Positions 1 through 41,951 of a DNA stretch of 41,951 nt are shown here, piece after piece. The stretch is from NCBI GenBank assembly GCA_000961845.1, contig LADZ01000037.1, forward strand, positions 1 to 41,951. The letters run 5' to 3'. The position numbers and the translations under genes are program-made. Source of the DNA: Flavobacteriales bacterium BRH_c54 (GTDB lineage Bacteria; Bacteroidota; Bacteroidia; Flavobacteriales_E; Vicingaceae). How positions within the stretch are numbered: position 1 is the stretch's first letter; the number at the start of each line of letters is the position of its first letter. The notes beneath the pieces are model-generated. The model saw only the letters and a list, made by a program, of their open reading frames with translations, ran no database searches and was not told the DNA's origin.

Positions 1-2129
1 GCTGCATTGCTAACTGTTACTACATAGGTCGTATTTACTGTTGGACAAGCAATTGGGTTGGCTATGTTTGGATTAGACAAGCCTGTTGTTGGCGACCAAC
101 TATAACTTGTACCGCCTGTTGCGTTTAGTTGAATACAAGCTCCATCACAAATGGTAGTGTCATTAGTAATGGTGATTACAGGTGGACTAACAACTGTTAC
201 CGTAACCGAATCAACTCCTGTGCAACTTAAAGCATCTGTAACAGTAACCACATAAGTAGTGGTAGTGTTAGGGAACGCTATTGGATTAGCTATATTAGGA
301 TTAGAAAGACCTGTTGTTGGCGACCAAGAATAACTCACACCTCCTGTTGCATTAAGCTGGACAGAATCTCCAATACACATTGTTGTGTCATTTCCGGCAT
401 TAATTAAAGCTGAACCGACAAAAACGGTAACCGTATCCATTGTTGGACAAATACCATTATCAACAGTTACAATATAAGTGGTAGTTGAAGAAGGAAATGC
501 TATAGGGTTAGCTATATTTGGATTAGATAAGCCTGTTGTTGGTGACCATGTAATAGTAGAACCACCTGGTCCTGTTGGACTACCTCCTAACTGCACACTA
601 TCTCCTAAACAAATAGTGGTATCATTTCCTGCATCAGCAAAAGGAGATGGTAAAATGTTTACATTAATACTTATTACATCTGAAGGGCAACCACAACCAT
701 TTAAGCTATTCAAAGTAATTGTACCTGTCCCTGAACTTCCCCAATTAACCGTTATAGAATCTGTTCCTTGCCCCGAAGCTACCGTTCCTCCTGTTACCAC
801 CCAATTAAACGTATATCCGGAAATGGGACTTGTAGTATAAGAAGCTGTTGTATTTGGACAAACTGTTAAAGGACCAATAATAGTATCTGGTGGTGTTGGT
901 GGTTCCACAGTAATTTGATATACCTCATTAGTCGTTTTAGGTGGACAACCATTATCTGTAGCAGAAACTGAAAATTGATACGGTAATGCTTGAGCGGAAC
1001 CACAAGGAGCAGTCCAGCTAAAGTTAGAAGTTACTGTTGCTGCTCCTGTAACTGGTGAATTAATAGTTGCAGGAGGATTCATAAAGTTGGGGTCAAAAAT
1101 TTGACCTGTAGCAGTCAGTGTTAAACTATCTCCATTAGGGTCTGTAAAGGTTATAGGAAATGTTAAATTATCACATTCACTAATGGTGTATTGTGTTACT
1201 CCACTTCCTCCTGTATTTGATAGGTTTGGAGCTGGGTTAGGCGGACAAGTAATCACCAATAACTGTAAATCTCTTCTTGACACTCCTATTAAATTTCCAT
1301 TTCTATACTCTCTAATTTCAACAGCTACAACAAAATTACCTGTTGTAGGAGACATATATTGTGTTAATCCGGTAGCTCCGTTAATAAAAGAAAAACCTCC
1401 CGCACCAAAAGGTTGAGCTGTTGAATAACCACCATTATAATTTACTGTAGGAATTGTCCATGGAAGTGGACTTGGGGCTTGTCCTGCACCTTGAAAAGGC
1501 GTTACAAAAGAAAAAATCAGTTGATCTCCATCAGGATCTATAGCAGTATTCAATATAGAAACTGTATCATTTACACATAAAAAAGGAACCGGATCATCTT
1601 GAAAAACAGGCGAACTATTATTTACTAACGAAGGGGCTATATAAGCATGAAAAGCCATAGCTGTACCTCCGGGATTTAATAAATTAGTAATAGCAGCATT
1701 TCTAGCAAAATTTTCAAAATATAAATGATACCCGTTAAAGTTTAAAGGTAAATCTACCAACGTTTCATAAACAGCTTTATAAATACAAACACTTTGACCT
1801 ACTGCACAACCACTAGAAACGGGAGGTTGAACTAAATTAGAATCTACAATTGGAACAGAGACAGTCTGAAAAAGACTCTTATTTCCACCACCCATTGGGT
1901 TTCCACCTATATCTTGTTGATAGATAGACACATTATGTGATGCAACAGGTATGGGGATTTGAGAATTATTATCGCAATTATTATATACGGTAAGGATAAT
2001 TTTATATCTATAATTTGCTCCTACCTGACCCATGTATTCATAACCTAAACTTCCTCCTACCAAATGAGATGCAAACAAACAACCACTACTAATAATGGCA
2101 ACGAATAGTATTAAAACTCTTTTTATCAT
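1..2129 (-). CDS. Large secreted Ig/PKD-repeat surface protein, gliding-motility-associated type (partial, C-terminus off the left edge)
   Basis: I translated this minus-strand frame by hand. It begins at the ATG at 2127-2129 and stays open to the window edge, giving about 709 residues with no stop. The first ~20 residues form a hydrophobic signal peptide, followed by a segment starting SHLVGGSLGYEYMG, typical of the N-terminus of long Bacteroidota proteins that end in a gliding-motility-associated C-terminal domain. From about residue 540 onward come Ig/PKD-like modules of 74-76 residues, each with an AGNDTTIC.GDSVQL strand and a SWSPTTGLSNPNIANP strand. The ATG overlaps the TGA of the upstream gene (ATGA), so the two are probably translationally coupled. 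The C-terminal sorting domain is not visible, so export by T9SS is inferred from the family. It is probably a surface adhesin or cell-surface filament component; its ligand cannot be predicted. Confidence 0.8.
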   Translation of the reverse strand, partial: MIKRVLILFVAIISSGCLFASHLVGGSLGYEYMGQVGANYRYKIILTVYNNCDNNSQIPIPVASHNVSIYQQDIGGNPMGGGNKSLFQTVSVPIVDSNLVQPPVSSGCAVGQSVCIYKAVYETLVDLPLNFNGYHLYFENFARNAAITNLLNPGGTAMAFHAYIAPSLVNNSSPVFQDDPVPFLCVNDTVSILNTAIDPDGDQLIFSFVTPFQGAGQAPSPLPWTIPTVNYNGGYSTAQPFGAGGFSFINGATGLTQYMSPTTGNFVVAVEIREYRNGNLIGVSRRDLQLLVITCPPNPAPNLSNTGGSGVTQYTISECDNLTFPITFTDPNGDSLTLTATGQIFDPNFMNPPATINSPVTGAATVTSNFSWTAPCGSAQALPYQFSVSATDNGCPPKTTNEVYQITVEPPTPPDTIIGPLTVCPNTTASYTTSPISGYTFNWVVTGGTVASGQGTDSITVNWGSSGTGTITLNSLNGCGCPSDVISINVNILPSPFADAGNDTTICLGDSVQLGGSPTGPGGSTITWSPTTGLSNPNIANPIAFPSSTTTYIVTVDNGICPTMDTVTVFVGSALINAGNDTTMCIGDSVQLNATGGVSYSWSPTTGLSNPNIANPIAFPNTTTTYVVTVTDALSCTGVDSVTVTVVSPPVITITNDTTICDGACIQLNATGGTSYSWSPTTGLSNPNIANPIACPTVNTTYVVTVSNA

Positions 2130-4990
2130 TGAACTATAATTTTTTTCGTTATTACTCCCTTGTCTGAAATAACATTCATAAAGTAAATTCCTTTGGGTTG
2201 ATGAGCAACATTAAACTCATAAATAAAAACATTAGTTTGCGGCAACATTTTATCTACCGCTTGTCCCATTATGTTGACTAATATCAATTCTTTTATGTCA
2301 ATATTAAAATTATTTACCTCAACACTAAGCTTCTCTGAAACAGGGTTTGGATAAACATTTATAGCTGAGTTTAACAGGTTTTCATCTATCCCGACTACTG
2401 AACAAAACCAATCCAATTCAAAACCTGGTCGTACAAGTGTAAAATCAGATTTTTGTCTAATCGTAATGCTTCCTCCACTTGAACTTATAATTCCCGGTAA
2501 AGTAGTTCCTGAAAAGCCTCCCAAGATAGGACTAGCAGTAGTTGGTCCATCATAAATAATTAAAGAATCAAACCCACTTTCAAAATTAAAGGATACAAAA
2601 TTTAGTGTTATTTGTGCTGCTCCGGCTGGCTGTATGGTTACCACTCCATTGGTATTATTTGAATAGGGCATACTTGGTCCCCCATCATCGTAAAGCGTAC
2701 CGTTACAATCTGTTATTACAATTGACCCACTAATTGGCATAGTATTAAAACACTCTATAGTAATATAATTTACCATTGCTACTGAATCTTGTCCAAAAGC
2801 ATTGGTAACAACTAAGCTAACCGTATAAGTTCCCGGATTAGCATAATAATGTGATGGGTTTTGTTGTATGGAAGTATTCCCATCACCAAAATACCAAGTC
2901 CAGCCAGTAGGTATATTCATTGATAAGTCCGTAAAATAAATGGTATCTGAACAAGTAACAGTAGTTGAAGCTGTAAAATTAGCTGTAGGTGGAGATGTAT
3001 TAGGCTGAATAATTACACCATAATCTTCTGTCTGACCAAAATTAGAATTGCTACATGCATTTTGAACATTTCCAACTACATCAGAAGTTATTCTCATTCT
3101 TAAAGGTGTATTCAAAACTGCTCCACTAGGAATAGTAATATTTCCTATTGGATTAAAAGCATTGTTTATGGTAAGCACTAATTCATTCGTATTATTAAAT
3201 ACACCATCATTGTTAAAATCTATCCAAGCTTTGGTATCTTGAGCATTACTTGATCCTGTAGTAATATTTATAACATACGAAGAACCTTCATTTACCATTG
3301 TTTGTTGAGAACAAGAAAAATCCTTATATCCTTCTGAAGCATCTGCTGATGAATTAGAAATGGTATTAAAGCTAACATCTAAAATTCCATAACCACAGCA
3401 ATAAGAAAGTGTAGAAGGTGTACAACTTGCAGTCAATACCTGATTTGATGTTGTTATGTTAACAGTTTGAGTAATCGTATCACTTCCATTGGCATTAGTA
3501 GCAATAAGTGTTACTACATAAACACCATCTGCCGCATAAGTATGACAGGGGTTTTGTTGTGTAGAAGTGTTACTATCACCAAAATTCCACATCCATGATG
3601 TTGGCACATTTTGAGATTGATCGGTAAAACAAACTGTTCCACTACAACTTGGATTGGGTGATGGGTTAAAAGCAGCTATTGGAGCATTCAAATTTTGTGT
3701 AATAATAACCGTATAATCTTCAGCCTGACCAAAATCTAAATTGGCACAAGGTGTAGGAGCTGCACTAAAATCATAATCAGCAGAAATTCTCATTCTTAAA
3801 GGTGTATTTAAAACTGCTCCGGATGGAATAGCAACACTCCCTGAAGTGTTCATTTGAGATGTAGCTGTAAAGACACGTTCTGTAGTATTATTAAAAACGC
3901 CATCATTATTAAAATCTATCCACGCTGCATAATTTTGGGTGGATTGAGCTGAACTTCCAATGGATAAGTTATAAGAAGCCCCTTCAAAAACAGTAGTTTG
4001 ATAACAAGTAAAATCGCTATATCCTGCTGCACCATCTGTTGAAGCATTACTTATAGTATTAAAATCTACTTGAGTAATTCCAAAACCACAACAGTAAGTT
4101 AATGTATTAGGTGTACAAGATGCCGCTATTGGTGAGCTTCCAGAAAGATTTACTGTTATTAAATTATTCATAGCTAAAGTGTCACAACCAAAAGCATTAC
4201 AAGCAATTAAAGTTACCGTAAAAGTACCTCCGGAGGTATAAGTATGTGTAGGATTTTGCTGTGTAGAAGTATTTCCATCTCCAAAATTCCACAACCAAGA
4301 GGTAGGGTTTTGTGTGGACAAGTCTGTAAAAGAAACCACTCCCGAACAAGTGTATGTGGTACTTGCTGAAAAGTTACTTGTAGGCGGAATATTGGCTGCT
4401 GTCCAATCCAAAACCATATTAGGTCTTTGGGCGGCAGCACTTGTTGTCAAGGTAGATGAACAGACTGTAGAATTATCTGCTCTATACCAAATGGAGCTTG
4501 TAAACGAAGTAGTAGAATTATACATCACTGCATTATTCGTCCATGAAGTATTGTTAAAACAAGTTTCTACTAATAAATTAGAGATTCCATCCCAATAAAA
4601 GGGTGTTCCAAAAGTATGGTTATTTAAGCCTATAACATCAGTATATGCTTGTGGCCCGTAAACGGTTGTTAAGCCTGTTTCAAAAGCAGTAATAGTATTG
4701 GTGGGAGTTAATTTCAATGCAATAGTAAATCCTTGTAATGGAGCTCCTTGAGGTTGAGCTACATCAAAAGCTAAGCTATTAATATTTCCTGCAGTCATTC
4801 CTGCTGCAGTAAGTTCCGAAGCTAAAATTAAAAACTGATGTCTTGCTCCCCAATACCAATTACCATAAGCAGCCGGATAAGTTGTTGTAGTGTTAGTAGT
4901 TGTTCCTGTTCCTATTGTAATAGGAGTAGCTTTAATAGTTGAGCTACAAATTATAACCACTAAAATTATAAGACTGTATATTTTTTTCAT
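2126..4990 (-). CDS. T9SS-exported multidomain surface protein (PKD, GEVED and CUB domains)
   Basis: The 954-residue product has a signal peptide (about 1-21) and an N-terminal beta-rich region (about 22-200). Alternating modules follow: PKD 1 (about 203-280, WLWNFGDGNTSTQQNPTHTY), GEVED 1 (about 288-435, AWIDFNNDGVF and FGQAEDY), PKD 2 (440-520), GEVED 2 (522-665), PKD 3 (670-750), and a CUB-like domain (about 752-865, FESGFDSLIIYDGP). The last ~85 residues are a type A T9SS sorting tail (INVYPNP...GIYFMNV...KKIIVQ), so the protein should cross the outer membrane through T9SS and be attached to the surface or released. No catalytic domain is visible, so an adhesin or scaffold role is inferred. 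The two GEVED domains are close copies of each other. The gene is first of a two-gene operon with the Ig-repeat protein downstream. Confidence 0.88.
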   Translation of the reverse strand: MKKIYSLIILVVIICSSTIKATPITIGTGTTTNTTTTYPAAYGNWYWGARHQFLILASELTAAGMTAGNINSLAFDVAQPQGAPLQGFTIALKLTPTNTITAFETGLTTVYGPQAYTDVIGLNNHTFGTPFYWDGISNLLVETCFNNTSWTNNAVMYNSTTSFTSSIWYRADNSTVCSSTLTTSAAAQRPNMVLDWTAANIPPTSNFSASTTYTCSGVVSFTDLSTQNPTSWLWNFGDGNTSTQQNPTHTYTSGGTFTVTLIACNAFGCDTLAMNNLITVNLSGSSPIAASCTPNTLTYCCGFGITQVDFNTISNASTDGAAGYSDFTCYQTTVFEGASYNLSIGSSAQSTQNYAAWIDFNNDGVFNNTTERVFTATSQMNTSGSVAIPSGAVLNTPLRMRISADYDFSAAPTPCANLDFGQAEDYTVIITQNLNAPIAAFNPSPNPSCSGTVCFTDQSQNVPTSWMWNFGDSNTSTQQNPCHTYAADGVYVVTLIATNANGSDTITQTVNITTSNQVLTASCTPSTLSYCCGYGILDVSFNTISNSSADASEGYKDFSCSQQTMVNEGSSYVINITTGSSNAQDTKAWIDFNNDGVFNNTNELVLTINNAFNPIGNITIPSGAVLNTPLRMRITSDVVGNVQNACSNSNFGQTEDYGVIIQPNTSPPTANFTASTTVTCSDTIYFTDLSMNIPTGWTWYFGDGNTSIQQNPSHYYANPGTYTVSLVVTNAFGQDSVAMVNYITIECFNTMPISGSIVITDCNGTLYDDGGPSMPYSNNTNGVVTIQPAGAAQITLNFVSFNFESGFDSLIIYDGPTTASPILGGFSGTTLPGIISSSGGSITIRQKSDFTLVRPGFELDWFCSVVGIDENLLNSAINVYPNPVSEKLSVEVNNFNIDIKELILVNIMGQAVDKMLPQTNVFIYEFNVAHQPKGIYFMNVISDKGVITKKIIVQ

Positions 4991-5068
4991 CTGAAAAAAG
5001 AATTAACATGTAACACTTAGACTCATTTTTTACCTTTAAAGTTGCGTATCAAAGCAAATTTTATATTG

Positions 5069-5076
5069 TAACTTTG
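5069..5076 (+). promoter_or_regulatory. Candidate Bacteroidota -7 element TAACTTTG
   Basis: TAACTTTG matches the TAnnTTTG -7 consensus of Bacteroidota sigma factors. It lies about 118 bases before the carbonic anhydrase-like gene. No TTTG is seen at the usual 19-21 base spacing upstream, so support is moderate. A small inverted repeat, AACCTA (5156-5161) and TAGGTT (5169-5174), sits in the leader just before the start codon. Confidence 0.35.
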
Positions 5077-5194
5077 TATGAGGTATTTATTTTACTTATA
5101 AATCATTTTGCAATTTAGGAATTTTTGACATACTAAACAATGATTTACATCAACTAACCTATAAATGGTAGGTTTTAATATATAAACGGTAAAT

Positions 5195-5707
5195 ATGGCT
5201 TTAATAAAAAAACTAAACGACAAAGCTCCTGAATTTGGAACTGATTGTTTTTTCGCAGAGAACGCAACTATTATTGGTGATGTAATAATGGGAAATGAAT
5301 GTAGTGTTTGGTACAACGCGGTAATTAGAGGTGATGTGCATTATATCCGCATGGGCAACAGAGTAAACGTACAAGATGGAGCTGTAATTCATTGTACCTA
5401 TAAAAAACACCCTACTAATATTGGCAATAATGTTTCTATCGGACATAATGCCTTGGTGCATGGTTGTACTGTAAAAGACAATGTACTAATAGGCATGGGA
5501 GCTATTGTTATGGATGGTGTGGTGGTAGAAAGTAACACCATTATTGCTGCCGGAGCTGTTGTTACTCAAGGAACACAGGTGGAAGCCAACTGCATTTATG
5601 CCGGAGTGCCTGCCAAAAAAGTAAAAGAAATGAATAAGGAACTTTCAGAAGGAGAAATTAAAAGAATTGCCGAAAGCTATGTGATGTATTCGGGTTGGTA
5701 CAGGTAG
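5195..5707 (+). CDS. Gamma-carbonic anhydrase-family protein (left-handed beta-helix hexapeptide repeats)
   Basis: The 170-residue protein is nearly all hexapeptide repeats (IGDVIMGNECSVWYNAVIRGD...), which fold as a left-handed beta-helix trimer. It carries the gamma-carbonic anhydrase signature: Arg45 and Asp47 (IRGD), Gln60-Asp61 (NVQDG), and zinc-ligand histidines His66, His84 and His89 (VIHC, GHNALVH). The length and the close His84/His89 spacing fit the YrdA/CamH/PaaY branch. CO2 hydration is plausible because all ligands are present, but many relatives have no measured activity, so the substrate is uncertain. It is predicted to be cytoplasmic. It stands alone on the plus strand, divergent from the surface-protein operon. 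Confidence 0.85.
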   Translation: MALIKKLNDKAPEFGTDCFFAENATIIGDVIMGNECSVWYNAVIRGDVHYIRMGNRVNVQDGAVIHCTYKKHPTNIGNNVSIGHNALVHGCTVKDNVLIGMGAIVMDGVVVESNTIIAAGAVVTQGTQVEANCIYAGVPAKKVKEMNKELSEGEIKRIAESYVMYSGWYR

Positions 5708-5710
5708 GTT

Positions 5711-5748
5711 TCAAGTTCAAGGTTTGAAGTTTGAGGTTGAGGTTTGAA
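5711..5748. repeat. Degenerate heptad repeat (TTTGARG units), copy 1
   Basis: The intergenic DNA is built from near-copies of TTTGAAG/TTTGAGG. The same units, read on the other strand, recur at 7926-7963, and a shorter version at 13091-13121. It has no coding potential. Function is unknown. Confidence 0.6.
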
Positions 5749-5759
5749 AAAAGTTAATG

Positions 5760-5810
5760 GTTATTTGTTAATCGTGACAAACCAATAACTAATAACTAAT
5801 AACAAATAAC
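5760..5810. repeat. Inverted repeat with 7-base periodic right arm
   Basis: GTTATTTGTTA (5760-5770) and TAACAAATAAC (5800-5810) are perfect 11-base inverted arms with 29 bases between them. The right half is itself a 7-base repeat (taactaa twice, then taacaaa). It lies between the carbonic anhydrase-like gene and the BatA-like gene and could act as a weak transcript-end structure for the former. Confidence 0.5.
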
Positions 5811-5822
5811 TATTTATTTTTC

Positions 5823-5830
5823 TATCTTTG
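5823..5830 (+). promoter_or_regulatory. Candidate -7 promoter element TATCTTTG for the BatA-like gene
   Basis: TATCTTTG is an exact match to TAnnTTTG and sits only seven bases before the ATG at 5838. If used, the mRNA would have almost no leader. No clear TTTG -33 box is present at the usual spacing. Confidence 0.4.
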
Positions 5831-5837
5831 CCCTTAA

Positions 5838-7871
5838 ATGAAATTTGTTTATCCGGAATTTCTTTATGCCCTTTTTGCAATAGCTATCCCTATTGTCATT
5901 CACCTATTTAATTTCCGAAAGTTTAAAAAAATTTACTTCTCCAACGTTCAGTTTTTAAAAGAAGTAACGCAAGAAACCCAATCTAAATCTAAATTAAAAC
6001 ACTTACTAATCCTTATCAGCAGAATTCTAGCAATAAGTTTTTTGGTATTTGCTTTTGCTCAACCATACATCCCCACCAGCAGCGGAATAACTTCTCCTAA
6101 AAACAAAGTAGTAGGCATTTATGTAGATAATTCTTTTAGCATGGAAAGCACAGGAAATCTAGGTGCTTTGCTTGATGAAGCTAAACTTAACGCTGCTGAA
6201 GTAATAAATAATTACAATGCTTCCGATAAGTTTTTGGTTTATACCAATGCTTTTGCCTCAGGAGAATATCGTTTGCTTTCGCAAGAGCAGGCCATAGAAA
6301 AAATTGAGCAAATAGAAATTGTTCCGCAAACTAAAAACCTTTCTGCCATATATTCCAGAGCTACAGAAGGCATTAACAATGCAGATATTGCCAATAAATA
6401 TTTCTACCTGTTTTCCGATTTCCAAAAAACCATTAGCAACTTTAACGACTTGGAACAAGACAGTACCATTAATTGGTTGTTAATTCCCATAACCGGAAAT
6501 CAAACGGATAACTTATACATTGATAGTTGTTGGTTTGAATCGCCTACTCACTTGTTTAATCAGCAGGAAGAATTAAAAGCCATTGTAGTGAATAAAGGCG
6601 AAAAAGACGTGGAAAATATTCCTGTCAAATTATTTATCAATGAGCAATTAATTACCCCTACAAGTGTTTCCGTTAAAGCCAATGATAAAACTACCATCGC
6701 TTTTAACTACCAAAACAAACAACAAGGCATACAACAAGGGAAAATAGAATTACGTGACCATCCTGTTGTTACCGATGATGCTTTTCATTTCTCCTATCAA
6801 ATTGCTAGTCAGATAAATGTTTTAGAAATACACGATAAACAAGCTGCTGAAAGCAAGGCTATTCCTGCTCTTTATCAAACTGATAGTTTATTTAATTTTA
6901 TATCGGGAGCCATTGGTCAGCTAGATTATTCGCTGATAAAAACGGCTAATTTAATTGTACTAAACGAGCTTAAAGAACTGAATAGCGGATTGGTTCAAAC
7001 ACTAAAATCTTTTGTAGAAAATGGCGGAAGCTTGTTAGTTTTTCCTGCAGAAGAAATGAATTTAGAAAGCTATCAGTTGCTAACGAATGCTTTTCAGATA
7101 AATCCTTATTTAACCAACGATACTTCGTCATTAAAAGTAAGAGACATTAACTACGAACATCCTATTTTTAATAATGTTTTTGAGAAAAAAGAAGCTGAAA
7201 AACTAAACCTTCCATTGGTTAAAAATCATTATGCGTTGGCAGATTTTAATACCATTTTCAGAAGTGATGTATTAACGCTAAATAACGGCACCCCTTTTCT
7301 TAGCGATTTTAAAATCAATAAAGGACATGTTTACCTTTGTGCTTCGAGCCTAAACAAAACCGCTACCAACTTTGCCAATCATGCGCTTTTTGTTCCGGTA
7401 TTGTACAACATTGCTTTTTTAAGTCAGCCAACCTATCCAAATTATTTTATTATTGGAGAAAACAATGTCATCAATATCAACACCAATGTTAAAGACAATG
7501 TTTTCCATCTGAAAAATGACAACATGGAGATTATTCCAAAAATTAAAAGCGAACAAAATACTACCTCCATTTTCTTTGGCAACGAAATTACCACAGCAGG
7601 CAATTATTTGCTTAGCAACGAAACCATAGAAATGGGTATTGCTTTTAATTACAACAGAAAAGAATCTGATTTAGCCTGTTTAACCGAAAGTGAGCTAACC
7701 ACCCAACTAACACAGTACGGACTAAACGCCAACATTGTTAACGCTAACGAAGTTTCATTTAAGTCGGCACTAAACGAAATTGAATCAGGGAAAAAATATT
7801 GGAAAATTTGCGTTATTTTAGCACTTATTTTCTTAGCAGCAGAAATTGCTTTGATAAAATTGTGGAAATAA
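5838..7871 (+). CDS. BatA-domain membrane protein with von Willebrand A-like region
   Basis: The 677-residue protein starts with the aerotolerance-regulator (BatA) N-terminal domain: MKFVYPEFLYAL, a first membrane segment at about 9-25, the HLFNFRKFKKIYFSNVQFL motif, and a second segment at about 55-76. A VWA-like domain follows, with an intact DxSxS metal site at Asp97-Ser99-Ser101 (VDNSFSM). A large extracytoplasmic beta-rich middle region leads to a final membrane helix at about 655-675. The architecture matches the Bacteroidota BatA-domain family, not the short BatA/BatB proteins of the bat operon. No MoxR ATPase or other bat genes are nearby, so a stress role is only inferred from the family. 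It is followed by the dihydroorotase-family gene about 100 bases downstream. Confidence 0.82.
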   Translation: MKFVYPEFLYALFAIAIPIVIHLFNFRKFKKIYFSNVQFLKEVTQETQSKSKLKHLLILISRILAISFLVFAFAQPYIPTSSGITSPKNKVVGIYVDNSFSMESTGNLGALLDEAKLNAAEVINNYNASDKFLVYTNAFASGEYRLLSQEQAIEKIEQIEIVPQTKNLSAIYSRATEGINNADIANKYFYLFSDFQKTISNFNDLEQDSTINWLLIPITGNQTDNLYIDSCWFESPTHLFNQQEELKAIVVNKGEKDVENIPVKLFINEQLITPTSVSVKANDKTTIAFNYQNKQQGIQQGKIELRDHPVVTDDAFHFSYQIASQINVLEIHDKQAAESKAIPALYQTDSLFNFISGAIGQLDYSLIKTANLIVLNELKELNSGLVQTLKSFVENGGSLLVFPAEEMNLESYQLLTNAFQINPYLTNDTSSLKVRDINYEHPIFNNVFEKKEAEKLNLPLVKNHYALADFNTIFRSDVLTLNNGTPFLSDFKINKGHVYLCASSLNKTATNFANHALFVPVLYNIAFLSQPTYPNYFIIGENNVININTNVKDNVFHLKNDNMEIIPKIKSEQNTTSIFFGNEITTAGNYLLSNETIEMGIAFNYNRKESDLACLTESELTTQLTQYGLNANIVNANEVSFKSALNEIESGKKYWKICVILALIFLAAEIALIKLWK

Positions 7872-7925
7872 AAATGTGAGAATTTGAAGATGTGTAAATA
7901 TGAGAATTATTGAATAATCTGCATT

Positions 7926-7963
7926 AACCTCAAACTTCAAACTTCAAACCTCAAACTTTAAAC
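7926..7963. repeat. Degenerate heptad repeat (CTTCAAA/CCTCAAA units), copy 2, inverted
   Basis: This array of CTTCAAA and CCTCAAA units is the reverse complement of the array at 5711-5748. The two arrays therefore flank the BatA-like gene as inverted repeats. Confidence 0.6.
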
Positions 7964-7970
7964 TTACGAC

Positions 7971-9239
7971 ATGGACATACTAATCAAATCGGCAGTAATC
8001 GTTGACAACAACTCAAATTTGAATGGGCAAAAAATGGACATTCTTATTGAAAAAGGAATTATCGTTAAAATAGCTAAATCCATTAAAAATTCAGGGAACT
8101 ACAAGGAAATTTCCTATCCTGATTTGCACGTTTCTATTGGTTGGTTCGATTTTAGAGCTAACTTTTGCGACCCGGGAAATGAACACAAAGAAGATTTTAC
8201 CAGCGGATTAAAAGCTGCTGCTTTAGGTGGCTTTACAGGTGTTGTTGCCATGCCCGATACTTATCCAACTATCGATAGCAAATCCGGAATTGAGTATGTA
8301 ATTAACAAAACCGCCAATGCTATTGTAAATGTTTATCCTGCCGGATGTTTGTCTGAAAAAGCAGAAGGAAAAGAAATTGCCGAAATGTACGACATGCATA
8401 ATGCCGGTGCAATAGTTTTTACCGACAATAAAAAAAGCATAGAAAATCCAAGTTTGCTTACCCGAGCCATGCTCTACACCAAATCATTCAACGGGTTAAT
8501 AATGGAATTTCCTAACGAAAAAAATATTTTTAACAACGGACAAATAAACGAAGGAGTGGTAAGCACTCGACTGGGAATGAAAGGCATTCCGTCTTTAGCC
8601 GAAGAGCTGCAAGTGGCAAGAGCCATTTATTTAGCTGAATATTGCGATGCAGCGATTCACTTAACCAATATTTCTGCAAAAAAATCAGTAGAACTGATAA
8701 AACAAGCTAAGGCTAAAGGATTAAAAGTTACTGCCGATGTAAATTCTTACCACTTACTGCTAGACGAAACAGCTTTGGAAACTTTTGACAGCAACTACAA
8801 AGTGTTGCCTCCACTAAGAACCAAAGACGATCAAAAAGAATTGATTAAAGGACTGAAAGAAGGAACGATAGACATTATTTGCTCCGACCACACTCCCGAA
8901 AATATTGAAAACAAAAAATGTGAATTCGACCACGCAGCTTTTGGCATCATTAACTTACAGACTTCTTTTGCGGTTGCTCATACCGCCATTAAAAACAAAT
9001 TGCCCTTAGCCCATTTTATTGAGAAAATAACCGTTGCACCACGCCAATTACTGCACCTAAGCGTTCCTAAAATAAAAGAAAAAACAGCAGCCAACCTTAC
9101 CTTATTTAGCCCCAACAGCGAAACTAAACTTGCCATTAGCGATATAGTTTCTAAATCTAAAAACTCACCATTTATCGGTAAAAAATTAAACGGTAAAGTA
9201 TATGGAGTAATTAATAAAAATAAGGTGTTGGTGGGGTAA
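7971..9239 (+). CDS. Dihydroorotase-family protein, probably non-catalytic (PyrC'/PyrX-like)
   Basis: The 422-residue amidohydrolase aligns throughout with class I dihydroorotases (GFTGVVAMPDTYPTIDSKSGIEY, VFTDNK, SDHTPEN). The metal site is degenerate. The usual DxHxH is Asp60-Phe-Arg62-Ala-Asn64; the histidine of the HxED strand is replaced around Glu179-Phe180; the HxS histidine is Asn233. Only the acidic ligands, Asp152 and Asp306, remain. With all four histidines gone, hydrolysis of dihydroorotate is unlikely. Inactive dihydroorotases are known as structural partners of aspartate transcarbamoylase in some bacteria, and that is one possible role; pyrB is not in the window. A catalytic PyrC should exist elsewhere in the genome. 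Automated annotation will probably call this gene dihydroorotase. Confidence 0.85.
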   Translation: MDILIKSAVIVDNNSNLNGQKMDILIEKGIIVKIAKSIKNSGNYKEISYPDLHVSIGWFDFRANFCDPGNEHKEDFTSGLKAAALGGFTGVVAMPDTYPTIDSKSGIEYVINKTANAIVNVYPAGCLSEKAEGKEIAEMYDMHNAGAIVFTDNKKSIENPSLLTRAMLYTKSFNGLIMEFPNEKNIFNNGQINEGVVSTRLGMKGIPSLAEELQVARAIYLAEYCDAAIHLTNISAKKSVELIKQAKAKGLKVTADVNSYHLLLDETALETFDSNYKVLPPLRTKDDQKELIKGLKEGTIDIICSDHTPENIENKKCEFDHAAFGIINLQTSFAVAHTAIKNKLPLAHFIEKITVAPRQLLHLSVPKIKEKTAANLTLFSPNSETKLAISDIVSKSKNSPFIGKKLNGKVYGVINKNKVLVG

Positions 9240-9256
9240 AGAATTAGTTATTTTTA

Positions 9257-11038
9257 TTAAAAATATTTTTTATAAATATCTTCTCCCATTTTTCTATATT
9301 GACTAGATTTATATTGTTTAAAATTAAATTTATTAATGTTATTTAATTTCGAACTGTAATTCTTTGTCGTTGAAACTTTATTGTTTTCAATTAATAGTCT
9401 CAGTACGTTCAACATCCCATTAACAAAGGTTACTGTCAATAGACCTTTAGGATTACTTGGACTATATGTTTCCCATTGTTCTTTATCAAGGTTCATTTTT
9501 AGTGCAATTAATAAATCTCTAATTTTTTCTATGGAGAAGCTTATATATTCGTCAAGTAATTCAAACTCTTTATTGTCTTTTTGCTTTAATTTCTGCTTAT
9601 CAGAATGATTCCAAACCACATACATACTATCCTTTGCTTTTACATCTTCAATTTTCACCAAAGGCTTTAAACCAAAACTAACAATCGAAGCAGTTTTTAT
9701 TTTACCCTTTTCATACCAATATTGCTCAATCATATTTCCGAGTGGTCCGCTTTTATTCAAGCCTAATAATATTCTTTTTCCAATTGCAACAGTAGAAAAT
9801 GGGCTAATCATTAGTTCAATTTCTTGTCGAATTTGTGATGGAACATTTTTCTGATTTGAATTAATTTCTAAAAAAAGATTTGCCTCAAATTTTAGCCTTT
9901 GACTTTCTGTTTCATTTTCAGGGAATAATATTCCTGTAACAAGCAAATTTTGAACTTTTCTTAGTTCTGCAATTTTCTTTTCAAATTGATCATCCCCTTC
10001 GTGATAAGCATATGTTCTATGCTGACCATCTATTAAACCAATAATATTACAAGAATCATCAATTTCAATTCTTGTCGGAGATATTTCTGTTGAGTTGGCT
10101 CCTGTGAACTGACCATTTTTATCTATGTTTAAATGATTATCATTCTTATCATAAAGCTTAATTTTACTAATTGAAATTGTTGCAATTAAATTATTAATAA
10201 AAACTCTATGTTTTTCAGATAAATACTTTCTCATGCTTGAAATTTTGCTGGTTTCAAGCATACGTTGATAATGACCAACATTTTCAATATCTCGCCATCC
10301 ATTTTGTCGCAAAACATAAGATCTTCTCAGAAGAGATTCTGCATCAATATAAAAAGAAACAATTTTATAACCTTCATCAAATTTACTTTTTTCTTCAGGT
10401 AAAATATTGCCTTTAAAAGTTTGTGGTGTTCTAGAAGATGAACTTTTAATATTTAGACCAAACTCTTCAAATGGAATTTCAATAAAATCCATAAATTCAT
10501 ACTTGCTGGATTTTTTTATTGCTTTAGTTAGGCTTTTAAAGTATTGAACAATGTGGTAATCAAAAAATATTACTTTTTCTACTGCATTTTTATGTTCTTC
10601 CGAAATAGTTTTTTTAGAACAATATAGAATTTGTAATCTTAATTCATTTTTTGAATATTTCCCCTCAATATTTTCCTCGTGGTATTTTTTAAAACTTTTT
10701 AGTTTTTCTTCTTCCAATAAAAAATCTATAAATTTTCGCTTGTCAAAATTGACTTTATCATAAAATATTTTCTTCGCAAACAAATGATCTTTCGGATCGC
10801 CAATAGTGTACTCTACTAGTAAAATGACATTTTCACTTATGAAAACATCATCCATTTCTGTTTTTCGATTATCATATTCAAAATGCTTTCCATCTATATA
10901 TGGCAATCTTTGGAATCCAATATTCTTTAGAATAGTTGAGATTTCATTTCTTTGATCTCTTTTTTCTTTTCTTAAGGCTTTTTCTTGCAGAGAAAGTTTC
11001 TTTTTAGTTGTCTTTTTTTTAGATGCTTTTTTTGCCAT
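9257..11038 (-). CDS. DGQHR-domain (DndB-like) protein with a PD-(D/E)XK-like N-terminal region
   Basis: The 593-residue protein begins with a lysine-rich tail (MAKKASKKKTTKKK). Residues about 33-110 resemble a PD-(D/E)XK nuclease core: a helix, Glu61-x-Asp63-Asp64, then a hydrophobic strand ending Val-Glu76-Tyr-Thr (ENVILLVEYT), where the usual ExK lysine is Thr78. The C-terminal ~400 residues are a DGQHR domain: LIDGQHRTYAYHEG with the motif at 337-341, and FLEINSNQKNVP at about 389-400. DGQHR proteins include DndB, the DNA-binding regulator of phosphorothioation systems, and the motif resembles the nucleotide-binding loop of the ParB/sulfiredoxin fold. The methyltransferase gene lies nine bases upstream on the same strand, so the two form an operon. 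The gene ends 17 bases from the convergent dihydroorotase-like gene. A modification-linked sensing or restriction role is inferred. Confidence 0.8.
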   Translation of the reverse strand: MAKKASKKKTTKKKLSLQEKALRKEKRDQRNEISTILKNIGFQRLPYIDGKHFEYDNRKTEMDDVFISENVILLVEYTIGDPKDHLFAKKIFYDKVNFDKRKFIDFLLEEEKLKSFKKYHEENIEGKYSKNELRLQILYCSKKTISEEHKNAVEKVIFFDYHIVQYFKSLTKAIKKSSKYEFMDFIEIPFEEFGLNIKSSSSRTPQTFKGNILPEEKSKFDEGYKIVSFYIDAESLLRRSYVLRQNGWRDIENVGHYQRMLETSKISSMRKYLSEKHRVFINNLIATISISKIKLYDKNDNHLNIDKNGQFTGANSTEISPTRIEIDDSCNIIGLIDGQHRTYAYHEGDDQFEKKIAELRKVQNLLVTGILFPENETESQRLKFEANLFLEINSNQKNVPSQIRQEIELMISPFSTVAIGKRILLGLNKSGPLGNMIEQYWYEKGKIKTASIVSFGLKPLVKIEDVKAKDSMYVVWNHSDKQKLKQKDNKEFELLDEYISFSIEKIRDLLIALKMNLDKEQWETYSPSNPKGLLTVTFVNGMLNVLRLLIENNKVSTTKNYSSKLNNINKFNFKQYKSSQYRKMGEDIYKKYF

Positions 11039-11047
11039 ACCAAAAAT

Positions 11048-12313
11048 TTATAAGTAATCATTTTCATTTAAATCAACACCAATTTCACTAACAACTCTTA
11101 TTTTCGTAGAATAAAGGTCAGAATTTTTTACAAAAGAATATGTGTTAGTCTTTGTATATCCAAAATGTTTTTTTATACTAAATTTTTTAGAACCTAAAAA
11201 TTTAAATGTTGACTCAATACCAAATTTAGATAACGGAGCTTTATTAGTTAACACTTTTACTTCATCTAAAAAAATAGTCTTATCTATTTTTCCAATAATT
11301 TGATATTCAACGCGAAGTAGTTTATGCTTAAGTTTACTCGTTTCTTTTGGAGTAACAAAAATTTTAAAATTATCAAACTTTGTGTTTCTTTCAATATTAG
11401 TGACCAAAATACGTGCAAATTTTAGAGCTCTTAAATCAAGAATTTGTTTCTCAAAATCTCCTTGATCCTTATTTTGCGAGAATAAATCATACTCTTTTCT
11501 ATATTTTGAAAATGTCTTTTCTAAATATTCTTCGAACATAGAAATATATTTACTATTTAATTCAAATCCAATGTAGTTACGTTTCATATATGCAGATTGT
11601 GATAGAACTGTTCCACTACCTGCAAAAGGATCTAGTATATTATCATTCTCATCCGTGCTTATTTGAATCATTGTCGCAACCATATCTTGAGGTAATGGGC
11701 AGAAATGTCGAATGTATTCTTCACCCCAAGAACCTTGAGTTGGAATAGGATATTCCCATACTTCATCTAAAGCCTTTCCTTTGGGATTATATCTTTCTGG
11801 ATATTTTATCCACCACTTTTTTAATTGAGAAGTGTCATAAACTCTGACATTATCTTTATTTGATTTATAATTTATTGTTTTAGAGAAGAATAGTATATAC
11901 TCAAACTTTCGTTGCATAAAACCATTTGTTGACCAAGGAACTGTTTTGTCCTTTTTCCAAATAATTACATCTTGAAGCAACCAACCAACCTCTTTTAATT
12001 TGTTTGAAAGATCAAAGGGTAATGTGATAACTTGATTATTACGTTTAAACGTATCTATTATTATCCATAAAGTACCATTATCTTCTGTGATTTTAAATAT
12101 ATCTTTAAAAATTGATTGTAGATCATTCAAATAATCATCATAAGTTTGCCCATATCCAACTTGATTATCAGAATCATAATCCTTCATATCATAATAAGGC
12201 GGAGAAGTTATAGTAGTTTGGATTTTTATATCACTAGGAATAGTCTCTAAAATAGTTCTAGAATCTTTATTGTAAATTACATTTAATGAATTCTTTTTTT
12301 TCTTTGATTTCAT
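11048..12313 (-). CDS. Site-specific DNA methyltransferase, beta-class (N4-cytosine or N6-adenine)
   Basis: The 421-residue protein has the permuted beta-class order. Catalytic motif IV comes first (TSPPYYDM, SPPY at 37-40) and the S-adenosylmethionine motif I later (ILDPFAGSGTVLSQ, 227-240), followed by GFELN (249-253). SPPY is typical of N4-cytosine enzymes, but some N6-adenine enzymes carry it, so the base is not certain. The methyltransferase core ends near residue 270. The last ~150 residues are an extension I do not recognise, with several predicted beta strands. The N-terminus is lysine-rich, like that of its partner. It is first gene of a two-gene operon with the DGQHR protein and has its own consensus promoter. 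No separate restriction endonuclease gene is adjacent. Confidence 0.9.
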   Translation of the reverse strand: MKSKKKKNSLNVIYNKDSRTILETIPSDIKIQTTITSPPYYDMKDYDSDNQVGYGQTYDDYLNDLQSIFKDIFKITEDNGTLWIIIDTFKRNNQVITLPFDLSNKLKEVGWLLQDVIIWKKDKTVPWSTNGFMQRKFEYILFFSKTINYKSNKDNVRVYDTSQLKKWWIKYPERYNPKGKALDEVWEYPIPTQGSWGEEYIRHFCPLPQDMVATMIQISTDENDNILDPFAGSGTVLSQSAYMKRNYIGFELNSKYISMFEEYLEKTFSKYRKEYDLFSQNKDQGDFEKQILDLRALKFARILVTNIERNTKFDNFKIFVTPKETSKLKHKLLRVEYQIIGKIDKTIFLDEVKVLTNKAPLSKFGIESTFKFLGSKKFSIKKHFGYTKTNTYSFVKNSDLYSTKIRVVSEIGVDLNENDYL

Positions 12314-12383
12314 TTATTTGAAATACAGTTGTTTTTAAATTTTATCAACTAATTATACTATAAAATAGTGCTTTATTTTTCTC

Positions 12384-12414
12384 CAAACTTACATAACAAT
12401 AACAATTACACAAA
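12384..12414 (-). promoter_or_regulatory. Consensus Bacteroidota promoter of the methyltransferase-DGQHR operon
   Basis: On the minus strand, TTTG (12414-12411) is followed by exactly 19 bases and then TAAGTTTG (12391-12384). This is a full match to the Bacteroidota -33/-7 promoter TTTG-N19-TAnnTTTG. The expected start of transcription is a few bases downstream, leaving a leader of about 65 bases before the ATG at 12313. Confidence 0.65.
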
Positions 12415-12478
12415 ATATATAACCGAATAAATTACAATACTGTTTTGTTATCTAGGTATTTACCGCTACAGAAACAAA

Positions 12479-12495
12479 AAAAACTTTGAGTTTTT
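12479..12495 (-). terminator. Candidate intrinsic terminator after hemJ
   Basis: AAAAACT (12479-12485) and AGTTTTT (12489-12495) form a perfect 7-bp stem with a 3-base loop. Read on the minus strand, the stem runs into a tract of eight T residues. It lies just past the hemJ stop and would insulate the methyltransferase operon. The stem is AT-rich, so it is weak. Confidence 0.45.
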
Positions 12496-12527
12496 ATAAA
12501 CAGAAAATTTTCAATCCACACATCAAC

Positions 12528-13064
12528 CTACTTTTCTCTCATTTTTTTGTAAGCCCTGATGGCTAACATCAGCAAAACGCCAAAAAGCACAATACCTACC
12601 ACCCCCCAAACCCAACTCATGGCTTCTTTGAGGGTAACCAAAAACACAATGGCAAACAAAAAAACGGTAGCTACTTCATTCCAAATGCGCAATTTAAAAG
12701 AGGAGTACTTAATTTTATTCTGTTGCAATTGAACAAATATACGATGACACATAAAATGGTAAACATACAATGCCATTACAAAGGTAAGTTTAACATGCAT
12801 CCACGGTTGCGACAAATAATACCCGAAATTGGTATAGAGCAACCAACCTGCAAAAAAAGCGGTTAATATTGCCGATGGCCAAGTAATGCCATACCATAAG
12901 CGTCTGCTCATGATTTTATATTGTTCTTGCAAAATGGCTTTAGCACTTTCTTCTTTGCTTTCTGCTTCTACATGGTAGATAAACAACCGAACAATGTAAA
13001 ACAACCCGGCAAACCAAGTGACTACAAATATGATGTGTAATGCTTTTATGTATAATGGGTTCAT
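12528..13064 (-). CDS. hemJ: HemJ-like protoporphyrinogen IX oxidase (UPF0093/CopD-family membrane protein)
   Basis: The 178-residue protein is mostly membrane helices (about 5-25, 53-77, 84-107, 127-147 and 151-170). The N-terminus YIKALHIIFVVTWFAGLFYIVRLFIYH matches HemJ, including the conserved histidine at position 9 and the RLFIYH motif, and PWMHVKLTFV fits the third helix. HemJ oxidises protoporphyrinogen IX to protoporphyrin IX at the cytoplasmic membrane in bacteria without HemY or HemG. Many pipelines label these proteins CopD family. The gene stands alone; no other heme gene is in the window. A TACTTTTA sequence just upstream is a near match to a -7 element. Confidence 0.82.
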   Translation of the reverse strand: MNPLYIKALHIIFVVTWFAGLFYIVRLFIYHVEAESKEESAKAILQEQYKIMSRRLWYGITWPSAILTAFFAGWLLYTNFGYYLSQPWMHVKLTFVMALYVYHFMCHRIFVQLQQNKIKYSSFKLRIWNEVATVFLFAIVFLVTLKEAMSWVWGVVGIVLFGVLLMLAIRAYKKMREK

Positions 13065-13090
13065 GGCTGTAAAAGTAATATTTTTTTATG

Positions 13091-13121
13091 AGTTTAAAGG
13101 TTTGATGTTCGAGGTTTGAGG
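13091..13121. repeat. Degenerate TTTGAGG-type heptad repeat, copy 3
   Basis: A short array of the same type as 5711-5748 (gtttaaagg, tttgatg, ttcgagg, tttgagg) lies just upstream of hemJ. Confidence 0.45.
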
Positions 13122-13133
13122 CTGGTATTTAAC

Positions 13134-13189
13134 CGCAAAGAAGCAAAGTTTTTCGCAAAGGTCGCAAAATCTCTGGCAAAGACGCTAAG
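13134..13189. repeat. CGCAAAG heptamer cluster
   Basis: Near-copies of CGCAAAG occur at 13134, 13142 (AGCAAAG), 13154, 13163 (CGCAAAA), 13175 (GGCAAAG) and 13183 (CGCTAAG). No open reading frame covers them. The surrounding 234-base gap between hemJ and the PagL-like gene otherwise holds only the heptad array at 13091-13121. Confidence 0.5.
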
Positions 13190-13298
13190 ACACTATTGAG
13201 TTGGTAGACAGAAGAAGAACAAAAAAAGCAAAAGACTACTTCAACTCCAACACAAAAATCCAACACAATACTTAGTAGTGACGGTAAAGAAAGAGTAC

Positions 13299-14477
13299 TT
13301 AAAAATTATGATTATACCCTATGCTGAACTCTAAAAAATCAGCAATCCCCATATTGGTATTAACATAAACACCTAAAAACAAATTGCTTTTTGGTAGCGT
13401 ATTGGTATTTTTAGCATAGAAATTTAATCCCTTACGGGTAGATAAGATTTGTCTCAGAGTAGAAATTACACCTTTTGAAGGATGGTGATAATTAAAATAG
13501 GGTTTGTATAAGTTAAATTCCAATTCTAAATCTAAACCTACATGTCCCATAAGGAATTCATTATTTACAAATAAAATAAAGTTAGAAGCTTGTAAAGTAG
13601 GATCTCCATTCAATTTTTCACCTCTGTTAGCAGATAAATCATTGTAATAATGCTGATAAAACCGATAGGTAAAACCCACACTCACTTTTGAATGATGATT
13701 AATCGTATATCCATAACCCAACGAGGCAGAATGAACAGGTTGGTTAATGCCTTGTACCGGTCCTTCATTTTCACTTTGTTCATGATAACCTAATCCGTAT
13801 CGGAATTTGACAAAAGACTTTTTAGAACGATTGTAATCATTATTAACTAAAGGTCTTTCTTTTTTAGCGTTTTCATAAAACTGTCCTGAAATTCCTATTA
13901 AAAAAGAATTCATTCCTTTGTTAGGTAAATTAACATGACTGTTAGATTGATGCGCCAATCCCACCCCAAGTTTTAAGGAAAATTTATCTCTCGAAAGAAT
14001 TTCTCTGTTCAACGCAATTCTAAAATCCCAAGTAAAAGGAGCACTAACAATAATGTTTTCAGGATTATTAACAGGATGATAAGTCTTATTAAAATAAGAC
14101 ATTCCCAAGCCTAATTTTAGATGATAGTTGTGTTTAGACTTATTAAAAACGCTAAAATCTATAAACTTTCCTAAACTTACTTGTTGTCCGAAAATTTGAT
14201 TATTGCCAAAATGAGAAAAATTTAAGCTAAAACCAACTTCAGGAAAGTTATAATACCTTTCCCATTTGGTAGTATCTGTTCTGTAGTTTCCTACAGAAAA
14301 TGACACGGTATTTTGCATGGTGTTCTTCGGGAAATTGTCGAAAAAATTGGGAATAATTTTTCCGGCAGCATATTCACCTTCAAAAAAGAGATTTTTTTGA
14401 TCTTCTTTTTCTTGTGAATAAATTGAAGAAACAAATCCAAAAAGAAAAAGAGATATTATTCTAATTTTCCGTGGCAT
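13299..14477 (-). CDS. PagL-like acyloxyacyl hydrolase (lipid A deacylase family), outer-membrane beta-barrel
   Basis: I place the start at the ATG at 14477, because the next residues ([18 protein letters not shown]) form a clean signal peptide ending IYSQ. The longer frame from 14510 adds 11 charged residues in front. The mature part is rich in alternating beta strands and ends in an aromatic residue (SIGYNHNF), as in outer-membrane barrels. The motif [15 protein letters not shown] matches the HxSN...PNxGxN block of Bacteroidota acyloxyacyl hydrolases, with the catalytic His and Ser of PagL. At about 390 residues it is much longer than enterobacterial PagL (about 170) but fits the Bacteroidota form. 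It is expected to remove a fatty acyl chain from lipid A. Its start lies inside the last 22 bases of secA, so it is probably co-transcribed with secA. Confidence 0.7.
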
Positions 14478-17400
14478 TGTTTGTATTTTTTTCCACTTCC
14501 ACACGGACACAAATCATTTCTACCCACTTTTTTCTCTACTCTTACGGGTTGAGCTTTTGGCTTTTCTTGTTGATTTGGTTGTGCCGGATTACCTGCATTA
14601 TCTGGTCGGCTAGTTTCCAATTTATCTAAATCCGATTTTGGTGCCGGAGTAGCTTCTTTTGCTTTAATCTCTCCATCTTTTGATTTAGGTAATCCGCATT
14701 TCATTAAGAAACTACCAATTTCCTTATTCATTTTTAGTAAAATAGATTGGAACAATTTAAAAGCTTCAAATTTGTAAATCAATAAGGGGTCTTTTTGCTC
14801 ATGAACTGCATTCTGAACCGATTGTTTCAAATCATCCATTTCTCTTAAATGCTCTTTCCAGTTATCATCAATAATGGCAAGAATTACACCTTTCTCTATA
14901 GATTTAACCAACTCTTTTCCTTGAGATTCATACGCTTTTTGAAGTGGTGTAGGAACATTTAAGCTTTTTATTCCATCAGTAATCGGAACTAAAATATTCT
15001 CATACGTTGCTCCTTGGTTTTCATAAACATCTTTAATTACCGGAAAAGCTGTTTCTGCTAAGGCTTCAGATTTTCTTAAATAGTGATTGTAAGCTAACTC
15101 ATGAATATCTTCTGTAAGTTCTTCCGGTTTGCTTTCTAAGAACGTTTTTTCATCAACAGGACTCTCAATAGATAAGTATCTGATTAAGTCTAATTGGAAA
15201 TTTTCGAAATCCCTCATTTCCTGATTTTCTTCTACCAAAGCTTCAGCAATATCATAAATCATATTAGAAATTTCAACACCCAATCTTTCGCCAAACAACG
15301 CTTTTCTTCTTTTAGTATAAATCACCTCACGCTGAGCGTTCATAATATCATCATATTCCAGCAATCTTTTTCTAATACCAAAATTGTTTTCTTCTACTTT
15401 CTTTTGAGCTCGTTCAATGGATTTACTTACCATAGAGTGCTGAATTACTTCGCCCTCTTCAATACCCATTCTGTCCATTAGTTTAATGATTCGCTCAGAA
15501 TTGAACAAACGCATTAAATTATCTTCCAATGAAACAAAAAACTGAGAAGAACCCGGGTCTCCTTGTCGTCCCGCTCTACCTCTAAGCTGTCTGTCAACCC
15601 TTCTAGAGTCGTGTCTTTCTGTACCAACAATAGCTAAACCACCAACTTCTTTAACACCTTCGCCCAATTTAATATCAGTACCTCTACCAGCCATATTGGT
15701 GGCAATAGTTACTGCTCCTGGCTTTCCTGCCTCTGCTACAATTTCTGCTTCACGCTGATGTAATTTTGCATTTAATACATTATGTTTAATGCCTTTCATT
15801 TTAAGCATTCTACCTAACAATTCAGAAATTTCAACAGAAGTTGTTCCTACCAAAACAGGTCTTTTTGCTTCTACCAAAGCCACTATTTCATCAATAATGG
15901 CATTGTATTTTTCTCTGGTAGTTTTATAAACTAAATCTTCTTTGTCTTTTCGTTGTATAGGTCTGTTGGTTGGAATTACAACAACATCTAACTTATAAAT
16001 ATCCCAAAATTCTTGAGATTCTGTTTCGGCAGTACCCGTCATACCCGAAAGTTTGTGGTACATTCTAAAATAATTTTGAAGCGTAACCGTAGCATACGTT
16101 TGTGTTGCCGCTTCAATTTTTACATTTTCTTTTGCCTCTATCGCTTGGTGAAGACCGTCAGAATAACGTCTTCCATCCATAATACGACCTGTTTGCTCAT
16201 CAACAATTTTTACTTTGTTGTCCATCACCACATATTCCACATCATTCTCGAACATGGCATACGCTTTTAATAACTGGTTGATGGTATGAATTCTTTCTGC
16301 TTTTATAGAGTAATCTTGAATTACTTTATCTTTTTCAGCAAGTTTTTCTTTTTCGTTGCTAACCGATTTTTCCAACTTAGCTACTTCAGAACCAATGTCC
16401 GGTAAAATAAAGAAATTAGGGTCATCACCTGTTCCGGTAATTAAATCAATCCCTTTATCAGTAAGTTCTACAGAATTAGATTTTTCATCAATAATAAAAA
16501 ACAATTCAGCATCAGCTTTATGCATTTCCTTGTTTTGGTCTTGCATATAAAAATTTTCTGTTTTTTGTAGGATAGCTTTTATTCCATGCTCACTTAAAAA
16601 CTTAATTAACGCTTTGTTTTTTGGTAAGCCTCTGTGAGCTCTAAGCAACGCTAAGCCACCTTCTTCTAAAGCTTCTTTGCTTAATTTTTCATTATTGATA
16701 GCAGGAGCAAGTAGTTTTTTGGCTTGAGTTAAAGCTGTGTTAACAAATGCTTTTTGTGCAGCCATCAACTTTTCTACTCTTGGTTTCAATTCATAAAATT
16801 CATGCTTGTCGCCTTTTGGCGTTGGACCGGAAATAATTAATGGCGTTCTTGCATCATCAATTAATACAGAATCTACCTCATCCACAATAGCATAATGATG
16901 TTTTCTCTGTACTAAATCTTCCGGAGAACGAGCCATGTTATCTCTAAGGTAATCAAAACCGAACTCATTATTTGTTCCGTAAGTAATGTCTGCCAAATAG
17001 GCTTTTCTTCTTTCTGGAGAATTGGGCTGGTGCTTGTCAATACAATCAACCGTTAACCCATGGAACTCAAACAAAGGAGCCATCCACTCGCTATCTCTTT
17101 TTGCCAAGTAATCGTTAACAGTTACTAAATGGACACCTCTTCCTGCTAATGCATTTAAGTAAACAGGCAATGTTCCTACCAAGGTTTTCCCCTCACCTGT
17201 CATCATTTCAGCAATTTTTCCCTGATGCAATACAGAACCCCCAATCAACTGAACATCATAATGTACCATGTCCCAAACAATTTCGGAACCGGCAGCTAAC
17301 CAGGAGTTGTAATAAGTAGCTTTGTCACCATTAATTTCTACATTATCTTTAATGGCAGCAATATCTCTGTCCATTTGAGAAGCAGTAACTTCTATGGTTT

Positions 17401-17794
17401 CATTTTGAGAGAATCTTCTGGCAGTTTCTTTCATTACTGCAAAAACTTCGGGTTGAATTTCCAATAAGGCTTCTTCAATTTGAGTAAGCACTTGCTTGTC
17501 TAATTCATCAATTTCAGCATAAATTTTTTCTTTTTCGCTAATGCTTAGTGATGCATCCGTCTCAATTTTTTGCTTTAATTCTTCAATTTGATTTTCCAGC
17601 GTACTGGTTTTCTCTTTAATTTTTTCTTTGAAATAAGTTGTTTTTGCTCTTAATTCATCATTGCTTAATGAACTTAGCTGAGGGTAAACAGCTGCAACTT
17701 TATCTATAATTGGAGATAATTCTTTTATATCTCTATCTTTTTTACTTCCTAAAAATGTTTTTAGTACTTTACCTAATAATCCTTCTGCTGACAT
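14456..17794 (-). CDS. secA: Preprotein translocase ATPase SecA
   Basis: The 1112-residue product is the SecA motor that drives proteins through SecYEG. Visible signatures are the Walker A segment MMTGEGKTL (197-205), the [12 protein letters not shown] helicase box, [23 protein letters not shown] and [13 protein letters not shown]. The C-terminus carries the zinc-binding SEC-C motif [13 protein letters not shown], with Cys1096, Cys1098, Cys1107 and His1108. It is about 200 residues longer than E. coli SecA. The extra length comes from a coiled-coil insertion at about 60-110 and another in the preprotein-binding region, both usual in Bacteroidota. The PagL-like gene overlaps its 3' end. A TAAATTTG -7-like element lies upstream at 17885-17892. 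Confidence 0.97.
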
Positions 17795-18024
17795 TATATG
17801 TTTTTATTTTTCTATTGGTTGTCAAAATGATTACCAAAATAAAAATTTCTTTGGTTTTCTGTCATATTGACTTAGTTGAACCGACAAATTTAGCTAATTA
17901 AATTTTAAGTGATGATTTTTAAGTTAATTTAATAACACAAGATTTAAGTAAATTGCTGCTGTTAAAAAAAGCTAACATTTTTGTTTTATCTAAGGTTTGA
18001 GTAATGGCTTTTTTAGTTTTTACC

Positions 18025-18032
18025 TACATTTG
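18025..18032 (+). promoter_or_regulatory. Candidate -7 promoter element TACATTTG for the M23 peptidase gene
   Basis: TACATTTG matches TAnnTTTG and lies about 32 bases before the ATG at 18064. A TTTG occurs at 17996-17999, but the spacing of 25 bases is longer than usual. The 269-base gap between secA and this gene holds divergent promoter elements and nothing else I can recognise. Confidence 0.4.
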
Positions 18033-18063
18033 TCAAAATATTTTCATTAGAAGAATAAAATAA

Positions 18064-18930
18064 ATGAGTCGCCCAAAGAAAAAGAAGTTTCAAAAACTGA
18101 AGCATAAGTACCGTTTGGTAATTCTGAACGATGATACTTTTGAAGAAAAAGTTTCACTTCGTCTATCCAGACTTAATGTGTTTTCTATTGTTGGCGTTTC
18201 TATCATTTTTTTAATTACTGCCGTTACTTTGCTAATTGCTTTTACTCCAATTAGAGAGTTTATTCCGGGTTATGCCAATGTAAATGTTAGAAAAACAGGA
18301 CTTCAAAATGCGCTTAAAGTAGATTCTATGGAAGTTGTTTTGGCAGAAAAACAGTTGTATATTGATAACATTAAAAACATTATTCAGGGTAATCCTATAG
18401 ATTTTAATCAGGAAACACATATAGATTCTAGTTTAGATTATAAAAGTATTACCAATCTTAGGAGTCAGGAAGATTCTATTTTAAGAACCATGGTAGAAAC
18501 CGAGGAAAAATATAACCTTTTTGCTTCGGCAAATAAAAATCCATCTACCATAAGCAGTTTTATTTTTTATAGTCCGCTAAAAGGTACCATTACCAATTCA
18601 TTTAACATGAAATCTACCAATAAACATTTGGGAACTGATATTGTGGCACCTAAAAATGAACCTATAAAAGCTACCCTAGAAGGAACCGTAATTTTTGCCG
18701 AGTGGACTAATGAATCAGGATATGTTATTCAGTTACAACACGAAAACAATTTAATTTCAGTTTACAAACACAATTCTATTTTACATAAAAAAGTTGGCGA
18801 CAGGGTAAGTGCCGGAGAAATTATTGCCATTATTGGAAATACCGGAGAATTTTCGTCAGGTCCTCACTTACATTTTGAATTGTGGTACAATGGTATTCCG
18901 CTAAACCCTGAGGAATATATTTCTTTTTAA
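18064..18930 (+). CDS. M23-family (LytM) peptidoglycan metallopeptidase, membrane-anchored
   Basis: The 288-residue protein has a basic cytoplasmic start, one membrane helix (about 40-61), a helical linker (about 75-155) and a C-terminal LytM domain (about 170-288). The zinc site is complete: His188 and Asp192 in HLGTD and His270 in the HLH motif (GPHLHFEL), with His236 (YKH) and His268 as catalytic histidines. It should act in the periplasm on peptide cross-links of peptidoglycan, either directly or in cell-wall remodelling during growth and division. It is transcribed divergently from secA and alone. The intact active site argues against a purely regulatory EnvC-like protein. Confidence 0.88.
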   Translation: MSRPKKKKFQKLKHKYRLVILNDDTFEEKVSLRLSRLNVFSIVGVSIIFLITAVTLLIAFTPIREFIPGYANVNVRKTGLQNALKVDSMEVVLAEKQLYIDNIKNIIQGNPIDFNQETHIDSSLDYKSITNLRSQEDSILRTMVETEEKYNLFASANKNPSTISSFIFYSPLKGTITNSFNMKSTNKHLGTDIVAPKNEPIKATLEGTVIFAEWTNESGYVIQLQHENNLISVYKHNSILHKKVGDRVSAGEIIAIIGNTGEFSSGPHLHFELWYNGIPLNPEEYISF

Positions 18931-18943
18931 ATATACAACAAAA

Positions 18944-18969
18944 AACCCGACCAAAAACTTGATCGGGTT
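18944..18969 (-). terminator. Intrinsic terminator of the acyl-CoA dehydrogenase gene
   Basis: AACCCGA (18944-18950) pairs with TCGGGTT (18963-18969) around a short loop. On the minus strand the GC-containing stem is followed by a run of six T residues. It lies 24 bases after the acyl-CoA dehydrogenase stop. The plus-strand side lacks a T tract, so it would serve the M23 gene poorly. Confidence 0.75.
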
Positions 18970-18992
18970 ATGTAAGTAGTTATGAATTATAA

Positions 18993-20192
18993 TTAACTAA
19001 ACTGAGTACCATCATTCTTAAAAGCACTAATTCCGGTAATATCCATACCTGTAATTAACAAGTGAATATCATGAGTGCCTTCGTAAGTAATTACCGACTC
19101 CAAGTTAGCCATGTGTCGCATAATAGAATACTCACTAGTAATACCCATTGCTCCATGTATTTGACGAGCTTCTCTGGCAATTTTAAGTGCCATATCCACA
19201 TTGTTACGTTTCGCCATAGAAATTTGTGCTGAAGTAGCTTTACCTTCATTTCGTAACACGCCCAAACGCCAAGTTAATAACTGTGCTTTAGTAATTTCAG
19301 TAAGCATTTCAGCTAATTTCTTTTGTGTCAACTGAAAAGAAGCAATAGGCACTCCAAATTGCTCACGCTCTTTAGAATAACGAAGTGCTGAATCATAACA
19401 ATCCATTGCTGCACCTATAGCTCCCCAAGCAATACCATAACGAGCTGAATCTAAACAACCAAGAGGTGCTCCTAATCCGGATTTATTAGGTAATAAATTT
19501 TCTTTAGGGACTTTTACATTATCAAAAACTAACTCTCCGGTAATAGATGCTCTCAACGACCATTTATCATGTGTTTCGGGAGTAGTAAAGCCTTCCATTC
19601 CTCTTTCTACCAATAATCCGTGAATTCTACCTTCTTCGCTTTTCGCCCAAACTACTGCTACATCAGCAATAGGAGCATTGGTAATCCACATTTTAGCTCC
19701 ATTTAATAAATAATGGTCGCCCATATCTTTAAAATTGGTCACCATTCCACCCGGATTTGAACCATGGTCAGGCTCAGTTAATCCAAAACATCCCATAAAT
19801 TCTCCTGTAGCCAATTTGGGTAAAAAACGCATTTTTTGTTCTTCATTGCCGTATTTCCAAATAGGATACATAACCAATGAACTTTGTACAGATGAAGTAG
19901 AACGAACTCCTGAATCGCATCTTTCTAATTCTTGCATAATTAATCCGTAAGCAATTTGGTCTAAGCCAGGCCCACCATATTCTTCTGGAATATAAGGTCC
20001 GAAACCACCAACTTCTGCTAATCCCGGAATAATTTGTTTTGGGAATTCTGCTTTTTGAGCATATTCTTCAATAATTGGAGAAACATCTTTTTTTATCCAT
20101 GCTCTTACCGTATCCCTAATCAATTTGTGTTCTTCCGTTAAAAGCTCATCTAAATTATAATAATCAGGAGCTTGAAATCTATCGTCTGCCAT
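18993..20192 (-). CDS. Acyl-CoA dehydrogenase, glutaryl-CoA dehydrogenase type
   Basis: The 399-residue flavoprotein matches glutaryl-CoA dehydrogenase more closely than straight-chain acyl-CoA dehydrogenases. It shows RSTSSVQSSLVMYPI (Arg97 and Ser101, positions that bind the glutaryl carboxylate in GcdH), CFGLTEPDHGSNPGGM, ARYGIAWGAIGAA, REQFGVPIASFQLTQKKLA, and TYEGTHDIH with the catalytic base Glu371. The expected reaction is FAD-dependent oxidation and decarboxylation of glutaryl-CoA to crotonyl-CoA, in lysine and tryptophan degradation. No other gene of that pathway is nearby, so the substrate rests on motif similarity. It is transcribed alone, with its own terminator downstream and a TATTTTTG element upstream. 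Confidence 0.87.
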   Translation of the reverse strand: MADDRFQAPDYYNLDELLTEEHKLIRDTVRAWIKKDVSPIIEEYAQKAEFPKQIIPGLAEVGGFGPYIPEEYGGPGLDQIAYGLIMQELERCDSGVRSTSSVQSSLVMYPIWKYGNEEQKMRFLPKLATGEFMGCFGLTEPDHGSNPGGMVTNFKDMGDHYLLNGAKMWITNAPIADVAVVWAKSEEGRIHGLLVERGMEGFTTPETHDKWSLRASITGELVFDNVKVPKENLLPNKSGLGAPLGCLDSARYGIAWGAIGAAMDCYDSALRYSKEREQFGVPIASFQLTQKKLAEMLTEITKAQLLTWRLGVLRNEGKATSAQISMAKRNNVDMALKIAREARQIHGAMGITSEYSIMRHMANLESVITYEGTHDIHLLITGMDITGISAFKNDGTQFS

Positions 20193-20217
20193 TTTTAGTT
20201 TAATTAAAATTGAAGCC

Positions 20218-20225
20218 CAAAAATA
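20218..20225 (-). promoter_or_regulatory. Candidate -7 promoter element TATTTTTG for the acyl-CoA dehydrogenase gene
   Basis: Read on the minus strand, TATTTTTG fits TAnnTTTG and lies 26 bases before the ATG at 20192. A proper -33 TTTG is not evident in the AT-rich upstream DNA. Confidence 0.35.
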
Positions 20226-20290
20226 ATTAAACTAAAAAGAATTATTATGTTAAAAATCATAATTGTTTTTAGTTTAAAAAAAATGATATA

Positions 20291-22657
20291 TTACCTTTTC
20301 TTCAACACATTGAATTTTCGGATAAGTTCACTACCGTATTCATCAACAAGTGTTAACAAATGTTCTCCGGACGCTAATTGAATATCAATTTTATGTTCTC
20401 CTGTAGTTTGAGCAATAAATACATCATCAATATGCCAAAAAATGGTAGCATTAGGATTGGCATGAGCTACTTCAAAAATTACTTTACCTCTTGTACCATC
20501 TAATAATTTAGGGATAAAAACAGCAGTAAGATTTTCGGGGTAAATGATGCCCATTTTTACAGTAGTGTTTTCATAGCAATTATTTAATAATGGCGGAAGT
20601 GATTTGTAATTTGGATTTTTTGTCTTATAAAACAACTCCATAATAGGAGGCAATACCATCCATTTTTTAATTTGCATATCAGTTACTGAATAACATTCAT
20701 CATTCACACGAAATTGCTTACTTTTATCTAAATAAACCAATTTGTGGTAAGGACAAACCTTAGATTTTATACCTGAATTTGGAGCCCAAATGGTATCTGC
20801 TTTTTCACAATTATTTCCATACAGATAGCCACTTTTGGAACATACCGCCAACTGAGATAAGTTGTTATATGGAGGTTCAAACCAAGTTGTTTGCGGTAAT
20901 TTTTTAAATACTTCAAATAAGATGGGCGCAGCAACCAATGTACCTGTTAACCCCGGACGACCTTCTCCATCAGCATTTCCTACCCAAACGCTTACGGTAT
21001 ATTCCGGAGTAGTTCCTACCGCCCAAGCATCTCTATGTCCAAAGCTGGTACCTGTTTTCCAAGCTACTTTTTTAGAAGAAGTAAAATGTTCCCAGCCTTT
21101 TTCCTCTCTCGGACGATGAACATTTGCTAATATCTCATAAGTTTGCCAAATGCTGGAAACATCATATAAATAATATTGTTTCAACTCCTCTTTTTGAGAC
21201 AGTACACTATCATTTGCTATAAAATAAGGCATACGATAATCGTTGGTATTATACTGATAATCATATTTTCTAAAATTGTTTAATACCCTCGACCAACTGG
21301 AATAAACGCCATTTAACTCCCACAAATTGGTTTCTGCTCCTCCTAAAATAATAGACAATCCATAGTGATTTACCGGTTTTTTTATAGTGGTAAAGCCTAA
21401 TTTTTGTACGTTGTCATAGAATTTTTCTAACCCATAGCTACGTAATAATTTTACTGCCGGAATATTTAACGAGCGTGTTAGCGCATTACTTGCAGGTACA
21501 GCACCATCATAAGTTCTATCAAAATTTTGTGGTGCGTAACCCGAAATTCTTGTGGGAACATCAGGCACCAATGCATCAGCTAATAATTCGCCTTCATTAA
21601 ACAACGCTCCATACAAAAAAGGTTTTAAAATACTTCCAGAACTACGAGGAGCAGTAATAATATCTACCTTAACACCCGACTCTTCATGCTTACAATCGGA
21701 ATTTCCGACATACGCCAATACTTTTCCACTGTTTACTTCTGTAACTAAAATAGCCAAATTATGTACTTCATTTTGGCTGAGTAAACGATGATAATTAGAA
21801 GCAATTTGATTCAGTTGTTCTTGTAAGTGTAAGTTGACAGTGGTTTGAATGTTTTCTCCCTGATGTCCTTCTTTAATTAATCGGGTGAGTAAATGGGGTG
21901 TAATTTGAGGAAGCGAATGCGGTTTTGTTGGTAATTCTTCTGCTTTAGCCAATTCAGTAGTTTCAGCATCTATAATACCTTTTAGCTGTAATTTATCCAA
22001 CAAACGATTACGTTTTTTGAGTAGTAATTCATGATTTTTCCCGGGATAAATTAATGCAGGCGCATTAGGTAATACTGCCAATGTAGCTGTTTCTCCCCAT
22101 GATAATTTATCAGGTGAACGTCCATAATAACGCCACGCAGCTGCATCTAACCCTACTACATTTCCGCCAAAAGGAGCGTGAGACGTATAAAGTGTCAAGA
22201 TTTCTTTTTTGCTTTTAGAGATTTCTAGCCTTGTTGCCAAAATCATTTCATAACTCTTTTCCAAAATGGTTCGAGGTTGTTGGCGAGATAAACGAATTAC
22301 CTGCATCGTAATAGTACTCCCTCCACTTTTTATCTTTCCTGAGGTAATATTTTGCCACAATGCTCTTAGTACAGAAACAGGATTTACTCCTGGGTGATAT
22401 TCAAAATATTCATCTTCGAAATGAATAATGCACTGTTTAAATTTTTCAGGAACAACAGAATTTTCGGGAAATCGCCATTGACCATCCGTTGCAATACTAG
22501 CAGCTAACAAATTACCATTGGCATCTTCAAGAATAGTACTGGTAGGTTGTTTAAATAATTGCTTGGGAAGGAGAAAAGCATAAAAAGTTAATAGAACAAT
22601 GCTTATGATTACTAACTTTTTATGCTTTAAAATAATTTTTTTAATGTAATTATACAT
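20291..22657 (-). CDS. pbpC: Penicillin-binding protein 1C (glycosyltransferase/transpeptidase)
   Basis: I use the ATG at 22657, two bases after the stop of the upstream macroglobulin gene. An upstream in-frame ATG at 22681 would add eight residues overlapping that gene. Of the 788 residues, about 10-30 form a membrane anchor. The glycosyltransferase 51 domain shows HFEDEYF (Glu81) and GGSTITMQ. The transpeptidase domain shows SILK (Ser342, Lys345), SLN (396-398) and KTGTS (534-538). A PBP1C-type C-terminal domain follows. The protein polymerises and cross-links peptidoglycan at the periplasmic face. Pairing with an alpha-2-macroglobulin gene is a known arrangement for pbpC. Confidence 0.93.
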   Translation of the reverse strand: MYNYIKKIILKHKKLVIISIVLLTFYAFLLPKQLFKQPTSTILEDANGNLLAASIATDGQWRFPENSVVPEKFKQCIIHFEDEYFEYHPGVNPVSVLRALWQNITSGKIKSGGSTITMQVIRLSRQQPRTILEKSYEMILATRLEISKSKKEILTLYTSHAPFGGNVVGLDAAAWRYYGRSPDKLSWGETATLAVLPNAPALIYPGKNHELLLKKRNRLLDKLQLKGIIDAETTELAKAEELPTKPHSLPQITPHLLTRLIKEGHQGENIQTTVNLHLQEQLNQIASNYHRLLSQNEVHNLAILVTEVNSGKVLAYVGNSDCKHEESGVKVDIITAPRSSGSILKPFLYGALFNEGELLADALVPDVPTRISGYAPQNFDRTYDGAVPASNALTRSLNIPAVKLLRSYGLEKFYDNVQKLGFTTIKKPVNHYGLSIILGGAETNLWELNGVYSSWSRVLNNFRKYDYQYNTNDYRMPYFIANDSVLSQKEELKQYYLYDVSSIWQTYEILANVHRPREEKGWEHFTSSKKVAWKTGTSFGHRDAWAVGTTPEYTVSVWVGNADGEGRPGLTGTLVAAPILFEVFKKLPQTTWFEPPYNNLSQLAVCSKSGYLYGNNCEKADTIWAPNSGIKSKVCPYHKLVYLDKSKQFRVNDECYSVTDMQIKKWMVLPPIMELFYKTKNPNYKSLPPLLNNCYENTTVKMGIIYPENLTAVFIPKLLDGTRGKVIFEVAHANPNATIFWHIDDVFIAQTTGEHKIDIQLASGEHLLTLVDEYGSELIRKFNVLKKR

Positions 22658-22659
22658 CT

Positions 22660-25600
22660 TTACTGCACTACTTCCACCCATTTACCACCTTTTTTGGCAT
22701 TGATTTCATTGTCGTACATGGCTTCACAATAAACTGTCGGTAAATAAAACTTACCCAAATACGAAGCATTTAGCAACACCCTAAATCGTTTGGTTTTGTT
22801 TTTATCAATATCAAAATATAGGTAAACTCTGTCATCACGAATATCTTGATAAGTGGGAACATCAGCAATTTTATTGGTCTCTACTAAATCCATACGGGTA
22901 TTTCTAATTTCCCAACCCGATGGAAAAATTTGATGCAATGCCATTTCTCTGTAATGGGTTCTTATTCCCGGATGTTGGAAAGTAACCTCTGCAATAAAGT
23001 CCATACCTTGTTTCAATTGGTCAACACTTATTTCATTTTCATTCATGTCGAGGTATTTCACATTCATTTTCAGGTCATTTTCAGCAGAACTATTATCTCC
23101 TTCCAATGGAATTCCTTTTAAAGTAAGACTAATAAACAAAGTTTGGTTGGTGTTGTTTTTAATCTTAATGCTCTCTTCTTTTCCGGCTTTTACAGCGAGT
23201 TTATCCTGAGCAATACTTGCAGTAGTTTTTACATTTTTTGCTTTGTCGTTATTGTTGTAAATATCGAAATTCAGCTCAGAAGGTGTTCCTGTAACCCCAA
23301 CAAATTTAGCAATAGCCATTAAACTATAAGCAGTGGTTTGTGTACTAAACCATCTTTCTGAACCTAATTGTTTAGCAAGGTCTTTCAGTACTTTTTGTCC
23401 TGTAGTTTTTTCTCCCATTAAGGTTAACGTTTCCAAAATCATGGCTTGGTCACGTTCTGAACTTCCATACGTATAACTTAATTCTTTATACGATTCAACC
23501 GTAGTTGAAATGTTTTCAATTAATTTTTTAGCTACGCTTGATTTTCCTGCTAGTTCATAAGCAGCCGCCAAACGCCATTTAGCCGAAACTGATAATTGCT
23601 TCATCTCTTTCATTCTATTCATAGCTCCTAATGCAGGCTTTTTGGCTAAGGCTAATGTATATAAACGATAGGCTTGCATTAATTCATCGTTTTGACCATA
23701 GTAGTAATAGTTGTTTTTATTGACACCGCGAGACTGCCAAGCATTTGCCAATTTGGTTTGATATTTAATCCAATTAGATAAAAATCCTGTCGGCAAACTA
23801 TAACCCTTTGCTTGAGCTTCTAACATAAAGTGTCCGGCATAACTACTTCCCCAGTCGTTGGTATTGGTATTTCCTTGCCAATAACTTAATCCACCATCAG
23901 ACAATTGGAATTTCTTTATTTTATTAATTCCTTCTCGGATGTTAAATTCAATTTCGGCTTTTTGTTTTTGGTCTAAATCCAATAAACTGCTTAAATACAA
24001 TTGAGGAAAAACGCCCGATGTGGTTTGCTCCAAACATCCATGAGGATATCGGATTAAATATTGCAAACGCTTTTCTAAATTAATTGGAGGAATTTTTGAA
24101 ACTTCAATAGTCCCTTTATTTGTTCCTCTCATTCCTATAGGCATATAAGTAGATTCCCAAGTTTTTCCGGGTTCTACCATGGCATTAATTACCGAAGTAA
24201 TTTCAGGGTTTGCCGGCTTAACATTAATTTCAAAATCGTAAGTAGCGATTTCATTACCACTTTTAGCGGTAACTTTTACTTTTCCAACACCTAAGGCTTC
24301 AGCAACTTTTAAATCAAAATTTACCACTTCATCACCTTCGCGTGAGAAAGTAAGTTCTTGTGTTTTACTTCCTGTAATTTTAAGTAAACTGTTTGTTTCT
24401 ATTTTTACGGAAACTTTTTTTACTTTTTTGTCCATGGCAAAAACAGTTACAGGCAATTTCACTTCTTCATTAGGACTTAATGTTCGAGGCAAGGTAGCCA
24501 ATACCATTAAAGGCTTTTTTACCGGAGTGGTTTTTTCTGCTGATCCATAAGCTCCTTGATTACCTGTTACTACCATTGTCCTTACCGAACCAACATAATT
24601 AGGCATTTTAAACGTATGTGTTTTTGAACTTCCTTTTTCGATAGTAAAAGGTCCTGCATAAATTACCACAGGTTTAAACCTATTGGCTTTCGGACCACCT
24701 TTGGCATTAATGTAATCATCCCCACCTAAAGCTAGTAACCCTGCCATTTCTCCCGAAAAAGCATTCATCACATACTTGTACATATCCCAAGTTTTAACAC
24801 CTAAGGCTTCTCGAGCATAAAATGTTTCCCATGGATTAGGCGTTTTAAATCGGGTTAAGTCCAACAACCCATCATCCACAATAGCAATGGTGTAAGTCAT
24901 TTTTTTACCTTCTTGTTCACTTACCGTTACTTTAAAATCACTTTCAGGGGCTAATTCTTCCGGCATTTTAATAACAGGATTAAGATGTGTGGCTTTATCC
25001 TCCACAGCAATAGACTGAATGCCATACAAACGTATAGGCAAGTCATTTTCCACTTGGTTATGTGGTTGAATCAACGTTACATTTACATAAACGTTAGGAG
25101 CCATATCGGCAGTAGCTTTAAACGTAAAAGTGTTGTTATCTGCAGAAACATCTACCCATTTTTTCTCAATAACAGATGATCCTGACTCTACACTTAGCAA
25201 TGCTCTTCCTGTTTTTGCATTAGGTAATTCAATTTTTACTTCATCACCTACTTGGTACACTTTTTTATCACAACTAAAAGAAAGCATTTCGGCACCACCC
25301 GGATTATCTCCTGAATTGCTGTCCCACCAACCGGAATAAGACATATAAAAAGTTTGTCCGGTACTATGTCCGGTAACAGGATCGGTAACAATTATCAATT
25401 TTCTTCCCCAATAATCTCTATCAAATTTCATATCAAAAATGGCTTTTCCATTAGTGGTATTGATGTACTCTTCTTTGATTAAATTTTTAGAACGATTGGC
25501 AACATACCTTGCTAAATCATAATTATCTGAGCGTTCCCACCACCAACTCCAATACACATCATAAATTTCAATTTTTACTTTCTGACGGCTGACAGGCTTG

Positions 25601-28224
25601 CCATCTTCATCAACCGTAACTATAGGAATTAAGTTAGATTGATCTGAAAACAAGGCTCCATTCCAACCTTTACCTTCGGGAACTTTAACTCCTACATAAC
25701 CTCTATATGGAGAATAATCTATCGCTTGTCTGTCTACGCTAAACTCACCACCATTTTCAAACGCTCTAATTTTAAAATTGGCTTTTAACATCCCCGGAGC
25801 CACCTCTTTTTTTACATTAATTTTAGGGTAAATGGTAGCTTTTCCTTCGCTATTTAGTTTACCGTCAAAAATCATATTTTCTTCTGAATCAAAACTTTTA
25901 GCGGGATTATCAAAAACATAATCCGGGTAATCTTTAAAAGTTGTTTTAGATTGCGTTAAAATCAGTTCTACATCTGTTTTAATATTTCCGGCAATGGCTC
26001 CATGCAACCATTTTACTTCCATATCACCAGTCATAGGTTGATTATCTTTAAGGACTTGTGTCTTAAAATCGAGATTTATTTTTAGTCTATTAGGTTTTAT
26101 AGTTTCAATTTTTAAGGTTTTGGAAAATGAAGAGCCACCTACTTTAATTTTTGCCAACCAATTTCCTGTGGGAGCATCATCATCGGTTTTAGTTCTAAAA
26201 TCATAAAAACCATTTTCGCCTGTTGTCTTAATTTTGCGTGAATAGAGTTGGTTTTCTGGAGTATAAAGCTCCATTACCACTGGATGGTTTACCGGCAGCA
26301 CCCCTAATTTATCTTCTAAAATAAAAGATACAAAAAGAGAATCGCCCGGACGCCAAACACCTCTTTCTCCGTAAATATATCCTTTCACTCCTTTTTTAAC
26401 CGTTGCTCCGCCTACATCAAACATACTTACTGATAGTGCAGAACCATCATCCAAACGTAAATAACCAACCTGCTTGTCTTGTTTAGCAACTAACAAGAAA
26501 GGTTTTTTGTTTAAATCAATGTCCACCAAACCATCACTGTTAGTGGTAGCTTTTTTCATTAATTGGTTTTGGAAATTGAAAATTTCTATACTAACATTAG
26601 AAAGTGGCTGCGTAGTTTTAATATCTGTTACCGCAACTGTAAGGGTTTTACCGTTGCCACCTTTGGCAATAATTCCTAAGTCTGAGGCAAATACATTTTT
26701 GGCTACTTTTCGGTTATTTCTAGAGTAATAAGATTTGCTGCAAGGGTTATCTCTTTCATTCCAATTATAATCATCATCATAATAGTAATAATCATCGTCA
26801 TAATAATAGTAATCACTTGGTTGATCATAACTTAATGATTCACGCTCATCTTCTAAATCAATTTCTTCAAGTTCATCAGCGGTATTTTCGCAAGGATAAA
26901 GGGAATGTTTTTTACGAAAAGAAAGCTCTACTCTGTAAATAGCTCCCGGTTCAGCATTAATTAAGGAGGATAAATCAATAGAAAAAGTATTCCAATTTCC
27001 ATAATCTACAGCTTTAGTAGCATTTAATTTCATTTCCGATTGGTGTACAATCCTACCCACTCGTTTCATTTCTCTGTTTCCGTTAATTTGGTTTACTTGA
27101 AGGAATTGAGCTACATTATTCTCAAATATTTTGATGATTTTTACATCTACCGCACTTAAATTCACTGCTTTAAATGGGAAAATTAGTCCATTGGTGCTTG
27201 GCAATATTACCCCTTCGCCAATTAGTTCAACATTAGGTTTCATGCTAGTAAAAGAAATGCTTTTTTCAAACCCTTCAATTAGGGGATAGTCAATGGAATT
27301 TTTTACTGTTTTATCGATAATAATTTTTGACGTACCCATTAATCTTTTTTCAGGATAGGCATTTAAGGTATTTTCATCAACAGCTAAACGCAAGGCTTCT
27401 CCCGATTGCAAATACACTAATCCGTTAAGGTCTTGAGTAGTACTAATAGGGTCAGAAAAATAAATAACAATGGTTTGTTCCGGTTGTTGAATAACTTTTA
27501 AATCCATCACTTTAAATTCTCCTAAAGGTGGAATTTCAATATTTTGCTCCCCTTTTTCTTCCGATTCAATTGCTTCTCCATTCCATTCTAAAACCACTTC
27601 GCCTCTTTTTTCTGTTCTATTAATACTGTCGATAGAGAAAGTATGTAGTCGTTCTCCAATACCATGATTCCAGGAAATGGTTAATTTTTTTCCATTTTGA
27701 GTTGCAGAAATTGTTTTTTCTAAATTCTCAGCATTAGCAAAATCGGCAGTAGTAAGTTCGTAGGTAATTTGCTGCCATTTTAGTGAATTATTATCATAGG
27801 CCTTAACTCCAGAAAATTGTAAGTTAATACCTTGTTTATAAGTCTCAAAATCAAAATAAAAAGTTGCTAAATCTTTTTCAACTTCTACAATCTCTGAAAG
27901 ATAAAATTCTGCTTTAAAGTAAGTGTTGGAAGGGAGCTGAACTTTTGGTCTAAATTCAATAGTAGTTTCATCTAACCAATAGGCTTCACCTTCAATTTCA
28001 GGACTAAAATCAAATAAATCTTCATCAATAACTTTATCATATTGAGCGTGAACAGAAGGCTCAGCTAAACTAATTTTTATGGTAGATTGATTGGAAATGA
28101 TACCTGAGGTAAATCCAGCTATATAAGCAATAAAAGCAGGGTTGATTGGTTCATTTCTTTTATCATTATCACATCCAACGGTTAAAATAAGTAAAGAAAT
28201 AACAATTAGTATTATTTTTCTCAT
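22660..28224 (-). CDS. Bacterial alpha-2-macroglobulin lipoprotein with CLEQ thioester (YfhM-like)
   Basis: The 1854-residue protein has a lipoprotein-type signal ending in Cys18 (LTVGC). Macroglobulin (MG) beta domains follow, with the MG2/bait portion in the middle. The thioester segment GCLEQTT is at Cys1397-Glu1399-Gln1400, inside the alpha/alpha toroid domain. An intact Cys/Gln pair predicts a reactive thioester that can trap attacking proteases. The family is thought to guard the periplasm together with PBP1C, whose gene follows two bases downstream. Around residues 465-490 lies an unusual Tyr/Asp-rich tract (DYYYYDDDYYYYDDDY). The length is near the Bacteroidota norm and longer than E. 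coli YfhM (about 1650). Lipid anchoring is predicted from sequence only. Confidence 0.92.
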   Translation of the reverse strand: MRKIILIVISLLILTVGCDNDKRNEPINPAFIAYIAGFTSGIISNQSTIKISLAEPSVHAQYDKVIDEDLFDFSPEIEGEAYWLDETTIEFRPKVQLPSNTYFKAEFYLSEIVEVEKDLATFYFDFETYKQGINLQFSGVKAYDNNSLKWQQITYELTTADFANAENLEKTISATQNGKKLTISWNHGIGERLHTFSIDSINRTEKRGEVVLEWNGEAIESEEKGEQNIEIPPLGEFKVMDLKVIQQPEQTIVIYFSDPISTTQDLNGLVYLQSGEALRLAVDENTLNAYPEKRLMGTSKIIIDKTVKNSIDYPLIEGFEKSISFTSMKPNVELIGEGVILPSTNGLIFPFKAVNLSAVDVKIIKIFENNVAQFLQVNQINGNREMKRVGRIVHQSEMKLNATKAVDYGNWNTFSIDLSSLINAEPGAIYRVELSFRKKHSLYPCENTADELEEIDLEDERESLSYDQPSDYYYYDDDYYYYDDDYNWNERDNPCSKSYYSRNNRKVAKNVFASDLGIIAKGGNGKTLTVAVTDIKTTQPLSNVSIEIFNFQNQLMKKATTNSDGLVDIDLNKKPFLLVAKQDKQVGYLRLDDGSALSVSMFDVGGATVKKGVKGYIYGERGVWRPGDSLFVSFILEDKLGVLPVNHPVVMELYTPENQLYSRKIKTTGENGFYDFRTKTDDDAPTGNWLAKIKVGGSSFSKTLKIETIKPNRLKINLDFKTQVLKDNQPMTGDMEVKWLHGAIAGNIKTDVELILTQSKTTFKDYPDYVFDNPAKSFDSEENMIFDGKLNSEGKATIYPKINVKKEVAPGMLKANFKIRAFENGGEFSVDRQAIDYSPYRGYVGVKVPEGKGWNGALFSDQSNLIPIVTVDEDGKPVSRQKVKIEIYDVYWSWWWERSDNYDLARYVANRSKNLIKEEYINTTNGKAIFDMKFDRDYWGRKLIIVTDPVTGHSTGQTFYMSYSGWWDSNSGDNPGGAEMLSFSCDKKVYQVGDEVKIELPNAKTGRALLSVESGSSVIEKKWVDVSADNNTFTFKATADMAPNVYVNVTLIQPHNQVENDLPIRLYGIQSIAVEDKATHLNPVIKMPEELAPESDFKVTVSEQEGKKMTYTIAIVDDGLLDLTRFKTPNPWETFYAREALGVKTWDMYKYVMNAFSGEMAGLLALGGDDYINAKGGPKANRFKPVVIYAGPFTIEKGSSKTHTFKMPNYVGSVRTMVVTGNQGAYGSAEKTTPVKKPLMVLATLPRTLSPNEEVKLPVTVFAMDKKVKKVSVKIETNSLLKITGSKTQELTFSREGDEVVNFDLKVAEALGVGKVKVTAKSGNEIATYDFEINVKPANPEITSVINAMVEPGKTWESTYMPIGMRGTNKGTIEVSKIPPINLEKRLQYLIRYPHGCLEQTTSGVFPQLYLSSLLDLDQKQKAEIEFNIREGINKIKKFQLSDGGLSYWQGNTNTNDWGSSYAGHFMLEAQAKGYSLPTGFLSNWIKYQTKLANAWQSRGVNKNNYYYYGQNDELMQAYRLYTLALAKKPALGAMNRMKEMKQLSVSAKWRLAAAYELAGKSSVAKKLIENISTTVESYKELSYTYGSSERDQAMILETLTLMGEKTTGQKVLKDLAKQLGSERWFSTQTTAYSLMAIAKFVGVTGTPSELNFDIYNNNDKAKNVKTTASIAQDKLAVKAGKEESIKIKNNTNQTLFISLTLKGIPLEGDNSSAENDLKMNVKYLDMNENEISVDQLKQGMDFIAEVTFQHPGIRTHYREMALHQIFPSGWEIRNTRMDLVETNKIADVPTYQDIRDDRVYLYFDIDKNKTKRFRVLLNASYLGKFYLPTVYCEAMYDNEINAKKGGKWVEVVQ

Positions 28225-28286
28225 AATATGAATTTTAGAATTAAAAAAATAAAAATAATATAAATTTTTATAAGTTTCTTCATTTA

Positions 28287-28317
28287 AGAAAATAAAGAAA
28301 AAGTAATATAGAACAAA
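28287..28317 (-). promoter_or_regulatory. Candidate promoter of the macroglobulin-pbpC operon
   Basis: On the minus strand, TTTG (28317-28314) is followed by exactly 19 bases and then TATTTTCT (28294-28287), which differs from TAnnTTTG at two positions. It lies about 63 bases before the ATG at 28224, in the divergent region shared with the cytochrome gene. Confidence 0.4.
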
Positions 28318-28345
28318 CGATGTGTTTTTTAGAAAAATAATTAAT

Positions 28346-28353
28346 TACTTTTG
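28346..28353 (+). promoter_or_regulatory. Candidate -7 promoter element TACTTTTG for the cytochrome lipoprotein gene
   Basis: TACTTTTG matches TAnnTTTG. It overlaps an in-frame TTG at 28351, which therefore cannot be the translation start if this promoter is used. This supports the ATG at 28375. Confidence 0.45.
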
Positions 28354-28374
28354 AATAGCGTAATTAAAAAAGGG

Positions 28375-28710
28375 ATGAGAAAATTATTCGGTGTAACTAT
28401 TATTTTGACCCTATTTTATTCTTGTTATTATAATAATAATGAACTCCCACAACCAACTTTAACTTACACACAACATACAAAAAAAATTATTGATAACAAA
28501 TGTAATAATTGCCATTCTCCGACAGCCACCCAACTTGTTCATCTTCCTTATTTGACCAACTATAATGAAGTTAAAAATCAAATTAGCAGAATACATACAA
28601 GGGCATTAATCCAAGAAACGATGCCTCCCTCGAATTCTAATAATGGAGTATTAACTCAGAGAGAAAGAGACACCCTTCAATTATGGCTAAACAAAGGAGC
28701 TAAAGAGTAA
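28375..28710 (+). CDS. Small c-type cytochrome lipoprotein
   Basis: From the ATG at 28375 the product is 111 residues. A hydrophobic signal ends in Cys17 (LFYSC), so lipid anchoring is likely. One heme-binding motif, CNNCH (Cys43, Cys46, His47), is visible, and Met83 in ETMPPS is the likely second axial ligand. The frame extends upstream to a TTG at 28351, but that codon lies inside a -7 promoter element. The protein should be a mono-heme electron carrier on the outer face of a membrane. It precedes a cupredoxin operon by 117 bases, which suggests a shared redox role. The partner oxidase or reductase is not in the window. Confidence 0.75.
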   Translation: MRKLFGVTIILTLFYSCYYNNNELPQPTLTYTQHTKKIIDNKCNNCHSPTATQLVHLPYLTNYNEVKNQISRIHTRALIQETMPPSNSNNGVLTQRERDTLQLWLNKGAKE

Positions 28711-28780
28711 ATGAATCTATGTAATAGATACTTAAAGGTTAAAAAATAATTTTTTTATAACAAAATATGATTTTCATCAT

Positions 28781-28788
28781 TATATTTG
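28781..28788 (+). promoter_or_regulatory. Candidate -7 promoter element TATATTTG for the cupredoxin operon
   Basis: TATATTTG matches TAnnTTTG and lies 39 bases before the ATG at 28828. No convincing -33 TTTG is seen. Confidence 0.4.
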
Positions 28789-28827
28789 TAGAATAAAATT
28801 GTATTAAAAACCTAAAAAATTATTGTT

Positions 28828-29415
28828 ATGAAAATATTTTTATTATCTTTTTCTTTACTAGCGATTACTTTTGTTAATGCGCAAACTAAACATACTATTA
28901 CGGCATCCGGAATGGCTTTTACTCCAAATAGTTTAACTATTAATCAGGGGGATACTGTTGTTTTTGACAATGTTTCAGGATTCCATAACGTAAATGGTAC
29001 ACAAGCTACTTTTCCAACTAATCCTGCTAGCTTTGGGAATTCACCTGCAAGTGCACCATGGAATTATACTTTTGTATTTACTGTAGCCGGAAACTATGCA
29101 TATATGTGTGATGTTCATGGAGTTAATATGTCAGGTGCAATTTCTGTTCAGCCAGCTACTTCAGTAGCAGAACTACAGAAAGAAGCTGAAATTAACATTT
29201 ATCCTAACCCCGCAGCAAATTATTTTTCTATAGACACAAAAAAAGTTATAAAATCAGTTTCACTTGTTAATATTACGGGACAATTAGTTAAAACTTACTC
29301 AGAAACTGCTAACCAAACTAACAGATTTGATGTAAAAGCTTTACCTAAAGGAATTTATTTTCTAACTATTGAATTAGGAGATGCCAAATTGATAGAAAAA
29401 CTAATCATTCAATAA
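28828..29415 (+). CDS. Plastocyanin-like cupredoxin with T9SS sorting tail
   Basis: The 195-residue protein has a signal peptide ending VNAQ (about 1-19) and a cupredoxin domain (about 21-108). A C-terminal type A sorting tail covers about 115-195 (INIYPNPAANYF...KGIYFLTI...KLIIQ). Copper ligands are in place: His53 (GFHN), Cys94 and His97 (CDVH), and Met101. This predicts a type 1 copper electron carrier sent to the cell surface by T9SS. The next gene, two bases downstream, encodes a sister copy of the same domain with a lipoprotein anchor. The redox partner is unknown; the cytochrome gene upstream is a candidate. Confidence 0.87.
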   Translation: MKIFLLSFSLLAITFVNAQTKHTITASGMAFTPNSLTINQGDTVVFDNVSGFHNVNGTQATFPTNPASFGNSPASAPWNYTFVFTVAGNYAYMCDVHGVNMSGAISVQPATSVAELQKEAEINIYPNPAANYFSIDTKKVIKSVSLVNITGQLVKTYSETANQTNRFDVKALPKGIYFLTIELGDAKLIEKLIIQ

Positions 29416-29417
29416 AA

Positions 29418-29801
29418 ATGAAGCAACTTTCTATTTTTTTAGTTATCATTATTCTATTTTCAGGATGTGCTTACAATAGTTTTGATGAAGTGGAAGAAAT
29501 TCCTGCTCCCATCAATCCAAACGCAACATATCAAAAATATACAGTTACTGCTTCAGGGATGGTTTTCACCCCTTCTAGCTTGACTATTAGTGTTGGCGAC
29601 ACTGTTGTTTTTGACAACATCTCAGGGTTTCATAATATAAATGGAACCCAGGCTACTTTTCCAACTAATCCTGCAAGTTTTGGCAATACTATTGCAAATG
29701 GCCCGTGGACATATACTTTTGTGTTTACCGTATTAGGAAACTATAATTACCAATGTGATGTACATGCTCCCGGTATGGCAGGTACAATAACCGTTCAATA
29801 A
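29418..29801 (+). CDS. Plastocyanin-like cupredoxin lipoprotein
   Basis: The 127-residue protein has a lipoprotein signal ending in Cys17 (LFSGC), a short linker and a cupredoxin domain (about 40-127). Copper ligands are His72 (GFHN), Cys113 and His116 (CDVH), and Met120. The block NGTQATFPTNPASFGN is identical to that in the preceding gene, and the DNA is also very similar there, so this is a tandem duplication. It lacks the T9SS tail. The pair would thus place the same copper domain in two locations, one lipid-anchored and one exported. The gene is in the same operon, with two bases before it and eight after. Confidence 0.87.
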   Translation: MKQLSIFLVIIILFSGCAYNSFDEVEEIPAPINPNATYQKYTVTASGMVFTPSSLTISVGDTVVFDNISGFHNINGTQATFPTNPASFGNTIANGPWTYTFVFTVLGNYNYQCDVHAPGMAGTITVQ

Positions 29802-29809
29802 ATTAAACT

Positions 29810-30352
29810 ATGAGAACCATTACAATTATAATATGTTTATTAATTAGCTCTATAAGTTTATCAGCTCAAGACTTATATAAAGCTACTGATGGAGAAATTT
29901 CATTTTTTTCTGAAGCTCCTGTAGAAAATATAAGTGCCATTAACAAAGATGTAAAAGCACTAATTAATGCTAAAAATGCTGAAGTTGCTTTTATAGTTAC
30001 CAATGTAGGCTTTAAATTCGAGAAACCTTTAATGGAAGAACATTTTAATGAAAATTATATGGAAAGCCATAAGTATAAAGTTTCTGTGTTTAAAGGAAAG
30101 ATAGTAGATGAAGTAGATTTTACTAAAGATGGCACCTATGAAGTTACTGCTAAAGGAGCACTGGATATACATGGAGTAACGGTTGAAAGAGAAATAAAAG
30201 GAACGTTAACTATTAGCAATGGCAAAATTAATTTGACTACAGAGTTTGACGTGGCGTTGAAAGATCATAAAATTAAAATTCCTTCAGTAGTAGTTAAAAA
30301 TATTGCAGAAGTTGTAAAAGTTACTGTAAATATTAATTTTGCAAAAAAATAA
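29810..30352 (+). CDS. YceI-family periplasmic protein
   Basis: The 180-residue protein has a signal peptide ending LSAQ (about 1-20) and a YceI beta-barrel domain. It shows the expected series of strands (ISFFSEAPVENISAINKDVKALIN, FEKPLMEEHFNENYMES, YEVTAKGALDIHGV). YceI folds resemble lipocalins and in some cases bind polyisoprenoids; many have no known ligand. It sits eight bases after the cupredoxin lipoprotein gene and four before the barrel gene, so all belong to one transcript. A role in carrying a quinone-like or isoprenoid molecule for the redox module is possible but inferred. Confidence 0.85.
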   Translation: MRTITIIICLLISSISLSAQDLYKATDGEISFFSEAPVENISAINKDVKALINAKNAEVAFIVTNVGFKFEKPLMEEHFNENYMESHKYKVSVFKGKIVDEVDFTKDGTYEVTAKGALDIHGVTVEREIKGTLTISNGKINLTTEFDVALKDHKIKIPSVVVKNIAEVVKVTVNINFAKK

Positions 30353-30356
30353 TTTT

Positions 30357-31262
30357 ATGATAAAATCCATTTTTCTCTCTTTTATATTACTATGTTCGTT
30401 GGTTTCTTTTGCTCAGGATGATTTATTGAATATGTTAGAGGAAGAAGTAGCACAAGAAACTACTTCAGAAAAAGTAACCGCTACTTTTAAAGGCAAAAAA
30501 CTTATTAATGCTAATACCATAGAAACTACCAAAAAGAAAACCTTAGAATTTAATATTACCCACCGATTTGGAGATATGCTTATAGGAAAAGCCGAAGGAC
30601 ATCATTCTTTGTGGGGATTAGACAATGCTACTAACATTCGTTTTTCTTTTGATTATGGATTGACCGATAGAATTAGCATTGGAGTAGGAAGAAGTAAAAC
30701 ACAAGAACACATTGATGGGAATATAAAATATCGGTTTTTAGACCAAAAAACAGGAGGAATGCCTATCTCAGCAGCATATTATGCAAATATAGCAGTTGCT
30801 GCAGTAGCAAAAATCCCAGAAGATAAATTTGTAAATAGATTATCTTATGTTCATCAACTTATTATTGCGAGTAAATTAAGCAATGCTATTTCATTGGAAA
30901 TTTTACCTACTTTAGTACACAGAAACTTTGTAGACAAACGAAATGTTCATCCAGAAAATGGTTCGACCGATGAAAATGATTTATTTGCATTAGGTTTTGC
31001 TGGTAGGTTTAAAATCAGCAAAAGAACCGCATTTGTAGTCGATTATTTTTTACCTTTTTCCGAATTTAGAGATAGTAGAAATAATTATTATGATGCTTTA
31101 GGTGTTGGTATAGAGATTGAAACGGGAGGACATGTTTTTCATATTAATGTTACCAATTCTGCCGGAATTATTGAAAATGACTTTTTACCTTACACCAACT
31201 CCGCTTGGGATAAAGGCGAATATAAATTAGGCTTCAACATTTCACGTGTGTTTAGTTTTTAA
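30357..31262 (+). CDS. DUF5777-family outer-membrane beta-barrel protein
   Basis: I start at the ATG at 30357, which gives a normal signal peptide (MIKSIFLSFILLCSLVSFAQ). An upstream in-frame TTG at 30339 lies inside the YceI gene and is unlikely to be used. The 301-residue protein has a charged lead segment and then a beta-rich region (ITHRFGDMLIGKAEGHHSLWGLDNATNIRFSFDYGLTDRISIGVGRS, read in two parts), typical of the DUF5777 barrels of Bacteroidota. It ends in an aromatic residue (ISRVFSF), as outer-membrane barrels do. Function is unknown. It recurs with YceI here, so the two may cooperate across the outer membrane. Confidence 0.8.
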   Translation: MIKSIFLSFILLCSLVSFAQDDLLNMLEEEVAQETTSEKVTATFKGKKLINANTIETTKKKTLEFNITHRFGDMLIGKAEGHHSLWGLDNATNIRFSFDYGLTDRISIGVGRSKTQEHIDGNIKYRFLDQKTGGMPISAAYYANIAVAAVAKIPEDKFVNRLSYVHQLIIASKLSNAISLEILPTLVHRNFVDKRNVHPENGSTDENDLFALGFAGRFKISKRTAFVVDYFLPFSEFRDSRNNYYDALGVGIEIETGGHVFHINVTNSAGIIENDFLPYTNSAWDKGEYKLGFNISRVFSF

Positions 31263-31264
31263 GT

Positions 31265-31272
31265 TAACTTTG
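31265..31272 (+). promoter_or_regulatory. Candidate -7 promoter element TAACTTTG for the MFS gene
   Basis: TAACTTTG matches TAnnTTTG, begins three bases after the stop of the barrel gene and lies 18 bases before the MFS ATG. Like the element at 5823, it is followed by CCC. No TTTG -33 box is visible. Confidence 0.35.
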
Positions 31273-31290
31273 CCCAAAGTTTTCTTTTAA

Positions 31291-32550
31291 ATGACAAAAG
31301 ATCCCTACGAAGCACTCCGATATAAAGAATTTAATTTATTCTTATTCTTACGTTTTGCCTTAGTTTTTGCTTGGACAATGCAGTTTGTGGTAATTGAATG
31401 GCAAGTCTATTCATTAACAAAAGACCCATTAGCTCTAGGAATTATCGGACTTATGGAAATCATTCCTGCCATATCTTTTGCACTATTTGCCGGACATATT
31501 GTTGATCAAAAAGAAAAACGAAAACTCTTGACGCTCTGTATTTCAGGTTTTATGCTAATTAGTTTTGGTTTGTTTGTTATCACTTTACCGAAAGTAATTG
31601 AAGGTTATTCTACCCAACACATTGTTTGGGCAACTTACGGGTTAGTATTTTTTGGAGGAATTGTGCGTTCGTTTATTAGTCCAACCATATTTTCTATGTT
31701 TTCTTTACTTATTCCTAAAAAAGCTTATGCCAATGCTGCTACTTGGAGCAGTTCTGTATGGCAAATAGCATCTGTTTTAGGCCCTGCATTGGCTGGTTTT
31801 GCTATTGTATGGTTTGGAGTACATGGTTCTATGTTTATCATTTTCGGGTTTGCAGCATTATCAATGTTATTTTTATATTTCATAAAACCCAAACCCATAC
31901 TAAACCCCAACATCGGAGAACCTATTTTTAAGAGTTTAAAAGAAGGATTGAAATTTGTTTTTAGTACTAAAGTAATTTTAGGAGCCATTACATTAGATAT
32001 GGTTGCCGTTCTTTTTGGAGGGGCAATAGCCTTGTTACCTATTTTTGCTCAGGATATTTTACATGTAGGTTCGCAAGGCTTTGGAATGTTGAGAGCTTCT
32101 CCTGCAATAGGTTCTTTCATTACCCTTATTGCAGTAGCTTATTTTCCATTAAATAAAAATGCAGGATTAAAATTATTAGGAGCAATTGCAGGATTTGGGT
32201 TGTGCATCATTCTTTTTGGCTTATCAAGTTGGTTTTGGTTATCGGTGGTTGCCCTCTTTTTTAGTGGTGTTTTCGATGGTGTTTCTGTGGTAATTAGGCA
32301 AACTATTTTGCAACTAAAAACGCCCGATAATATGCGAGGTAGAGTCTCATCAGTAAATTCTATTTTTGTAGGATCCTCTAATGAACTTGGAGCTTTTGAA
32401 AGTGGTGTTGCTGCTAAACTAATGGGAACAGTTGCTTCTGTAGTTTTTGGTGGTAGCATGACCTTGTTAGTGGTACTTTTTACGAGTATTAAATTTCCAA
32501 AACTTCGTAAACTTGATTTAGAAAAAGATTTAGTCGAGATAAATGATTAG
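31291..32550 (+). CDS. Major facilitator superfamily transporter
   Basis: The 419-residue protein has about twelve hydrophobic segments and the loop motif GHIVDQKEKRKLL between helices 2 and 3, which corresponds to the MFS motif A. It resembles the MFS_3/EntS-type exporters (GPALAGFAIVWFG; QTILQLKTPDNMRGRVSSVNS). Such proteins are proton-driven exporters of small molecules such as siderophores or drugs. The substrate cannot be read from the sequence. It follows the DUF5777 gene by 28 bases and may be co-transcribed or use the short-leader promoter at 31265. Confidence 0.87.
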   Translation: MTKDPYEALRYKEFNLFLFLRFALVFAWTMQFVVIEWQVYSLTKDPLALGIIGLMEIIPAISFALFAGHIVDQKEKRKLLTLCISGFMLISFGLFVITLPKVIEGYSTQHIVWATYGLVFFGGIVRSFISPTIFSMFSLLIPKKAYANAATWSSSVWQIASVLGPALAGFAIVWFGVHGSMFIIFGFAALSMLFLYFIKPKPILNPNIGEPIFKSLKEGLKFVFSTKVILGAITLDMVAVLFGGAIALLPIFAQDILHVGSQGFGMLRASPAIGSFITLIAVAYFPLNKNAGLKLLGAIAGFGLCIILFGLSSWFWLSVVALFFSGVFDGVSVVIRQTILQLKTPDNMRGRVSSVNSIFVGSSNELGAFESGVAAKLMGTVASVVFGGSMTLLVVLFTSIKFPKLRKLDLEKDLVEIND

Positions 32551-32587
32551 TAGGAATTTTGTTAATTTAAAATTCACATTAACAGAT

Positions 32588-32620
32588 AAAAAAGATATTT
32601 AACAACAACTTTTTTATTTT
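32588..32620 (+). terminator. Weak candidate terminator after the MFS gene
   Basis: AAAAAAG (32588-32594) can pair with CTTTTTT (32609-32615), followed by ATTTT. The stem is AT-rich with a 14-base loop, so the call is tentative. Confidence 0.3.
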
Positions 32621-32624
32621 AACT

Positions 32625-32713
32625 CAATGAGTCGTTGCGGCTTCTCGGTCGACAGCATTTTTCTATACCTCATACTTCGGCATGAAAAATTTTGCTCAAG
32701 ATGACAAGGTCAA
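32625..32713. repeat. Candidate dispersed intergenic (REP-like) element
   Basis: This non-coding stretch is locally GC-richer and more structured than its surroundings. Its reverse complement contains TTGTCATCTTGAGC, similar to the TTGTCATCCTGAGC core of repeats scattered through Bacteroidota genomes. ATTTTTC near 32661 and GAAAAAT near 32689 can pair. Only one copy is in this window, so repetition is inferred. Confidence 0.4.
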
Positions 32714-32754
32714 AAACTATGTGTCTATGTAGTTAAAAAGGTTAAACCAATCCG

Positions 32755-34548
32755 TTAATCATTCAACTTTAGTACCGCTAAGAATGCAGTTGGTGGAATT
32801 TCTACATTACCAATTTGCTTCATCTTTTTCTTTCCTTCTTTTTGTTTTTCCAACAATTTACGCTTACGAGAAATATCACCACCATAACATTTTGCAGTAA
32901 CATCCTTTCTTAAGGCAGAAAGCGACTCTCTAGCAATAATTTTAGCTCCAATGGCTGCTTGTATCGCAATATCGAACTGCTGACGTGGAATTAATTCTCT
33001 TAATTTCTTACAAATTTTCTTACCCAAATCATACGCATTGTCTTTATGTACCAATGCTGATAATGCATCCACTTGATCTCCATTAAGTAATAAATCCATT
33101 TTAACCAACTGTGATGGTCTAAATCCTATAGGGTGATAATCAAAAGAAGCATATCCTCTAGAAATGGATTTTAATCTATCATAAAAATCAAAAACAATCT
33201 CAGCTAAAGGAACATTAAAATTTAGTTCTACTCTATCGGTAGTTAAATATACTTGATTGGTTAATTCTCCACGTTTTTCAATACATAAAGTCATAATAGC
33301 ACCAACATATTCTGATTTGGTAATAATAGAAGCTTTAATGTAAGGTTCTTCAATTCTATCTAATTTACTTGGGTCGGGGAAGTCTGATGGATTATTTACA
33401 ATAACTGCTTTTTCTTTATCTTTAGTTAAATAAGCATTGTAAGATACGTTAGGGACAGTAGTAATCACATTCATATCAAACTCCCTAGCAAGTCTTTCTT
33501 GAATAATTTCCATGTGCAACATTCCTAAGAAACCACAACGGAAACCAAAGCCAAGAGCAGCAGAAGATTCTGGTTCAAAAGTTAAGGAAGCATCATTTAG
33601 CTGCAACTTTTCCATGGCATCACGTAAATCTTCAAATTCGTCAGTATCTACAGGATAAATTCCTGCGAAAACCATAGGTTTTACATCTTCAAACCCTTGA
33701 ATGGCAGGAGCCGGTCTATCAACAGTAATAATAGTATCACCCACTTTTACCTCTTTTGCTACTTTAATTCCTGAAATTAAATACCCAACATCACCGGTTT
33801 TTATCACTGGTCTTGGAAATTGTTTTAATCGTAATGTCCCAACTTCATCAGCGTAATATTCTTTTCCAGTAGCTACAAATTTTACTTTATCCCCTTTTTT
33901 AATTTCACCGTTTTTCACTTTAAAATAAGCATAAATACCTCTATAAGAATCAAAAACAGAATCAAAAATTAAAGCTTGAAAAGGAGCATTAGGGTCGCCC
34001 TGTGGAGGAGGTACACGTTTAATTACAGCTTCCAAAATCTCATCTACCCCCATACCTGTTTTTCCACTGGCTGCAATAATATCTTCTCTATCGCAACCAA
34101 TTAAATCAATAATTTGGTCTTTCACTTCTTCGGGCATGGCACTATCCAAGTCCATTTTATTAAGAATAGGGATGATTTCCAAATCGTGTTCTAACGCCAA
34201 ATAAAGGTTAGAAATAGTTTGAGCTTGAATTCCTTGAGTAGCATCAACAATAAGTAAAGCTCCTTCGCAAGAAGCAATAGAACGAGAAACTTCGTAAGAA
34301 AAATCTACGTGACCAGGAGTATCAATAAGGTTTAGCACATATTGTTCTCCTTCAAATGTATAATCCATTTGTATGGCGTGACTTTTAATGGTAATCCCTC
34401 TTTCACGCTCCAAATCCATATCATCAAGCGTTTGTTCTTGTAATTCTCTATCGGTAATGGTATTGGTTTTATGTAAAAGTCTGTCTGCCAAGGTACTTTT
34501 TCCGTGGTCGATGTGAGCGATAATACAAAAGTTTCTAATGTTTTTCAT
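32755..34548 (-). CDS. lepA: Elongation factor 4 (LepA), ribosome-associated GTPase
   Basis: The 597-residue product has the full family length. GTPase motifs are AHIDHGKST (11-19), DTPGHVDF (77-83) and NKMD (130-133). The LepA-specific C-terminal region contains [22 protein letters not shown] and ends with [25 protein letters not shown], read in parts. LepA binds the ribosome and influences translation initiation and elongation under stress. A TAATTTTG element at 34659-34666 on the minus strand is a plausible -7 promoter box, giving a leader of about 110 bases. The 214-base gap up to comF shows nothing else. Confidence 0.97.
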
Positions 34549-34763
34549 CTGTCTATTTTTCTATTTTATTAAATCGGTCAGATGGAACTCCCCAAAAATC
34601 ATCTTTCTATCTGTTAAAATTTTTAACATGGTCGTTTCATACCTATTTTAATAGGGTGCAAAATTAGCTTTTTTTCATTGTAAAAATGCGAAGATGCTGT
34701 GATTTTAAATAAAAGCCATTAATCCCTAAAAGTGAGACTTTTTCAACTGAATAAGTCAAAATC

Positions 34764-35438
34764 TTATGCGGAAGCAAGAACAGCGACATAAACTTTACAA
34801 CCTAGAGCTTTTAAATCGGTTGCACAAGCCTCTATAGTCGCTCCAGTTGTTATTACATCATCAACAATTAATACCTTTTTATTTCTAAGATTTTCAGAGT
34901 TATTTATTCCGAAAATGGAATTTACATTTTCCCAACGGTCGTAACGGGCTTTTTTTGTTTGAGTTTGCGTGTGTACTTTTCTATAAACCGATGTGGTATC
35001 TAATTCAACATCCATAGTTTTAGAAAGTCCTCTGGCAATACACTCACTTTGATTGTAGCCTCTTATTTTCTTTTTTTTAGGATGCAATGGAACTGGTATA
35101 ATAATATCAATTCCCTCATATAAAGAAGCTTTTTTTAATTCATAGCCATACAGTTCTCCTATCAACTCTCCAACTTCTTTGTTGCCTTTATACTTTAATT
35201 GATGTAGTAAATGTTGCACCTTACTCTTTTTACTAAATTTATAAAAAGCAGCAACCATTTCTATTTGAATTCTTCCCCAGAATATTCTACACACATCATT
35301 ATCTTGATGTAAATGAAAATTAGTTTTAGGCAAATTTAGCTGACAAGAAGTGCAAATAATGTGTTCTTGCTTTAGCAATGTATTGCCACACGCAGCACAT
35401 AATTTTGGAAATATTAAATTGAAAAAATCCGCAAACAT
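34764..35438 (-). CDS. comF: ComF-family phosphoribosyltransferase-like protein
   Basis: The 224-residue protein has an N-terminal zinc-finger-like four-cysteine cluster (Cys14, Cys17, Cys29, Cys32), the ComF motif PVPLHPKKKKIRGYNQSE, and a C-terminal PRPP-binding loop VLIVDDVITTGAT (189-201). In naturally competent bacteria ComF is a cytoplasmic protein that helps take up single-stranded DNA. In others its role is unknown, and no other competence gene is in the window. An 8-bp inverted repeat lies directly before the start codon. It follows the agmatinase-family gene by 55 bases. Confidence 0.88.
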   Translation of the reverse strand: MFADFFNLIFPKLCAACGNTLLKQEHIICTSCQLNLPKTNFHLHQDNDVCRIFWGRIQIEMVAAFYKFSKKSKVQHLLHQLKYKGNKEVGELIGELYGYELKKASLYEGIDIIIPVPLHPKKKKIRGYNQSECIARGLSKTMDVELDTTSVYRKVHTQTQTKKARYDRWENVNSIFGINNSENLRNKKVLIVDDVITTGATIEACATDLKALGCKVYVAVLASA

Positions 35439-35440
35439 AG

Positions 35441-35474
35441 TTTAGTAGCTAAAAATCAGCACTAATCTACTAAA
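35441..35474. repeat. Inverted repeat in the comF leader
   Basis: TTTAGTAG (35441-35448) and CTACTAAA (35467-35474) are perfect 8-base arms with 18 bases between them. On the minus strand the structure ends two bases before the comF ATG, where it could affect ribosome access. Confidence 0.4.
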
Positions 35475-35493
35475 ATCTATACTAAGAATGAAA

Positions 35494-36513
35494 TTACAAA
35501 TTCGATTTTTTCAAGAAATTGCATAATTTAAACAACACTCTGGCACCTACATTAGCATCCCAGTCACTATTACCCACTTCATTTAAATCAAAACCAATAA
35601 TTTGTTTTTTGCTCTCTACTAATTTATTGATTAAATAATTAATTTGTTCGTATTCAAAACCTCCCGGAACAGGTGTTCCTGTATTTGGACAATGTTTTGG
35701 GTCTAACGCATCTATATCGTAAGTAAGATAAACTTTTGAAGGTAATTCTTTAATGATATCATCGCAAATAGTTTCCCATGTTTTACCGCCAAATTGTTGG
35801 GCTTTTATATCCCAATCGAAAAAAGTAGTAATTCTGCCTTTAGCATTTTTTATGTAATCAACTTCATCTTGGCAAACATCTCTAATACCTACCTGAACCA
35901 ATTTTGACACTTGTTTTAACTGTAATGCATTATGAGCAATTGATGCATGAGAGAACTCAAACCCTTCGTAAGCAACACGCAAATCAGCATGTGCATCTAT
36001 TTGTAAAATTCCAAAATCTTCATATTTTTCAGCTAATGCTTGTATTAAACCTAAGGGGGAATTGTGATCTCCACCTAAAACTGCTACTAATTTCCCTTGA
36101 TTAAGGTATTCTAATGCTGTTTGTTTAACATGGTTATTAATCTCATTACAGTAAGCGTTTACTGATGCTAGTATTTCCTCATCTTCAGTATTAAATACTT
36201 CTCCTTCTTCTAGTTTATTAATTAGTTCGGAAGCAATCTTACCTACTTTTTTATGTTGTTTAGCTTCTTTTTTATTTACAGGCAACATAAAAACCTTATT
36301 CTCCCAAGCTTTGTCTAAGTTAACATCAAATAAGTCTACTTGTAAAGATGCTTCAATAATTCGTTGTGGAGCTTTTGCAGTACCTTTATTGAAAGAACAA
36401 GTTATATCTGTAGCCACAGGAATAATAACAATTTCACTCTCTTCAAGTGAATAAGGTAACCCAAAAATATTTCCGTTGGCAACACCAACATCGTTAGGAT
36501 TAAAATCTGTCAT
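35494..36513 (-). CDS. Agmatinase/arginase-family ureohydrolase
   Basis: The 339-residue enzyme has all binuclear manganese motifs: GGDH (His150), DAHAD (Asp173, His175, Asp177) and DIDALDP (Asp266, Asp268). The GTPVPGGF segment favours agmatinase-like members, but formimidoylglutamase and other guanidino hydrolases in the family cannot be excluded. A 60-residue helical stretch (about 80-140) before the GGDH strand is longer than in E. coli SpeB. It lies six bases after the phosphosugar isomerase gene, so the two are co-transcribed, although no metabolic link is obvious. Confidence 0.85.
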   Translation of the reverse strand: MTDFNPNDVGVANGNIFGLPYSLEESEIVIIPVATDITCSFNKGTAKAPQRIIEASLQVDLFDVNLDKAWENKVFMLPVNKKEAKQHKKVGKIASELINKLEEGEVFNTEDEEILASVNAYCNEINNHVKQTALEYLNQGKLVAVLGGDHNSPLGLIQALAEKYEDFGILQIDAHADLRVAYEGFEFSHASIAHNALQLKQVSKLVQVGIRDVCQDEVDYIKNAKGRITTFFDWDIKAQQFGGKTWETICDDIIKELPSKVYLTYDIDALDPKHCPNTGTPVPGGFEYEQINYLINKLVESKKQIIGFDLNEVGNSDWDANVGARVLFKLCNFLKKSNL

Positions 36514-36519
36514 GTTGTA

Positions 36520-37503
36520 TTAAATTTTAGACAATTCGTTTTTAAGATGAGTGATAACATCTACTTCAACCACATCTACCCCATTTTTTTCTGCCAACAA
36601 ATAAGAAACCCAATCTCCTAAATGAATTAAATATAAAGCTCTTTCTAGTTTTGAATTACCTTTAGATTGAATTTCTATAATAGTAGAAGTGTATTTTTCA
36701 AAAACTGTTTTACTTACCTCAATTCTTTTTTGGTTTCTGTAATATTCATCTTCATTTCTGAAAATAACTACTGCTAAATCTTCATTTTTATTTGCCCAAC
36801 CTACTAATTCATTGTGGTTCATTTCTGGAATTACATGATGCCAACAAAGCATTTTAGAGTTTTCATTAATTTGCTGACGAAAACGTATTGCCACACCTTC
36901 ATAAGAAGACTCAGTATATGTAACTGGAATTTTTTTATACAGTTTTTCAGTAATTGCCCCAGCTTCTATTAAAATGTGAGATTCATTTTCATCTAACAAT
37001 TTAATGGCACTTATAAATTCATTTGAATAGTCAGAACTAACAACTCCATAGTGATTCAGTAATTTGAACAAAGGTGGAAAAGCTAAACCAAAAGCCGCTC
37101 TAGGTGGATGACCTCCCGGAATTAAAATATGATTATAGTTCTTTTCGATAGCTAACGCAGCTAATTTACCACCAGAAGTTACACAAGCTATTGTTGCATT
37201 TTTTTGCTCTGCCTGAGAAAGCATCTCTAAGGTTTCTTCAGTATTTCCAGAATAAGAACATGCAATTACTAAGGTATTTTCATTAACAAATTGAGGAATT
37301 TTATAGTCTTTATTTACTAAAATTGGCAATTTGGCATTATCAGCCACTACTTGAGTAATAATGGTAGCTCCAATACCGGAACCTCCCAAACCACAAATAA
37401 GTACATTATTAAAAACTTTGTTAGACGCAGTTAGTGCAGTATTCTTATTTAATTCTACTGAATACTCTATATGTTTGGTAAAATCTTCAATTAATTCCTT
37501 CAT
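36520..37503 (-). CDS. Bifunctional phosphoglucose/phosphomannose isomerase (SIS domain)
   Basis: The 327-residue protein has two sugar-isomerase (SIS) lobes. Signature segments are GLGGSGIG (38-45), SYSGNTEET (83-91) and the PGI/PMI-type C-terminal motif EMNHNELVGW. It belongs to the short PGI/PMI family that interconverts glucose-6-P or mannose-6-P with fructose-6-P. It is smaller than the classic glucose-6-P isomerase (about 550 residues). The role would be central sugar metabolism or supply of mannose units for surface glycans. It begins the transcript that includes the agmatinase-family gene. Confidence 0.88.
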   Translation of the reverse strand: MKELIEDFTKHIEYSVELNKNTALTASNKVFNNVLICGLGGSGIGATIITQVVADNAKLPILVNKDYKIPQFVNENTLVIACSYSGNTEETLEMLSQAEQKNATIACVTSGGKLAALAIEKNYNHILIPGGHPPRAAFGLAFPPLFKLLNHYGVVSSDYSNEFISAIKLLDENESHILIEAGAITEKLYKKIPVTYTESSYEGVAIRFRQQINENSKMLCWHHVIPEMNHNELVGWANKNEDLAVVIFRNEDEYYRNQKRIEVSKTVFEKYTSTIIEIQSKGNSKLERALYLIHLGDWVSYLLAEKNGVDVVEVDVITHLKNELSKI

Positions 37504-37533
37504 GACTACAATTTAGTATTGAATATTAAAAAC

Positions 37534-37553
37534 GGTATAAAAATAACTATACC
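37534..37553 (-). terminator. Candidate terminator of the purF-type gene
   Basis: GGTATA (37534-37539) and TATACC (37548-37553) form a 6-bp stem with an 8-base loop. On the minus strand it is followed by GTTTTTAAT. It lies just after the purF stop and before the next gene. The stem is short, so efficiency is uncertain. Confidence 0.45.
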
Positions 37554-37564
37554 TTTTGACAATC

Positions 37565-39463
37565 TTAATATGCTCTCTCGTTTTTATTTTCAAAATAATT
37601 AATAAGTGCTTTATTTACCACTTTATTTCCTCCGGGAGTAGGATAGTTGCCTGTAAAATACCAATCTCCCGTATGATTCGGGCAAGCATCATGCAAGCCT
37701 TCAATAGTTTGAAAAACGATATCCACTTCTGCTTTCATGTTTTCAGGAGTAAGCAACTCAGTAATTTTCTTTGAAATTTGGTCGGCTGTAAATGGAGCAT
37801 AAATTTCTTTTACATAGTTTTTAATTTGCTCTTTAGGTAAATCTTGTTGTTCTACACATTTTTTATAAACCTCCTCTAAAATATATTGCTGATTAGTATC
37901 TTGTAACAAAGCTATTGCCGCTTGAAATGCAATAAAATCGCCTAGTTTAGCCATATCTATACCATAACAATCTGGATATCTAATTTGCGGAGCAGAAGAA
38001 ACAACTACAATTTTCTTTGGGTTTAACCTATCTAAAATTCTTAAAATACTTTGTTTCAAGGTAGTTCCCCTTACAATAGAATCATCAATAATAACCAAGT
38101 TATCAGTTGGTTTTACAGAACCATAAGTGATATCATAAACATGTGTTACTAAATCATTTCTATCATCATCTTGGGTAATAAAGGTTCTTAATTTCGCATC
38201 TTTAATAGCAATTTTTTCAATCCTATTTCTTAAAGCAAGTATTTCATTAAGTTTTTCATCAGTAATATTATTTCCTAAAGCAAGGATTTTTTGCTGTTTT
38301 AACTTATTCAGCTCATCTTGCATTCCTTTCATCATTCCATAAAAAGAAACTTCAGCAGTATTCGGAATAAATGAAAATACTGAGTTTTTCATGTCATTAT
38401 CTATACTTTTTAATACTTGAGTACAGATATTTCTTCCTAATTGTTTTCTTTCTTTGTATATATCTATATCACTTCCTCTAGAAAAATAAATTCTCTCAAA
38501 CGAACATGCAGTTTTTTCTAAAGGTTCTCTAACCAATTTCTCTTGAATATCACCACTTTTCTTAATAATTAAAGCATGTCCGGGTTTAATTTCTCTGATG
38601 TCTTCAACCTTAACATTAAAAGCAGTTTGAATTGCCGGCCTTTCAGAAGTAATCACAACCACTTCATCATCATAATAATAAAAAACAGGTCTGATTCCTG
38701 ATGGATCTCTTAACACAAAAGCATCTCCATGTCCTAATAATCCTGCCATAGCATAACCTCCATCCCAATCTGCTGCAGAGTTTTTAAGTATTTTTTGAAT
38801 ATCTAATTCTTTTGCAATTAGTGATGAAATTTCTTTTCTTGAATAACCTTGAGCTTTATATCTGTCAAATATTTCTTGATTTTCTACATCTAAAAAATGA
38901 CCGATTTTTTCCATTACTGTAACCGTGTCCGACTTTTCCTTTGGGTGTTGACCTATATCCACCAAAATATCAAAAAGCTCATCTACATTGGTAAGGTTAA
39001 AATTTCCGGCTACAACCAAATTTTTGGTCATCCAGTTATTTTGTCTTAAAAATGGATGGCAATTTTCTATAGAATTACCACCATAAGTTCCATATCTTAA
39101 ATGTCCTAAAAAAACCTCTCCGGTAAATGGTACATTTTTCTTCATCCATTTCACATCCTTTAGTTTATCAGGATGTTTTTGATAAACTTTTCTGAACTTA
39201 TTGTTCACTTTATCAAAAATATGTTTTATAGGCTGACTATCATTTGAACGGTATCTACTAATATATCTGTCACCGGGTTCTACATCAAATTTTATATTAA
39301 CCAATCCGGCTCCATCCTGACCTCTATTGTGTTGTTTTTCCATCAATAAATACATTTTATTTAGTGCATACATTGATGTTCCATATTTTTCTATATAAAA
39401 TTCTAGTGGCTTTAATAGTCTTACCAATGCTATTCCACACTCATGTTTGATGGGGTCACTCAT
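37565..39463 (-). CDS. purF: Amidophosphoribosyltransferase (PurF), long Bacteroidota form
   Basis: The 632-residue protein has an N-terminal glutamine amidotransferase domain with Cys9 (HECGIAL) as the nucleophile after an eight-residue leader, and QHNRGQDGAGL and HLRYGTYGG motifs. The C-terminal phosphoribosyltransferase domain has the PRPP loop VIIDDSIVRGTT (about 452-466). The reaction is transfer of glutamine nitrogen to PRPP, the first step of purine synthesis. It is about 125 residues longer than E. coli PurF; a helical insertion (around KGMQDELNKLKQQK) lies before the PRPP loop, and the N-terminal domain is extended. No other purine gene is adjacent. A TAACTTTG -7 element lies at 39493-39500 on the minus strand. 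Confidence 0.88.
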   Translation of the reverse strand: MSDPIKHECGIALVRLLKPLEFYIEKYGTSMYALNKMYLLMEKQHNRGQDGAGLVNIKFDVEPGDRYISRYRSNDSQPIKHIFDKVNNKFRKVYQKHPDKLKDVKWMKKNVPFTGEVFLGHLRYGTYGGNSIENCHPFLRQNNWMTKNLVVAGNFNLTNVDELFDILVDIGQHPKEKSDTVTVMEKIGHFLDVENQEIFDRYKAQGYSRKEISSLIAKELDIQKILKNSAADWDGGYAMAGLLGHGDAFVLRDPSGIRPVFYYYDDEVVVITSERPAIQTAFNVKVEDIREIKPGHALIIKKSGDIQEKLVREPLEKTACSFERIYFSRGSDIDIYKERKQLGRNICTQVLKSIDNDMKNSVFSFIPNTAEVSFYGMMKGMQDELNKLKQQKILALGNNITDEKLNEILALRNRIEKIAIKDAKLRTFITQDDDRNDLVTHVYDITYGSVKPTDNLVIIDDSIVRGTTLKQSILRILDRLNPKKIVVVSSAPQIRYPDCYGIDMAKLGDFIAFQAAIALLQDTNQQYILEEVYKKCVEQQDLPKEQIKNYVKEIYAPFTADQISKKITELLTPENMKAEVDIVFQTIEGLHDACPNHTGDWYFTGNYPTPGGNKVVNKALINYFENKNERAY

Positions 39464-39492
39464 TATCTTTAACGCTGTTTGAAAATGAAGTG

Positions 39493-39500
39493 CAAAGTTA
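39493..39500 (-). promoter_or_regulatory. Candidate -7 promoter element TAACTTTG for the purF-type gene
   Basis: Read on the minus strand this is an exact TAnnTTTG match 30 bases before the ATG at 39463. A -33 TTTG at standard spacing is not seen. Confidence 0.4.
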
Positions 39501-39556
39501 TTAAGAATAAACTAAAAAGTTGGGCTTGTTGAAAATAATCTTGGAAATAAAACAAA

Positions 39557-39946
39557 CTACGCTTTAGTAATTTTATCGCAAATTGCTTTCATCTCATCTG
39601 CGGAAAGAGAAAGTTTTTCTTTTGAGAAATTAATATCTCCCACATTATTTATTGGAACTAAATGAATATGAGCATGTGGAACTTCCAACCCAATAACTGC
39701 TACACCAATTCTTTTACAAGGAATAGCTTTTTCAATCATTTTAGCTGTACTTTTAGCAAAACTCCATAATTCTTGATAAGTTGAGCTATCAATATCAAAA
39801 ATATAATCTATTTCTTTTTTGGGAATCAACAATGTGTGTCCTTTTGCTAAAGGGGAAATATCCAAAAATGCTAAAAAATTATCATTTTCGGCAATTTTAT
39901 AGCATGGAATTTCACCGTTTATAATTTTGGTAAAAATTGTACTCAT
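39557..39946 (-). CDS. HIT-family nucleotide hydrolase
   Basis: I start at the ATG at 39946, which overlaps the greA stop as ATGA; the frame extends one codon further to a GTG. The 129-residue protein has the histidine triad HAHIHL (His91, His93, His95) and the family opening IFTKIINGEIPCYKIAE. HIT proteins of this branch (Hint/YcfF-like) hydrolyse adenosine phosphoramidates or dinucleoside polyphosphates in the cytoplasm. The ATGA overlap indicates translational coupling with greA. Confidence 0.92.
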   Translation of the reverse strand: MSTIFTKIINGEIPCYKIAENDNFLAFLDISPLAKGHTLLIPKKEIDYIFDIDSSTYQELWSFAKSTAKMIEKAIPCKRIGVAVIGLEVPHAHIHLVPINNVGDINFSKEKLSLSADEMKAICDKITKA

Positions 39947-40419
39947 CACCTTGAAATTTCAATTATTTCAAATTTAACTACTCCTGTAGGGACTTTAATA
40001 TCTACAACATCACCCACTTTTTTGCCTAGTAAACCTTCTCCAATAGGTGAGTTTACAGATATTTTTTTAGCTTTTAAATCTGCTTCTTTTTCAGAAACTA
40101 ATGTATATTCCATTAAAGCTCCGTTAGCTACATTTTTTATTTTAACCTTAGAAAGAATTAAAGCTTTCGAGATATCTAATTGAGATTCATCAATTATTCT
40201 GGCATTAGCAATAATGTTTTCTAATTTAGTAATTTTTAATTCTAATAAGCCTTGAGCCTCTTTAGCTGCATCATATTCTGCATTTTCAGATAAATCTCCT
40301 TTATCTCTAGCTTCAGCAATTTGAGCGGAAATTGTAGGACGTTCAATTGACTTCAATTGATGTAACTCTTGGTTAAGTTTCTCCAAACCCTCTTTTGTAT
40401 AATAATTAATCTGTGACAT
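39946..40419 (-). CDS. greA: Transcription elongation factor GreA
   Basis: The 157-residue protein is the usual length for GreA. It has the N-terminal coiled coil with acidic tip residues (ARDKGDLSENAEYDAAKEAQ) that enters the RNA polymerase secondary channel, and a C-terminal FKBP-like domain (VNSPIGEGLLGKKVGDVVDIKVP). It stimulates cleavage of backtracked transcripts. The gene is first of a two-gene unit with the HIT gene and is separated from the upstream barrel gene by a terminator. Confidence 0.96.
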   Translation of the reverse strand: MSQINYYTKEGLEKLNQELHQLKSIERPTISAQIAEARDKGDLSENAEYDAAKEAQGLLELKITKLENIIANARIIDESQLDISKALILSKVKIKNVANGALMEYTLVSEKEADLKAKKISVNSPIGEGLLGKKVGDVVDIKVPTGVVKFEIIEISR

Positions 40420-40435
40420 AAGTTTTATAATGCGA

Positions 40436-40463
40436 AAAGAGAACTCAAAATTGAGCTCTCTTT
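40436..40463 (-). terminator. Intrinsic terminator between the PorV/PorQ-family gene and greA
   Basis: AAAGAGA (40436-40442) pairs with TCTCTTT (40457-40463), and CTC with GAG after one mismatch, around a 6-base loop. On the minus strand it is followed by a short T run (the TTTT of CTTTTCG). It lies 27 bases past the stop of the barrel gene. Confidence 0.6.
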
Positions 40464-40490
40464 AATTTTGTTTACTATTTAAAATATTAA

Positions 40491-41579
40491 TTACATATTC
40501 AATCTTACACCTATACTATGTGTTCCATCGAAATTCTCAGTAGTTTGATAAGCATAATCAAAACTAAATGTAGATCCTCCTTTACCTAATGGAGCAACTA
40601 TAGATGCCCCAAAAGCAGGTCCGGTAAAAGCATTGATTCTTTTTTCACTATCGAACCAAGTATCTTGCTCTAAAGTATATCCAGCTCTAACCATAAACAT
40701 TTCTCTAAAAGCATATTCTAAACCTATTTTATATTGATCGTTAGTAAATGAATTTGCAGTAAAGTTACCTGCTAATGTTACTCTATGCATAGAAGATATT
40801 TCTTTAGAAACTGAATCAACAGAAGGTGCTATATAGAAATCATACGATAATCCAATATTTAATAATGACGGTAATTGAAAATCAGCAACTCTATGATTTT
40901 TAGAAACAGATATTACCGATCCACTTGAGTTATCTTCTATTGTAAAAGATAAACCATCACCTGATGCTCTCATAGTAGGTCCAACATTTTTTAAAGCGAT
41001 ACCAAATTTCATTCTATCATTTTCGCCAGTTTTATATCTAATACCAGCATCAAAAGCAAAACCTCTATTAGAAACATTTGATATTGATTCACTAATAATT
41101 TTAACAGATAGCCCCCCAGAAATACTATTTGAAAAAGCTTGAGCATATCCAAAATCAAGATTTAAATAACTAGGCGAAAAAGTTCCTATTCCTCCTTCAG
41201 GATTATCAACAGTAGTAACGTCAATATCACCAAAACTCATTGACATAACTCCCATTCCAATTACTCCAGTTTCACTTACTCTTTGTGAAAACCCAAAAGA
41301 ATTAATGTTAATATCACTACCTGATAAATAGTTTTTGTACGTAAACAATAATTCTGTTTTATTAGTGAAAGCCAAACCAGCAATATTAAGACTCATTGCT
41401 TCTAACCCTGTTATAGAAGCAGTATTAGCTCCTGCAAACCCTACACTTTTCGTCCATGGGTTAATTAACAATTGAGAAGCACCAGCCTCACCAGCTCTAT
41501 CTTTATTACCTCCATACATTTGAGAAGCTGTAAATAGGACAGTGGCCAATATAGCAATTGATATTTTTGAATTTCTCAT
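40491..41579 (-). CDS. PorV/PorQ-family outer-membrane beta-barrel protein
   Basis: The 362-residue protein has a signal peptide (about 1-23), then AGASQLLINPWTKSVGFAGANTASITGLEAMSLNIAGLAF (read in two parts). This resembles the start of PorV, PorQ and UPF0164 proteins, and beta strands follow to an aromatic-rich end (IGVRLNM). PorV shuttles T9SS cargo at the outer membrane and PorQ aids attachment; paralogs are common in Bacteroidota and their exact tasks vary. The gene follows, by 43 bases on the same strand, one encoding a large secreted protein, so it could serve that partner. I cannot tell which paralog this is; no other T9SS machinery gene is in the window. Confidence 0.8.
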   Translation of the reverse strand: MRNSKISIAILATVLFTASQMYGGNKDRAGEAGASQLLINPWTKSVGFAGANTASITGLEAMSLNIAGLAFTNKTELLFTYKNYLSGSDININSFGFSQRVSETGVIGMGVMSMSFGDIDVTTVDNPEGGIGTFSPSYLNLDFGYAQAFSNSISGGLSVKIISESISNVSNRGFAFDAGIRYKTGENDRMKFGIALKNVGPTMRASGDGLSFTIEDNSSGSVISVSKNHRVADFQLPSLLNIGLSYDFYIAPSVDSVSKEISSMHRVTLAGNFTANSFTNDQYKIGLEYAFREMFMVRAGYTLEQDTWFDSEKRINAFTGPAFGASIVAPLGKGGSTFSFDYAYQTTENFDGTHSIGVRLNM

Positions 41580-41622
41580 ATTTAATTTAAGTTATATTTA
41601 AGTTTATAATTGTAAATAAATT

Positions 41623-41951
41623 TTAAAACCCATTTAAGTCAGTAGGTTTAATAACACCGAACCATTTAAGCGTTCTTTCTCCTATATTGGGTACATCTAC
41701 ATGTATTAGATACACCCCTCCTGCTACCGGCACATCTGCAAAGTTCTTCAAATCCCAATCTAAACTTGTTTTCGGATCAGCTTTATTGAATCTTCTCATT
41801 AATGTTCCGTTTACATTATAAATAGATATCGTACATTCTTCCGGTAGATTAATTATTTTTATTCTATTATCTAACTTACCTGTTTCATAGGCTGAATTAG
41901 CATAGTATGGATTCGGCACTACGTTTATCATGGCTAATACTGAATCTTTTA
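41623..41951 (-). CDS. C-terminal end of a large secreted protein (partial, cut by the right edge)
   Basis: The frame continues past the internal ATG at 41931 to the window edge (KDSVLA precedes MINVVPNPYY), so this is the last ~109 residues of a longer gene. The segment NVVPNPYYANSAYE, RIKIINLPEECTISIYNVNG and WDLKNFADVPVAGGVYLIHV matches the C-terminal region found on large Bacteroidota secreted proteins, related to but distinct from the short type A sorting tail. It lies 43 bases before the PorV/PorQ-family gene on the same strand. Export by T9SS is probable. The rest of the protein cannot be seen. Confidence 0.78.
   Translation of the reverse strand, partial: KDSVLAMINVVPNPYYANSAYETGKLDNRIKIINLPEECTISIYNVNGTLMRRFNKADPKTSLDWDLKNFADVPVAGGVYLIHVDVPNIGERTLKWFGVIKPTDLNGF

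Follow-up and report, generated by a model that had tools for sequence, protein, structure and literature searches.

The main question raised by this locus regards what a DNA methyltransferase (M) and a DGQHR protein (R, a putative effector) may do together when their genes are encoded as a pair. The window, which is the whole stretch of 41,951 nucleotides that was analysed, carries this pair on the minus strand at 9257-12313 with 9 bases between the two ORFs, and both genes were found where the first-pass annotation had placed them (Table 1). That annotation suggested an undescribed modification-sensing or defence system. The answer that we lean towards, with modest confidence, is a mobile two-gene defence module resembling modification and restriction, in which M would mark DNA and R would be an effector that combines a nuclease with a ParB-type switch.

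Table 1. Features of the locus, with positions in the window
Feature	Position	Strand	Basis
Whole insert relative to sister genome G665	9236..12534	.	blastn of the window against L046 and L047
Promoter-like element, Bacteroidota type, TTTG-N19-TAAGTTTG	12384..12414	-	Exact match, 70 bases before M start
M, beta-class N6_N4 DNA methyltransferase (by sequence)	11048..12313	-	ORF, 421 aa; PF01555, 1.6e-42
C-terminal extension of M (about residues 271-421)	11051..11503	-	PF01555 match ends at residue 261
R, DGQHR protein, putative effector	9257..11038	-	ORF, 593 aa; TIGR03187 over cut-off
R residues 1-212, predicted PD-(D/E)XK-like domain	10403..11038	-	AlphaFold and VIA-align; residue counts in 19 rows
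R residues 213-400, ParB/Srx (DGQHR) domain, predicted fold	9839..10402	-	TIGR03187; VIA-align; invariant motifs
R residues 401-593, predicted helical C-terminal region	9260..9838	-	AlphaFold secondary structure

In the sister genome G665 the site is empty, with about 40 bases where the window has its insert, and in another sister genome, G540, a different gene is found there; the insert is therefore discrete and precise. This comparison between the same flanking genes, which the first-pass annotation had proposed as a check, covered five relatives, three of which (L048-L050) could be aligned just on the side of hemJ and are uninformative on the junction. By blastn of the window against its relatives the insert consists of the two genes only, and it is AT-rich, with a GC content of 26.8% at 9240-12527 against 34.7 +/- 2.2% in 15 other CDS. 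The flanks had been described as a dihydroorotase-like gene and hemJ, and Pfam agrees, with an amidohydrolase/dihydroorotase-like gene on one side and a UPF0093 gene, which we take to be hemJ, on the other. The stated lack of dndC also holds, as the DndC model has no match in the genome itself (0/1). As for brx, endonuclease and integrase genes, the claim that they are missing stands for the 10 ORFs scanned with Pfam, out of 27 window ORFs of at least 120 aa, among which none of these families was found. The pair had also been credited with its own full-consensus promoter. This holds in part: an element that fits the Bacteroidota consensus is present upstream of M, but matches of this type (TTTG-N19-TAnnTTTG) number 3 in the window against a chance mean of 3.87, and a sigma-70 promoter was dropped as independent evidence, with 22 matches in 9200-12600 against 22.4 in shuffled sequence.

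M matches PF01555 with 146.4 bits, against a cut-off of 26.7, and has its motif IV (TSPPY, residue 36) before motif I (DPFAGSG, residue 228). This order is that of the beta class, as had been claimed, so that M can be assigned from its sequence to the beta-class N6_N4 methyltransferases, whose product would be m4C or m6A. The C-terminal extension is common to a long type of M (417-440 aa), and a short type found in other loci (288-320 aa) is without it. Among PADLOC models M matches 61, of which the best 25 are generic MTase_II, orphan MTase or MTase_III, and PADLOC (2023) did not recognise the two genes as one named system. A scan of the viral collections with the window methyltransferase found no relative. 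Haloarchaeal plasmid methyltransferases with 33% identity were set aside; they belong to other multi-gene loci, and no DGQHR protein is annotated in the fetched stretches.

The identification of R as a DGQHR protein was borne out by TIGR03187, which it matches with 64.5 bits (curated cut-off 58.85) and which matches 14/14 members at E <= 0.01. The QR (258-259), DGQHR (337-341) and FxxIN (389-393; FxxxN type) motifs are invariant in all 17 R rows that reach them. Comparison of residues 214-396 with the structures of ParB, PadC, Noc and KorB gave VIA-align Z scores of 5.3-6.4 over 93-98 residues (5.3-6.6 for the ParB-type structures overall). These scores are weak alone, and we accept the fold because the DGQHR assignment agrees with them, as does a Foldseek search of viral structures with R, where ParB-like matches appear at E 5e-4 to 2e-3; that search gave 4 matches at E <= 0.001, one of them named occlusion protein, and ParB-like and GmrSD-N names among the weaker ones. 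Together this suggests that residues ~214-396 of R adopt a ParB-CTPase fold. Such a domain may bind CTP, ATP or GTP; a DndB-like protein, which is not R, was reported to bind both ATP and GTP (excerpts of PMC12704722).

The nuclease-like N-terminal part that the first-pass annotation ascribed to R is upheld at the level of the predicted fold. The AlphaFold model of this part (pLDDT 84.3) has the alpha-beta-beta-beta-alpha-beta core of PD-(D/E)XK proteins in its predicted secondary structure, and VIA-align places it near 1y88 (Z 9.7), FokI (8.6) and the small subunit of R.BspD6I (8.4). The best eight rows have Z scores of 8.4 to 9.7, and we take the top ones to be PD-(D/E)XK nucleases from their titles; the list is mostly nucleases, yet it also contains RNA polymerase subunits and one mutase chain. 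It is because of these scores and the predominance of nucleases that a PD-(D/E)XK fold is suggested for residues ~15-190. The likeness is visible through predicted structure only: Pfam shows no match over cut-off for this part in the 11 members scanned, a profile search of it against PDB sequences gave nothing credible, and Foldseek against the PDB at E <= 0.001 gave no match for either R model.

Analysis of 19 R rows indicates a conserved set of residues in this part, namely [ED]61, D63, F66, N70, E76-x-T78, H85 and K89. F66, N70, E76, T78, H85 and K89 are invariant (19/19) and D63 is found in 18, being N in L053. The canonical D...(D/E)-x-K triad is replaced by D63...E76-x-T78, with threonine for lysine in every row, and the invariant H85 and K89 are predicted to sit on the next helix. 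As the canonical lysine is T78 throughout, the domain may bind DNA without cutting it. A comparison of the nuclease-like part with that of Aequorivita (dN 0.112, dS 1.035) shows purifying selection in this one pair.

The R family was found at 19 distinct loci, on chromosomes, plasmids, one phage and viral contigs, with proteins as little as 25-30% identical. A methyltransferase is linked to R in all 19, adjacent in 17 and with one or two genes between in the other 2; in 15 of the adjacent loci R follows M on the same strand, the gap being -1 to 25 bases, whilst in Chantilly the two are convergent. The two families do co-occur across genomes, a check that the first-pass annotation had also proposed. 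The partners were identified by Pfam in four loci (the window, L008, L012 and L053) and by BLAST in others, and those of L003 and L018 by reading the ORF. Duplicates were dropped before counting (L014, which is the same system as Chantilly; L054/L055, L001, L002, L016-L020, L076 and L077), and L008, whose record ends inside R, and L004, with a stop in R, were counted for linkage and contribute only their N-terminal part to the residue counts. A scan of the viral collections with L044 found no relative.

By comparison, 18 of 23 other DGQHR loci from Bacteroidota genomes have no beta or D12 methyltransferase match within three ORFs, and chance co-location was rejected on this basis. The remaining control loci are three of a long sister family with an adjacent D12 methyltransferase, L102 with a D12 neighbour, and L083 with a D12 methyltransferase one gene away. 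These counts come from two small home-made HMMs, which missed L102 (later found by Pfam) and may have missed others, and the source of the D12 HMM was three loci of this very control (L083, L087 and L104). Of the 25 genomes with a DGQHR match, 22 were taken into the control; G000 and G347 hold the R family itself, G358 was left out, L104 was added from another search, and L101 is cut by a contig end. In the reverse direction, close relatives of M (E <= 1e-40) occur in 3 of 395 genomes of the class, and all three hold R. The identities of M and R also co-vary (Mantel r 0.55 over 17 pairs, without L004 and L053 and with the partial R of L008; 0 of 5000 permutations as high), to which common descent contributes. 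The same pairing recurs in one phage, plasmids and distantly related bacteria. Some copies are carried by the phage or by plasmids, or have integrase, HipA or Abi genes in their vicinity; in Chantilly, L015 and L042 an integrase is a near neighbour. The pair is real, it recurs and it moves horizontally as a unit, and because it recurs in such distant settings it suggests a candidate for an unrecognised kind of bacterial defence.

R resembles parts of several known systems. With type II restriction-modification the pair shares a linked methyltransferase and a predicted PD-(D/E)XK-type fold, FokI and BspD6I being among the best structural matches, but R is a putative nuclease with a displaced catalytic lysine and a ParB-type, probably NTP-binding domain, which to our knowledge ordinary type II enzymes do not have. 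DpdB, of 7-deazaguanine DNA modification, has the DGQHR domain and is the sole PADLOC match of R (6.8e-06); membership was rejected at 20.9 bits against the NF041060 cut-off of 300, and R has a methyltransferase partner and a nuclease-like domain instead. DndB and the phosphorothioation DGQHR proteins are similar in the same domain, and 14/14 R members match TIGR04172, but the score of R (33.1 against a cut-off of 450 bits), the lack of a PF14072 match at E <= 1 and of dndC speak against membership, and R differs in the extra nuclease-like domain and the methyltransferase. GmrSD type IV enzymes (DUF262 ParB/Srx and HNH) likewise couple a ParB/Srx-type domain with DGQ(H/Q)R, QR and FxxxN motifs to a nuclease (excerpts of PMC4619093), whereas in R the nuclease-like fold is N-terminal and PD-(D/E)XK-like rather than HNH and a methyltransferase is linked in every locus; membership was rejected, since the window R has no DUF262 or HNH/DUF1524 Pfam match at E <= 1. 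No description of the pair as a system was found in the open-access literature that was searched, including passages of PMC10853773, PMC12704722, PMC4619093, PMC12839542, PMC9248903, PMC12757443, PMC5306136, PMC3226654 and PMC10333322.

There is a further likeness with the long sister family, DGQHR proteins of 760-787 aa paired with a D12 methyltransferase, which is co-linear with R over the nuclease-like and DGQHR domains (hhalign E 1.1e-18; for the N-terminal part alone E 1.1e-4, probability 57%). It differs in methyltransferase class, in a longer C-terminus and at the putative active site, where the three members have Q/E/T-x-K/R and the R family has T78. A long DGQHR protein matched 30 plasmid records, of which four were opened and gave two long members and two short DGQHR proteins. 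The neighbours of the long ones are an ATP-binding protein, a radical SAM protein and another DGQHR protein, with no methyltransferase annotated beside them, in plasmid gene tables that are incomplete; none is annotated near the short ones either. DGQHR and dpnIIA genes of M. abscessus massiliense are listed together in passing (excerpts of PMC9248903), and this pair, as described there, may be a further member.

In the module that we favour, M would mark the DNA of the host, or of the carrying element, at a short motif. R would be the effector, its N-terminal PD-(D/E)XK-type nuclease having a variant active site ([E/D]61-x-D63...E76-x-T78) with H85 and K89 as candidate replacements for the missing lysine, and its ParB/Srx domain would bind NTP and act as the switch or clamp that permits cutting where DNA is without the mark. 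The mobile pair, the predicted nuclease and ParB-type folds and the phage, plasmid or integrase/HipA/Abi settings fit the earlier proposal of an undescribed modification-sensing or defence system; NTP binding, sensing of the modification and cutting by R, and protection against phages or plasmids, are inferred. One case sits uneasily with any requirement that R and M read one motif: the R protein of G583 shares 53-55% identity with the window type (window, G347, Aequorivita, B. neonati and G664), and the M paired with it only 25% with that of the window. A more specific version, which we regard as possible but doubtful, is an NTP-clamp restriction, in which R would load on DNA and switch with NTP, a ParB-type clamp instead of a helicase or translocase would gate the PD-(D/E)XK domain, and the mark of M would decide on firing. 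R may then be a chassis reused as a general 'modification reader-cutter', with at least two types of beta-class methyltransferase and a DUF1156-like methyltransferase as partners, and in the sister family with D12 methyltransferases and possibly a radical SAM enzyme.

One other option is that R is a nucleotide-responsive regulator of M, with a dead, DNA-binding PD-(D/E)XK-like domain, and that the pair is an orphan methylation or epigenetic unit. The replaced lysine and the separate restriction factors found in two of the loci would fit, as would the relation of R to Dnd DGQHR proteins, DndB being described as an ATP-dependent repressor of the dnd operon (excerpts of PMC12704722). We consider this rather improbable, given that M precedes R, which lies downstream as the second gene, in 15 of 19 loci and that the two are convergent in Chantilly, that E76, H85 and K89 are kept at 25-30% identity beyond what DNA binding alone would lead one to expect, and that the sister family has K or R at the site. 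The same two loci suggest a possible accessory role, with R as a subunit or sensor that adds NTP-dependent activation to a larger restriction system that has its cutter elsewhere or can do without one. In Spirosoma a BglII/BstYI-family REase lies between M and R, and in G583 a GHKL ATPase (PADLOC REase_II match) and a 300 aa protein do; a GHKL ATPase is also near a long DGQHR protein of Agrobacterium, and the pair is adjoined by a DUF4145 protein (PADLOC PD-T7-4) in L053 and by a match to PADLOC PDC-M28C in L044. Yet M and R have no gene between them in the remaining 17 loci and the window insert has two genes only, and we find this role quite improbable. Neighbours outside the pair were judged by eye and some of them scanned, so that some loci may still have a cutter nearby. 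Self-protection or counter-defence of mobile elements, in which M would shield phage or plasmid DNA from restriction by the host and R would assist the loading of M or protect the DNA without attacking other DNA, can draw on the many phage, viral-contig and plasmid carriers, but the search of viral collections has inflated the viral portion of these, a chromosome also carries the pair as an insert of just two genes, and a nuclease fold would be superfluous; it seems to us very improbable.

If the favoured module is real, the combination of a nuclease, a ParB-type nucleotide switch and an interchangeable modification enzyme would be an architecture of its own for the discrimination of self and foreign DNA, placed between GmrSD, Dnd/Dpd and classical restriction-modification. 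A group of hypothetical proteins named 'DGQHR domain-containing' would thereby gain a function, and some methyltransferases that look like orphans would be accounted for. The pair could also serve to test whether the role of ParB-type nucleotide switches extends beyond DNA segregation.

In L004, a single case from a MAG, R has an in-frame stop whilst M is open, and this loss is in the direction expected for restriction-modification.

The methyltransferase and DGQHR gene pair that the first-pass annotation had described was confirmed by its open reading frames, by the PF01555 match of M (the methyltransferase) and by the DGQHR model, for which R (the DGQHR protein) scores 64.5 bits against a cut-off of 58.85. 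M comes first and is followed by R after 9 bases, and in M the motif TSPPY precedes DPFAGSG. R falls far below the equivalog cut-offs of the Dnd DGQHR protein and DpdB, and the pair has no name in Pfam, NCBIfam or PADLOC.

Positions of the gene pair and its flanking genes in the window
Gene	Position	Strand	Assignment
M, beta-class DNA methyltransferase (421 aa)	11048-12313	-	PF01555, 1.6e-42
R, DGQHR protein (593 aa)	9257-11038	-	DGQHR cut-off passed
Amidohydrolase/dihydroorotase-like, flank	7971-9239		
UPF0093/hemJ, other flank	12528-13064		

The pair is a discrete insert. The close relative G665, with flanks 93.6% (window 5001-9273) and 97.8% (window 12532-13121) identical, has ~40 bases where the window has 3.3 kb, and the second sister genome, G540, has another gene at the site; three further relatives gave no alignment on both sides. 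This gene of G540 (L047:7958-8821) codes for a 287-aa DUF4357 protein with an N-terminus that is GIY-YIG-like by eye, and because it occupies the same position the pyrC-like/hemJ junction may be a small hotspot. Fifteen other coding sequences of the window have a GC content of 34.7 ± 2.2%, the insert one of 26.8%. Since the nearest R relatives in the genome-contig collection are found in Aequorivita (80%), a Marinilabiliales MAG (78%) and Bacteroides neonati (69%), the cassette appears to move between lineages. The R family is rare: a single-sequence search detected it in 2 of 395 phylum genomes, its own genome counted, and a profile search in 7 of 395 class genomes, five with the family proper and two with a distant sister. 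The pair is carried by chromosomes, three plasmids, one phage and viral contigs, the viral share being inflated by the choice of collection searched. An integrase lies near the pair in Akkermansia phage Chantilly, L015 and L042, and by eye in L051; other neighbours are HipA (L042), AbiJ/Abi_C (L004) and a DUF5712 gene (L005), which we take to be a mobilisation gene. Over the Phyllobacterium DGQHR gene (L006:9875-11701) PLSDB predicts an lmrP resistance gene, which looks like a false prediction.

The two families also proved to be linked. At all 19 distinct R-family loci (window, L003-L009, L011-L013, L015, L042-L045, L051-L053) a methyltransferase is present; it directly adjoins R in 17. Fifteen of these 17 have M upstream of R on one strand, separated by -1 to 25 bases. 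In Chantilly the genes are convergent, and in L053 R comes first and its partner is a 733-aa DUF1156-like methyltransferase. In Spirosoma a BglII/BstYI-family endonuclease stands between M and R, in a three-gene operon (L008:8413-10511; R extends to the end of the record) of a 17-kb plasmid that also carries phage-like genes. In genome G583 (L043:9136-15168) M is separated from R by a GHKL ATPase (PADLOC REase_II) and a 300-aa protein without Pfam match, a 248-aa protein follows, and the window-type R is coupled to another M type. When a beta or D12 methyltransferase was sought within three ORFs of 23 other DGQHR loci, 18 had none; the other five had D12 one gene away (one), D12 as neighbour (one) or belonged to the long sister family (three). 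In the reverse control, three of the 395 class genomes have close relatives of M, and each of the three also has R. More distant M proteins (33% identity) occur without annotated R on haloarchaeal plasmids (L108, L109), in loci of several genes that also encode an AAA ATPase and a second DNA methyltransferase.

AlphaFold2 models built from 11 sequence rows gave a mean pLDDT of 81.6 for whole R and 84.3 for residues 1-212 modelled alone. By VIA-align, the best PDB match of this N-terminal model is AF1548 (Z 9.7, rmsd 2.6, 112 residues), followed by FokI (Z 8.6, rmsd 3.4, 141 residues), N.BspD6I (Z 8.5) and the R.BspD6I small subunit (Z 8.4). Next come Cdn1, BstEII (7.7), Can2, PspGI, Bse634I, HamA, SduA and others. 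Residues 214-396 align with the ParB CTPase domain over 93-98 residues at Z 5.3-6.4, in agreement with the DGQHR assignment. The tool notes state that Z below 8 may reflect a common arrangement only. The N-terminal matches are mostly nucleases that we recognise as PD-(D/E)XK; RNA polymerase subunits and one mutase chain appear further down. Foldseek gave no PDB match for the R models at E <= 0.001.

F66, N70, E76, T78, H85 and K89 are invariant in 19 rows, position 63 is D in 18 of them, with N in the remaining row, position 61 is E or D throughout, and QR, DGQHR and FxxIN are invariant in all 17 rows long enough to reach them. Between the window and Aequorivita the nuclease-like part (dN 0.112, dS 1.035) looks to be under purifying selection. 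T78 replaces the usual catalytic lysine. The long sister family (L087, L090, L104), whose partners are D12 methyltransferases, matches R co-linearly over both domains (hhalign E 1.1e-18); for the N-terminal part by itself hhalign gives E 1.1e-4 and a probability of 57%. At this site the family has T-x-K, Q-x-K and E-x-R; because it carries a lysine or arginine where R has T78, the R site may be a variant with K89 or H85 as candidate substitutes.

Pairing, mobility, predicted folds and conservation were shown for the pair, and they partly support the modification-sensing or defence reading proposed earlier. Probably, M would mark self DNA and R, with its predicted nuclease fold and nucleotide-binding ParB fold, would act on unmarked DNA, with the nucleotide as its switch; we read the pair as restriction-modification-like, with a ParB-fused effector of predicted PD-(D/E)XK fold. 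In L004, a MAG, the R reading frame is interrupted by a stop at codon 219 and M is open, the direction of decay tolerated for a restriction system, in this one case. Against the simple mark-and-cut form count the displaced lysine, the separate restriction factors in Spirosoma and G583, and two sister-family plasmid members without annotated methyltransferase. The G583 mismatch (R 53-55% identical to the window type, M only 25% to window M) also counts against it and has two possible readings: R may derive its specificity from M, or R may be an accessory.

Related folds are described in the accessible text of three papers: GmrSD, a restriction system for modified DNA that joins an HNH nuclease to a ParB/Srx domain (PMC4619093), DndB, described as a repressor of the ParB superfamily that may also act as nuclease or NTPase (PMC10853773), and, in a ParB-CTPase fold survey, HNH and methyltransferase fusions and a DndB-like protein binding ATP/GTP (PMC12704722). 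That survey, as its accessible text describes it, selected PF02195/TIGR00180 proteins and tallied fused Pfam domains; R probably escaped it because it has no PF02195 match and no Pfam family over cut-off at its N-terminus. An epidemiology paper lists, among genes that mark the same M. abscessus massiliense clades, a dpnIIA methyltransferase and a DGQHR protein, with one cited figure panel for the two, and they are not treated as a pair in the accessible text (PMC9248903). No description of an M and R system was found in the open-access literature searched, which covers few subscription journals and preprints.

Other DGQHR arrangements were also seen. In L112 (pNL1) and L113 (an Agrobacterium plasmid) a long DGQHR protein lies near a short one, together with an ATP-binding protein, of GHKL type in L113, and a radical SAM protein. 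These loci may represent a further DNA modification system sharing the same effector. In four cases from one phylum sample (L083, L084, L085, L086) the gene of a short DGQHR protein immediately follows that of a small protein (165-210 aa) that looks hydrophobic, both preceded in L083 by a D12 methyltransferase. Elsewhere in the window (20291-28224) a bacterial alpha-2-macroglobulin gene (1854 aa) adjoins that of a transglycosylase/transpeptidase penicillin-binding protein with a BiPBP_C domain.
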